A DNA stretch of 45,284 bases from a virus. Every line of letters begins with the position of its first letter. Within the stretch, counting starts at the first letter, position 1. The DNA is taken from the IMG/VR virus record IMGVR_UViG_3300012208_000005, positions 1-45,284 of that record; one strand, written 5' to 3'. The position numbers and the translations under genes were made by a program. The notes below the pieces were generated by a model. It ran no database searches, was not told the origin of the DNA, and saw only the letters and a program-made list of their open reading frames with translations. Below, in pieces: positions 1 to 45,284 of this stretch.

Positions 1-37
1 AAATTTTTTTTATATTTTTTTCTAGTTTTTTAAATAA

Positions 38-264
38 ATTTACACGCGCTTAACACCAAATTAATACTCTATTAACCCAAAGTATACACTATCTTAACGC
101 AAGCTGTCAATTACCACATCCAGCCATCTGTCAACCCCTCCAATGTATAGTTATCTTTACCAACTCTTTATAATCGCAAACTCTTAACGCTTCTTTACCA
201 ACTCTTTACATTTCCTTCATTCAATCTTTACAGTATCTTTACCTCAAGGGGGTGCCCCCTTTAC
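38..264. repeat. 11-bp-phased CTTTAC/CTTAAC direct repeat array
   Basis: Hexamers of the form xTTTAC or xTTAAC recur on an 11-bp grid. The first block is at 38 (ATTTAC), 49 (CTTAAC), 60 (ATTAAT), 71 (ATTAAC), 82 (GTATAC, degenerate) and 93 (CTTAAC). Further copies are at 155 (CTTTAC) and 166 (CTTTAT). The last block is at 193, 204, 215 (CTTCAT, degenerate), 226, 237 and 259, with CTTTAC at 193, 204, 226, 237 and 259. This fills most of the first 350 bases, which carry no gene. One-turn spacing of direct hexamers is typical of OmpR/PhoB-family response-regulator sites (Pho boxes) and of some iterons. Which protein binds is unknown. Confidence 0.7.
154..208. repeat. Pair of perfect 17-bp direct repeats
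   Basis: TCTTTACCAACTCTTTA occurs at 154-170 and again, without mismatch, at 192-208, a 38-bp period. Each copy contains two CTTTA units 11 bp apart, so this is the best conserved part of the phased array. The copies flank a CTTAAC unit at 183. Confidence 0.85.
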
Positions 265-288
265 AAAACGGGGGGACTCTCAGGGGGG
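246..288. other. GC palindrome and G-run cluster
   Basis: AAGGGGG (246-252), TG, and CCCCCTT (255-261) form a perfect 7-bp inverted repeat with a 2-base centre. It is followed by six-G runs at 270-275 and 283-288. In a very AT-rich leader this is an abrupt composition change just upstream of the promoter. It could be a protein site, a processing or packaging signal, or a quadruplex-forming element. The sequence alone does not decide. Confidence 0.5.
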
Positions 289-315
289 AGGTTCTCAACG
301 AGATATACCCGGTCA

Positions 316-344
316 TTGACTTTGGCCGAGGAAAGTAGTATCAT
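316..344 (+). promoter_or_regulatory. sigma70-like promoter, probably leaderless
   Basis: TTGACT (316-321), a 17-bp spacer, then TATCAT (339-344). Both boxes are 5/6 matches to the sigma70 consensus with ideal spacing. The expected +1, seven bases after the end of the -10 box, is position 351, which is the A of the first gene's ATG. There is no Shine-Dalgarno sequence between the -10 box and the ATG. Confidence 0.75.
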
Positions 345-350
345 AGAGAC

Positions 351-821
351 ATGGATACATCACGAAAGCAAACCTGCACCAAGTGTAAAAAATCTTTACC
401 ACTTGAAGAAGGATTTCACAAAGACTTGAGGAATCACTCTGGTAGGCGGAGTGAGTGTAAACAATGTGAGAACACTCGTAAAAAGAAAGGTCGTCTAGTG
501 TCTACTACAAATAAGTTGCAGGCCATTAAAGAGATCGTTGCTAATACCCCAATCCCCTTTAAGCCTACCGACTTCGTTAAGTGGGATGAGACCCGTGTCT
601 ACGAAGTTACAGAGCTATCCCTTGAACTTGAGTACTCCACCGAACCCATCGACAGGGCTAGACTCGGAGTGTGGTGTGAGCGAGAGGTTAGAGTTGCCCA
701 TATGGACACTGAAGAGCAAGTAGCGCCTAATGACGCCCCTACCTACCCTTTCCGCACATATGTCATCCACTTCCGTCCTGAAGTGACCAAACAAGCCTTA
801 GCCCTCCTGGCGAAGGGATGA
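351..821 (+). CDS. Zinc-finger protein, phage early-type
   Basis: A 156-residue protein. Its N-terminus has a CxxC...CxxC zinc motif (CTKC at about residues 9-12, CKQC at about 36-39) separated by a basic segment with a conserved-looking F and GRR. This pattern is common at the N-terminus of phage HNH-type or endonuclease VII-like proteins. The remaining residues (about 50-156) match no domain I recognise and contain no visible HNH core, so a nuclease call is not justified. It is the first gene after the strong promoter and lies alone before an RBS-preceded second gene. It probably binds nucleic acid or a host protein early in infection; that role is inferred. Confidence 0.6.
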   Translation: MDTSRKQTCTKCKKSLPLEEGFHKDLRNHSGRRSECKQCENTRKKKGRLVSTTNKLQAIKEIVANTPIPFKPTDFVKWDETRVYEVTELSLELEYSTEPIDRARLGVWCEREVRVAHMDTEEQVAPNDAPTYPFRTYVIHFRPEVTKQALALLAKG

Positions 822-865
822 TCCCCCCTAAGTATTGAACTGGATGAAGAAGAGGAGATGACCTA

Positions 866-1294
866 ATGGAAACGTCTAACATCTTGTTTAATATCTGCCC
901 AGCGGATGACGGTAAGCTGCGACTCTATGTAGAGGAGCCTACTGAGGTGCTCGCAAGCTACCCAATCTCAGTGGCCCAACTCCACAACATCTGGAACCAA
1001 TCCAATGCTATCTTGGAAGCACTTACGAACGATGAACGTCGGATTAAGACAAAGCTCCCCCGTGGAAGATTGTCTATCCTGACAGAATCACAGGTGAGGG
1101 CCATCCACGAGGATCGGAGATCTGCTCTCAAGATTGCCCAGGACTATGGAGTTAGCCAGCAGACCATCTCCAACATCAAGCTGGGGTACACGTGGCGTCA
1201 TCTTGGACTTCAACCCTGTGCGTCACGTAAACGCATCAAGATCGACAAGCTCGTTGCTTCCCTCGCCCAAAGAGTAAGTACCCAAGATGTATGA
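866..1294 (+). CDS. Helix-turn-helix DNA-binding protein
   Basis: A 142-residue protein. The start is supported by GAGGAG about 10 bases upstream. Residues about 74-113 form a helix-turn-helix: 'LTESQVRAIHEDR' leads into 'IAQDYGVSQQTISNIKLG' and then a W-R-H-L segment. This resembles the small HTH found in phage regulators and at the end of homing-endonuclease-associated proteins. The N-terminal half (residues 1-70) is acidic and unassigned, and the C-terminus is basic. Its stop overlaps the next gene's start by 8 bases. It may regulate the phage operon; no target is visible. Confidence 0.65.
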   Translation: METSNILFNICPADDGKLRLYVEEPTEVLASYPISVAQLHNIWNQSNAILEALTNDERRIKTKLPRGRLSILTESQVRAIHEDRRSALKIAQDYGVSQQTISNIKLGYTWRHLGLQPCASRKRIKIDKLVASLAQRVSTQDV

Positions 1295-2153
1295 ACCGAA
1301 CCTTATGGACTTTGAAGAACTGTATCCCCCTGAACTTCAGATGTCCCGCACAGAGAAGGAAGAACTAGTCCACCTTAGTGACCTGGTGACCTATTTACGT
1401 GACCCTAACAAGGTTGCCTATGCAGAGTCTATAGCGATCAGATCCCGCAAACTCGTAAATGAGTTTGATGATTCATTGCCTGACCTCATCCCTTCCCATG
1501 ATATCCTCTACGTCTATTCGACTACCGTCATAGAATCTCACCAAGGAAAGGGTGCGGGCCGTAAACTCATACGTCAACAGCGAAGGGAGTCCTTACTCTT
1601 GCCAGGGGTATCGTGTATAACAGGCCATGCTACTACTCCTGCTATGCTGCACCTGAGACTTCAACAAGGGGCAATTGTTACTAACGTCCATAATAATTGG
1701 GAGGGATCAACCCGTACAGCTCACTTCTATACGCTCATGCTTCCACAGTCCAAGGCCTCCAACTGTGGCCCCACCGCCCTAGCCTACATGCTCCTCATGC
1801 AAGGTTACAACTTCTCAGTTGACACCTTAGAGGATCATCTCGAGACCACGGATAAAGATGGCACTAGCCCTAAAGTAATTCATTCTTATCTTCTTAGTAT
1901 TTTTCCCTCTGTTGTTCTCGCCAAGGAACTCGATGGAGACACTCCACTCCCCCTCTTAGTTAACTACTTCGAGGGAGAGGACGGTCACTATGCAGTAATC
2001 ACAGAGATAGGATCCACAACTATCCGTTTTTGGGATCCCTCAGATGCCCAGTTTCATACGCAGGGTATTGCCACATTCTTAGAGAATTGGTACTCTCCCC
2101 GTTATGGCAAGACTCCTGGTATCCACCTTACGAGAAAGGAACCCACCCCATGA
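1287..2153 (+). CDS. GNAT acetyltransferase / C39-like cysteine peptidase fusion
   Basis: A 288-residue two-domain protein. Residues about 30-150 look like a GNAT N-acetyltransferase. The acetyl-CoA-binding turn 'ESHQGKGAGRKLI' (about 83-95) fits the family's Q/RxxGxG/A motif. Residues about 153-285 resemble a papain-like C39 peptidase. Cys160 sits in 'SNCGPTALAYML', His234 in 'GHYAVI' and Asp250 in 'WDPS', giving the expected C-H-D order. C39 domains usually remove double-glycine leaders or act as free proteases. Acetylation or cleavage of host proteins is inference. The gene overlaps both neighbours, with an ATGA junction to the GroES-like gene downstream, so it is probably translationally coupled. 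The fusion is uncommon in phages as far as I know. Confidence 0.75.
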   Translation: MYEPNLMDFEELYPPELQMSRTEKEELVHLSDLVTYLRDPNKVAYAESIAIRSRKLVNEFDDSLPDLIPSHDILYVYSTTVIESHQGKGAGRKLIRQQRRESLLLPGVSCITGHATTPAMLHLRLQQGAIVTNVHNNWEGSTRTAHFYTLMLPQSKASNCGPTALAYMLLMQGYNFSVDTLEDHLETTDKDGTSPKVIHSYLLSIFPSVVLAKELDGDTPLPLLVNYFEGEDGHYAVITEIGSTTIRFWDPSDAQFHTQGIATFLENWYSPRYGKTPGIHLTRKEPTP

Positions 2154-2464
2154 GTAGCCCTGCCCAGATCCCAATCCCCTACCACGACAATCTCATTATC
2201 ATTGAGAAGCCTCAAGAGGATGTTTCACATGGCGGAGTCTTGCTCCCTCAAGGACATTTTGAGGGCCACCGGAATCTTCGACAAGGTACCGTCGTGGCTT
2301 CTGGTCCTGGCCTACTGTATCCAGATGGCAGCCACTCTCCTATGGATGTACAGGCAGGTGACGAGGTACTCTTCTCCATGCTCTCCGGGGTGGAGATTAA
2401 GTACGATCAAGGATCGTTTCTCGTCATGCCTCAGACACATGTTGTCGCCATAGTCGAGGATTAA
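2150..2464 (+). CDS. GroES-like co-chaperonin
   Basis: A 104-residue protein with the GroES layout. It has an N-terminal strand 'YHDNLIIIEKP', a mobile-loop region ending in 'GGVLLPQ', a central 'QGTVVASGPG', a 'VQAGDEVLFS' turn, and a C-terminal 'VVAIVED'. Each segment aligns in order with bacterial GroES (GG-IVLP, G-V-A-VGPG, VKVGD-VLF, ILAIIE). The start at 2150 is chosen because its ATGA overlaps the preceding stop; a longer in-frame ORF exists but would run 120 bases into the previous gene. Phage co-chaperonins (T4 Gp31 is the classic case) partner host GroEL to fold the capsid protein. That role is inferred here. A second, more divergent GroES-like protein lies at 3541. Confidence 0.85.
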   Translation: MSSPAQIPIPYHDNLIIIEKPQEDVSHGGVLLPQGHFEGHRNLRQGTVVASGPGLLYPDGSHSPMDVQAGDEVLFSMLSGVEIKYDQGSFLVMPQTHVVAIVED

Positions 2465-2468
2465 GAAC

Positions 2469-2612
2469 ATGAACTGGGAGTATGAATGTGAGTGTGGTAC
2501 GAGGTTCACTGTTTACTATGGGTCAGGAGTGATCCCCCCTCGGAGGATGTGGGGGCACCCTGCCCTAGACCATAAGTGCTGTGCCGTCCTCCTAGACGAC
2601 ATTGGCAAGTAG
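2469..2612 (+). CDS. Small Cys-rich (zinc-ribbon-like) protein
   Basis: A 47-residue ORF starting 5 bases after the GroES-like gene. It begins with 'MNWEYECECGTRF' and has a second cysteine pair late in the chain (C37-C38, in 'DHKCCAVLL'). The CxC plus CC spacing suggests a small metal-binding knuckle of the kind often encoded by phages. There is no strong Shine-Dalgarno sequence; expression may be coupled to the upstream stop. Function unknown. Confidence 0.5.
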   Translation: MNWEYECECGTRFTVYYGSGVIPPRRMWGHPALDHKCCAVLLDDIGK

Positions 2613-2617
2613 CTCAC

Positions 2618-2947
2618 ATGTACTACAAGGCGAAAGAGAATGAGTTCCTGAAGTGGGAGTACATTAGCTGCCAACGTATGATGTGGAGCTACGAGTTGTG
2701 TATCGCTGAGGTACCCCCCTCGCTCGTACGGGCGTTGCAGATTTTTAAAAAGTACTACAATGTCTATCCGGTACTAGATGATCCTGTGATGGCTTACCCT
2801 ACTTTGAGGCTCATCGATGATTATGGTAGGTTGATGCACATTCCGTACAAGACCTATATCATGAGAAACTTCAACCATACAACTTTACTGGATGATGTGA
2901 AGCACGAGAGATGGGACTTTACTCAAATCGACAAAGACAATGCCTAG
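2618..2947 (+). CDS. Hypothetical protein
   Basis: A 109-residue protein starting at the ATG just after the preceding small ORF's stop. A longer in-frame start at 2576 would overlap that gene, so it is less likely. It is aromatic-rich (many Tyr and Trp) and charged, with no recognised motif, signal peptide or membrane segment. It ends 8 bases inside the next gene. I cannot assign a function. Confidence 0.6.
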   Translation: MYYKAKENEFLKWEYISCQRMMWSYELCIAEVPPSLVRALQIFKKYYNVYPVLDDPVMAYPTLRLIDDYGRLMHIPYKTYIMRNFNHTTLLDDVKHERWDFTQIDKDNA

Positions 2948-3632
2948 ACCTCACTACCCTCCATGCCATTGCTTCCAGTGCATCAACTTCAAGGCTGACT
3001 GTCCCTGTTGCGATCCTCCCAAAGAGTTCACAAGTTACCTTACGTACACAAGACATTTGCGAAACATGTCGCGCAAGAGAGGTACCCAGCAGCCCACGAG
3101 AACTGTTATCATACCCACACAACTCGGGTACCTGACCAAGGTTCTTACAAACAAGCAACAGCTTCAAAAGTATAATCTCTCCGTCATCTCTCGCTTCTGT
3201 GCTGCGTTGAATGACGGCAAGGGGTTCGGCAAGTTCACGAGGGCCCACCGGAACCTGCTCAAGGAGGTGGAGGAGAACACTACGCAGCTCTACCGATTCA
3301 TCATAGATCTCCCCCAGCAATTAGCCCGCGCCATACTCATGCTGGCTCAGACAGTCAACACGTCGCCTAAAGGGGTTGTTTCTGCTCTTACCTCGTACGG
3401 CCTAGAGCACCTGGCCCTAGAACTATCGGCCAATGCTTCAGCTCCTCCATTAGGCTCTCCTAACATTAAGAAGCTCTTAAGAGAAGAACCACAAAGTGCT
3501 TCACAGGAGTTCCTAGACATCCCGCCGAAGAAAGTGAACTATGTCGACATTGAACCCCCCGGTCCTCCAGCCCCCAACCTGGGCCCAAAAAAAGCAGATC
3601 CTCTCTCTCTCCCAAGTTCAGAGGATTTCTGA
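2940..3632 (+). CDS. Hypothetical protein with Cys-rich N-terminus
   Basis: A 230-residue protein. The first 25 residues hold five cysteines and two histidines ('CHCFQC' and 'CPCC'), suggesting a zinc cluster. A mainly helical middle (about 70-160) follows. The last 60 residues are proline-rich and probably disordered. It overlaps the upstream gene by 8 bases. Its 3' end overlaps the next gene by 92 bases in a different frame; this stretch encodes the proline-rich tail, which could tolerate dual coding. Function unknown. Confidence 0.6.
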   Translation: MPRPHYPPCHCFQCINFKADCPCCDPPKEFTSYLTYTRHLRNMSRKRGTQQPTRTVIIPTQLGYLTKVLTNKQQLQKYNLSVISRFCAALNDGKGFGKFTRAHRNLLKEVEENTTQLYRFIIDLPQQLARAILMLAQTVNTSPKGVVSALTSYGLEHLALELSANASAPPLGSPNIKKLLREEPQSASQEFLDIPPKKVNYVDIEPPGPPAPNLGPKKADPLSLPSSEDF

Positions 3633-4008
3633 TGGCTTTCGGTATCCCCCCTTTGCTCCGGTTGTACTCCGCCACCCGTCACTCAACTCCGTTTCACTCC
3701 CCCGCATTCGAGGCAACAGTTTGCTCATCCGAGTGTATCGACCAAGCGGTTTTACACCAGGCGGACTATATGTGGAGAAGGGAGCTCAGTTCCCTGCAAT
3801 CTGGGGACATGTCCTCGGAACTACCACAGGATTACAAGGCTTAACCCCTGGTACTCAGATCCTCTTTCATCGGTTCTCCGAGGAGCGTATACTAGAGGTA
3901 CCCTCCCTGGAGCCTCTCTTTCCGGGAGAGATGCTTGACGTAAGTCTACTCCATTTTGACGCTATCCAAGCGGTCTTCTCCCCCAACCTTGTAGAAATGA
4001 GAACATGA
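3541..4008 (+). CDS. Divergent GroES-like protein
   Basis: A 155-residue protein whose second half reads like a diverged co-chaperonin fold. 'GNSLLIRVYRP' is a possible first strand, 'SGFTPGGLYVEKG' a mobile-loop-like segment with the GG-L/V pair, 'WGHVLGTTTGL' the central strand, 'LTPGTQILFHRF' equals the pG-vlF turn, and 'LLHFDAIQAVF' the final strand. The order matches the GroES-like gene at 2150, but identity is low and the N-terminus (about 55 residues, proline-rich) is extra. The start is uncertain: no good RBS precedes 3541, and it overlaps the upstream gene by 92 bases. It overlaps the holin candidate by an ATGA. Function as a chaperone or capsid factor is inference. Confidence 0.55.
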   Translation: MSTLNPPVLQPPTWAQKKQILSLSQVQRISDGFRYPPFAPVVLRHPSLNSVSLPRIRGNSLLIRVYRPSGFTPGGLYVEKGAQFPAIWGHVLGTTTGLQGLTPGTQILFHRFSEERILEVPSLEPLFPGEMLDVSLLHFDAIQAVFSPNLVEMRT

Positions 4009-4223
4009 CTCTTCACAAACTCGATCTAATGGCCCTCCTTGCCCGCGTAGCGGGTCTTAGCATTCTTGCCTCTGATGCTACCTTCCAGAGCTCTATCGCC
4101 TCGCTAGCGGGCTCCTATGCCCCAAAGATCATAGCTGTGCTTGGTCTAGTCTCTCTCCTGGCGACTGATGTCCTTCGAATCATTGGTTCTCCTACCCCCA
4201 CTTCTACTGGAGCACAAAAATGA
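4005..4223 (+). CDS. Putative holin (small membrane protein)
   Basis: A 72-residue protein. An amphipathic N-terminus ('LDLMALLARVAGLSIL') is followed by one clear hydrophobic helix at about residues 40-62 ('KIIAVLGLVSLLATDVLRI') and a short polar tail. Size, single or double hydrophobic segment, and position two genes before the amidase endolysin fit a holin, which would permeabilise the inner membrane at lysis. No family motif is visible, so the call is contextual. ATGA overlaps occur on both sides. Confidence 0.5.
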   Translation: MTLHKLDLMALLARVAGLSILASDATFQSSIASLAGSYAPKIIAVLGLVSLLATDVLRIIGSPTPTSTGAQK

Positions 4224-4480
4224 ATTTCTCTACCTACCTCCAAGTCTTCACCCAGGTGGTCCTTTCGAAGAAGGCATCCTTCACCGTCAAGCTTCGGGAT
4301 GCAAAGTACTTGGTGTCTCTCTCGGCTAAGGAGCATACGTCGCCGCTCCCCCGCGTCTCAATCCCGGAAGCCATGAGCTTGGCTATGACCATCTCGACGC
4401 TCTCGTCTCTGACGGACATTCCCCTCCCCACCGTTCGTCTCGGCGGGTTGGATTTTTCAGTGGTCATTACGTCTGTCTAA
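4220..4480 (+). CDS. Hypothetical protein in lysis region
   Basis: An 86-residue protein between the holin candidate and the endolysin, overlapping both (ATGA upstream; TAATG downstream). It is Ser/Leu/Thr-rich with no signal peptide, lipobox or clear membrane span, so I do not call it a spanin. Function unknown. Confidence 0.55.
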   Translation: MNFSTYLQVFTQVVLSKKASFTVKLRDAKYLVSLSAKEHTSPLPRVSIPEAMSLAMTISTLSSLTDIPLPTVRLGGLDFSVVITSV

Positions 4481-4992
4481 TGGACATCCGATATATCGAC
4501 TATCCTAAGTTCGGACCGATGACTCCTCGTTCAGGCGCGGACATCACAGACCTCATCATACATCACTCTGCCGGACCTGCTGACCAGGACCCGAGAGCGA
4601 TTGATGAGGAACACCGACAAAGAGGAATGGCCGGTATAGCGTACAACTGGATCATCACACACGATGGTGAGGTCTACTCCGGCAGGCCCATCATTGTTGT
4701 TCCGGCTGCTGCTTACGGCAGGAATCAGGAATCTGTTAACGTCTGTTTAACAGGGAACTTCATGGAGTCTCATCCAACTCCGCAACAACTTCAAGCGCTT
4801 AAAGAGCTTGCCGTATTCGTTCATGGGTTGTTACCTCACATTGTCAGAACGATAGGACACAGAGAAGTAGCAACGATATTTTATCCTCATAGTACCTCCG
4901 ACTATGCAACCGCCTGTCCCGGCGACAATCTGCAAGCACTGATCCCTGAAGTAAAAGCATACGTTAAAGAACACCTGCATTCTGCAACATAG
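4480..4992 (+). CDS. Endolysin, N-acetylmuramoyl-L-alanine amidase
   Basis: A 170-residue Amidase_2/PGRP-family enzyme that hydrolyses the bond between MurNAc and L-Ala in peptidoglycan. Probable zinc ligands are His28 ('IIHHSAG'), His127 ('IGHREVA') and Cys146 ('ACPGDNL'). Tyr55 ('IAYNWII') occupies the usual catalytic tyrosine position. 'GRNQESVNVCLTGNF' matches the family's N-x-SIGI-x-G-N strand. There is no signal peptide and no wall-binding domain, so it should need a holin to reach its substrate. This fits a globular Gram-negative phage endolysin. The start follows the previous stop as TAATG. Confidence 0.9.
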   Translation: MDIRYIDYPKFGPMTPRSGADITDLIIHHSAGPADQDPRAIDEEHRQRGMAGIAYNWIITHDGEVYSGRPIIVVPAAAYGRNQESVNVCLTGNFMESHPTPQQLQALKELAVFVHGLLPHIVRTIGHREVATIFYPHSTSDYATACPGDNLQALIPEVKAYVKEHLHSAT

Positions 4993-5001
4993 GAGAGCGT
5001 C

Positions 5002-5256
5002 ATGGCACAAGATGATAATTCCCCCAATTATCTCGTTGGGTGGGAAGGAGATTCTACCGTAGTTCTCATGGCGTACTCTGAGATTACAAAGGAATGGAAC
5101 TTTACACATATCCCGTTAGATGTGTGGGATGGACTTGTTCAGTACGTGCAAACGTATCGGCCTCCCAACAACGTTTCGTTTAGCGATCCTAAAGATAAGG
5201 GACTTCGCGCTCCTGATCCAGCTGATATACATCTGAAGGACTTTTTCTTCCCATGA
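5002..5256 (+). CDS. Hypothetical protein upstream of terminase
   Basis: An 84-residue acidic protein with a good RBS (AGGAGAG, 7-8 bases before the ATG). It contains no recognisable HTH, so a terminase small subunit cannot be claimed despite its place directly before the large subunit, which it overlaps by an ATGA. Function unknown. Confidence 0.6.
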   Translation: MAQDDNSPNYLVGWEGDSTVVLMAYSEITKEWNFTHIPLDVWDGLVQYVQTYRPPNNVSFSDPKDKGLRAPDPADIHLKDFFFP

Positions 5257-6857
5257 CGGAGAATTTTTTTGACTTCTTATCGGTGCCAAAAGAAGAAGTC
5301 ATTATTGAGGATCCTCTAGCCACTCTCGTAAAGCCTGAGTGGCTTTATGATATGTGTAAGGGGACTTTACACATGGAAGATATGGAGCCACAGCCTCATT
5401 ATGATATGTGTAATATCTTTGAGAAGGCAGTCGGAGATTGTCAGTTCACAGGTAAGACGCAGACACTCATCATGGTTGGCGTTCCTCGTGGAACGTTTAA
5501 AACGAGTTGCGCCACAGAGGGCTTACCTCTTGGAGTACTCGTGAGAAACCCCAATGCTCGAATTCTGATTGATTCTTTCCGCCATGATGTTTCCAAAAAA
5601 CGACTTAAAGCCGTAGCTTCTCATATCACAAAAAATGATGATTTTAAAGCACGATACGGAGATGATTGGAAGCCGGTCTTTCGAGAAGAGCAGTGGAACG
5701 ACTCTGGAATAACCATATCAAAGCGAACAAAGGTGTTTCGTGAGCCTTCTATTGATACTTCGGGGGTAGATCGTTCACAGACCGGCAGCCATTACGATCT
5801 CATAGTCGCGGACGATTTAGTAACCGATACTAACTGTCGTACTTCGGAAGCGCGTCAGAAGGTGTTCGATCATATAGCTGACCTCTTACCCATCCTTGAA
5901 CCAGGTGGTACATTGATCCTGATCTTCACTCGGTGGCATCCAGATGATGCTTACGGGAGATTGATCTCTATTGATGCTGAGCGAGAGAGGAGCGGTAAGA
6001 AGCCGGTCTTCACGAAGCTGATCCGATCATGCTACGACGGCCCCAATGGTCTTTACTTCCCCTCGCGACACGATTATGAGTTCCTATCGGAGCAGAAAGA
6101 ACGCATTGGATCTCGGAAGTTCTCTGCTCAATATCTCAATCAACCTATTGCAGATGCGGATAAGACCTTTAAGATGGAGTGCCTACAGGAGGTACCGTTC
6201 TCCTTTTACCGTACTACGAAACAAGGGATTGTACAAACAGATGACCATCAATACCCGGTCTACACCACTATGGCCTGGGATACAGCAGGAACTAAAGCAA
6301 CAGCTAAGTCAGATTATCATGGCATTACCGTTGTTGGAACCGACATGTTCGACAGGTGGTGGATTCCACATGCCGAAGGGGTGAAAGGAACACCTACTGA
6401 AGTTGTGCAGAGAATTAAGTCAATCATCCTTACTTATAGACCTGATCTGCTCCTCATCGAGGCCATAGGTTCATTTGCCCATTGGGTCAATGCTCTTCAT
6501 CGGGAACTCGAACCTATCGGTATCTCCCTAGCAATTGAGGAAGTGTCCCATGGGGGACAGCCGAAGGCTGAACGTATAGAACAACTTGAGCCTCTATGGA
6601 CCGCTCGACGTATCTATCTTCAACCCGGGCTCCATAGCCTACTAAGCCAACTAGACTCCTTCTCCCCTCAGTCCCTCCCGGATCACGACGACATCATCGA
6701 CTCCCTGGCTATGCACTTAGGTTTCACTCGACCAGGTGAAGATGGTATTGAGAAAGCATATGACTCCCCTATAGATCAAGAGTGGGTTAAGCGAAGACTG
6801 AGGATGAATCGAGAAGAAGGGAATCCCTGGCGTAGGGGGACTCGTTGGGTTAGATAG
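5253..6857 (+). CDS. terL: Terminase large subunit
   Basis: A 534-residue DNA-packaging motor. The N-terminal ATPase has a Walker A-like P-loop 'GVPRGTFKTS' (76-85) and Walker B 'YDLIVADD' (181-188), followed by coupling motif 'FTRWHPDD'. The C-terminal RNase H-fold nuclease shows Asp343 ('AWDTAG'), Glu403 ('LLIEAIG') and the 'DHDDIIDSLA' Asp cluster (477-483). It would cut concatemeric DNA and translocate it into the prohead through the portal encoded at 11350. Length is normal for the family. A 12-bp-stem terminator follows immediately. The small subunit is not identified. Confidence 0.95.
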   Translation: MTENFFDFLSVPKEEVIIEDPLATLVKPEWLYDMCKGTLHMEDMEPQPHYDMCNIFEKAVGDCQFTGKTQTLIMVGVPRGTFKTSCATEGLPLGVLVRNPNARILIDSFRHDVSKKRLKAVASHITKNDDFKARYGDDWKPVFREEQWNDSGITISKRTKVFREPSIDTSGVDRSQTGSHYDLIVADDLVTDTNCRTSEARQKVFDHIADLLPILEPGGTLILIFTRWHPDDAYGRLISIDAERERSGKKPVFTKLIRSCYDGPNGLYFPSRHDYEFLSEQKERIGSRKFSAQYLNQPIADADKTFKMECLQEVPFSFYRTTKQGIVQTDDHQYPVYTTMAWDTAGTKATAKSDYHGITVVGTDMFDRWWIPHAEGVKGTPTEVVQRIKSIILTYRPDLLLIEAIGSFAHWVNALHRELEPIGISLAIEEVSHGGQPKAERIEQLEPLWTARRIYLQPGLHSLLSQLDSFSPQSLPDHDDIIDSLAMHLGFTRPGEDGIEKAYDSPIDQEWVKRRLRMNREEGNPWRRGTRWVR

Positions 6858-6864
6858 ATTATTG

Positions 6865-6912
6865 AACTCCTACAGGTTATAATGAGTATAACAAGCCTGT
6901 AGGAGTTTTTTT
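6865..6912 (+). terminator. Intrinsic terminator containing the next gene's RBS
   Basis: AACTCCTACAGG (6865-6876) pairs perfectly with CCTGTAGGAGTT (6896-6907), and a T run (6906-6912) follows. The 3' arm contains AGGAG (6901-6905), which is the only Shine-Dalgarno sequence for the ATG at 6914, eight bases on. In read-through RNA the RBS would therefore be locked in the stem. An inner TTATA/TATAA pairing may extend the hairpin. Confidence 0.85.
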
Positions 6913-6913
6913 C

Positions 6914-7183
6914 ATGCCCGAGATGCGTAATCGCAAAGATGGAGCCGGTCCGGTTAAGTCGCTTCACCAGTCTCTTCACGGTGGAGGGCACCTCAAACCG
7001 CATAAAGTTGAACGCTTGGACGAAGCGATCGATAAGAGCGGGGGGAAGAGTTCAAAGGGTACCCACTTGTCCATGAGCGGTGGTAAGGACGAAGCTACAG
7101 ATATGCACATGCCTTCTGTTAAGCAGTACAAGAAGGTTGCGAAGGCCGGTAAGAACATGCCGAAACGAAAGAAGAACAAATAA
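6914..7183 (+). CDS. Small basic Lys/His/Gly-rich protein
   Basis: An 89-residue strongly basic protein ending in 'MPKRKKNK', rich in Lys, Gly, His and Ser and probably disordered. Translation depends on an RBS embedded in the preceding terminator stem. It is followed after one base by a second basic protein. Position between terminase and portal suggests a virion or DNA-associated role; this is inference only. Confidence 0.6.
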   Translation: MPEMRNRKDGAGPVKSLHQSLHGGGHLKPHKVERLDEAIDKSGGKSSKGTHLSMSGGKDEATDMHMPSVKQYKKVAKAGKNMPKRKKNK

Positions 7184-7184
7184 G

Positions 7185-7376
7185 ATGGCACGTAGCAAAG
7201 GAGCTAGTGCTTCTAAGAAGGCAGCTATCAAAGAATCCGGCAAACCCACGGAAAAAGGGAAGAGTATAGGTCTGAAAGTTGCTCTGATGAACTCTTCTGA
7301 GGAAGAATCCGCGAAGAAAAAGGGTAAATTCCCGGCCAAAAAGCATGCTAAAGGTAAAAAAGAGAAGAAAAAATGA
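7185..7376 (+). CDS. Very basic Lys-rich protein
   Basis: A 63-residue protein, about one third Lys, from 'MARSKGASASKKAA' to a C-terminal run of Lys, Gly and Glu ending 'KKEKKK'. It resembles histone-tail-like or internal head DNA-binding peptides in composition only. A longer in-frame start at 7080 would lie wholly inside the previous gene, so 7185 is preferred. It overlaps the next gene by 4 bases (ATGA). Confidence 0.55.
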   Translation: MARSKGASASKKAAIKESGKPTEKGKSIGLKVALMNSSEEESAKKKGKFPAKKHAKGKKEKKK

Positions 7377-8422
7377 GAAACCATTGGAAATGGTCCACAC
7401 CCTGGCTTATCTGGGCATTGTTAGCGGGCTCTTCCGTTTCAGCAGCCCAATTTGTCAATGTTCCGTATGGACTTTCCGATGATTTCTTTCCTAAGAACCT
7501 TCCACCTAACCAGTGCTTGCATACAGACGCCGATTCAAAGATCACTTCAACCGGATCGGACTGCGGAACGGGCTCAGGGGGCGTTACAAGCGTCTCTGGG
7601 ACGGCCAACCAGATAACGGTTGTTAATGGTACGACTACGCCGGTCATTTCTATTCCGAGTGATCCACAAGTGTCAGGGAACCTGACAACGAATGATATAA
7701 CAGTCACTGATACGACGACAAACCAGTGCCTTGGGACCAATGGAAGTAATCGGATTACTACTGCGTCTCATTGTGTCACTTCAATCACCGGCACGACCAA
7801 CCAAATAATAGCAAACAGCGGGGGAGCAGTCTTTACTCTGTCCTTACCGTTTACTTTTAAAGTACCCGGGACATTTGAATCCTCATCCAACGCCACATTT
7901 GACACGGCTACCGGAACCTCATGCGCAGGATTTGACTCCACTAAGAAGTTAGTGTCAAACCAAAATTGCGTAACCGCCATTACCGGCACGACTCCGATCA
8001 CGGTATCTACTCCCTCCCCTGGTGTATATGACGTTGAGATAACTAGCCCCATCCCGGTTGCCTACGGCGGTACAGGCACCGCGTCCGCTACGGCGGGCAA
8101 CTGTGTGGATGTTGGAGTTGGTGGGCATTATAACACAGACATTTGTAACCAATGGACGCTTGCAGGATTTATCATTCCTTCTGTTGGAGGGACCGTAACT
8201 CTGACAGGTGGCGGGACAGAGCAAAGACTGTTCTCTATGCTTACTTTCACCCCTATCTTTGTCACTGATGGTACGCATGCCATTCAGGGATACGCTAACG
8301 CGGCCTCATCTGGGGCGGGACCTGATACTGTCGTTCTCCATATGAATAAGATCATCGCTGGATCTGTTGGGGATAGCATGGCAGGGGGCGCTCACATGAT
8401 GATCGGAAATGAGGACTTCTAA
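7373..8422 (+). CDS. Exported fibre-like protein with C-x14-C modules
   Basis: A 349-residue protein. It starts with a textbook Sec signal: Arg/His/Lys n-region, hydrophobic 'TPWLIWALLAGSSVS', and AxA-type site 'VSAAQ' near residue 25. The mature part is Thr/Gly/Ser-rich beta-repeat sequence of tail-fibre type ('VTSVSGTANQITV', 'IPVAYGGTGTASA'). Cysteine pairs recur: two spaced C-x14-C ('CLGTNGSNRITTASHC', 'CAGFDSTKKLVSNQNC'), one C-x15-C and one C-x13-C. These could be disulfide-closed hairpins if the protein reaches the periplasm. It overlaps the next gene by one base (TAATG), and that gene has the same architecture. The location between terminase and portal is unusual for fibres. A virion fibre versus an exported surface protein cannot be separated from sequence. 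Confidence 0.7.
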   Translation: MRNHWKWSTPWLIWALLAGSSVSAAQFVNVPYGLSDDFFPKNLPPNQCLHTDADSKITSTGSDCGTGSGGVTSVSGTANQITVVNGTTTPVISIPSDPQVSGNLTTNDITVTDTTTNQCLGTNGSNRITTASHCVTSITGTTNQIIANSGGAVFTLSLPFTFKVPGTFESSSNATFDTATGTSCAGFDSTKKLVSNQNCVTAITGTTPITVSTPSPGVYDVEITSPIPVAYGGTGTASATAGNCVDVGVGGHYNTDICNQWTLAGFIIPSVGGTVTLTGGGTEQRLFSMLTFTPIFVTDGTHAIQGYANAASSGAGPDTVVLHMNKIIAGSVGDSMAGGAHMMIGNEDF

Positions 8423-11334
8423 TGTTAAGACGCTGGATCGTCTATCTCTGTGTTTTATTGTTGGGTATTGTAACGGCGGTTCCTGGAAAGGCTGACCTTG
8501 CTTATCTGACTGTCTCCGGTAATCCTGTCACCGCTCCGACGGCTCCTTATATCACCTTGTTGGGGCTCACAGGACAGTCCGGGTGTGCTATCTCAGTCTC
8601 AGGGTCATTCAGTGGGACCCTTGGGGTGGAAGGGTTCTACCTCAATGGATCAGCTTGGACCCCAGCACTAACAGTGGTGTCGCCTGACGGCGTGAGTTCC
8701 AGTACATCAATTACGTCGGTTGGGAACTACGCTTTCAACTGCGCCACGATGACGAAGGTTCGCGTGGATGCAACAAGTGCTACTGGCACCCCTTCAGTGG
8801 TTTTGAATGCAAGTCAGGGTGTAAGCCGGATTCTTGGAGCAGGTGTTAACGGCGGCAGAACTATAGTAGCCGGTACCTTGCCTATCCAAGTTATCAATGT
8901 CGGTAACACGGCCACTGTCAGTATTGCAACCCCAATCGCACTGACATACGGAGGGACAGGTACCTCCTCGATTGCCTCTGGCTGCGTCACTTCTAACGGT
9001 ACGGCCCTCTCTGGAGGGCCTTGTCCTACCCCCACTCCAGTATCAGTCACAGCAGGCACAGGAGTAACAGTCGCTACTCCAGCCCCAGGGGTCTTCCAGG
9101 TCGCGAACTCTGGGGTGCTCTCGGTCTCTGGCACTGGAAACATTGCCTCCACAGGGGGGCAAAATCCTACGGTTTCCATCACGAATGCCCCGACCTTCAC
9201 CGGGCAACTCCAGGCAGCAAACCTTAAAGATACTGCACTTACCTCAGGAGACTGTCTTCAGTCTATCTCAGGGGTTATCACTTCTGCATCTACTGCCTGT
9301 CCTAATGGCTCCATAGGATCACTCACTGCGGGCACAGGCATCACTATCTCAACCCCTAATCCAAATTCTCCTACTGTATCTTTAACCGTCCCAGTAGCCA
9401 TAGCGAATGGAGGAACCAACAATACCTCTCTCCCGAGCGGTTGCTTGCAGTCTAACGGTACGACCGTCTCCTCCATTGGCTCTAACTGCGGAACGGGTTC
9501 CGGCACGGTAACGTCTGTCACGGGTTCGGGAAACATTGCCTCCTCTGGCGGTACAACGCCTAATGTAACGATCACAAATAGCCCGACCTTCACGGGCACT
9601 GTTACCGGCGGGTCTTTTGATCTTAGTACCTCCCCCGCGAACGGCTGTATGGTAGATGTGGCTAACATCCTTACCTCTCTTCCGTTCCCTTGCCTTCCGT
9701 TTACAAGTGCTGGATTCGTAGTGCCTGCTATAGGTTCTGCTGTAACCGTGAACACAGGCACAACCTATCCTGTTACCCTCAAGTCTGGAGCTCCGCTGAC
9801 CATCACGGATGGTACAACGAACGTCTCTGGGTATGTTGTCACTTCCGTGAATGCGGCATCGTCGTTCTCGTTCAATGTTCAGCGTGTCAACTCTGGTATT
9901 GTAGGCAATACCATCGCTTCTGGTTCACCCGTTTACCAGGGAGGCTACGATGCCGCTGCAACTACGGGGATCACTGCGGGAACCAACATCGTTGTAACCA
10001 CTCCTAACCCTAGCTCTCCGACAGTCTCTACAACGCAGGCACCTACCTTCACAGGAGTCGTGACTACCGGCAATGTAGCCGATAGTGGACTTTCTGTGAG
10101 CCAGTGTGTCGGTACGGATACGGCTAAGTTCCTCGTCTCAAACACAAACTGTGTACAATCGGTAACTGCAGGAGGTAACGTCACTAACACCGGAACCGCC
10201 GTTGCTCCTATCATAGGCGTTGTGAATCCACCAACCTTTACAGGCGAGAGCATTATCAACACCGGAGGCGGGTACGCGAACTCTGTAGGAGCTGGCGGTT
10301 TTGGTCAGACTTCGGGCTGTTCTACCACCTGCAACCAACAGCAAGCCTATGCTTGGACAACTAATGCAGGCACAGGTATCAACGGTTTTATCGGGGGAGA
10401 TTCGACGAAGACTACCCAGGGAGTTAGCAACCAGTACTTCCAAGTTGGCGATAATAACAACGGCACTGCGGCAGTACACGTTGCGATTGACACAACTTCA
10501 GGCAATATCGGTACGGATGGAACCATTACTACTGGGGGCACAATTACTGCGCCCAACTTGATTGATAGCGGACTAGCGGCCAATTCTTGTGTATCAACGA
10601 ATGGGTCTAAGCAACTTAACTCGGGGGGCACCTGTGTTAATAACCTGTCAGCAGGAACAGGTATCACTATCTCCGGCCCCGCTTACAATCCTACCGTTAC
10701 AGTGGCTAACTCTGTAAATGCAAGTTACCCCACAAATCAAATCTTTCTGTCAGGTTCAGGGACATACACCCTGGCAACCGGCGTAAGATGGATTAAAGTT
10801 GTCGCTGTAGGAGCTGGCGGAGGTGGCTCAGGGTCAGGTAGCGGGTTAACTTCTGGTGGCAATGGAGGAAACACTACATTCGGTACATCTCTCATAGTTG
10901 CTAACGGAGGTGCACAGGGGACAGGGAGCGGCAGTGGAGCAGGAGGAACAGCTTCCCTTGGAACCGCAACCGGCATGTCCCTCACAGGGGGTATGGGTCA
11001 ACCCCAGTCTGGATTAGCTAGTTCCTACGGGCCAGATGGGGGATCAAATCCACTTGGGGGAGCAGGTTTCGGTGGAGGTACAGCTACGGCGGGAACCTCT
11101 GGAATAACTAACACCGGTGGGGGAGGAGGTGGCGGAGGTACCGGAGCGGGGGGCTTCGTTGCTGGAGCCGGAGGAGCAGGAGGTTATGTGAATGCTATGA
11201 TAACTGCTCCTAGTGCAACCTATGCGTATGCGGTTGGGGCTGCTGGAACTGCAGGAGTTGCAGGAACGGGAGGTAATAATGGCGGTGCTGGAGGCTCTGG
11301 GGGGATATGGGTAGAGGAGCATTACAATTACTGA
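8422..11334 (+). CDS. Large exported fibre/adhesin-like protein, Gly-rich tip
   Basis: A 970-residue protein. Residues 1-24 form a Sec-type signal ('MLRRWIVYLCVLLLGIVTAV', then a 'GKA' cleavage-like site). The middle holds repeated fibre modules ('SGTGNIASTGG', 'SGSGNIASSGG', 'AGTGITISTPNPNSPTVS', 'NSPTFTG') and at least five C-x14-C pairs, such as 'CVGTDTAKFLVSNTNC' and 'CVSTNGSKQLNSGGTC'. The last 180 residues begin 'RWIKVVAVGAGGGGSG' and are an extended polyglycine-rich domain like the C-terminal tips of phage receptor-binding fibres and adhesins. It is the likely host-recognition protein. The signal peptide is odd for a virion component assembled in the cytoplasm. Confidence 0.75.
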   Translation: MLRRWIVYLCVLLLGIVTAVPGKADLAYLTVSGNPVTAPTAPYITLLGLTGQSGCAISVSGSFSGTLGVEGFYLNGSAWTPALTVVSPDGVSSSTSITSVGNYAFNCATMTKVRVDATSATGTPSVVLNASQGVSRILGAGVNGGRTIVAGTLPIQVINVGNTATVSIATPIALTYGGTGTSSIASGCVTSNGTALSGGPCPTPTPVSVTAGTGVTVATPAPGVFQVANSGVLSVSGTGNIASTGGQNPTVSITNAPTFTGQLQAANLKDTALTSGDCLQSISGVITSASTACPNGSIGSLTAGTGITISTPNPNSPTVSLTVPVAIANGGTNNTSLPSGCLQSNGTTVSSIGSNCGTGSGTVTSVTGSGNIASSGGTTPNVTITNSPTFTGTVTGGSFDLSTSPANGCMVDVANILTSLPFPCLPFTSAGFVVPAIGSAVTVNTGTTYPVTLKSGAPLTITDGTTNVSGYVVTSVNAASSFSFNVQRVNSGIVGNTIASGSPVYQGGYDAAATTGITAGTNIVVTTPNPSSPTVSTTQAPTFTGVVTTGNVADSGLSVSQCVGTDTAKFLVSNTNCVQSVTAGGNVTNTGTAVAPIIGVVNPPTFTGESIINTGGGYANSVGAGGFGQTSGCSTTCNQQQAYAWTTNAGTGINGFIGGDSTKTTQGVSNQYFQVGDNNNGTAAVHVAIDTTSGNIGTDGTITTGGTITAPNLIDSGLAANSCVSTNGSKQLNSGGTCVNNLSAGTGITISGPAYNPTVTVANSVNASYPTNQIFLSGSGTYTLATGVRWIKVVAVGAGGGGSGSGSGLTSGGNGGNTTFGTSLIVANGGAQGTGSGSGAGGTASLGTATGMSLTGGMGQPQSGLASSYGPDGGSNPLGGAGFGGGTATAGTSGITNTGGGGGGGGTGAGGFVAGAGGAGGYVNAMITAPSATYAYAVGAAGTAGVAGTGGNNGGAGGSGGIWVEEHYNY

Positions 11335-11349
11335 TACACTAAGGATGTT

Positions 11350-13284
11350 ATGAAAAAGAATCAATACTATGAGGGGCAGTTGCAGCCGGAGAGCCCGGCT
11401 CAACTGCCTATGCCTAAGGTAGGACAAGAAGTTTGGGATTCATTAGGTGAGACAGCCATGAATCTCATCGACATCAACAAAGGTAATCGAGCTTCTCTCG
11501 ATGCGGAATTAGATCTTTGGAACGCCATGTATGAGATGCGGACAGAAGAACGCAGTTCCCCTTGGCCCAATGCTGCTAACATCAATATCCCGTTAATCCC
11601 CTCAGAACTTGAAGAGCTTGTATCACGCATTGCTGGATCGGCCATTCTCCCCCGCCCTTTAGGGGTAAGAGGTAATGACCCCAATTCAGCTCAGTATAGC
11701 CACACTGTTGAGCAGTTCTACAATGGCGAGTACCAACGATACAATTGGGAGGATAAGTTTCATACTGGTATCCATCTCACGGCGAGAGACGGCACCTCGG
11801 TCATGGAAATTCTGTGGGACCTCTCTACTACAGAGAGAAACTTCATTGTGGATTCTGTAGATGACCAGGGGCAGCCAATCAAGATTCGGCAGAAGCAGAA
11901 ATTCGTAGACTATAATGCCCCCAAGTTAGACGCTGTGGAGCTTAGAGACTTCCTTTTGATTCCTGCATTCGCTACATCTATAGAGGAGGCAGATGCGGTT
12001 TGTCGCAAGACTTACATGAGTGAGAAGTCGCTTAAGAAGTTGGTCAATTCTGGAATTTTAGATAAGGATGCTGTGGAATCTGCATTGTCTTATGTCTCTA
12101 CGGGGCAAGGGGAGCTAGGTTATGATGACCAGGGACATTCGACGTACAACATTGGTGGGCTCGTTGATGTTGTGGATGTAGCTGTATCTCCACCTGACGG
12201 TATAACGATGTCACGCGGACCCCTGGAGGTGTGGCGTATTCATACTAGCCAATACGATCTAGATAATGACGGCATCCCGGAGGAGAACATCCTTTGGGTG
12301 CACGATAGGTCGCGAAAACTCTTAGGTTTTGCCCCGTTCGAGTATCTTCAGGGTAGACCGTTCAAGGCTCTTTCAATGTTTCCTCGTCCCAATCGGTTCT
12401 ATGGGTTTTCTACCCCCCAGCGTTTAAAGGGCTTGCAAGAGGAGTTAAACGCGCAGCATAATGGTCGTCTAGACCTGATGGATTGGATACTGAATCCGAC
12501 TATTGTAAAAGATAAGATGGTTCGCCTTCGTGAAGAGGACATGGCCGTAGGGCCCGGCACCATGATTGACGCTAAGCCTGGGGATATTTCGTTTTTAACA
12601 GCCCCAGAGGTGCCCCAATCTTCTTGGCAGGAAGAGCAAGCTATCTCTATGTATGCCAAGCAGATCATGGGGGCCCCACAGACGGCGGGTATCCCTACAC
12701 AAGGTGGCAGCGGAGGAGGCGGGGGTAACCGCCAGTCTGCTAGGCAAGCTCAGCAGAATTCCGCCATTCAGGGCATGCAGACTAACATGGTCATCAAGCG
12801 AGTTCGTACGTGGATGTTAGAAATTTTCCAATACATCCACGGTCTGTACATTCAATACGGCAAAGATCAATTGAAGTCCGTGGATCAGACTCCAGGTGGA
12901 GCACAAAGGGTCGAGATACCTAAGGAAGTTCTTGCCTTGGATTACACCCTGACCATTGCGGGTATGGGAGGACCTCTTGATAAGGAGTCGCGTAGGAACG
13001 ACCTTATGATGATGGCCTCGTTTCTTATGCAACTCCCGTTAGTACAGGGTAATCTTGCAAGGATCTGGTCTATTGCTGCCGAAGTTCTCTCTACCTATGA
13101 CATTCCTGAGATAACTCGCTTCTTAGGGACAATGGAAGAGGCCCAACAACAGCAGCAACAACAAGCAGAAGCACAACAACAACAGATGCAGATGCAGATG
13201 GCTATGGCGGCGATAAATCATGGAAAAGCGGAAACTTCTCCCGGAAGCGCGGATTCAGCGGGAGCACCTCCACACAACCCTTAG
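11350..13284 (+). CDS. Portal protein
   Basis: A 644-residue podovirus-type portal, forming the dodecameric ring at the capsid vertex through which terminase packages DNA and to which the adaptor binds. Supporting segments are 'RSSPWPNAANINIPLI' near residue 75 (typical of this portal group), 'WVHDRSRKLLGF', 'RFYGFSTPQRLKGLQ', and a helical C-terminal part. The last 50 residues are Gln/Met-rich (a run of seven Gln, then QMQMQM), consistent with a coiled barrel-like extension. The RBS is AAGGA, seven bases before the ATG. The 3' end overlaps the next ORF by 65 bases if that ORF starts at 13220. Confidence 0.88.
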   Translation: MKKNQYYEGQLQPESPAQLPMPKVGQEVWDSLGETAMNLIDINKGNRASLDAELDLWNAMYEMRTEERSSPWPNAANINIPLIPSELEELVSRIAGSAILPRPLGVRGNDPNSAQYSHTVEQFYNGEYQRYNWEDKFHTGIHLTARDGTSVMEILWDLSTTERNFIVDSVDDQGQPIKIRQKQKFVDYNAPKLDAVELRDFLLIPAFATSIEEADAVCRKTYMSEKSLKKLVNSGILDKDAVESALSYVSTGQGELGYDDQGHSTYNIGGLVDVVDVAVSPPDGITMSRGPLEVWRIHTSQYDLDNDGIPEENILWVHDRSRKLLGFAPFEYLQGRPFKALSMFPRPNRFYGFSTPQRLKGLQEELNAQHNGRLDLMDWILNPTIVKDKMVRLREEDMAVGPGTMIDAKPGDISFLTAPEVPQSSWQEEQAISMYAKQIMGAPQTAGIPTQGGSGGGGGNRQSARQAQQNSAIQGMQTNMVIKRVRTWMLEIFQYIHGLYIQYGKDQLKSVDQTPGGAQRVEIPKEVLALDYTLTIAGMGGPLDKESRRNDLMMMASFLMQLPLVQGNLARIWSIAAEVLSTYDIPEITRFLGTMEEAQQQQQQQAEAQQQQMQMQMAMAAINHGKAETSPGSADSAGAPPHNP

Positions 13285-13510
13285 TACGGAAATCTTTCGA
13301 AATGTCTTTAGCTTATCCTTCTCTCCCATGCTCAAGGAGATGAAAAGAAGGATTTTGCAAGATGAACACATAGCTGAAGACTATCGACGAGGCCTTGTTA
13401 TAGCGTATAATGAAATGTATAGAGGATTTATTGCAGTTTACGAAAACTGCGGCCTCGAAGTACCACTTTGGCTTGAGAAAGAGTTTGACAGAGACGATGG
13501 AAGAGAATGA
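13220..13510 (+). CDS. Hypothetical protein between portal and scaffold
   Basis: A 96-residue ORF. The better part is the C-terminal 60 residues ('MLKEMKRRILQDEHIAEDYR' onward), which are helical and charged. An alternative ATG at 13328 would remove the 65-base overlap with the portal; neither start has a convincing RBS. It overlaps the scaffold start by 14 bases. Function unknown, probably head-related by context. Confidence 0.5.
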   Translation: MEKRKLLPEARIQREHLHTTLSTEIFRNVFSLSFSPMLKEMKRRILQDEHIAEDYRRGLVIAYNEMYRGFIAVYENCGLEVPLWLEKEFDRDDGRE

Positions 13511-14252
13511 CCCTATCGTGGACATCTTAGAGGAAGACGAAGAAGATTCGACTATCTCTTATGTTCCCGACTCACCAGAAACAGAAGATGAGCCTGTAAA
13601 ACCGCCGCTTCCCAATCCTGAAATGATCGACCTGCGCCATCAACTTGAGGAGCAGCAGCGCGAGATCCAACGTCTCCTGTCGTTTTCGGCGCAGCCTGCC
13701 CCGACTTATATTCCGCAGCAGCCCGCCTCGACGACAGTGAATCAACGAGAGGTCTTCAAGCAGCAATTGCAAAATGCCTACCTCGCTGATCCAGCCGAAG
13801 CGCTTCTATCGTTGTATGAGAAGGCGAAGCAGGACGCCGTGGCCGAGGCACAAAGGAACATGGTACCAGTCGCCGGGGCAACTACTCGGTTTGCTATCGA
13901 CCAGTTCCGACGCTCTGCCAACCTTTTGAAGGATGAAGAGGAAGAGTTTGAAGGGTTAATTGCTCAAATCAGCGCGCAAGACATGGCCCAAGCCAATCCC
14001 GATATGCTTGGAAAACAGCTTACTCTCTTGAAACAGGCGGCTAAAGGGGCTGCTCTGGAGAAGCGACAAGCTTCCCCCCAACCCAGAGTTCCTCTGTATA
14101 GCTCTGGAAGTTCCTCAAGTTCTGGGGCACGTAAGCCCGTTCAGGTAAAACTTACGAAAACGCAAAAGTCCTACTATGCTCAAGCGACCGAAGATATGGG
14201 GTTAACCCCAGCGGAAGCCATTCAACTGATTAAGTCGGAGGGTATTAGCTAA
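13497..14252 (+). CDS. Scaffolding-like head protein
   Basis: A 251-residue protein. It has an acidic N-terminus ('DILEEDEEDST'), a Gln/Pro-rich linker, a helical centre with coiled-coil character ('LRHQLEEQQREIQRLL' and 'KLTKTQKSYYAQATEDMGL' near the end), and a basic C-terminal region. Acidic N-terminus plus helix-rich body, between portal and major capsid genes, is the usual scaffold signature. Start 13497 is chosen because the longer ORF start at 13410 would lie inside the upstream gene. No protease domain is visible. Confidence 0.65.
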   Translation: MEENDPIVDILEEDEEDSTISYVPDSPETEDEPVKPPLPNPEMIDLRHQLEEQQREIQRLLSFSAQPAPTYIPQQPASTTVNQREVFKQQLQNAYLADPAEALLSLYEKAKQDAVAEAQRNMVPVAGATTRFAIDQFRRSANLLKDEEEEFEGLIAQISAQDMAQANPDMLGKQLTLLKQAAKGAALEKRQASPQPRVPLYSSGSSSSSGARKPVQVKLTKTQKSYYAQATEDMGLTPAEAIQLIKSEGIS

Positions 14253-14791
14253 TGGCTAGACCTAGTAAAGATTTTTTACCCGCACCAACCCCACGAGAAG
14301 TCACGACACCTATTCCGAGTGTGAGAGTTCCTCTTCCCAATGGTCGATTTGCTAACTTAAATGAAATAATCGACCAGAATTACCGCCCTGGGGAACATAA
14401 GTCCATCTTTGCAGATCCTTCCCAGTTTCTGATCTCTCCTCGTGCGGATTGCATGTATGCCTGGGTTGCCTATGGAAAGTCTGCGGATAACTATCTTAGA
14501 GGCAAAGTTCGCTCCCAAGCGTATCGTCCGGTTCTTCTCTCAGAGATGCGGGAGGATAGGGACCTCTCCATTCACACTCATAAAATTGCTGGCCTTGAAT
14601 TTGTTGCTTGTATGGATGTTGTGCTTGTGGAAGTAAGCCCGGAAGCTGTGTATCGCCTGTACAATTGGAGGGAGCAGTCCGCCATAATGAAGACGGTCAA
14701 TAATGCAGCTTTCCAAGCGTTCCAAAACACAATTTCAAATATGTCGGGTGGGCTTGCTCAAGCTAGTTTTGAAGTGAGAGAAGTAGGCTAG
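14252..14791 (+). CDS. Hypothetical head-module protein
   Basis: A 179-residue protein starting with a TAATG overlap of the scaffold stop. Segments 'PLPNGRFANLNEIIDQNYRP' and 'SPRADCMYAWVAYGKSADNY' suggest a folded virion or assembly protein, but I recognise no family. It is the last gene before a terminator, so it closes the portal-scaffold transcription unit. Confidence 0.6.
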   Translation: MARPSKDFLPAPTPREVTTPIPSVRVPLPNGRFANLNEIIDQNYRPGEHKSIFADPSQFLISPRADCMYAWVAYGKSADNYLRGKVRSQAYRPVLLSEMREDRDLSIHTHKIAGLEFVACMDVVLVEVSPEAVYRLYNWREQSAIMKTVNNAAFQAFQNTISNMSGGLAQASFEVREVG

Positions 14792-14808
14792 AACTTCCTA
14801 GTTACAAC

Positions 14809-14843
14809 GCCTCCATTCTTATGAATGGGGGCTGTTTGTTTTT
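14809..14843 (+). terminator. Intrinsic terminator
   Basis: GCCTCCATTC (14809-14818), loop TTAT, GAATGGGGGC (14823-14832) with one G-T pair, then TGTTTGTTTTT. It separates the portal/scaffold genes from the capsid genes and is followed directly by a promoter. Confidence 0.75.
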
Positions 14844-14844
14844 G

Positions 14845-14873
14845 TTGACTTGATTGTACTAAGCGAGTACTCT
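14845..14873 (+). promoter_or_regulatory. Candidate promoter for capsid operon
   Basis: TTGACT (14845-14850), a 17-bp spacer, then TACTCT (14868-14873). The -35 is a 5/6 match; the -10 keeps only T, A and the final T. An alternative -10, TAAGAT (14879-14884), matches the -10 proposed before 16552 but sits 28 bp from TTGACT. Placement right after a terminator supports a promoter here. Confidence 0.5.
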
Positions 14874-14883
14874 TAAGTTAAGA
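14856..14883. promoter_or_regulatory. Two operator-like palindromes over the capsid promoter
   Basis: GTACT-AAGCG-AGTAC (14856-14870) and TCTTAA-G-TTAAGA (14871-14883) are two adjacent perfect inverted repeats. They cover the spacer, the -10 region and the likely start site of the promoter, as a repressor or activator site would. The binding protein is unknown; the HTH protein at 866 is one candidate. Confidence 0.4.
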
Positions 14884-14907
14884 TACTTTCGTCCTGTGAG
14901 ATGTTGA

Positions 14908-15489
14908 ATGTCCGTTACGTATACTGCGATGGTTCCTATAGCGGTTAGTCCCGCGGGCGGTACCGGCGCGATCAATCCAGTCAATATGACTCCGACCTCC
15001 CCTTGTGCCGAAGGGGACATTGTTGTTCTGTCGGGCTCCGGGATTGCTCCCGCGGCTGCGAACGTGGCAAACGGTATTGTGGGTATTGCTCAGCATGATT
15101 CTTCATTGAATTATGGGGGCCAAAGTCCTACCTCTACGTTCAATCCGAATCTGCTTCTTGGTATCTCAAATGTTGGTACCTTGATGCCTGCATCTCCTGG
15201 TCAGACGATTGTCGCCAAGCTTGGTGCTCCTACCTTGGTGGAAATCAATCTTACGGTTTCTACGGGCTGGATCTCCGGGGGAACTCAACAGGCGCATCTT
15301 GGAACCCCCGTTGGTATCGCGATCGACGGCACAACCGGCTTCTATGTGGCGGACCCGACCGCTTCAAACATCGTTGCTACCATCTCTGATAAAATCAATG
15401 GACCGTTCGCGGTTCCGGGTGGTGATGTAGGAAACCTTGGAACTCGCATCCTCATTGAGTTCCTTCCCGCTGTCTTAGCTGTAAGTTAA
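14908..15489 (+). CDS. Putative head decoration/stabilisation protein
   Basis: A 193-residue Gly/Ala/Pro/Thr-rich beta protein directly upstream of the major capsid gene. Phrases such as 'PCAEGDIVVLSGSG', 'ANGIVGIAQHDSS' and 'AHLGTPVGIAIDG' are of the kind seen in capsid decoration proteins of the lambda gpD or trimeric beta-tulip type. The assignment rests on position and composition. The RBS is weak. Confidence 0.55.
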   Translation: MSVTYTAMVPIAVSPAGGTGAINPVNMTPTSPCAEGDIVVLSGSGIAPAAANVANGIVGIAQHDSSLNYGGQSPTSTFNPNLLLGISNVGTLMPASPGQTIVAKLGAPTLVEINLTVSTGWISGGTQQAHLGTPVGIAIDGTTGFYVADPTASNIVATISDKINGPFAVPGGDVGNLGTRILIEFLPAVLAVS

Positions 15490-15502
15490 GGAATAAAAGA
15501 AA

Positions 15503-16450
15503 ATGGCATCGTTTATCAATACCAGAACTTACTTCCAGGCTGCGACGACCCAGCTTAAGAAGATCTACATGAACTCCGGTTCGATGGAACCGCTCCGTTA
15601 TCCCTCCATATTCAATGAATACAAGGGTGATGCGGACCGTAGTTACATGCAGATGCTCTCTCTTGTCGGCTTCGGAACTCTTTTCGAGAAGACTGAAGGG
15701 GCGACGGCTGCGGTGGACTATTCGAAGGAAGGACTTCGTTCGTCGTTTGCATACGTGTCGTATGCCCTCAAGTATGCGGTCACTAAAGAGATGAGCCGAG
15801 AAGACGCGAAAAAGATCATTCCGAAGCTTCCTGGGCAGCTACGCTACTCTAGCGACCAGACAAAAGAGTTTCTCTTTTGGAACACCTTTAATCTCGCCTT
15901 CCTCTCTGCGGCAGCCCTTGCTGACGGACAGCCTTTATGCTCAAACTCGCATCCTCTTCAGGGCTCCTCGGCGAGACCCGGGATCAACAGTTACTCCAAT
16001 CTTCTTGGAGCGGTCTCTCTCACCACCGACACCTTGCAGCAGGCGTACATCCTTATGGAAGATGTCCCTACTGACAGAGGCTTAGTGTCTTCTTATACGC
16101 CGAAGCAGCTAATTTTCCCCTTAGGTCTTCAACAAGCGGCTACCGAGACGCTCAGTTCTCTCTACTATCCGACATCCAACGAAAATCGAGTCAACGTTGT
16201 TGCGGGCTCCATCAGCCCTATGCCAATCAAGTACCTCACTGCCACGGCAGGCGGGCCATTCCCGTGGTTTGTTCTTGCCGGAAAAGGTGATCCTGGGACG
16301 GACTGCCACACTGTCTTCGCTGATGTGAAGTGGGATGAACAGCGTTCATGGGTTGATGACCAAACGATGTCTCTTTTTCACGAGACCGAGTTTCGTGCAG
16401 TCTGGGGCGCAATAAATGGCCGCGGTGTCGTTGGGTCGATGGGCGGTTAA
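15503..16450 (+). CDS. Major capsid protein
   Basis: A 315-residue protein, the expected size for an HK97-fold shell subunit. The segment 'ADGQPLCSNSHPLQG' (about 140-154) matches a hallmark loop of Mu gpT-like and related capsid proteins (D-G-x-P-L-F-S-x-x-H-P-L). A helical N-terminal region ('TQLKKIYMNSGSM') and a C-terminal 'WDEQRSWVDDQTMSLFHETE' also fit. RBS AAGGA lies about 11 bases before the ATG. There is no separate maturation protease in the head module. A strong terminator follows. Confidence 0.88.
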   Translation: MASFINTRTYFQAATTQLKKIYMNSGSMEPLRYPSIFNEYKGDADRSYMQMLSLVGFGTLFEKTEGATAAVDYSKEGLRSSFAYVSYALKYAVTKEMSREDAKKIIPKLPGQLRYSSDQTKEFLFWNTFNLAFLSAAALADGQPLCSNSHPLQGSSARPGINSYSNLLGAVSLTTDTLQQAYILMEDVPTDRGLVSSYTPKQLIFPLGLQQAATETLSSLYYPTSNENRVNVVAGSISPMPIKYLTATAGGPFPWFVLAGKGDPGTDCHTVFADVKWDEQRSWVDDQTMSLFHETEFRAVWGAINGRGVVGSMGG

Positions 16451-16471
16451 TTCAACCTTCGCTACCTAACC

Positions 16472-16501
16472 AAAAGACAGTCTTAATAGACTGTCTTTTC
16501 T
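16472..16501 (+). terminator. Intrinsic terminator after capsid gene
   Basis: AAAAGACAGTC (16472-16482), a 6-base loop, and GACTGTCTTTT (16489-16499) form a perfect 11-bp stem ending in a T run. The A-rich 5' arm and T-rich 3' arm would also work in reverse. The 3' arm overlaps the -35 element of the next promoter. Confidence 0.85.
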
Positions 16502-16515
16502 TATTGTGTTAAGAT
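16487..16515 (+). promoter_or_regulatory. Candidate promoter embedded in terminator
   Basis: TAGACT (16487-16492, 4/6), a 17-bp spacer, then TAAGAT (16510-16515, 4/6). The predicted start is near 16522, giving a 30-base leader to the ATG at 16552. The -35 lies inside the terminator's loop and 3' arm, so the same bases would stop one transcript and start another. Confidence 0.5.
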
Positions 16516-16551
16516 AATGTTAGTATGTGATACGCCTTGAAAGGGCCGCTA

Positions 16552-17445
16552 ATGCCGACTAAAGTAATACAAGCCAAGTCTAGGATGCCTTCTACTCTTC
16601 AGTACAACTCATGGGTTGCTATGGCCTTTGAGTCTGCTACTTTGACGGCAAGTGAAACGTCAACGGCAGTCGTCGCGCGTTTCCCGTTGGGATTGAACAC
16701 TAAGATCACCCATATCTCGTATGTGGTGAGCGGCACCCCAGCAGGTAACCTTGCCTTGAACATTGTCTCGAATTCTGGATCGTATGAAGGTGCAGGAGCA
16801 GCGAGCTCTAAAGTAACTCTTACTCTTGGGGGCACTTATGTAGCCGGAGATACCATCACCTACGTCATAGGTGGGGTTTCTACTACGTTCATGGTGACTT
16901 CGAGGAATGCAGGGAATCTTCAACTGACTGCTGCCAGCATTGCATCAGCGTTCAATCGAATCTCTCCGTTGAATGTCACCTACAGAGCCTCTTCTCTTGG
17001 CCCTGTTGTTGTCTTCCAAACTCTTCTGTATGGGACGACTACTCCGACTTTCACCGCTTCTAAGGTTAGTACCTCTGGAACGGTCGCTACCTCAGGTGGG
17101 ACGTTCACTGCTGGAGTGGCTGGAGCAAATCCTGCCGCGCCCGTTGGAGACTCTACCAAGATTGGCCTTGTTCCTTCTCCGACTGCGGCTCCGTTAACGG
17201 CGCTCTTCCCCTGCAACATCGCGATTCCTCTTGTGGGGGAATCAGAAGTGACGGGAACGATCTACGCTGTCGAGAATTTCGATGCGATCTTCCCTTCAGT
17301 GTCGGAGTTGACTCTTAGGTTGGTCACTGATGGTTCTGGTGCAGGGACGATCAAGGTTGTGATGTATGGGGTCCCTGTGGATAACCACCCGCAACAGCCT
17401 GCTGAAGCGGCTTCTTACTTCCATCTTAACCAAACGATCCTCTAG
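16552..17445 (+). CDS. Virion-associated hypothetical protein
   Basis: A 297-residue Thr/Ser/Gly/Ala/Val-rich beta protein. Its centre has fibre-like strands ('LTLGGTYVAGDTITYVIGGV') and its end has 'GAGTIKVVMYGVPV', a jelly-roll-like strand pattern. It is the first gene after the capsid terminator and promoter. A TTG at 16537 could extend it by five codons, but ATG 16552 is preferred. Head-tail joining or decoration is possible; no family is recognised. Confidence 0.6.
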   Translation: MPTKVIQAKSRMPSTLQYNSWVAMAFESATLTASETSTAVVARFPLGLNTKITHISYVVSGTPAGNLALNIVSNSGSYEGAGAASSKVTLTLGGTYVAGDTITYVIGGVSTTFMVTSRNAGNLQLTAASIASAFNRISPLNVTYRASSLGPVVVFQTLLYGTTTPTFTASKVSTSGTVATSGGTFTAGVAGANPAAPVGDSTKIGLVPSPTAAPLTALFPCNIAIPLVGESEVTGTIYAVENFDAIFPSVSELTLRLVTDGSGAGTIKVVMYGVPVDNHPQQPAEAASYFHLNQTIL

Positions 17446-17447
17446 CC

Positions 17448-17870
17448 GTGGGCACGAGTCGCTCAACAATTGGTAATGTTGGCGGGAAAGTTATTGCGAC
17501 GTTTACGGCCTCTGGGGACAGCGGCCCGTTGCTCTATCATGTACACGCCCCAGGCAACCAACCTTATGATTTCTCAGAGATTAGAGCCTGTTCAGAGTTC
17601 ACTATTGGCCTCGGTGGAAGTGATACAGGACTTACGGTCACGATGTATTTCACAACGGACGTTGCCACAGCTAATGGTACCTCCGCGAACCCTGTCTGGT
17701 TCCTATGCCCCTCCCCCTCCACTGAGGCGTCGGCACAATGGAGCAACCCTATGACTAATATCTCTGGGCAGAATGTCTTGAACTTCAAGGCCCATGCGAT
17801 AGCCTTGAGAGCCGTAGCAGCAGGAACGGCTAACGGGACTCTTAACGTTCTCCTTCTGTCTTCATTCTAG
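17448..17870 (+). CDS. Hypothetical beta-rich virion protein
   Basis: A 140-residue protein with a GTG start three bases after the previous stop. There is no clear RBS, so the start is provisional. The final strand 'GTANGTLNVLLLSSF' echoes the end of the upstream protein ('GSGAGTIKVVMYGVPV'), suggesting the two share a fold. Function unknown; probably structural. Confidence 0.55.
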   Translation: MGTSRSTIGNVGGKVIATFTASGDSGPLLYHVHAPGNQPYDFSEIRACSEFTIGLGGSDTGLTVTMYFTTDVATANGTSANPVWFLCPSPSTEASAQWSNPMTNISGQNVLNFKAHAIALRAVAAGTANGTLNVLLLSSF

Positions 17871-17878
17871 GATATGAC

Positions 17879-18418
17879 ATGGCCAAGACACGATTAGAAC
17901 TTGCTGCCGAAAGGATTGGTAAAGGTGACAAGGCGAAAACGAAGCAGGCATTCTATCGCTTGCAGAGGGAAGACGCGGAAGAAACGGGCGATCAGTCCAC
18001 CACAGATAAAATCTACAAGAAAATGGGAAAAAAGTCCCATAGTGTTGATACCCGTGCAGTGGATAAAGGAATACTTGGGTCTGTCGCCGCAAACGCTGCT
18101 ATCCCGGAACTAGGAGCTGCGAGGGCTCTAGGCGGAGCAGCTAGAGCGGCTGGAAGAGCCCTTCCGAGGGCTGCTAGAGCAGTGGAATCCCTTGGGGCTA
18201 AGGCTACTAAGGCCGCCCCTAGACTCGTGTCTAAGGCTAAACCAGTAGCCCAGGTGACTGGGAGAAAAGCTACAGCGATTGGTGCGCGACAAGAAACCCA
18301 GAGGGCACTTCCCTCAAGTGGGCATAGGTCATATGAACAGGAGCTTGATAGAGTTTCTAAGAAAAAAGTCAGTAACAACCCCAAGTATAAGGCTCCACAA
18401 CAACGTAAGAAGAGGTAA
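17879..18418 (+). CDS. Basic Ala/Lys/Arg-rich protein
   Basis: A 179-residue, strongly basic protein. The N-terminus is a charged helix ('MAKTRLELAAERIGKGDKAK'). The middle is Ala/Gly/Arg-rich ('AARALGGAARAAGRALPRAA') like histone H1 or bacterial histone-like tails, and the C-terminus is 'KAPQQRKKR'. It sits between head and adaptor genes. DNA binding inside the capsid is an inference from composition. Confidence 0.55.
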   Translation: MAKTRLELAAERIGKGDKAKTKQAFYRLQREDAEETGDQSTTDKIYKKMGKKSHSVDTRAVDKGILGSVAANAAIPELGAARALGGAARAAGRALPRAARAVESLGAKATKAAPRLVSKAKPVAQVTGRKATAIGARQETQRALPSSGHRSYEQELDRVSKKKVSNNPKYKAPQQRKKR

Positions 18419-18423
18419 GATCC

Positions 18424-19215
18424 GTGAATTTAGGTAATCTGTCTGCTGCGTTTCGTCTTATGATGAATGAGCCTGGGACAAACCATTTCACGGCGGCTGA
18501 TGTTGCTCAAATGGCAACGAGGGCACAGAATCAACTTGCATTCGAGGTAGACTTCCCTCAAGCTACGCAGACGATAACGACCGTTTCCGGGCAGCAAGAG
18601 TATCAGCTTATTGAACTTATGAAGCTGATGAGGGTGTATATGGTGGGCCCTGATGGATCGAAACAAGAGCTCATTGGGACTGATATTTACACTCTTGAAG
18701 GGGACATCCAGCAGACCTACGATAACAGTTCCAGTCTTACTCAAGGTGTTCCCACACAGACCTCCCAATTTGCAGTTCAACCTCCCATGGCCTACCCAAT
18801 ACAAAATGTCGGTATATCAGGCGGCGCTCCAGTGCCTACAAAGAGTGCATGGGGGCCTAATTCTAGACCGAAGTACTATATTCGAGGAGGGTATATTGGG
18901 ATCGTACCTATTCCGTTAGTAACCTCTCCGGCTACCGTTATTGCCATTGACTACATCCCTAAGCCTCCTACTCTCGTGCTTTCCACGGATAGTTCTTTAT
19001 TTCCTGACATCTTCCTTGATGCCTTAGTGTGGAAGATGGTAGCTTATGCTCGCTACAGTGACAATAGCTCTTTAATGGGTCAAGCGGAGCAGATGTATAT
19101 GAACGAAGTAAACAGCAAAATAACTCCATGGCTGCAACGCATTCAGGCTACAAAGCCCAAAACTATGGTACCAATCACTAAACGTTCCTACTTTCGATAT
19201 AGGCGAGGGCACTGA
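18424..19215 (+). CDS. Head-tail adaptor (P22 gp4-like / tail tube A-like)
   Basis: A 263-residue protein with a GTG start behind an AGAGGT RBS. An N-terminal 'AADVAQMATRAQNQLAFEVD', a central beta region, and 'FPDIFLDALVWKMVAYARYS' (about 195-215) followed by a C-terminal helix are typical of podovirus adaptors that bind the portal and start the tail. Order before the nozzle-like gene at 20660 supports this. It overlaps the next gene by one base (TGATG). Confidence 0.7.
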   Translation: MNLGNLSAAFRLMMNEPGTNHFTAADVAQMATRAQNQLAFEVDFPQATQTITTVSGQQEYQLIELMKLMRVYMVGPDGSKQELIGTDIYTLEGDIQQTYDNSSSLTQGVPTQTSQFAVQPPMAYPIQNVGISGGAPVPTKSAWGPNSRPKYYIRGGYIGIVPIPLVTSPATVIAIDYIPKPPTLVLSTDSSLFPDIFLDALVWKMVAYARYSDNSSLMGQAEQMYMNEVNSKITPWLQRIQATKPKTMVPITKRSYFRYRRGH

Positions 19216-20660
19216 TGTCTGAGGTTTTCTATCCATTTGCGAATCAGCCGTCGCAGTCAAACCAGAACGTCTTTCCGTATGACATCCTGGTTAATGAGAC
19301 CTATCCTGGAGTCATCTTCGACCCAACGGAACCATCGGGAGTCTACTCTGTAATACGAGAGGTCAATGGCTGCTTGTGGTTCGTTAATAATGCCGATTGG
19401 GATCCTAATACGCTTCAATGGACCCAAGAATCACCGACAAATGCTAACCTTCCTGCATATGCTCTAGAGCTGTGTGCTAATGGACTGTTTACACGGTTTT
19501 ATGGTACGGCTACTCTTGTGCCTGGCTCTCCTATTACTTGGCAAGCAGTCTTTAATCTTAGTGCTACTGGATATATTAACAGCACCCCTCTGACTGTCAC
19601 TTCGTCGGGTCTAGGGCAAAATCAATTAAGCGTAACCTGGAACGCTGGCATTGCTACGCAGGTGGAGGCAAGAAGAGTCGTTGTCACAGATACTTCCTCC
19701 GCTTCTAATTCGGTTTTAGACAATTTGGTTGTAAACGGAACCTCAAAGTGGTTGATTGATAAGACAGGCACGCTGATAAATGGTTCAATCCCATTTGCAC
19801 GTATAACTGGGTATTCCCCCCCATCCTTCAATAATGTGACCCTGACCGGCAACACTACAATGACCGGGAACCTTCATGTACAAGGTACTGAAACTGTAGA
19901 TGGTAGTATTACGGGTAACTCCACTCTCTACGTAGCGGCGAATGCTAACTTGCTTGGAGGGGTGACGGTAACTGGGGGGGAAACCGTTGATACTCTGACC
20001 GTTACGGGCAATGAGTCTGTGGCAGGCACAGGTACAATAGGTACCTTACATGTGACCGGCAACTCTCAATTAGATGGTTCTCTCGATGTCAATGGAAATG
20101 TACATGACCATTCTAGCCTAACAGTAGATGGGACTACTAATCTAAATAATGTCACGATTTCTGGGACGGTCACCACTACGGGTAGTGGTAGCGTGGTGAC
20201 GCTTGAATCAACAGATACAACAGTAAATATAACAAATCCTTCTGCAAATACTTATGATTTTAGTGTTCCTAGACTTGATTCGACTACGACTTTGTTGGCC
20301 CCCTCTTCCGGCCCAGGCTCTCAAACTATAGTTATCTCGCACACATATGATATAGCAGCTTTCCCCTTATTTGGGGCTAGAGTATTAGTATCAGCAAAAT
20401 TTGACACTACTACTACATTAACACTGACCGGCCCTAGTGAAGTATCATCAGGAGGCTGGCAATTTCCGGGGTATAACTTTGGTAACGGCCCTACCGGAAC
20501 TATGAGTGTAACTTGCCCCGCAGGTTTCACTTCTTTCATAGAACTTACGGGAATCTTTGGGTCGTCAGGATCTCTTTCTCTTACCATTGCTAATAGTGCT
20601 CCACCCCATTCGTATAATGGAACAGACTACCCGATAAATGTGATAGCTTGGTATAGATAA
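19215..20660 (+). CDS. Tail fibre protein with beta-helix repeats
   Basis: A 481-residue protein. The N-terminal 180 residues look like a podovirus fibre attachment domain ('FPYDILVNETYPGVIFDPTE', 'FYGTATLVPGSPITWQAV'). Residues about 205-330 are short beta-helix-like repeats of the form 'LTVTGN-x-S/T-x-x-G' ('DTLTVTGNESVAGTGTIG', 'TLHVTGNSQLDGSLD'). A compact C-terminal domain (about 350-481) is probably the receptor-binding head. Unlike the fibres at 7373 and 8422 it has no signal peptide and no C-x14-C pairs, so it is the better candidate for the conventional virion fibre. Confidence 0.7.
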   Translation: MSEVFYPFANQPSQSNQNVFPYDILVNETYPGVIFDPTEPSGVYSVIREVNGCLWFVNNADWDPNTLQWTQESPTNANLPAYALELCANGLFTRFYGTATLVPGSPITWQAVFNLSATGYINSTPLTVTSSGLGQNQLSVTWNAGIATQVEARRVVVTDTSSASNSVLDNLVVNGTSKWLIDKTGTLINGSIPFARITGYSPPSFNNVTLTGNTTMTGNLHVQGTETVDGSITGNSTLYVAANANLLGGVTVTGGETVDTLTVTGNESVAGTGTIGTLHVTGNSQLDGSLDVNGNVHDHSSLTVDGTTNLNNVTISGTVTTTGSGSVVTLESTDTTVNITNPSANTYDFSVPRLDSTTTLLAPSSGPGSQTIVISHTYDIAAFPLFGARVLVSAKFDTTTTLTLTGPSEVSSGGWQFPGYNFGNGPTGTMSVTCPAGFTSFIELTGIFGSSGSLSLTIANSAPPHSYNGTDYPINVIAWYR

Positions 20661-22459
20661 TGCCTTCTGCGGGCCAGCCTGTAAACGAGCAATACACTGA
20701 ACTACTTTCCGTAGGTCCTTTTGGTGGGTTAGACACAACCACTGAGCCTTTCTTCGTAGCTCCGTCTAACTTTGTTTCAGGTTCCAACTTCGTTCCAAAC
20801 GCTGGGTATGGAGGGTTTGTTACTGCAAAGGGGCGTCTCCCCTTTCTAGCAGCACCTCTGCAAGGTCGTTGTTGGGGGATGCACAGGATAAGACAAGCAG
20901 GTCAACCGGACATGTGGCTGTTTGCCGTAGAGTACGGAACCGTTATGCTGTTCTATTCCGCCGTTCAAGGGGGGGTAGCCACAATCATCAATACGACTCC
21001 CCACTGGCAACAGAATACACAGGTAGTCTTCGCTGATTCGTTGCATTGGGTATTCATATCGAATGGGGTTAATACACCAGTCAAATATGACATTCTCACT
21101 GGTCTAATGACGAATTGGGGAATGGCTAGCCCCACAACTGCCCCATTGTTGGCCTTCGGCCCAGCATCTACGATGAATGGGACCTATCATTATACGATTA
21201 CGTTTGGAAATGCGGTCCAAGAGTCTAGCCAAGGGGTCGTGTCCCTTCCCATCACTGTGTCAAATACAGGAGTTCTGCTGACTAGCATTCCAACTGCATC
21301 GGACTCCCAAGTTACAGAAAGAAACATCTATAGAATTGGAGGAAGTTTAGGCCAATGGAGGTTAGTGGGTACCATCAATGATAACTCCACGACAACGTAT
21401 TCCGATACTCTTGGAGATGACCAGATCACAGGGCAGTTGCTAACTGTATTCAGAGACCCTCCTGCGCCCTTTACTAGTATTGTGGCACACAAGGAGCGTA
21501 TATGGGGATTCGGGACTCCATCCGATCCATCCATTGTATACTACTCCAACTATGGAGAACCTTGGGGCTTCAACAACCTTACTGGTAATTTCCCAGTAGG
21601 TGAGAATTCGTTTGGTGATGGGTCAGTTGGCATGGCCTCTATTGGAACCCAGCTTGTTCTCTTCAAAAATAGAACTATTTACAACATCACTGGCTCCAAT
21701 GATGCTGACTTCCAAGTCAACAAGCTCTTTGATATTGGGTGCAAGTCTGCAAAGTCTATATGCACAGCATATGGAGTATGTTGGTGGATCTCCAGGCAGG
21801 GGATCTATCAATACGACGGCTCTTCTCCACAGAACATAAGCGATGGAAACTTCCAAGCCTCCAACATCAAAACAATCCTAGATGGCTTCTCCTCCTCAAC
21901 AGACCTGATAGACTGTACGTCGTTTGTATATGACCGTATGGTCCATTTTTGCTTCCCTACCGTAAATCAGACATTCCTCTTTGATCTTCGGGCACAAGGA
22001 TGGTATCCTCTCAATTGGGCCGCTGACCAAGTGGATTTTGATATTGAGTCGGATATTCCTATCATTGGTACAAACCTTCAAACGGTAGGACAAATCGACC
22101 AATGGTTTGCTGCTCCAGGGGACTTCGGGGGAACTATTGATTCGTTTTTAATCTCTCGTATCACGGATTCAGGGAACATCCATGCAACCAAAGAGTATCG
22201 CTACCTTGAATTGCAGGCTCCAGTGCAAAATGGGCAGGTTGTGGCAACAGTTATCATAGATCCGGGCACTCTACAAATCACAGACACCCAAGCATTTGAT
22301 CTCTCATCAGGCTTTACCCGTCAACAACTTTCCCTAAAAAAAGGAATGAGCGGAGCAGAAGTTCAAATCAAGCTGTTGATCCGCGCGGCAGCAACTATTC
22401 ATATACAAAAAGCTGCCGTCTTTGGCTACGAAAAGGCGTTATTTAGAGGGGCAGCATAA
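20660..22459 (+). CDS. Tail nozzle / tail tubular protein B-like
   Basis: A 599-residue protein matching podovirus nozzle proteins (P22 gp10, T7 gp12 type). N-terminal 'GPFGGLDTTTEPFFVAPSNF' is followed by beta-propeller-like repeats, with the signature 'PFTSIVAHKERIWGFG' and 'YYSNYGEPWGFNNLTG' near residues 275-310 and 'LVLFKNRTIYNITGS'. It would form the distal tail tube under the adaptor. TAATG overlaps link it to both neighbours. Confidence 0.82.
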   Translation: MPSAGQPVNEQYTELLSVGPFGGLDTTTEPFFVAPSNFVSGSNFVPNAGYGGFVTAKGRLPFLAAPLQGRCWGMHRIRQAGQPDMWLFAVEYGTVMLFYSAVQGGVATIINTTPHWQQNTQVVFADSLHWVFISNGVNTPVKYDILTGLMTNWGMASPTTAPLLAFGPASTMNGTYHYTITFGNAVQESSQGVVSLPITVSNTGVLLTSIPTASDSQVTERNIYRIGGSLGQWRLVGTINDNSTTTYSDTLGDDQITGQLLTVFRDPPAPFTSIVAHKERIWGFGTPSDPSIVYYSNYGEPWGFNNLTGNFPVGENSFGDGSVGMASIGTQLVLFKNRTIYNITGSNDADFQVNKLFDIGCKSAKSICTAYGVCWWISRQGIYQYDGSSPQNISDGNFQASNIKTILDGFSSSTDLIDCTSFVYDRMVHFCFPTVNQTFLFDLRAQGWYPLNWAADQVDFDIESDIPIIGTNLQTVGQIDQWFAAPGDFGGTIDSFLISRITDSGNIHATKEYRYLELQAPVQNGQVVATVIIDPGTLQITDTQAFDLSSGFTRQQLSLKKGMSGAEVQIKLLIRAAATIHIQKAAVFGYEKALFRGAA

Positions 22460-22944
22460 TGCCTAAGAAACCGGCCAACAGCCAGATCAGCGCCAGGGTA
22501 ACGACCGAGTACAACGTAGGTAAGGGGCTTCATAAGCCTGATACCACGAACACGGTAGCAACCGCGTCATTGCCTCTAGACAACCCTCTACAGCTTCTAG
22601 CTGCCGACGCGGTGTCTTTCACAATACCGTCAGGGGGGGTTACATCCGTTGTATTCCCTAACCTACCAAAAAGAGACAATAGTGCAAACCCGTTAAATAT
22701 CACACAAGTAGGGCAAAGCCCTCTTACAATTGGTACAAAAGACCTGTTGTTTATGGACATCTCCCTCTTCAATTGTCCTGTGTACGTACAGACCTCAAGT
22801 TACGCCACAACCAAGGACAATATCGGTGCCCCCGGCCCCTTCTTTGGGGCGGAAGTGTACCTGACCTTCGGTGGTACTATTCGCGGCCCCGTGGGTACTC
22901 GTGGTATGATAGTTTCAAAGCTCTACATTGCGAGGGGAACATGA
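22459..22944 (+). CDS. Tail-module hypothetical protein
   Basis: A 161-residue beta-rich protein, translationally coupled to the nozzle gene (TAATG). It shows no recognised motif. Strand-rich text such as 'DAVSFTIPSGGVTSVVFPN' and 'FFGAEVYLTFGGTIRGPV' suggests a small structural domain. Function unknown. Confidence 0.6.
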   Translation: MPKKPANSQISARVTTEYNVGKGLHKPDTTNTVATASLPLDNPLQLLAADAVSFTIPSGGVTSVVFPNLPKRDNSANPLNITQVGQSPLTIGTKDLLFMDISLFNCPVYVQTSSYATTKDNIGAPGPFFGAEVYLTFGGTIRGPVGTRGMIVSKLYIARGT

Positions 22945-23111
22945 AATTACCATCCTGGGAATCTCTTAACTGGCAGAAGAACTTACCAAAACCGCCCGAT
23001 ATGAAGCGTTTCCAACGTACGTTACAAGGTTTCCACGGCAGAGGACAAGGCAACTTTGGAAAATTCGCACAATCCTTTAAGAATCTATGGAGTCAGACCG
23101 ATGGCAAGTAA
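22941..23111 (+). CDS. Small basic aromatic protein
   Basis: A 56-residue ORF with RBS GAGGGG just before the ATG and a 4-base overlap (ATGA) with the upstream gene. It has Trp-rich ('SWESLNWQKNLP') and Gln/Phe/Lys-rich segments. It overlaps the next small gene by 11 bases. It marks the start of the ejection-protein region. Function unknown. Confidence 0.5.
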   Translation: MKLPSWESLNWQKNLPKPPDMKRFQRTLQGFHGRGQGNFGKFAQSFKNLWSQTDGK

Positions 23112-23304
23112 GAAACCCCCCAAACCTACTGTTAAGAAGAAAAAGAAAGAAGCCCCTATGCCTAAGGTAAAAGGAGCTCCTACACAGGCTAAACCTAACA
23201 GACAGATCGCTAAGTCACAAGAACCTCAGGAAAGCGGAGTAGAGAAGTTCATGGACTTCGTGAGCCCGAATTTCTCTAAGATCAGGAAGTTTGGGAAAAA
23301 GTAG
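23101..23304 (+). CDS. Small Lys/Pro-rich basic protein
   Basis: A 67-residue protein, strongly basic and probably disordered in the first 45 residues ('KKPPKPTVKKKKKEAP'), ending in a short amphipathic helix ('VEKFMDFVSPNFSKIRKFG'). A longer in-frame start at 23056 lies inside the preceding gene. Similar in style to the basic proteins at 6914 and 7185. Function unknown. Confidence 0.5.
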   Translation: MASKKPPKPTVKKKKKEAPMPKVKGAPTQAKPNRQIAKSQEPQESGVEKFMDFVSPNFSKIRKFGKK

Positions 23305-23640
23305 ATGGCTGGGATGCCTCCTCAGGGGCAACCTCAACAGGGTGCTCCGCAACCATCGGCACCCCCTGAACTACTGATGGCCATTCTTTCTCATCTGGTG
23401 AGTGGAGGTGGGCAAGGAGGGCAGCCTCCTCCGAAGGACGGAGGCCAGACTCCCCCCTTAGCCGGGCTATTACCCGCGCTTCTTCAGGCGTTAACTGGTC
23501 AGGGTCAAGCCCCCGGAGCAGGTGGACAACCGCAACAACCCCAAGGACCGCCACAGCAGTCCCAACCGCAACAGCAAACACAACAAGCTCCTAATCCAAT
23601 AGCAATGATTCTTCAACATCTAGGTTTGAAGTTACAGTAA
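23305..23640 (+). CDS. Pro/Gln/Gly-rich low-complexity protein
   Basis: A 111-residue protein. Two short hydrophobic helices ('ELLMAILSHLV', 'PLAGLLPALLQAL') and a third near the end ('NPIAMILQHLGLKL') are set in Pro/Gln/Gly linkers. It begins immediately after the previous stop. Repeated amphipathic helices in a flexible chain suit a membrane-active ejection or scaffold peptide; that is speculative. Confidence 0.5.
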   Translation: MAGMPPQGQPQQGAPQPSAPPELLMAILSHLVSGGGQGGQPPPKDGGQTPPLAGLLPALLQALTGQGQAPGAGGQPQQPQGPPQQSQPQQQTQQAPNPIAMILQHLGLKLQ

Positions 23641-24095
23641 TGGTTCGCCCCAAGATAACCCAGATCCCTGCAGAATGGGCGGTACCTTTTGTAAAGGATT
23701 ACTGCCGCAGATGGGATATACCATATGACCGAGATGAGGAGATGATTTATGGGAAAGGTGTGTTATGGATGGGAGCCCTTTACCAGGGAGCTCTTAAAGC
23801 AGTATGCGGAGTCTTTGCAGCAGACGAACTGCCGGGGGAGCTCTTTGTCTATGGTTTTTATGGTGATGGGACCAAACATCAGTTCGCACCTTTACGGGCT
23901 CTTATAGAATTCATCAATAAACTCCCGTATAATGATAAGTATGGGTACATCTTAGCTGACAATGCAAAGATGGTCCGTATTTTACACAAGTATGGATGGG
24001 AAGTCCGTTCTACAGAGATAAACGCCTATGGGCGTCCTATAGTTATAGCGGGGAACAAGCATGGGGAAGAACAAAAACAGCGCACAGGGGGCTGA
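23640..24095 (+). CDS. GNAT-like protein (podovirus gp13-type position)
   Basis: A 151-residue protein resembling a GNAT fold: 'GALYQGALKAVCGVFA' (strands), 'FAPLRALIEFINKL', and a motif near the end, 'LADNAKMVRILHKYGWEV', typical of the N-x-x-M-x-x-x-L-x-K-x-G-W stretch in acetyltransferases. The acetyl-CoA loop Q/RxxGxG/A is not obvious, so it may be catalytically inactive. In T7-like phages a GNAT-like protein (gp13) is required for virion assembly and sits beside the ejection proteins, as here. It overlaps the next gene by 35 bases. Confidence 0.6.
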   Translation: MVRPKITQIPAEWAVPFVKDYCRRWDIPYDRDEEMIYGKGVLWMGALYQGALKAVCGVFAADELPGELFVYGFYGDGTKHQFAPLRALIEFINKLPYNDKYGYILADNAKMVRILHKYGWEVRSTEINAYGRPIVIAGNKHGEEQKQRTGG

Positions 24096-25005
24096 ACAAC
24101 AGGCGCTACAAAATCAATCGGCGATAAATCAGCAACTTTCTAAGTATGCTAATCAGCTTGCCGGTACTAATTCGCAGTATTATCAACCCATGTTGCCGCA
24201 GCTCGCCCAGGGCTTCTCGGGGATTGCCCAGGCAACAGCTCCAGGGGTTCAATCAGGGCTTCAAACTTTACTTGGGTCCCAAGGTAACATGCAGGGGCTT
24301 ACCGGTATTGATCCGAACCACATTGCTCAGTTGCTTCAACAATACGCCTCACAACCTGGGGCAACAAACGTGTCGCAGGCGACCCCTGGGCTTCAATCTT
24401 TCTATCAAGGCCAGATGCAGAACGGGATTAACCCTCAGTTCGCACAGAATGCCCAAAATCAGCTTTCTCAACAATCTGCTCAGGCCATGTCAGATGCTAG
24501 GGCGCATGCTATGCCTGGGCAGAATATGAATGCACTAGCGTTGGCTAACCAGGACTCCCTCTTACAGAACTCTACGAACCTAGCAGGCAGCTTGGCAGGG
24601 CAGTCTCAGAACTTTGCTAACCAGGGTGCTCAGGGGTTAGGGACAACTGCTGGAAACTTTGACACTCAGAAGTTGGGACTTCTGCAAGCGGGTCAGACAG
24701 GCGCACAGGGTCTCAACACTCAAGCTATTGCCAACTACTTAAGTGCATTACAACAAGGACAATCTTCCTTGAACAATGCTAACGCCTTTATGAATCAGGG
24801 AACTTCAAACCTCACGGGCGCTATGGATGCAATGGCAGGTATTGCTAAACAGAATGCAGATCAAGCGTCACAGTTTGGGGCTCAAGCGCAGCAGCAACAA
24901 GGCTCAGGCGGATTACTTGGGGGCCTTCTAGGTCTAGGGGGATCTCTGATGACAGGAGGCGCTGCGGGTGTCGGGGGATTGGGTTCTATCCTTGGTAAGC
25001 TATAA
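24061..25005 (+). CDS. Ejection (internal virion) protein, Gln/Asn-rich
   Basis: A 314-residue protein of Gln, Asn, Ala and Gly with long amphipathic helices, ending in a glycine-rich hydrophobic segment ('GGLLGGLLGLGGSLMTGGAA') that could insert into membrane. Composition, size and position before the transglycosylase resemble podovirus gp14-type ejection proteins, which form a conduit in the host envelope. The start has GGGGAA upstream. Confidence 0.65.
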   Translation: MGKNKNSAQGAEQQALQNQSAINQQLSKYANQLAGTNSQYYQPMLPQLAQGFSGIAQATAPGVQSGLQTLLGSQGNMQGLTGIDPNHIAQLLQQYASQPGATNVSQATPGLQSFYQGQMQNGINPQFAQNAQNQLSQQSAQAMSDARAHAMPGQNMNALALANQDSLLQNSTNLAGSLAGQSQNFANQGAQGLGTTAGNFDTQKLGLLQAGQTGAQGLNTQAIANYLSALQQGQSSLNNANAFMNQGTSNLTGAMDAMAGIAKQNADQASQFGAQAQQQQGSGGLLGGLLGLGGSLMTGGAAGVGGLGSILGKL

Positions 25006-26342
25006 TGGCACGTTTTGCTTATTGGAGCTCTGAAGGATCTACCCTTGCTTGGGCTAGACGATTGATGGACGAGGGCAACGAGGTACTGGTTTTCATTAAA
25101 GCGGATAGAAAGAATAAAGTCGGACAAGGCATTGTCCCTATTGCTACTTCAAATAAACAATGGGTTGAATGGGGCTTTCAAGATCCTAGGACGATCTTTC
25201 TTTTTGACTCCTCTGGCAATGGAGATCAAGCGGATCGACTGCGTAAGGCAGGGCGATTTACTATAGGCGGGGGTAAGTTCATGGACCGCTTGGAAAAAGA
25301 GCGCAAATGGAGCGCTAGCCTTGCCGAGAAGTGCGGCATCCAAGCCCCCCCAACGAAAAGTTTCGGGTCAATCACAGAGACCCTTAACTACCTAAATACA
25401 AATCCTACTCAAGAGTTTGGGGATGGTGGTTGGGCGTGGAAGCCGGAGAAAGACATCGGCTGCGATGCCACTATCGTAGCTAAGAATGCTGAAGATATTA
25501 TTCATCACGTTGAACAGCTTCGTCGTCGTCATGGGGATGCCTTGAAGTGCATACTTCAAGAAAAAATTGATGGAGTCGCGGTGTCAACAGCCCAGTGGTG
25601 GAACGGAAAATCTTTTGTGGGACCTATCGAAGGGACCATTGAGAATAAAAAGTTCATGGATAAGAACCTGGGGGCAGCTACCGGTTGCTCTTTCGATCTT
25701 GTATGGTTCTATAGAGATGTCAACACTAAGATCGCGCAGGCACTTAAATGGAACAAAGTGGCCGAAATGTTTCGCCAGAATGAGGCACCTCCTGGTCTAT
25801 ACGATATAAACTCTATCTTGGATTCACGCACCGCATGGTTTCTCGAATGGACCCCAAGGCTAGGGATTGACTCGGAGTTAACTAGTTTCAGGGGTATTAG
25901 TAATCTAGGCCAATTTCTAGAGAACTTGGTTATGGGGAAAGACGTAGAGAAGTTTTTTGATACCGATCAAATATACTGCGATATACATTTAAGCGTTCCC
26001 CCGTATCCTAACGTAGTAGACCTTCCCGATTACACTTCTCCCGCAGAGGGGGTATCTATACGTGGGATAGATGGGCTATGGGATAAGATGTTTGTGTGCG
26101 CGGGCATAGCCTTTGATACAGAGATTGGTATACACTGCGCTGATCCATGTGGCACCTTTGGATTCTGCATTTCTTCAGGAACCTCTCTAAAGAAAACTTA
26201 CAATAAGATGTATGATTGGATCAAAGAGAATCTAAAGGTACCTGATCTCCAATACCGGACAGACGCGGTAGAGACTATCCAGAAGGATATTGATGATATG
26301 ATTAAGCATGGCTGGGAGTTAACTCCCGTTCTGAGGAAGTAA
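25005..26342 (+). CDS. PurD-like ATP-grasp ligase
   Basis: A 445-residue protein with the order of an ATP-grasp enzyme resembling glycinamide ribonucleotide synthetase. 'SSEGSTLAWARRLMDEGNEV' suggests an N-terminal Rossmann-like domain. 'SLAEKCGIQAPPTKSF' (about 105-120) starts the ATP-grasp fold. Lys146 ('AWKPEKDIG') is the probable ATP lysine and 'CILQEKIDGVAVST' (182-195) the adenine-binding strand. 'FLEWTPRLGIDSE' (279-291) replaces the E-F-N-x-R-x-G-D-P-E metal site, with Thr in place of the usual Asn. It would join an acid to an amine using ATP; the substrate is unknown. It sits between two ejection proteins with a TAATG start. It could modify a virion protein or act in purine supply. 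True GARS function is doubtful given the changed motif. Confidence 0.65.
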   Translation: MARFAYWSSEGSTLAWARRLMDEGNEVLVFIKADRKNKVGQGIVPIATSNKQWVEWGFQDPRTIFLFDSSGNGDQADRLRKAGRFTIGGGKFMDRLEKERKWSASLAEKCGIQAPPTKSFGSITETLNYLNTNPTQEFGDGGWAWKPEKDIGCDATIVAKNAEDIIHHVEQLRRRHGDALKCILQEKIDGVAVSTAQWWNGKSFVGPIEGTIENKKFMDKNLGAATGCSFDLVWFYRDVNTKIAQALKWNKVAEMFRQNEAPPGLYDINSILDSRTAWFLEWTPRLGIDSELTSFRGISNLGQFLENLVMGKDVEKFFDTDQIYCDIHLSVPPYPNVVDLPDYTSPAEGVSIRGIDGLWDKMFVCAGIAFDTEIGIHCADPCGTFGFCISSGTSLKKTYNKMYDWIKENLKVPDLQYRTDAVETIQKDIDDMIKHGWELTPVLRK

Positions 26343-26343
26343 G

Positions 26344-27561
26344 ATGGGTTTTGGAGTTTCAGGTATCAATGCCCCTGGAGGGGGAAATGAACAAGGAGTT
26401 TTAGGATTCCTTGGAGGACTGCTTGGAGGTCTTCATAATGCCAATCAACAGAGGGAGCAGGAGAAGCAGCAAAAACAAGAGTTCCAAACTAACCAGGCAA
26501 AAGAGAAGCAGCAGATGGCCCTCACTGATGTAGATATGCAACAGAGGCAGCAAGCGATCAAACAATCACAGGTTGGGCAGGCGCAGGCACAACAACAAAC
26601 GGCACTGACGAGGGCGTTCCAAGACCCTTCCCTGGCTAAGGACCCCATGATCGTTAAGGCTATCACTGAAGGGAACACAGCTCAAGGTCTTCCTACAAAG
26701 ATGAAACCGGATGGTACCATTGATCTTACGGCTTATCAGAAGTCGATCACGGAGATTCCACAAGCAGACATCAACGCTATTCAAGAGCGCGACCCCTTGC
26801 ACCGTAAGCCACTATTGGACGCGCTTGTGGCTCAAGGCTATAACATCCCTAAGAGCATGTATACTGACTCTTCGTACATAGATGCAAGAACCGAAGCCGT
26901 TTTGGATCGCGTTAAGGTCATGCGTCAGCATGAGGCGGCCACGGAGAAACACTTTGTTACGGAAGATATGATCCGAGGAGCTTCCGAGAAGTATCGTGAA
27001 AAACACGCCGCAAATATGGACGCGGCTTCTGCGGCTCGCCAGGTTACTTTAGATGGAGTAGCTAAGGCCCGCATCAACTCTCTAAACTCTACGGCAAAAG
27101 CATCTCTTCTAAGAGCGAATGCTGCTGTTCAGGACTCAAATACTCGTTTGACCCGCTTCCATGCAAATCCTACAGGGGGCCGAGGCACCTTGCAAGCTAG
27201 TCTTTCTCAAGTGTTGAAGCTTCATAATGAACTACAGAAGCAGTTAGATACGGCCCAAACGGCTTATAGTACCCTAATGAATGGAGATAATCCCCCTGAC
27301 CCTGGATCTGACCAAGCCGTAGAGGCTTTACAGAACATCACGGATCTCAAAACGCAAATTGGTGCTTTGGGTGACCAATACACCACTTCCGTTGGTGCTC
27401 TTCAATCAGGAGCTGATATTTCTGCAAGACTTAGCGCAGCTTCAGGAAAAACAGTTACCAATACCTCTAGATCCTCTGGTCCTAAAGAAGGACAGCGGTC
27501 CCTCTCTAAGTCTGGGCGTCCTATGATATTCCGTAATGGCAGATGGGCTTACGGTGACTAA
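26344..27561 (+). CDS. Ejection (internal virion) protein, coiled-coil
   Basis: A 405-residue protein. A Gly-rich hydrophobic N-terminus ('GVLGFLGGLLGGLHNANQQR') leads into a long Gln/Lys/Glu coiled coil (about 35-90), further helices, and a C-terminal coiled coil (about 285-350). The last residues end 'SGRPMIFRNGRWAYGD'. It fits a gp15-like ejection protein that partners the transglycosylase protein directly downstream (TAATG overlap). Confidence 0.65.
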   Translation: MGFGVSGINAPGGGNEQGVLGFLGGLLGGLHNANQQREQEKQQKQEFQTNQAKEKQQMALTDVDMQQRQQAIKQSQVGQAQAQQQTALTRAFQDPSLAKDPMIVKAITEGNTAQGLPTKMKPDGTIDLTAYQKSITEIPQADINAIQERDPLHRKPLLDALVAQGYNIPKSMYTDSSYIDARTEAVLDRVKVMRQHEAATEKHFVTEDMIRGASEKYREKHAANMDAASAARQVTLDGVAKARINSLNSTAKASLLRANAAVQDSNTRLTRFHANPTGGRGTLQASLSQVLKLHNELQKQLDTAQTAYSTLMNGDNPPDPGSDQAVEALQNITDLKTQIGALGDQYTTSVGALQSGADISARLSAASGKTVTNTSRSSGPKEGQRSLSKSGRPMIFRNGRWAYGD

Positions 27562-30212
27562 TGCAAGTTCCAGCATCCGATCTCCCGGCTAACCTCGTAC
27601 CTCAGGACGACCTTCCTACCTCTCCAACCCAAGTTCCAAGTACTTCTAATGAAGTACCACAAGATGACCTTCCTGGAGGTGCACAACCTGCTCCTAGGAA
27701 CACTGTGCCCAATCCTATTGCAACACCACATACCTATGACTCGGCGATAACGTCTGCATCCTCAACCTATGGAATAGACCCCAGGGTTCTCCAGGCGGTA
27801 GGGATGCAGGAGTCCCGTCTAGGCACCGGAGCAGGATACAACGCGAATACGGGTAGAGACGCTGGAGGCAACCTCGGGGTTTCACCGTTTCAATTAGACC
27901 CTGCTTCTGGTTTGTCAAAGGACACCCTGGCACGTGCAGCTCAAGATCCGTCTTACGCGGCGAGGTTATCGGCTCAGATGCTTCAGCGTAACTTAAAGGC
28001 GTCTAATGGGAACCTGCGGGAAGCGCTCTCAATGTATAACTCGGGGAGCCGCCACTCTTCTCAGGGTTTAGCATATGCGGATAGTGTGTTGTCCTTTATG
28101 AACCAGGACCAACCTCTTATTCAACACCAAGACCTCATTACTAAGCTTAAGCATGATTCCGCGCAAGTCCAACGTAAACTGTCTCGGGGCGTACCCTTAG
28201 ATAAGGCCCTAGCTCACACATCTACTCTTAAACCTCTTCATAGATTGGAAGTTAGAGGGTCTAATGCGTGGGATTGGGTAAGACACCATCCCTTTACTGA
28301 AGCAATGGATATTCTTGGAGCCCCACAAAGAGCAGTTGGCGGGGCGCTGCATGAAGTGGCAAATCAGCATGGACCAGAGACTGTTGAAGCCTTTAAACAG
28401 CAACTTCATCATGTATGGGACTACGTGTTCAACCCGACAGAGCATAATCAGGAAAAGACTACCTCTGGCTTAGGAGAGGTTGTTAACCGTATCGCGGGGC
28501 ATCGTGTTGTGCCTTCACACACGGATATTGACAATTACGTACACCGACAAACTCGTATTCCCTCGGCGATCCGTCCTTATGTTGCCGGAATAGCAAGAGC
28601 AGGTGTCGATTTTACGCAACAGACTTTAACAGACCCAATGATGATTGATGGAGTGGGTCGAGGACTTATCCATTTAGGTTCACATGTACCTAGTGCAGTG
28701 GCCCATGCCGCCCTCGCTACTGCGAGAACTATGGGTATAGCACAGCATTTTCCTCACTTACCCATGGTTCACCAAGCCGCAGAGGCGGCTAGAGATCTGT
28801 TCGGGGTGAGAAGGGACCTCACTAGAGCAGGCTTCACCTCCAAAGGGCATAAGGTACGACTTGCAATAGAGAATGCCGAACTAAATAGAGCCGAAAGCGA
28901 TTTTGCAGCAGATAGAGCCGCATCGCATAGTGCCGAGGAATCCGCACAGCGCATTCTTGGTTATGTACATCAGCATGGCAACGCGCATAAATCCTCCCTG
29001 GCTGCAGAAGCGTTGGGGGTCTCTCCACATGCTTCCCCTACGGGACATATTGCTGTCGCCAACATGCCGAATATGCTGGAGAAAATTCATGGGATGAATC
29101 CTCAGGAACGGGAAGCATTCCTTATCAAGGTTCGTAAGCAGATTGCAAAAAAAGAGGTGAATAGGCAAACGAAAGCAATCATTTCCAAGCACCCGGACTT
29201 ATACACAGGGGGGCAAAGAGAGCTTGATAAATTGGATCTTCAGGACAATTCCCCTATATTCAAAGCCTTAAAAGGGGTTGAGAAAAATAACCCCTTAGCC
29301 TCCTTAGCAGATCTTGGTAAAAAAGCGATTCTCTGGAATCCCATGCCACATGGTCTTGTAAATGTTGGTACGCTAGCCTACCAAGCTGGAGGCATCCCCG
29401 CCGTTATGCGAGGTTTTGCTCACATGACAGGAAAAACGAACCAACCGTTGCTTAATAGACTTCGTGATATGGGGGCTCTCTCTGAGTACTCTAACACGGC
29501 GAAAACAACGATTGGTAAAAAGTCAAATGAGATTCTCCACAAAATGGAATATGGCTGGAGAGCCGGGTTGCTTGAGCAATTAGATAAGAAGCTAGGTCCT
29601 AGCGCCCCCGGCTCCGTTGAAGAGTTTTTAAAGGGCCACATGATTTCTAATCACGTTGGTGATTATAGGAATCAATCAGCGTTTGTGCATATGTTTAAAG
29701 CCTTGGGGGGCCCCTTCGTAGCCTTTCGATTAGGAATTGTGCCGCAGCAGTTTCTCCGAACGATGAAAGAGAAGCCCTCTCGGATCATCAATCAGATTCG
29801 TGGAAATCAGGACATTCAGAATAACCGTCAAGGGAAGCGCAAGAATGAGTTAATACAGGGGGGTCCGACGGAGGACATGCTCAAGCTTCTTACCGATCCG
29901 AGGGCGTTCTTTGCATCCCCCTCTACGTCGGGAGTCTTAGGTGAGTTCCTCTCATCTTCAAGTTCCCTTCATGGAGGACTTCTCGAACGAGGTATTGATC
30001 TTGCTAAGGCATACATCCCAGGGGCGAGCGATATATCGAAGCTAGGGGAAGTTATGCAAGGATCGACTATGCCAGGACAAAAGATGTCCATTGTGGATAA
30101 GCTCATGGGGGCCGTTGAGTCAGAATTTCTTAACATGTACTACAAGAAGAAAGAGACCACGAAACAGGTGAAAGCCTCCAAAGGTAGAATCAGAAGGGAT
30201 GTTACAATATAA
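27561..30212 (+). CDS. Ejection protein with lytic transglycosylase domain
   Basis: An 883-residue protein, smaller than but analogous to T7 gp16. After a 58-residue Pro/Gln-rich leader, residues about 60-180 form an SLT domain: 'STYGIDPRVLQAVGMQESRL' with catalytic Glu84, then 'GVSPFQLDPASG' and 'LREALSMYNSGS'. It would open peptidoglycan locally during DNA ejection. The remaining 700 residues are mostly helical, with segments such as 'ALGGPFVAFRLGIVPQQFL' that could meet membrane. It is the last of the ejection genes and overlaps the next gene by one base. Confidence 0.85.
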   Translation: MQVPASDLPANLVPQDDLPTSPTQVPSTSNEVPQDDLPGGAQPAPRNTVPNPIATPHTYDSAITSASSTYGIDPRVLQAVGMQESRLGTGAGYNANTGRDAGGNLGVSPFQLDPASGLSKDTLARAAQDPSYAARLSAQMLQRNLKASNGNLREALSMYNSGSRHSSQGLAYADSVLSFMNQDQPLIQHQDLITKLKHDSAQVQRKLSRGVPLDKALAHTSTLKPLHRLEVRGSNAWDWVRHHPFTEAMDILGAPQRAVGGALHEVANQHGPETVEAFKQQLHHVWDYVFNPTEHNQEKTTSGLGEVVNRIAGHRVVPSHTDIDNYVHRQTRIPSAIRPYVAGIARAGVDFTQQTLTDPMMIDGVGRGLIHLGSHVPSAVAHAALATARTMGIAQHFPHLPMVHQAAEAARDLFGVRRDLTRAGFTSKGHKVRLAIENAELNRAESDFAADRAASHSAEESAQRILGYVHQHGNAHKSSLAAEALGVSPHASPTGHIAVANMPNMLEKIHGMNPQEREAFLIKVRKQIAKKEVNRQTKAIISKHPDLYTGGQRELDKLDLQDNSPIFKALKGVEKNNPLASLADLGKKAILWNPMPHGLVNVGTLAYQAGGIPAVMRGFAHMTGKTNQPLLNRLRDMGALSEYSNTAKTTIGKKSNEILHKMEYGWRAGLLEQLDKKLGPSAPGSVEEFLKGHMISNHVGDYRNQSAFVHMFKALGGPFVAFRLGIVPQQFLRTMKEKPSRIINQIRGNQDIQNNRQGKRKNELIQGGPTEDMLKLLTDPRAFFASPSTSGVLGEFLSSSSSLHGGLLERGIDLAKAYIPGASDISKLGEVMQGSTMPGQKMSIVDKLMGAVESEFLNMYYKKKETTKQVKASKGRIRRDVTI

Positions 30213-30454
30213 TGTCACTCACCTTTGTACTGAAAATGCTTGAAGATCGTATCGTCAATGTGGAAACAAAACTTGACGAATTTTCTACGAAGATCCACGA
30301 CAAAATTGACAAGAACTTTAAGTTCCAAAACATTTTGATTTTTTTTGGATCTCTCCCCACGTTACAGGCTCTCGGGGTTCCTACAAAAGAGCTTGGTGCT
30401 GAGTTAATAAAGAAGGCTGTCGAAATACTAGGCTTCATTAGAGGTATCAGATGA
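30212..30454 (+). CDS. Small coiled-coil protein
   Basis: An 80-residue protein. An N-terminal coiled coil ('LEDRIVNVETKLDEFSTKIH') is followed by a hydrophobic stretch ('NILIFFGSLPTLQALGV', about 40-56) and an amphipathic C-terminal helix. This could be a membrane-associated protein. A holin or phage haemolysin-like role is possible but not supported by a motif. It overlaps both neighbours (TAATG; ATGA). Confidence 0.5.
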   Translation: MSLTFVLKMLEDRIVNVETKLDEFSTKIHDKIDKNFKFQNILIFFGSLPTLQALGVPTKELGAELIKKAVEILGFIRGIR

Positions 30455-31206
30455 TTAAACCTATGCTGGCAGTAGATGCTATTCTTGACAAAATTCGTTA
30501 TCCCGTGTTAGTGCAAGAAAAGATTGATGGGGTTCGAGCTTTCAACTATCAAGGAATACTTTACACTAGGACGGGGAAGCCTTTTCCCAATCTAGCCATT
30601 AGAGAGAAGTATTCAAAACTCGAGTACCACGGCTATGATGGGGAGATCTATGATGGAAAGTCATTCATCTCAACCTCAGCGCTATGTCGCTCTATTCACG
30701 CGCACGCTGATGTTGAGTGGCATGTATTTGATACTTTTGCCTCCAAAGAAGTTTGTTATACGGAAAGAATGGAGGAGGTAAACTATTATCCAAAAGTCAA
30801 GTGTATGTATGCTTGGCACAAAGACGGGTTACGAGATTGTCAAAATTTATTTATCGAAGGTGAAGGCCTGATCTTACGCAACCCTAACTCCCCTTATAAA
30901 TTCGGTAGGTCTACTATGAAGGATCAAGCACTTATGCGAATCAAGAACTTTGACTATAATGCGGCGAGGGTCCTTCTAGTAAATGCCCGAATCACAAAAG
31001 AAGGGGAGATTCTTAGAGAAGTGGGATCGCTCATTTGTATGTTTAATGGTCAAGAGATTACAGTATCCGCCGGTCGGATGTCTAAGGAAGAACGCATTCT
31101 ATACTTCTGCAAGGACTTTATTGGTCGAAAGATTACTTTTAAGCACCTGCCTACTGGGGCAGGGGAACGTCCAAGATTCCCTACCTTTCAAAGTGTTGTG
31201 AAATGA
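30451..31206 (+). CDS. ATP-dependent DNA ligase (minimal)
   Basis: A 251-residue nucleotidyltransferase of the covalent ligase family. Motif I is 'VQEKIDGVRAF' with adenylated Lys24; motif III is 'YDGEIYDG', IIIa 'WHVFDTFA', IV 'EGLILRN' and V 'ALMRIKNF'. A short OB-fold-like C-terminus ('EITVSAGRMSKEER') follows. It lacks an N-terminal DNA-binding domain, as in other minimal phage and bacterial LigD/LigE-like ligases. It would seal nicks in phage DNA using ATP. It is encoded on the late strand, apart from the other replication genes. Confidence 0.85.
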   Translation: MIKPMLAVDAILDKIRYPVLVQEKIDGVRAFNYQGILYTRTGKPFPNLAIREKYSKLEYHGYDGEIYDGKSFISTSALCRSIHAHADVEWHVFDTFASKEVCYTERMEEVNYYPKVKCMYAWHKDGLRDCQNLFIEGEGLILRNPNSPYKFGRSTMKDQALMRIKNFDYNAARVLLVNARITKEGEILREVGSLICMFNGQEITVSAGRMSKEERILYFCKDFIGRKITFKHLPTGAGERPRFPTFQSVVK

Positions 31207-32492
31207 AAACGCCTATAAAGGATACGACCATTACTCAGTCATACGCTTGTGAGCTTATTAAAGAACATGGCAGTGCGAACGCAGCCGCATTCTACCTTTC
31301 TGAAAATTTTGAGATCCTCTCCTCTCGATATGAGGGGAAGATCCTCTCCTATGCCCGTATACGGGACATCCTCAATCGGTTAGTGAACATGGGGATTTCA
31401 GGTAGAGAGGATACGTCAAGAGAGTCTCGCATTGAGAAGCTTCTTCATAACCATAACGTGCCTCTGGAATCTATAAACCGTATTGATAATGTGAAGCTCG
31501 GGATATGGGGCGTCCATGCCAAGGACGCGGAGGGCAACATACAGACCAGTTACCTCGATAAAACGCAGATCACGATTGTACCCGAAGCTCCAGTCTTCCC
31601 AGTAGTAAACTGTGCAGAGCCTAGGATCATCCAGTACGACCGCGGGCCAGTAATAGCGAAGAGAGTCGATCAATACGTCATCATTTCCGATACACAAATC
31701 GGCTTCCTCCAGGACCCTGAAACGAAGGCTACCGTACCCATCCATGATCCCAAAGCTATCGCGGTGGCAAAGCAGATCACCGCTGATATAGGACCATCGA
31801 AGCTTGCTTGGATAGGTGACCTCATGGACTGGCCCTTCTTATCACGTTGGACTCAACACGATGAATATGATGCCGTTAATGAGTCCATCCAAGCAGCGTA
31901 CGATCACCTATGTGAGTTTATATCGGCATCTGGAAGACGGCTCCAAGAGAAGATTATCATAGGAGGTAATCATGATATACGACCTGAACGATTTTTACTG
32001 GAGAACAACAAAAAGGCTATGCGTGTTCGTAGAGCTTCAGATACTTCTAGGTGGCCCGTATTCTCGCAGCCTTTTCTACTCCGCTACGATGATCTCGGAA
32101 TACACTATCCCGGGCATTATCCCGGAGACCACTTTTATCTTCTCAATGAATTAGTACTAACCCATGCGCCACCTAAGGCCAAGGAGTTCCAGGCGTCGGT
32201 GATACATGGTCATACCCATCACATCACCCGCTCAACGTCAGTGCAACACTCTTCCCAGGGGCGTAAGACGTACTACAATTACGACATTGGGTGCCTCTGC
32301 CAGACAGGAGAAAACCCGAACCCTTACTCTCTAGTAAGAACCCGGGTTCCCTCAGATCGTGGTCGTACTGATTGGTCACAAGGCATCGCGGTAGTGAATG
32401 TGATTGACGGGGAGTTCTTCTCTGTCGATCAAATAGCCATCAACGATGGCCGGGCTATCTATCAGGGGCAGGTTTATCGAGTAGGGTCTTAG
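31203..32492 (+). CDS. Calcineurin-like metallophosphoesterase
   Basis: A 429-residue protein. Residues about 155-345 carry the metallophosphoesterase motifs: Asp163 ('ISDTQIG'), 'WIGDLMDW' with Asp206, 'GGNHDI' with Asn256-His257, and 'VIHGHTHH' with His335 and His337. These bind two metal ions. The first 150 residues are an extra helical domain with a possible HTH ('YACELIKEHGSANAAAFYLS'). It could be an SbcD/Mre11-like nuclease or a nucleotide phosphoesterase; no SbcC partner is present. It overlaps the ligase gene by 4 bases and ends in a hairpin loop at the convergent junction. Confidence 0.82.
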   Translation: MKTPIKDTTITQSYACELIKEHGSANAAAFYLSENFEILSSRYEGKILSYARIRDILNRLVNMGISGREDTSRESRIEKLLHNHNVPLESINRIDNVKLGIWGVHAKDAEGNIQTSYLDKTQITIVPEAPVFPVVNCAEPRIIQYDRGPVIAKRVDQYVIISDTQIGFLQDPETKATVPIHDPKAIAVAKQITADIGPSKLAWIGDLMDWPFLSRWTQHDEYDAVNESIQAAYDHLCEFISASGRRLQEKIIIGGNHDIRPERFLLENNKKAMRVRRASDTSRWPVFSQPFLLRYDDLGIHYPGHYPGDHFYLLNELVLTHAPPKAKEFQASVIHGHTHHITRSTSVQHSSQGRKTYYNYDIGCLCQTGENPNPYSLVRTRVPSDRGRTDWSQGIAVVNVIDGEFFSVDQIAINDGRAIYQGQVYRVGS

Positions 32493-32793
32493 CAAAGACC
32501 CTTCCTACGAACTTTTGGGCTTCGCTAACACTACAAACCGTGGTAGCGAAGCCTCCTTCTTTCTTGACCTGCTCTGCGAATAGGATCTGAGAATCCGTTC
32601 TCCCCAAGCTTGCCTTAGCCCATGCCTCAGGAGTTTTGACCTCTATCGCAACAAAGTACCCGTTCACAACTCCTAAGATATCAGACACTCCGGCGCGTTG
32701 GAAGGGAGACGCCCCGGCTCTCCAGAAAAAGCCCAGGCCCTCCTTTCGGAGGGCCTTCATAATGTTGTCCTTAATGCTAGATTCAGTCTTCAT
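32455..32793 (-). CDS. VRR-NUC domain nuclease
   Basis: A 112-residue stand-alone VRR-NUC (PD-(D/E)xK) nuclease. 'RAGVSDILGVVNGYFVAIEVKTP' region: Asp38, then Glu51-x-Lys53 twelve residues on, matches the family spacing, with 'WRAGASPFQRAG' before it. Phage members often act on branched or flap DNA during replication and recombination. It is the last gene of the minus operon and overlaps the 3' end of the convergent metallophosphoesterase gene by 38 bases. Confidence 0.88.
   Translation of the reverse strand: MKTESSIKDNIMKALRKEGLGFFWRAGASPFQRAGVSDILGVVNGYFVAIEVKTPEAWAKASLGRTDSQILFAEQVKKEGGFATTVCSVSEAQKFVGRVFAKTLLDKPAPDR
32483..32502. terminator. Hairpin at convergent gene junction
   Basis: AGGGTCTT (32483-32490), loop AGCA, AAGACCCT (32495-32502): a perfect 8-bp inverted repeat. 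The plus-strand stop TAG (32490-32492) lies at the loop. No T-run follows on either side, so this would be a weak, possibly bidirectional or factor-assisted terminator. It lies within the end of the VRR-NUC gene. Confidence 0.45.
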
Positions 32794-33010
32794 AAGCTAC
32801 AAATTCATACCCTTTTTGCAAGAGCAGGATTCTGGATACTGCGGAAGAAACCGCCCGATGGATTTCATAGTCGGGAGTATGGGCTTCCACCCCTGCCTTA
32901 TCCCGCTTCATGTTAGGTGCATGCTTTTGGATAGTCTCTTCAAGGATCATAGCAGCCGTTAAGACAGAGTTGATAGAATGGATGTGTTGTGCGTCCAGTT
33001 GCTTAATCAT
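32783..33010 (-). CDS. Hypothetical protein
   Basis: A 75-residue mostly helical protein. The start at 33010 follows the SSB-like gene stop; a longer ORF start at 33109 would run into that gene. Its end overlaps the VRR-NUC start by 11 bases. It contains no recognised motif ('HIHSINSVLTAAMILEETIQ' is a clear helix). Possibly a replication accessory protein by location. Confidence 0.5.
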   Translation of the reverse strand: MIKQLDAQHIHSINSVLTAAMILEETIQKHAPNMKRDKAGVEAHTPDYEIHRAVSSAVSRILLLQKGYEFVAYED

Positions 33011-33011
33011 C

Positions 33012-33506
33012 TTAAAGTCCAAACTCCGAAAGATCGGTGGAAGAGGGAGTAGATTGAACAAGTCCCAGGATCTTGAATTTAGCCCAGAGTTTAGGAGAGC
33101 CGTCCTCATTTGTAGCCCCTTTTGAATCTTTCTCCAGGAACTTCTTGAGCCTAATTTTCTTGTTTAGGAAAAGCTTTGCATAAAGTTTCTTTAACTCGAC
33201 TGCTGTAAATTGCCTAGGCACCTTGGAAAGCTCTCCAATAGCCGTAGCATCACTTCGGAACTCTGAAATTCCGTTATTACCCTTAGCTCCTTTCTTCGTG
33301 ATGAAGTTCACCAGGTAGTACTTCTTCAGCACGTCTTCCCCAGAAGACTCCCCTGATATGATCTCAAAGTTAGCTTCAAGAACTGGGTCTCCTTTTTGGG
33401 TCGCTCCAAGATTCACGTTGGTTAGCCTGGCTTCATAAATACCCTCTGGTAATGATGCCTTAAAGCTCATAATTTCATCAAGATTATATGTAATTTCTTC
33501 TGACAT
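33012..33506 (-). CDS. SSB-like single-strand DNA-binding protein (DUF669 type)
   Basis: A 164-residue protein. The start ATG at 33506 lies just after the ATPase stop; a longer ORF would begin inside that gene. 'LPEGIYEARLTNVNLGATQK' followed by 'GDPVLEANFEIISGE' and 'KKYYLVNF' is the beta pattern of phage OB-fold/DUF669 SSB-like proteins usually found next to Sak4-type ATPases. It would coat single-stranded DNA during replication or annealing. The C-terminus ends 'STDLSEFGL', a weakly acidic tip. Confidence 0.7.
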   Translation of the reverse strand: MSEEITYNLDEIMSFKASLPEGIYEARLTNVNLGATQKGDPVLEANFEIISGESSGEDVLKKYYLVNFITKKGAKGNNGISEFRSDATAIGELSKVPRQFTAVELKKLYAKLFLNKKIRLKKFLEKDSKGATNEDGSPKLWAKFKILGLVQSTPSSTDLSEFGL

Positions 33507-33508
33507 TT

Positions 33509-34252
33509 CTACACCTTTTCTCTTAAAGAACTTGTAACAAAGGTAGACTTGCCCACTCCTGGAGGGCCGTAAACAGTCAACCAAGTTGGTACGAACCCCA
33601 ACAACTTCCATAAACGTGGAAGTGTTGGATTCGTTAGCGCTTTAGGGAGTTTCTCCTCATATGGAGCTTTAGCCGTATATTCCTCCGTAACACGTAATTG
33701 AAGAATTCTACTCCCAACCGCCACAACCTCCTCATTCTGGTCATTAAAGATGGGCTCATTTATTCGAGCCATCCTAAAGACGTGACTGCTGGAACCCATT
33801 AAGCTCCCCAACAACGCAGGATTTAAGTCAGGGGATCTTTTTTTTGTAGGAGGGACGGTTGTCTCATCAATACGTACAGCTTCGTGCACAGTAGTAATAA
33901 TCTTTGCGCCTTCCCCTCCTCTGCTCAAATTCTTCAATTGACGTATAATCATCCCTTCTGGTCCTGTATATAGTCCATAGCCGGGTTTTTCCTTGAAGAA
34001 GCGTTCCTTCTTGCCCCACATGGTTTCTGTAGGATCAGTTCCAAGGTTATGATCTCCTCTCCAAGTGGCTGCAAGCATGTCAATTGTATCAACAATGACT
34101 ATATCTTTAGGGGTTACTTGTGACACAATACTGGTGACATGCTTATCAAAGTCCATATAACGTACAACTGGGAATCGTACCAACTCTTTATGCCCTAAGA
34201 CATCTATGATAGCGTCCGCACCATTCCCATCGGTCGAATAAAGGTATATCAT
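33509..34252 (-). CDS. Sak4-like RecA-fold ATPase, circularly permuted
   Basis: A 247-residue ATPase next to SSB-like and Cas4-like genes, the usual setting of Sak4-type recombinases. The body has Walker B 'KDIVIVDTIDML' (Asp55), 'GAKIITTVHEAVR' (sensor-like strand at 115-127), 'PALLGSLMGSSSHVFRM' and 'RILQLRVTEEYTAKAP'. The P-loop 'VYGPPGVGKSTFV' is at residues 227-239, only 8 residues from the C-terminus (bases 33542-33568). In Sak4/RecA proteins the P-loop is N-terminal. Here the N-terminus starts where the chain after the P-loop helix would ('MIYLYSTDGNGADAI'). An in-frame stop eight codons upstream of the ATG rules out a missed N-terminal P-loop. The gene therefore appears circularly permuted yet complete. 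It would drive homologous recombination or annealing with the SSB. Confidence 0.75.
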   Translation of the reverse strand: MIYLYSTDGNGADAIIDVLGHKELVRFPVVRYMDFDKHVTSIVSQVTPKDIVIVDTIDMLAATWRGDHNLGTDPTETMWGKKERFFKEKPGYGLYTGPEGMIIRQLKNLSRGGEGAKIITTVHEAVRIDETTVPPTKKRSPDLNPALLGSLMGSSSHVFRMARINEPIFNDQNEEVVAVGSRILQLRVTEEYTAKAPYEEKLPKALTNPTLPRLWKLLGFVPTWLTVYGPPGVGKSTFVTSSLREKV

Positions 34253-35052
34253 GTTAGCCCTTCCGGTATTTCAATTGGCTCTCGTTTAGTCGATATGCCC
34301 CGCAGCATATCCTCTGTAAGGTCATCCTGTAATAGGTTAACTTTACAAATCTCCTTAACCGAGCAAGAAGGGCAGGCATCATACCCTCCTCCTTTTAAGT
34401 TAGTACGCGTGAATCTTTTTGATTTACTTGTCTCTAATAACCTCTGAAGTTCCCAAGTAGTTTCATCTGCTATCTTTGTGGCCTCATACAAGCTTATAAC
34501 TAAAGGCATGGTCTGATAGCACTCCTGGGGGTCCCATACATCTCCTTTCTTATTATGGGGGATATAGGGAGGAGTACGTCTGACATACACATGCTCAAAC
34601 CGTACTTTGGAGGTCTTAAAGTGCTTCATTGCACAAACAATGTAGAGTCGGGCTTGGAAGTCTAAATCTGCATCCAAACTAGGGAGGCGAGCAAATGTTT
34701 TCCAATCTCGTACCACAAGAGACTCCATATCGCGATACACCAGGTCGAAAGTACAACGAACGTACACTCCATCCAAAAATTGAACATATATTGGCTCCTC
34801 TACCAACACCACATTCTTAGGAAACTCATTCTCTCGTAGCCAGGCACTAGCTACATCTCTCATCGGAGAATCTTCATCCGGTAACTGACCATACGTTGCA
34901 TAATGGGCCATGATAGAGTGAAACGCAGTTCCCTCCGCCATTGCTTCATTCTCTTTCACTCCATCAAGAAGCATTTCATATTGTATCTCATACTTCTTAC
35001 CACAACGAAGAAAGGTCTGAAGAGCACTCATACTGATTACAATGGGAGTCAT
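34249..35052 (-). CDS. Cas4/RecB-like Fe-S PD-(D/E)xK nuclease
   Basis: A 267-residue exonuclease of the Cas4/AddB type. Cys17 ('FLRCGKKYE') plus Cys227, Cys230 and Cys236 ('CPSCSVKEIC') form the expected 4Fe-4S set. The nuclease core has His45 ('GTAFHSIM'), Asp103 ('CTFDLVY'), Asp116-x-Lys118 ('VVRDWKTF') and Gln133 ('DFQARLY'). It would resect DNA ends to yield single strands for the neighbouring ATPase and SSB. It is coupled to the ATPase gene by an ATGA overlap. Confidence 0.88.
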   Translation of the reverse strand: MTPIVISMSALQTFLRCGKKYEIQYEMLLDGVKENEAMAEGTAFHSIMAHYATYGQLPDEDSPMRDVASAWLRENEFPKNVVLVEEPIYVQFLDGVYVRCTFDLVYRDMESLVVRDWKTFARLPSLDADLDFQARLYIVCAMKHFKTSKVRFEHVYVRRTPPYIPHNKKGDVWDPQECYQTMPLVISLYEATKIADETTWELQRLLETSKSKRFTRTNLKGGGYDACPSCSVKEICKVNLLQDDLTEDMLRGISTKREPIEIPEGLT

Positions 35053-35339
35053 AGCCTAGCTGCCCAGGACATAGCTACTGCAGCCACCTGAATGAGTTCT
35101 TCTCGTAGGCGGCTATTATCTACAGGGAACTGCTGCAGCTCCTGAGAAACCTCCCCTACTTCCTCTACAAGTATGGCGAGACGGGTGAGGTCCAAACATC
35201 CTTCATCATACGGAATATGGTCGAACGACCCTGAAGCTCTCAGAGCTGTCTGACGCCAGAGTTCGATATCGAGAGCGTCTCGACACTCGTTCAAGTCTTT
35301 TTGATAGTTTTCGTATTTGTATTCTTTTTCATTCATCAT
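35049..35339 (-). CDS. MazG-like nucleotide pyrophosphohydrolase
   Basis: A 96-residue all-alpha protein. 'LAILVEEVGEVSQELQQF' supplies the EExxE metal motif of MazG-type NTP pyrophosphohydrolases, and 'LREELIQVAAVAMSWAA' is the second conserved helix. It would hydrolyse dNTPs or NTPs to monophosphates, adjusting nucleotide pools or (p)ppGpp signalling. It overlaps the polymerase end by 11 bases and the nuclease start by 4. Confidence 0.78.
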   Translation of the reverse strand: MMNEKEYKYENYQKDLNECRDALDIELWRQTALRASGSFDHIPYDEGCLDLTRLAILVEEVGEVSQELQQFPVDNSRLREELIQVAAVAMSWAARL

Positions 35340-36999
35340 TTCCTGGGCTCACCTTTGTCTCTATTGCTAGAGGGATGTCGAAGTCAATGTCAAACTCGTT
35401 TTTCAAAAATTCAGGAGGGTGACGAGTCATTGCATACTCTATGCTTCTAAGACTCCCCTCGACATCTTCAGGGTTGCATTCAAATAGTAAAGAGTCGTGA
35501 ACAAAACCTACGGGAGCTAGGCCGATCCGTTCGCATTCAGCCATAGCGATGTACGCAATGTGTGCTGCCAGGTTCTGCACCTTTACGTTGACCGCCTGCC
35601 GTAGTGCTTCCAGCTTCAATTTATCCGGGAGAAGGGTAAAATCCCCGAAGTGTCGTATGTGGCCGGTTGGGCAGGCTGCTTGTCCTGTACGTATGATCTC
35701 TTCCTTAACCTCGGCATACCAAGGGCGGAAGTCCGGGTAGATGAGATGAAACGCCTGGAATAGCATATGCCATTCGGTCATCGACTTGAAGATACCCTGC
35801 TTACGAGCATTCTGGTCTAGAGTAAAGGCGTTACCCAAGTAAAGAAGACCGAACTGAACCTTAGCCTGAGACCGCTCTTCCTTTGTGACCTCTGACTCTA
35901 GTTTGTCATAGTACCGAGAAGCGAAGAATTTATGCGGGTCCCATCGGGAGTCGTCTTGATACCGGGTTAAGATGACCCGCTCTCTGGCAAACCAAGCGGC
36001 GACTCGAAACTCAATGGCTGAAAAGTCAGCTTCTATAAGCACCTTACCAGGTTGGGCCCCAAAGAAGTCTTTGTACTGCTTAGGTAGGTTCTGCACGTTC
36101 GTGTTACGGGCCGACGACCTCCCGGTTAGCGTCCGCAATATGGTATATGTAGGGTGGACTCTCCCCCCTGACTGCACAATGGACTCATAAGGGGCCACGT
36201 ATGTACCCAGGGTCTTTGTGGCCTGGCGGTATGCTACAAGGTTTTTTGCAAAGGGGTGTGTGATCTCGTTAAGGACCGCAACGCTAGTACACCTCTTACC
36301 GGAGTCTGTTAACGGTAGGGCTACTCCTTTGGAATGAAGGTACTCTCCAACTTGCTTGGGAGAATTGGGGTTAAACTCTGGTCCGGCATCTTCACAGAGA
36401 CTTCGAAGTGAGGAATCTCTAGCTCGTTCCGCTGCTTCACGCTCTCTGGCGACGGCTTTTGAATCAATGAAGATGCCTCGTTCGGACATGCTATAGAGGG
36501 ACTTCCAGGAGGGGGATAGTATGCGTCGAAGGGTACGCATACGATCACCAAGATTCCGTCGCAAGACTTGGTACACCATATACGTGTATTTAGCATCGCG
36601 AGCAGCATATTCTGCATCTTCGAGAGCGTTTGGGTTAAATTCATTCCAATCTTTTCCCTTCCAGGCAGGTACTCCTAAGTACTTGACTGCACAAGATTCT
36701 AACCCAAGAGCTTGGGTTTCATCATCAAGATAGGCCATTGCCATTGCATCGTCACTGGCTGGCATCTCAATTCCCCAATTCTTCATCTTGGGTTCATCAA
36801 ATGCCCACCCATTCCAAGTGACTAGTTGCGACCCACTGTCACGTAATGCACATGCCAAGTCGCGTATGTTCCGCTCGCCAATCGCAACAAAGGCGTCTTT
36901 GCCGTTTGAGGATGACAGCATCGTCGGGTAATCCGTAATTTGTCCATTTTCTGCCGTTTCTATATCCCAAGCCCAATAGTTAGCTGTCGGTAGGTGCAT
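35329..36999 (-). CDS. Family A DNA polymerase with 3'-5' exonuclease
   Basis: A 556-residue replicative polymerase. ATG 36999 has a GGAGG seven bases upstream; the ORF could extend 21 codons into the dCMP deaminase gene but has no such RBS. Exonuclease motifs are 'WDIETAENG' (Asp12, Glu14), 'WNGWAFDEPK' (Asn63, Asp68) and 'YAARDAKYT' (Asp135). Polymerase motif A is 'IEADFSAIEFRVAAW' (Asp325), B is 'RSQAKVQFGLLYLG' (Arg376, Lys380, Phe383, Tyr387) and C is 'FVHDSLLFE' (Asp502). Two oddities: motif B has one residue fewer between Lys and Phe than E. coli Pol I or T7, and motif C is HDS not HDE. Proofreading should be active. No 5' nuclease domain is present. Confidence 0.92.
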   Translation of the reverse strand: MHLPTANYWAWDIETAENGQITDYPTMLSSSNGKDAFVAIGERNIRDLACALRDSGSQLVTWNGWAFDEPKMKNWGIEMPASDDAMAMAYLDDETQALGLESCAVKYLGVPAWKGKDWNEFNPNALEDAEYAARDAKYTYMVYQVLRRNLGDRMRTLRRILSPSWKSLYSMSERGIFIDSKAVAREREAAERARDSSLRSLCEDAGPEFNPNSPKQVGEYLHSKGVALPLTDSGKRCTSVAVLNEITHPFAKNLVAYRQATKTLGTYVAPYESIVQSGGRVHPTYTILRTLTGRSSARNTNVQNLPKQYKDFFGAQPGKVLIEADFSAIEFRVAAWFARERVILTRYQDDSRWDPHKFFASRYYDKLESEVTKEERSQAKVQFGLLYLGNAFTLDQNARKQGIFKSMTEWHMLFQAFHLIYPDFRPWYAEVKEEIIRTGQAACPTGHIRHFGDFTLLPDKLKLEALRQAVNVKVQNLAAHIAYIAMAECERIGLAPVGFVHDSLLFECNPEDVEGSLRSIEYAMTRHPPEFLKNEFDIDFDIPLAIETKVSPGNDE

Positions 37000-37378
37000 A
37001 CGGATGCCTCCACTTAATGTTTGTAACTCTTTTCCCGCGAGCTCTCCTAACACAAGAGTCACAAGGCTCGTGAGTCACGTATAAAGTTGCTTGGTTCCCC
37101 CACATTAGTGTATACGGGTTAAAGAGTTTAAGGGCATTAGTTTCTGCATGAATAGACCTACTACAATGATCCTTAACAATACGGCATCCCACATCAATAC
37201 AATGCTTGTACCCCGAAGGAGCCCCATTATATCCTGTAAAGATAATCTTATTGCGTATCACTAAAAGTGCCCCGACTTTTAATCTTAGACAAGTAGATCT
37301 CTGAGCAACCTTCTCGGCAATATCTAAAAAGTATTCATCCCAAGAAGGGCGTTGGTTCTCTGAGTATTCTGTAGTCAT
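36980..37378 (-). CDS. dCMP deaminase
   Basis: A 132-residue zinc deaminase converting dCMP to dUMP, the substrate for the ThyX encoded upstream. His77-Ala-Glu79 ('SIHAETNAL') and 'EPCDSC' (Cys106, Cys109) form the zinc and catalytic site. 'FTGYNGAPSG' is the family's substrate loop. Start 37378 has GGAGGAG about 10 bases upstream; a longer ORF to 37411 would overlap the preceding gene. The C-terminal 25 residues are short and basic compared with typical family members. Confidence 0.9.
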   Translation of the reverse strand: MTTEYSENQRPSWDEYFLDIAEKVAQRSTCLRLKVGALLVIRNKIIFTGYNGAPSGYKHCIDVGCRIVKDHCSRSIHAETNALKLFNPYTLMWGNQATLYVTHEPCDSCVRRARGKRVTNIKWRHPYAPTDS

Positions 37379-37581
37379 TAGGTCAAACTCCTCCAAAATA
37401 AGGGTCTTCATCTAACAGGCTCATCCACATCTCATCCGCTTGGTCCTCAGGACGAGTCCAAAGCACCGTATTTCTCATCGCTGAATAAAACCAACCTTTA
37501 TACCGGCCTATGCCGTTAACTACAATGGCCCCAGTCTCAGGCTCTTCGTGAAAAACATAATCATTCATTAGATCAAACTCC
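37375..37581 (-). repeat. Duplicated 17-bp start-site repeat flanking a small ORF
   Basis: On the minus strand GGAGTTTGACCTAATGA (37375-37391) and GGAGTTTGATCTAATGA (37565-37581) differ at one base. Each contains the RBS and start codon of a gene: the dCMP deaminase and the 61-residue ORF. Recombination between them would precisely delete the small ORF and leave ThyX joined to the deaminase. Confidence 0.8.
37383..37568 (-). CDS. Small hypothetical protein in nucleotide operon
   Basis: A 61-residue acidic, Trp-rich protein ('GRYKGWFYSAMRNTVLW'). The start ATG 37568 forms a TAATG overlap with the ThyX stop and has GGAG in the end of thyX as its RBS. An ATG five codons upstream lies within thyX and is less likely. 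Flanked by near-identical 17-bp repeats, it looks like an inserted module. Function unknown. Confidence 0.6.
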   Translation of the reverse strand: MNDYVFHEEPETGAIVVNGIGRYKGWFYSAMRNTVLWTRPEDQADEMWMSLLDEDPYFGGV

Positions 37582-38191
37582 ATGCCCTTAAAGACCCCTC
37601 GAAGCTGTTATTGGTTTCCTCTCTGACTAATTGCAACATCTTAGCCGCTAGTTCTCGGATCTCTAGCTGGGCATGTTCTGAGTTTCTAAGCATCTGAAAA
37701 TGAGCGAAAGAGTGAAAGTTGCAAGAGACGATAAAGGTTAACTTGCGAGCGTAGGTGAGAGCATATCGAGCAGACTCCTTTGCGCGGCTACGGCCTAGTG
37801 TAGGGGTAAGGTCTGTGATGAGCCTATGGTAGAGAGCACTCGTGGCGTAGCTCATAGCGTCTAGTGCCCCGAGTGAGTCCTCATTCCAGTCGGACGGAGA
37901 GTAGAATTGATCTTCCTCATACTCCTTGTATCGAGCGCTTTCTGTATTGATTGAAAAGGTGCGATGTTTAAGAAACTGAATATGGGTGGCAACATCGGCA
38001 ATAATCTGGAATTGAAGCCATGAGTGCTCAAAAGGCACCGTATGCCTTGGTACTGAGGTTCCTAGTCGCATGAGGAGCTTTGGGATGCGCTGCCTCTTCT
38101 CGTCCGTCATCCCTCCCGTAGAAGCCCAGGCAGCTTCAGCATGGCTTATGTCTCCGCCTGCATACCGCAATAGTTTAACGTCATTTTTCAT
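37568..38191 (-). CDS. thyX: Flavin-dependent thymidylate synthase ThyX
   Basis: A 207-residue enzyme making dTMP from dUMP with FAD and methylene-tetrahydrofolate. The ThyX motif RHRxxSxNxxSxR appears at residues 75-87 as 'KHRTFSINTESAR', with Lys for the first Arg. 'PFEHSWLQFQI' carries the conserved His region, and 'NFHSFAHFQMLR' near residue 160 matches the C-terminal signature. It works with dCMP deaminase and RNR downstream and upstream in the same operon. ATGA overlap with the RNR gene. Confidence 0.93.
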   Translation of the reverse strand: MKNDVKLLRYAGGDISHAEAAWASTGGMTDEKRQRIPKLLMRLGTSVPRHTVPFEHSWLQFQIIADVATHIQFLKHRTFSINTESARYKEYEEDQFYSPSDWNEDSLGALDAMSYATSALYHRLITDLTPTLGRSRAKESARYALTYARKLTFIVSCNFHSFAHFQMLRNSEHAQLEIRELAAKMLQLVREETNNSFEGSLRAWSLI

Positions 38192-40098
38192 ACAAGCTCA
38201 CAACTCCCTCCGTTGCAGGTGCCCTCTGAGGCCCCTGTTGTCTGATCTTCTTTTTCGTAGTTAGAAAGTTTCGAGTAATCTATTCTCTCCGGCATGAGTT
38301 TCATAGCATCACTATAATCCTGACTAGAGACCTCCTGAAAAGGAGCCTGCTCATACACATGGTTTTCGTAGGGGAGAAACGCTACTCCTTGTATTTTATC
38401 CCAGTGTGTGTAAACATATTCCCCGACTTCTGCCCACTCATTGTCCCTCACCTGAATCGTGCAGGAGGGGTTATGATGGGTGTAATGAGTTTTCCACCGG
38501 ATGACTTCTTTCAATTGTCCAAGGGCGGATAAATGCCTACGTACTGTAGAATCCACAGGAGCGGCTACGGGGAAGGTAAGCACCCAAGTAGTCGCATTCG
38601 ATTTGCTTTGACCGTTTTCCGGGGTAGCGCGAAACCCTTGGTCTTGAAGCATAGGAAGTAATGGATCGGAAGCGGCGATACGCACCCTTCGCAGATAGTA
38701 AGGGCTCCATCGCGGGTGCATACCGGCAGAGGTATTGGTATATAGAGACGTGGTTCCTTCTGGCTTCACACAGGTTATAGCGGCAGAAGGGTTTATCCCC
38801 AACCTCTTGGCTAGTCTCAGGTTTTCAGACTCGGCGATAAACCTAAAACATTCAAGATCTCCATTGCCTAACCTGCGTATGTCAGAGATGCCGGTCATAG
38901 AAACTCCTAGCAACCGTTCCTCTAGCTGATTCTTCAACCATTCGGGCCTGACATAATGAAAGTGACTTATCAAAGATTGTAATGTTCCTATACGCGTTGC
39001 AATTCTAACTTTACGTTCAATAGCATCAAAATCATCATGATTACGTAAGATGACCGTCGAGAGGTTGCATGTTTGCCGAGAGCGCAGAGAAATTTCTCCA
39101 CACGGGTTAGTTAGGAGACTATCATACCGTTGCCCGGTAAGAGGTCTCTTTGCCCATCGGGAACGATTAAAAATACCCGGTTCTCCTGTTCCTCCTGAGC
39201 TAAGCTCCTGCCAAAAATCATAAAACTCTTCTTTGTCAGGCTTCGAATTGAACACTTGGGAGTTATTAGCCATCGCTCTCCATGGCGAGTGATCCCAGAA
39301 TGCACCTCTTTTAGCGCCTCGCACGTCTGCGGTGTCGAACAGAATTATCTCAGAAGAACGTCGAACTCCTCCGGCTACGACGGCTTCTCCAATCATATTC
39401 ACAATGTCTGCACATTCTAAAGGGGAGAGTTGGTATCCTAGCGTTCCTCTTAGAACTACTTTACGTGTAAATTCAAGGAGTTTCTTCAACGGCTCTGGCC
39501 CCGACGCCCGACCGCCCATCACGCTCAAGCGTGAACCTGCTGGGCGAATGCCCGAATAATTGAAGACTGCATCCACGCCCTCGTGCCAACATTGAAGTCC
39601 GAACACAAGAGCGTCTGCCCAACCTTCCCGAGAATCTTCTACTTTCCATTGAACGGTTATTCCTATCTTACAGGGTTGAATACACGGTAAGAAACGTACA
39701 AAATCTTGCTCTACGCTGACTCCTATACCTGTGCCGCTCATCAAAACAAACAATATCTCACCGAATGTGTGTAAACTGTCCAAAGCAATGGCCGAACAGT
39801 TATAGGCGGTCATGGCATTTTGTTTGACTGTTTCACCTGCTGCCCACAACAATCTGTTTGACCCGGCGACTTTATGATCGTACACAGCCAACAGGGTTTC
39901 TGCTTGTTCATCGGGAGAGAATACTCCTGGGGCAAGGGAAAAGAGATACTCGCAGTATCTCGTGACTGTCTCTGCCCATGTTTCGCGTCTTTGTGCTTCA
40001 TCAAGCCACCTCGAATAGGTTCTGTAGTAAATAAATTTTGCAAGTTCGTTTTGGAACGGTTCTTCCCGAAGATTAAAGAGCAGAGAATTCGTTTTCAT
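38188..40098 (-). CDS. B12-dependent (class II) ribonucleotide reductase
   Basis: A 636-residue monomeric class II enzyme resembling Lactobacillus ribonucleoside-triphosphate reductase. Signatures are 'AYNCSAIALDS' (first redox Cys), 'LMSGTGIGVSVE', 'TNPCGEISL' (radical Cys and Glu), 'TCNLSTVIL' (second redox Cys), 'CVKPEGTTSLYTNTSAG' and the C-terminal shuttle pair 'CNGGSCELV'. It makes deoxynucleotides with adenosylcobalamin and needs no oxygen. Start 40098 has AAGGA seven bases upstream and a TAATG overlap with the preceding mini-gene frame; a start at 40125 is less likely. Confidence 0.92.
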   Translation of the reverse strand: MKTNSLLFNLREEPFQNELAKFIYYRTYSRWLDEAQRRETWAETVTRYCEYLFSLAPGVFSPDEQAETLLAVYDHKVAGSNRLLWAAGETVKQNAMTAYNCSAIALDSLHTFGEILFVLMSGTGIGVSVEQDFVRFLPCIQPCKIGITVQWKVEDSREGWADALVFGLQCWHEGVDAVFNYSGIRPAGSRLSVMGGRASGPEPLKKLLEFTRKVVLRGTLGYQLSPLECADIVNMIGEAVVAGGVRRSSEIILFDTADVRGAKRGAFWDHSPWRAMANNSQVFNSKPDKEEFYDFWQELSSGGTGEPGIFNRSRWAKRPLTGQRYDSLLTNPCGEISLRSRQTCNLSTVILRNHDDFDAIERKVRIATRIGTLQSLISHFHYVRPEWLKNQLEERLLGVSMTGISDIRRLGNGDLECFRFIAESENLRLAKRLGINPSAAITCVKPEGTTSLYTNTSAGMHPRWSPYYLRRVRIAASDPLLPMLQDQGFRATPENGQSKSNATTWVLTFPVAAPVDSTVRRHLSALGQLKEVIRWKTHYTHHNPSCTIQVRDNEWAEVGEYVYTHWDKIQGVAFLPYENHVYEQAPFQEVSSQDYSDAMKLMPERIDYSKLSNYEKEDQTTGASEGTCNGGSCELV

Positions 40099-40206
40099 TA
40101 CTTCGTCCTTCCATATTGGGTGCACTCGCTAATGCGGCCTGAATGCTCCCATGCGGTGCATGCCCAATCAGCTGTTACAAGGTCAAACCGCCTTGAAGTC
40201 CATCAT
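40098..40206 (-). pseudogene. Mini-gene with apparent +1 frameshift
   Basis: ATG 40206 directly abuts the stop of the 31-residue gene and encodes MMDFKAV before TGA (40185-40183). Skipping one T at GTT TGA C restores an open frame that continues 'DLVTADWACTAWEHSGRISE' and then 'CTQYGRTK', ending in TAA (40100-40098) as a TAATG overlap with the RNR start. Packing at both ends matches the rest of the operon, so the second frame looks genuine. The total would be 35 residues. Options are programmed +1 frameshifting (context like bacterial prfB), a real mutation, or a sequencing error. Confidence 0.45.
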
Positions 40207-40302
40207 TTATTGGAACGCTTGCCTAAGACCAAGGCCTATTGCTATGCAAAAAGCTACGCCAATCACAAATATTATATATAACATTATATACGGTGTGGAC
40301 AT
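40207..40302 (-). CDS. 31-residue single-span membrane peptide
   Basis: Starts at ATG 40302 behind a perfect AGGAGGT, six bases upstream, and overlaps the PhoH stop (TAATG). The chain 'MSTPYIMLYIIFVIGVAFCI' is followed by 'AIGLGLRQAFQ': one hydrophobic helix with a basic C-terminal end. It has the strongest RBS seen in the window. Function unknown; small phage membrane peptides can inhibit host proteins or assist lysis, but nothing here shows which. Confidence 0.7.
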   Translation of the reverse strand: MSTPYIMLYIIFVIGVAFCIAIGLGLRQAFQ

Positions 40303-40967
40303 TATTTACCTCCTTTAAAGTAGTAGTAGAATCGTTCTATAACCGTCCTAGTTATTCCTTCTCGTTGAATATCATCTAACGTAAAGTTTACAATCCCGAA
40401 TTGTTCCTCTAGTTTGAACAGTCTCAATGCGACCGCTAATCCGCTATCTATGCCTATATCACTTTGGTGCGCGTCACCACAGAGTACCATTCGAGATTCC
40501 ATTCCAAGCCTTGTCATAACCATCTCCATTTGTTTCGGAGTAACATTTTGGGCTTCATCGACAATAATGAATTTGTTGGTAAAGGTACGTCCTCTCATAA
40601 GCTCCAAGGGTACACATTCTATCGGACTATTAGGACCCTCTAAGAGTGCTTGGATGTTAGGCACATTGAGGTCGATGAGCACTTCCATTACCGGCTCCAT
40701 GAATGGAGCAATCTTTTCGTCAATAGTCCCTGGAAGGAACCCGAAGTTGCGGCCCGCAGGCACCAATGGCCTAGATACAATAATTCCCTCGATCTGTCCC
40801 TTGAGAAGCATATCGAATGCTACACAGACAGAGACGAAGGTCTTCCCTGTCCCTGCAGGGCCTGTAGCCATCGTTATGCGCTTCGCAGCTATTGTTTGTG
40901 CGAGACTTATCTGAGTACGGGTACGAGGTTCCCAGGTAAACTTTTCAGGCTTGTAATGCCGAACCAT
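40302..40967 (-). CDS. PhoH-like ATPase
   Basis: A 221-residue PhoH-family P-loop ATPase. Walker A is 'MATGPAGTGKTFVSV' (about 34-48, Lys42), Walker B 'KFIIVDEAQNVTP', then 'MVLCGDAHQSDI' and 'DDIQREGITRTVIERF', all PhoH hallmarks. The family may act in RNA metabolism as a helicase or nuclease partner, and is very common in phages. ATG 40967 has AAGG about 8 bases upstream and is preferred over an in-frame TTG at 40973. It overlaps the UDG gene by 23 bases. Confidence 0.92.
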   Translation of the reverse strand: MVRHYKPEKFTWEPRTRTQISLAQTIAAKRITMATGPAGTGKTFVSVCVAFDMLLKGQIEGIIVSRPLVPAGRNFGFLPGTIDEKIAPFMEPVMEVLIDLNVPNIQALLEGPNSPIECVPLELMRGRTFTNKFIIVDEAQNVTPKQMEMVMTRLGMESRMVLCGDAHQSDIGIDSGLAVALRLFKLEEQFGIVNFTLDDIQREGITRTVIERFYYYFKGGK

Positions 40968-41526
40968 AGTCAACCTTCCAGTAGGTGAATTGCACTTTTG
41001 CTGGAGTCGTTTGCCCTTTTGTGGCGTTTCGAATGTCTGAGACGATAACCTTGTAATAGGTTGGGACTTTTACTAAGTCTTCTATTCCGTAGGTTGGATG
41101 TGTATTATACATCATCCCAAAGTCTTTGTGAAGGGGGTAGACCTTTCCTCTATGTTTCTTTATGCCACTCTTCTTCGTGAGAGATACAAGCGCTGCGTTC
41201 CCCATTGATATTATGATGGTCGGTTGGAGCTGAGCAATGTCCTCTTGTAGGTATGGGCGGCAGGGACCAATACTATGGGTTATATTAGGAAAGAAGGTAG
41301 GAGGAGCACATCGAACACAAGATGTAATCGTTGCGTCATCATATAAAACACCACTATCTTTGAGAACTTTACGAAGCAAGGCCCCTTTTTTCCCAGTCCC
41401 ATATTCCCCTCTAAGGTCATCTTCTCCCGTGGGATAGGATGTTACCACTAGGATCTTACCCTGCATATTAGTTCTCATGCAGTTAGTAAGGGCCCCTTCT
41501 CCTAGGGGGCATTTATGACATATCAT
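40945..41526 (-). CDS. Uracil-DNA glycosylase family protein (Fe-S type)
   Basis: A 193-residue family 4/5-like UDG. N-terminal 'CHKCPLGEGALTNC' provides Cys ligands, 'SYPTGEDDLRGEYGTGKKG' is the glycosylase motif region, and 'ITSCVRCAPP' with a later 'GPCRPYL' resembles the Fe-S segment. 'MGNAALVSL' and 'YNTHPTYG' (motif near the active His) follow. It would remove uracil from DNA or, in phages, sometimes serve in DNA initiation. It is overlapped 14 bases by the upstream gene. Confidence 0.82.
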   Translation of the reverse strand: MICHKCPLGEGALTNCMRTNMQGKILVVTSYPTGEDDLRGEYGTGKKGALLRKVLKDSGVLYDDATITSCVRCAPPTFFPNITHSIGPCRPYLQEDIAQLQPTIIISMGNAALVSLTKKSGIKKHRGKVYPLHKDFGMMYNTHPTYGIEDLVKVPTYYKVIVSDIRNATKGQTTPAKVQFTYWKVDYGSALQA

Positions 41527-41773
41527 GGATTAACTGCAGTGCGAACATTATGCGCGCGGCAGCATGAGATAAATGATCCTCAGTGTTATCCTTTGACATA
41601 TACTGTAATAAATGATTTATAGCATGGTTAATGTGGTCATCACAATCAATAGTACGCCAATTAGATTGGCCATACACTCTATTGCCTTCCTTTAACACTT
41701 CAGCTACTTGAAGAAGAGCCATTGCAGGGAAGTCTCGATGAAATTCTGTTTTTATCTCGGATTGTTTACTCAT
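41513..41773 (-). CDS. dATP/dGTP pyrophosphohydrolase-like protein (DUF5664 type)
   Basis: An 86-residue helical protein with the pattern of DUF5664/MazG-like phage proteins: 'ALLQVAEVLKEGNRVYGQSN' followed by W-R, 'HINHAINHLLQYMSKDNTED' and 'HLSHAAARIMFALQLI'. The His-rich and acidic residues could bind metal. Probable role is trimming dNTP pools. It is separate from the MazG-like gene at 35049. ATGA overlap with the helicase gene. Confidence 0.65.
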   Translation of the reverse strand: MSKQSEIKTEFHRDFPAMALLQVAEVLKEGNRVYGQSNWRTIDCDDHINHAINHLLQYMSKDNTEDHLSHAAARIMFALQLIHDMS

Positions 41774-43185
41774 ATTATGCCCTTCCCTGGTAGGATTGGC
41801 CGTTCATTAAATGCTAATTCTCTAAGGTCTGCGTGTGTGATGGACTCATGGAAGTTTTCTTTGCCGGATAATGTCCTTGCAATGAAGGAATCAACGGTAT
41901 TAGGGCATTGATACAAGCTAACGCATTTGCTTTTTCCGGGGGAGTATATTCGGTCCCTAGCTTGGAGTTCAATGTCGAAACTAAATCCTTGAGACACAAA
42001 GAACACATGGGAAGCGGAGGCAAATGATATTCCGATTCCTCCTGAATCTGTCTGTACAATTGCAACGCAACCTGAACCATGAAGTTCAAACGCCGCAATT
42101 GCTTTACCCCTATCTTGTCCGGTAACACTCCCATTGATTCGAAACACGTTCCTTGGTCCGAACTCTTTGCAGGTTCGCTCATATAATTGATTCCCTTCTT
42201 CTGTAAATTTGTGGAATACAACAATCTTCTCCCCGGACTCAATGATTTCCTCTAAATCGTGCATAACCGCATCAATTTTTGTTGAATGAATTTTGTGAAG
42301 CTCCCCATTCACGTCCTTGATAAACCCTGAAGTGAGTTGTTGTAGTCTAATGATCCTTTGTAATTTGTGAGTTACGTCGATGGTTTCGTTCTTTTGTAAA
42401 GCATCGACAGTAATCCAATCCTTTACAAGGCTGGCATACAGGTCTGCGGCCTTGGGGGGTAATGAAACTTCACGGATTATAGTTTGCCATTGATCGGGCC
42501 CGAAGACATCCTCTCGTCTCACGATGTCTGCACATTGTAATAGCATTTCTCTAATCTTCTCAGGGTGGAGCACCCCTAGAATCTTGTCAGGGAACATCGA
42601 ATCCCGAATGAGGTACTTCTTAGCGAAGCGCTCATAAGAGGCCCCCCAGAGGGCCTTGTCAATGCCTACGAGTTGCCCCCACAGGTTGCCGACGTTGTTC
42701 GGGGTCGGTGTTCCTGTGAGTAGCCGAACATAATCAGTTAGCCAACAGATCCTACGCGCGGCTTTGCCTCGTAACGTAGACTTGCCCTTGTAGCGGTGAC
42801 TCTCATCCCCAATGAATAAGTCGGGCCTCCAGCTTAAGATAGGATCAACTAACTTACCAAGCTTATCATCATTGACGACAACAATCCCCGCCTTATTGGC
42901 CTTCAACCAGGCGGCTATTCTGGTGGATGACCACCCGAAAGCCGGAATGGGCATTTCCTTGGCCTCTGTGAGCACTTGCACCCATTGTGGACACACAACC
43001 AAGGGTGCGGCTATCAAGGCCCGTAGCGGCCTTTCTAGGCCCCTCTGTGTTGATAGTAGGAACTCCACCGCCACTCTACTCTTCCCGAGACGGGGAGAAT
43101 GGAGCAACATGAGCTTAGGTCGAGCATGGGTTCGGTCTAAACACGCCTGTTGATGCCCCCAAAGTGGGGGGAGTACCTTGCTCAT
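41770..43185 (-). CDS. SNF2/DEAD-like superfamily 2 helicase
   Basis: A 471-residue helicase. Motif I is 'LLHSPRLGKSRVA' (Lys35), motif Ia 'LIAAPLVVCPQWV', II 'LFIGDESHRYKG' (Asp127-Glu-Ser-His), III 'RLLTGTPTPNN', IV-V 'VVFHKFTEEG' and 'IVQTDSGGIGISFASA', VI 'QARDRIYSPGKSK'. The layout is that of short phage SNF2-type translocases. It could act in replication, recombination or anti-defence. It lies 66 bases after the prim-pol gene, the only sizeable gap in the minus operon. Confidence 0.9.
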   Translation of the reverse strand: MSKVLPPLWGHQQACLDRTHARPKLMLLHSPRLGKSRVAVEFLLSTQRGLERPLRALIAAPLVVCPQWVQVLTEAKEMPIPAFGWSSTRIAAWLKANKAGIVVVNDDKLGKLVDPILSWRPDLFIGDESHRYKGKSTLRGKAARRICWLTDYVRLLTGTPTPNNVGNLWGQLVGIDKALWGASYERFAKKYLIRDSMFPDKILGVLHPEKIREMLLQCADIVRREDVFGPDQWQTIIREVSLPPKAADLYASLVKDWITVDALQKNETIDVTHKLQRIIRLQQLTSGFIKDVNGELHKIHSTKIDAVMHDLEEIIESGEKIVVFHKFTEEGNQLYERTCKEFGPRNVFRINGSVTGQDRGKAIAAFELHGSGCVAIVQTDSGGIGISFASASHVFFVSQGFSFDIELQARDRIYSPGKSKCVSLYQCPNTVDSFIARTLSGKENFHESITHADLRELAFNERPILPGKGII

Positions 43186-43223
43186 TTGACAGCCTCTTTA
43201 GAGAGAGAAGGAGGGTGATTCAT
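43182..43223 (-). CDS. Possible 13-residue leader peptide
   Basis: ATG 43223 encodes 'MNHPPSLSKEAVK' and stops in an ATGA overlap with the helicase start. It fills the only gap in the minus operon. It could couple translation to the helicase; it may also be chance. Confidence 0.25.
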   Translation of the reverse strand: MNHPPSLSKEAVK

Positions 43224-43235
43224 GATCCATGACCC

Positions 43236-43249
43236 TATATATATATATA
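43236..43249. repeat. (TA)7 dinucleotide tract
   Basis: Seven TA repeats lie between the prim-pol stop and the helicase start. They could be a length-variable tract or a -10-like region for a second minus-strand promoter. No convincing -35 box is placed before it. Confidence 0.6.
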
Positions 43250-43251
43250 AA

Positions 43252-44895
43252 TCAGAATCGTTCTTCTATAGAGTAAGTTTGAGTACCCTTCAAGATCCTA
43301 CTAACGCTAGATTGACTAATTCCTAACTTTTCAGCTATAGTCCTTTGAGATAACCCTTGCGAGTGTAGTTCCTGAACAGCATCATCTCTTTTTCTCATCT
43401 CAAGGTCGTCTTCAATTGCTTGTAAGGCTTCAGAGTCTTCTTCATACCCGGTAGTTATCCAAGCCTCTCGAACTTTTACAACCCCTTCTTTAGTCTTAAC
43501 CTTTAAAGCTCTTGTAGAATCTCTAGGGTCGACTAGCTCTTTCTTTTCTCCTAACATTTTCAACACATGAGGAGGGTAATCTATGTTAGACTTTTCTATC
43601 CTGAGAGTAAGAAGTTGGTTCGGCTTCCTAGAGAACTCGATTACATGTCTTGCAACATTCAAGAACTCGGTCGATCCTCCGGGTAACCCTTTCTTGTTTG
43701 TATGAAAGATGCCAATGATAAGACAACCAGTCCTTTGGGCTATATCGGCTAACGGCGACAACCCTGACCTAGCTCTTTCACCTGCATCTCCATCTCGTTC
43801 TTTCAAGTGGTCCTTAATAGAGTCAAACCAAACCACCTTAAAGTCATGCTTGACAACAATCTCCTCTAACCTAGCAGCATCCTGGGGGAACTTAAGGCTG
43901 AGAGGCATGGAGTAATGCCCAAGGTAAGTAGGGTCGGCTCCCGACACAACGGCACATGCCTTCCAGTACTCTGGATGATCCTCATGGTTTACAAGAAGGA
44001 ACTTGTGCTGCTCTTGTGTGACCAAAGATGCTAGATAGTGACCAAAGGAACTCTTGCCGGTACCGCCAGGAGCGTATGCAGTAAGAAGGTTGCCTCCTCG
44101 GGGGATGAAGTCCGGGATGTACCAATCGAGCATTGGCAAGTCAAAAGAACAGTCCATTACAATCTCCGGCTCCTCTTCTACAAGCTCCAATCCCTTTTGC
44201 GGGGCATAGGAGGCCACTGAGTGAGCAATACGACTACAATCATCCTGAGTATAGGGGTGGTCCGTATCCACGTCTTGTAGGGCCGCTAAAGGGCCGTTTT
44301 GGAGGACCCTTGCAATTGTGCTCTCAGAGAGACTCTCTTGTCCTCGTAACCAGGAAGCTAAGGTATGGAGAAACCGGTCGTGATCCCCGTTAGGGATACC
44401 TCCCTGGGACTCATTCTCGACGGCGATCCTATCTGACTTCTCCTCAAACATGAAGTCAAGTAGAAACTGAGGAGCGGGTACCGGTTCCATTGCGTTGACT
44501 AAACGGTAAGGTACTCCCCCGATAGTAGAGCTCGGCCCTACTAGGTACCCTCCACATTTGATGTCGGCGATAGGAAGATCGTCCGGCCCTCTCCATACCC
44601 TCTTAAAGGCCCCTTGGAAGCCCGTAGGGACGCTATAGAGCAGATGCCGCCCTCTGGCACTGCTGCGCGGCGTAATCTGCTCCCAAGTCTCAGGAAGGGA
44701 CGATTCCAGGGCACTACGTTCTGGATGCTCATGGTCAATGTCTACCAATAACCATTGCCCATCAAGGACGATCCCATAATTGGAGGATGGATGACCGACC
44801 AACGGCGCTCGGACGGCATCCAGATGGCCTCTAGGCGTTTTAGGTACCTTGCTGCCAGGCACTAGAGGGAAGATACGGGCACCTTTTGGTATCAT
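43252..44895 (-). CDS. Primase-polymerase / RecA-like helicase / HTH fusion
   Basis: A 547-residue replication protein. Residues about 1-145 are a bifunctional prim-pol (AEP) domain: 'LLVDIDHEHPE' gives Asp52-x-Asp54, 'SARGRHLLYSV' a catalytic His84, and 'IADIKCGGYLVGPSS' the third motif. Residues about 255-440 are a RepA/RecA-like helicase with Walker A 'YAPGGTGKSSF' (Lys281) and Walker B 'VVWFDSI' (Asp358), then 'IIGIFHTNKKG'. The C-terminus has an HTH ('LSQRTIAEKLGISQSSVSR', 515-533). It would prime and unwind DNA, and the HTH may bind an origin. ATG 44895 overlaps the small upstream ORF (TAATG). Confidence 0.88.
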   Translation of the reverse strand: MIPKGARIFPLVPGSKVPKTPRGHLDAVRAPLVGHPSSNYGIVLDGQWLLVDIDHEHPERSALESSLPETWEQITPRSSARGRHLLYSVPTGFQGAFKRVWRGPDDLPIADIKCGGYLVGPSSTIGGVPYRLVNAMEPVPAPQFLLDFMFEEKSDRIAVENESQGGIPNGDHDRFLHTLASWLRGQESLSESTIARVLQNGPLAALQDVDTDHPYTQDDCSRIAHSVASYAPQKGLELVEEEPEIVMDCSFDLPMLDWYIPDFIPRGGNLLTAYAPGGTGKSSFGHYLASLVTQEQHKFLLVNHEDHPEYWKACAVVSGADPTYLGHYSMPLSLKFPQDAARLEEIVVKHDFKVVWFDSIKDHLKERDGDAGERARSGLSPLADIAQRTGCLIIGIFHTNKKGLPGGSTEFLNVARHVIEFSRKPNQLLTLRIEKSNIDYPPHVLKMLGEKKELVDPRDSTRALKVKTKEGVVKVREAWITTGYEEDSEALQAIEDDLEMRKRDDAVQELHSQGLSQRTIAEKLGISQSSVSRILKGTQTYSIEERF

Positions 44896-45035
44896 TATGC
44901 AACCTTTTTACCTTGTATTGTATTCAATACCGGAGTAGCTTGTGCGAATGGTATCTTGTCCTTCGTTACCTGCTCAATAAGAAACGTCGGAATGTATAAT
45001 GGGATTATAGCACCTGTGCTTTTTCGTGTTGTCAT
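44895..45035 (-). CDS. Small hypothetical protein, first gene of minus operon
   Basis: A 46-residue ORF ('MTTRKSTGAIIPLYIPTFLI' and so on, ending 'TIQGKKVA'). RBS AGGAG lies 6 bases before the ATG and its stop forms TAATG with the prim-pol gene. It is downstream of a good promoter. Basic at both ends, with no recognised motif. Confidence 0.7.
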   Translation of the reverse strand: MTTRKSTGAIIPLYIPTFLIEQVTKDKIPFAQATPVLNTIQGKKVA

Positions 45036-45061
45036 ACGGCTCTCCTGATTTAGGTATTTCT

Positions 45062-45090
45062 AGTATGCCGAGAGAATGGGGAATTGTCGA
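45062..45090 (-). promoter_or_regulatory. Promoter of the minus-strand replication operon
   Basis: On the minus strand TCGACA (45085-45090, 5/6 of TTGACA), a 17-bp spacer, then CATACT (45062-45067, 4/6 of TATAAT). The start site would be near 45055, giving a 20-base leader with AGGAG. It is the only convincing promoter for the 12.6-kb operon. Confidence 0.6.
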
Positions 45091-45176
45091 TAGGACTTCT
45101 GTAATAGAGCCTTTACTTAAACCCTCTATTCAATGTCTACTATTTGAGGTAAGATGCTAGCACAAGGAGATACAAC

Positions 45177-45284
45177 ATGAATAAGAAGTATGAACTCACT
45201 GATGAAACTTGCAAAGTAGCTGGAAAAACTCTCTACCGTATCCGAGCTCTCAGAGACATTGACCTGTTTGGAGTCAACACAGGT
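45177..45284 (+). CDS. Partial gene; phage hexapeptide-repeat protein N-terminus
   Basis: 36 codons, open to the window edge. 'KYELTDETCKVAGKTLYRIR' followed by 'ALRDI' is the well-known opening of phage left-handed beta-helix (hexapeptide-repeat, polymer-forming-like) proteins, which usually begin K-Y-E-L-T-D-E-T and then R-I-x-A-L-R-D. The body is missing. RBS AGGAG lies about 8 bases upstream, and a possible -10 TAAGAT is at 45150-45155 with no good -35. It is transcribed away from the replication operon. Role of the family in phages is unclear. Confidence 0.65.
   Translation, partial: MNKKYELTDETCKVAGKTLYRIRALRDIDLFGVNTG

What the first reader, a model, noticed from the sequence alone, without database searches (positions are those of the whole stretch)
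33509..34252. Circularly permuted Sak4/RecA-like ATPase with a C-terminal P-loop
The recombinase-like ATPase has Walker B, the sensor-like strand and the C-terminal strand of a Sak4 protein in normal order, but no N-terminal P-loop. The P-loop GPPGVGKST is at residues 229-237 of 247. Placing the last 27 residues before residue 1 recreates a normal Sak4 N-terminus. An in-frame stop just upstream and ATGA coupling to the nuclease gene exclude a mis-called start. Circular permutation is known for some GTPases (YjeQ/RsgA type); I know of no description for phage recombinases. If real, the new termini would sit by the nucleotide site and could alter how monomers stack on DNA.
Basis: partly seen in the sequence, partly recalled or inferred. 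Interest (0 to 1): 0.86.

Follow-up and report, generated by a model that had tools for sequence, protein, structure and literature searches.

The report
Circularly permuted Sak4 phage recombinase family
A family of uncultivated phages makes its RecA-like DNA-annealing enzyme with the ATP-gripping segment moved from the front of the protein to the very end; at least eleven phages share this rearrangement, and I found no published description of it for any RecA/Rad51-type recombinase.

Summary
The 247-aa ORF at 33509-34252 (minus strand) matches Sak4/AAA_24 over residues 25-214. It lacks an N-terminal P-loop and carries its only Walker A motif (GPPGVGKST) at 229-237. Directed scans of IMG/VR found ten more phage contigs (30-55 kb) with the same gene in the same permuted order, 29-51% identical where aligned in full, always next to a Cas4-type exonuclease gene. 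Profile-profile comparison with canonical Sak4s gives exactly two swapped segments: 2-216 onto canonical 49-253 (E 5e-11) and 227-244 onto canonical 28-45 (E 2e-7). A canonical control aligns collinearly. Two of the permuted genes show strong purifying selection in both segments (dN/dS about 0.03-0.05). The nearest described phages with similar gene order carry ordinary Sak4. Most likely this is a working ATP-dependent annealing recombinase with a circularly permuted RecA fold. AlphaFold did not place the P-loop confidently, so the three-dimensional packing is inferred. No described phage, plasmid or genome searched had a match, and no paper on it was found.

The parts
33509..34252 (-). Circularly permuted Sak4-type RecA-fold ATPase gene (247 aa)
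   Evidence: ORF; PHROG 124 and PF13479 matches; permuted order
34220..34252 (-). New N-terminus, residues 1-11 (MIYLYSTDGNG): beta2, which in canonical Sak4 follows the P-loop helix
   Evidence: hhalign puts query column 2 on canonical column 49; aligns with the beta2 LDIGERGTDS of nearest canonical Sak4s
34085..34102 (-). Walker B strand IVIVDT, residues 51-56, D55 invariant in 10 of 10
   Evidence: alignment A8
33668..33670 (-). Invariant Lys195, aligned with the canonical KIR lysine; in Sak4 of phage 52A (PDB 8RC5) that lysine (K229) contacts ATP from the next protomer
   Evidence: A8 invariant; alignments; PMC11846896 Fig. 6 legend
33569..33631 (-). Old C-terminal helix NPTLPRLWKLLG running straight into beta1 (VPTWLTVY); 15 residues between R213 and the P-loop, the same length in all 10 aligned permuted proteins
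   Evidence: L060 was found without using this spacing
33542..33568 (-). Walker A P-loop GPPGVGKST, residues 229-237, at the C-terminus
   Evidence: invariant Y228 G229 G232 G234 K235
34249..35052 (-). Upstream Cas4-like PD-(D/E)XK exonuclease gene, ATGA-coupled to the recombinase gene
   Evidence: PF12705 E 1.5e-19, PHROG 69 exonuclease; same neighbour in all 11 phages
33012..33506 (-). Downstream SSB-like gene (DUF669), starting 2 bases after the recombinase stop codon
   Evidence: PHROG 7778 and 378, single-strand DNA binding protein, PF05037, start shown
32455..32793 (-). Hjc/VRR-NUC-like endonuclease, part of the conserved cluster
   Evidence: PHROG 93; found in 10 of 11 records
35329..37062 (-). 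Family A DNA polymerase, upstream end of the conserved cluster
   Evidence: PF00476; found near the gene in 8 of 11 stretches examined

Best explanation
The gene encodes a functional Sak4-type (RecA/Rad51-superfamily) single-strand annealing recombinase whose chain is circularly permuted. The unit beta1 - P-loop - alpha1, normally at the N-terminus, is attached behind the old C-terminal helix, and the chain now begins at beta2. Inferred mechanism: the C-terminal P-loop segment folds back as the central strand beside the Walker B strand and rebuilds the usual ATP site. Protomers bind ssDNA loaded with the neighbouring SSB and assemble into a RecA-like filament, with ATP held between the P-loop of one protomer and Lys195 of the next. 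They anneal ends resected by the neighbouring Cas4-type exonuclease. The likely origin is a tandem in-frame duplication of a canonical sak4 gene, followed by a new start codon in the first copy and a new stop in the second, once in the ancestor of this phage lineage. Shown here: homology, swapped order, conservation, selection on one pair of genes, neighbourhood. Inferred: three-dimensional packing, ATP use, annealing, filament formation, route of origin.
For: Core matches to PHROG 124 and AAA_24 in 10 of 10. Two swapped domains in every sequence; hhalign 2-216 onto 49-253, E 4.7e-11, and 227-244 onto 28-45, E 1.8e-7; collinear control, and the same swap against the nearest canonical relatives. 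Eleven phage records with one full-length copy each. Conserved neighbours. dN/dS 0.049/1.52 over the gene and 0.069/1.28 in the C-terminal P-loop part for L049 against L057. Walker A and B residues and Lys195 invariant in A8. Permuted and canonical cores lie on two sides of one branch, support 100/99. The nearest described phages with similar gene order (Lebethron, PMBT14, MW202455) have canonical Sak4. Foldseek: DMC1, RecA and RadA among the best PDB hits for the P0001 model, phage Sak4/RecA-like proteins in BFVD for the L106 model.
Against: AlphaFold2 with 10 sequences did not place the P-loop segment (pLDDT 26-47 there), so packing beside Walker B is not shown. Overall model confidence is low (pLDDT 61.5 and 65.8). 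No biochemistry exists for any member. Nine of the ten relatives were found with patterns that presuppose the C-terminal P-loop, and seven of those with the fixed 15-residue spacing as well, so frequency and spacing are biased by the search; L060 was found without either.
Confidence: 0.87

Rival explanations
1. Not a permutation: the N-terminus MIYLYSTDGNGAD is a decayed P-loop of an ordinary Sak4, and an unrelated P-loop segment was added at the C-terminus.
For: MAFFT global alignment of canonical and permuted proteins lines the N-terminal DGNGAD up with the canonical P-loop.
Against: That alignment needs alpha1 and beta2 deleted. Profile alignments put residue 2 on beta2 (canonical column 49) and residues 227-244 on the canonical P-loop. 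Nearest canonical relatives share the LDI..GTDS beta2 motif with the permuted N-termini LDAD..GTDS. The N-termini of the other permuted proteins (LDADGRG, LNADRGG, LDGDLSG) do not look like a P-loop.
Confidence: 0.05
2. Assembly or sequencing artefact that rearranged one gene.
For: Only one contig was known at first, and close relatives were hard to find.
Against: The same order, with an intact ORF, occurs in ten other IMG/VR contigs at 29-51% identity where aligned, with purifying selection in the pair tested.
Confidence: 0.01
3. The P-loop arm works in trans: the C-terminal hairpin of one protomer docks into its neighbour (domain swap), so the permuted enzyme polymerises by arm exchange rather than folding each monomer closed.
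For: AlphaFold leaves the arm unplaced. RecA-family ATP sites lie between protomers (PMC11846896). The link into beta1 has a constant length.
Against: The same low confidence is expected from a shallow alignment. The old C-terminal helix continues into beta1 with only a few residues between, which suits a closed monomer as well.
Confidence: 0.12
4. A non-catalytic or decaying Sak4 derivative, for example an SSB or nuclease adaptor.
For: Function is untested, and some flanking loops diverge strongly.
Against: G-x-x-G-x-G-K-[ST], Walker B Asp and Lys195 are kept in all aligned members; dN/dS is about 0.03 in L049 against L057; it is the only full-length Sak4 match in each record.
Confidence: 0.05

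Closest known systems
Canonical Sak4 (PHROG 124; PF13479 AAA_24; phages HK620, PA73, 52A; Pseudomonas phages Lebethron and PMBT14 as nearest with similar gene order)
   Same: Homologous core, Walker B, trans-lysine position, C-terminal NPT helix, exonuclease-Sak4-SSB gene order
   Different: P-loop at the N-terminus, and an N-terminal extension before beta1; here the chain begins at beta2 and ends just after the P-loop helix
Rad51/DMC1/RadA/RadB/RecA recombinases
   Same: RecA-type ATPase core; best PDB fold matches are DMC1, RecA and RadA, with low TM-scores; one member weakly hits the RadB model TIGR02237
   Different: All of these have the P-loop before Walker B; no permuted member of the superfamily was found in the papers searched
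Circularly permuted GTPases (YjeQ/RsgA, YqeH, YlqF/YawG; cpRAS)
   Same: P-loop NTPases with motif order rotated in nature (PMC2430557, PMC2741578)
   Different: GTPases, with different cut points (G4-G5-G1-G2-G3 or G3-G4-G5-G1-G2); not RecA-fold DNA enzymes, and a separate permutation event

Membership tests
Sak4 single-strand annealing recombinases | Sequence homology of the RecA-like core to the Sak4 profile | tested here: met
   PHROG 124 in 10 of 10, PF13479 in 10 of 10
Sak4 single-strand annealing recombinases | Walker A P-loop and Walker B Asp present once each | tested here: met
   K235 and D55 invariant in A8; single P-loop in the window gene
Sak4 single-strand annealing recombinases | Collinear order: P-loop, then beta2, then Walker B, then C-terminal helix | tested here: not met
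   Order swapped; therefore filed as a permuted variant, not as an ordinary member
Sak4 single-strand annealing recombinases | Next to an exonuclease and an SSB-like gene, as in canonical Sak4 phages | tested here: met
   Both in the window; exonuclease in 11 of 11 and SSB-like recognised by blastp in 6 of 11; canonical comparison Youna2, Lebethron and PMBT14
Sak4 single-strand annealing recombinases | Inter-protomer ATP-contact lysine (52A K229) | tested here: met
   Lys195 invariant and aligned to the KIR lysine (PMC11846896). Sequence alignment only
Sak4 single-strand annealing recombinases | ATP-dependent ssDNA annealing stimulated by cognate SSB; filament formation | not testable with these tools
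   Known for HK620 and 52A Sak4 (PMC5928155, PMC11846896); needs purified protein
Natural circular permutation | Both segments match one family in swapped order, without duplication | tested here: met
Natural circular permutation | Conserved in an evolving lineage, not a single accident | tested here: met
   11 records, one branch 100/99, dN/dS about 0.03 in one pair
Natural circular permutation | Same three-dimensional fold as the unpermuted family | tested here: inconclusive
   Core folds RecA-like but the P-loop arm has pLDDT below 50
Circularly permuted GTPases (YjeQ/RsgA) | GTPase motifs G1-G5 | tested here: not met
   Pfam and NCBIfam scans list no cpGTPase family among the matches

The most novel reading that the evidence does not exclude
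The permuted family does not only fold into a normal Sak4: moving beta1-P-loop-alpha1 to a C-terminal arm lets the catalytic strand be exchanged between protomers, so ATP-site assembly is itself the polymerisation step. This would be a recombinase filament built by strand swapping, a mode not known for RecA/Rad51 proteins.
Probability: 0.12. Interest if true: 0.9.

Novelty: new variant of a known kind. Interest (0 to 1): 0.78.

Why it matters
To my knowledge, and by the paper searches made here, this is the first natural circular permutation reported in the RecA/Rad51/RadA recombinase superfamily. Permuted P-loop NTPases are otherwise known mainly among GTPases. RecA-family filaments depend on contacts made by segments near the N-terminus, before beta1, and on an ATP site shared between protomers. 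A natural enzyme lacking a free N-terminal segment before beta1 is a ready-made test of which contacts a recombinase filament really needs. It also shows that routine annotation handles such proteins poorly: AAA_24 covers only profile positions 40-194, and tblastn finds none of them in 50,697 phage records.

Tried and rejected
Single-protein searches of IMG/VR, genome contigs, phages and plasmids found no relative. Searches with the polymerase and RNR found none in IMG/VR; the terminase found only a second assembly of the same phage. A core alignment of nine proteins was too diverse to scan with; a closer one found only a canonical IndiRoo-like Sak4. Most hits of the two DNA-pattern scans were false: out-of-frame matches, terminase-like and DnaB-like ATPases. 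The genome-contig scan with the permuted alignment found nothing. The MAFFT alignment that lines the N-terminus up with the canonical P-loop was rejected (against 90, 122). Two AlphaFold jobs, with different first sequences, did not settle the packing. CRP-403, the best RNR match, has no annotated Sak4 and was no help.

Full report
What is there. The gene at 33509-34252 on the minus strand encodes 247 aa. Residues 32-214 match the Sak4 profile PHROG 124 (E 6e-16), and residues 25-197 match PF13479 AAA_24 from profile position 40 onward (E 9e-9). The only Walker A motif, GPPGVGKST, is at 229-237, ten residues before the stop. No other P-loop lies in or next to the gene in any frame. The open frame begins six codons before the ATG, and the ATG overlaps the stop of the upstream exonuclease gene (ATGA), so a missed N-terminal P-loop in the same frame is excluded. 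The gene lies between a Cas4-like exonuclease and an SSB-like DUF669 gene, the usual Sak4 neighbourhood (for example Weizmannia phage Youna2).

Relatives. Ordinary searches found nothing: no tblastn match in 50,697 phage records at E 0.01 or in 72,556 plasmids at E 1, and no relative in 84,980 genomes by pattern scan. The nearest described protein by tblastn, Microbacterium phage IndiRoo gp49, aligns only over residues 51-214 at 26%. I therefore wrote a DNA pattern for the old C-terminal motif (N-P-T-x-x-[RK]) followed 10-20 residues later by a P-loop. It matches the window once, and never in 100 shuffles. In IMG/VR it gave two true hits, L049 and L057. An alignment of these three then found L060, at 50% identity to the window protein, through N-terminal peptide patterns that do not presuppose the C-terminal P-loop. 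A second pattern with fixed spacing gave L066, L084, L092, L094, L106, L126 and L131. With the window that makes eleven records of 30 to 55 kb, each with one full-length match. The two relatives tried by tblastn have no strong match among described phages.

Test of the permutation. Alignment A8 holds ten of the proteins. All ten match PHROG 124 and AAA_24. An HMM of ten canonical Sak4s splits every one of them into two domains in swapped order. Profile-profile alignment gives query 2-216 on canonical 49-253 (probability 97.1, E 4.7e-11) and query 227-244 on canonical 28-45 (probability 93.8, E 1.8e-7); nothing else is significant. As control, three other canonical Sak4s align with the canonical profile in a single collinear stretch (4-277 on 1-271, E 2.9e-19), and the permuted profile shows the same swap against those three. 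The cut falls in the loop between alpha1 and beta2, and the old termini are joined by a short link: the NPT helix runs into beta1 with 15 residues between [RK]213 and the P-loop in all ten. Part of that constancy is due to the search pattern, but L060 was found without it.

Is it maintained? L049 and L057 share 90% of residues with dN 0.049 and dS 1.52; the C-terminal P-loop part alone has dN 0.069 and dS 1.28. Invariant residues in A8 include D55 (Walker B), Y228, G229, G232, G234, K235 and Lys195. Lys195 aligns with the lysine of the canonical KIR motif. In the cryo-EM structure of Sak4 of phage 52A, K229, R231 and H232 of that motif contact ATPgammaS from the neighbouring protomer (PMC11846896; alignment, allowing for a 20-residue tag in the chain numbering). 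This is consistent with a filament whose ATP site is shared between protomers. Around the gene, blastp with the window's proteins finds the exonuclease directly upstream in all eleven, the Hjc-like nuclease in ten (the L060 contig ends too soon), the polymerase in eight of the stretches examined and the SSB-like protein in six; SSB proteins are short and divergent, so the last number is a lower bound.

Origin. In a maximum-likelihood tree of cores, 9 permuted and 10 canonical proteins fall on two sides of one branch (100/99). Two permuted rows were dropped by the script and the canonical sample is small, so a single origin is likely, not proven. The nearest described phages by polymerase (Caudoviricetes MW202455, Pseudomonas phages Lebethron and PMBT14) have the same polymerase - exonuclease - Sak4 order and a canonical Sak4. 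Their beta2 (LDIGERGTDS) resembles the permuted N-termini (LDADxxGTDS), and their C-terminal DPTYDKLVAVIKG resembles the permuted NPTLPKLWKxLG. Since every other RecA-family order known to me is P-loop first, the permuted order is the derived one. Duplication of sak4 followed by loss of the outer ends is the simplest route, but no intermediate was seen.

Structure. AlphaFold2 models of the window protein and of L106 (pLDDT 61.5 and 65.8) have a RecA-like core; DMC1, RecA and RadA are among the best PDB matches for the window model, and phage Sak4/RecA-like proteins among the best viral ones for the L106 model. TM-scores are low (about 0.3-0.5). The C-terminal P-loop segment has pLDDT below 50 in both, with only ten sequences in the alignment, so the decisive question, whether the P-loop packs as beta1 beside the D55 strand in the same chain, remains open. 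The only solved Sak4 found is 8RC5.

How it probably works. Shown: homology, permutation, conservation, selection in one pair of genes, neighbourhood. Inferred from the Sak4 family (HK620 Sak4 needs ATP and is stimulated by its cognate SSB, PMC5928155; 52A Sak4 forms filaments, PMC11846896): the protein binds ATP between protomers, assembles on SSB-covered ssDNA left by the exonuclease, and anneals it. The main structural consequence is that there is no free N-terminal segment before beta1; it is replaced by a covalent link from the old C-terminal helix. How the filament then makes its contacts is the interesting question.

Literature. No held paper joins Sak4 with circular permutation, and searches on permuted RecA, Rad51 or RecA-like proteins brought nothing relevant. 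Circularly permuted P-loop GTPases are well known. The library holds only open-licence papers, so absence is not proof.

Verdict. A real, conserved, apparently undescribed circular permutation of a phage recombinase: a new variant of a known kind.

Noticed in passing
window 40945-41526 (-) and 35329-37062 (-): The DNA polymerase is split in this phage. A separate 193-aa gene is 39% identical to residues 19-199 of the single-chain 795-aa polymerase of relative L060, while the exonuclease-polymerase part lies about 4 kb away, behind PhoH, RNR, ThyX and dCMP deaminase genes.
   Followed up: partly
window 1-16854 and L004: A second IMG/VR contig from another sample (3300012210) is 99.96% identical over 16.8 kb and starts within two bases of the window's start, which suggests a natural genome end or a shared assembly break.
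   Followed up: no
L092 / L156 (record G007, 13077-13820): A divergent permuted member has Gln in place of the His of the otherwise conserved x-H-E motif and ends only about nine residues after the P-loop lysine.
   Followed up: no
L066 2251-3075: The permuted ORF has no ATG, GTG or TTG near its expected beta2 start (KPIIYLLNADRG), so it may use a rarer start codon or hold a sequencing error.
   Followed up: no
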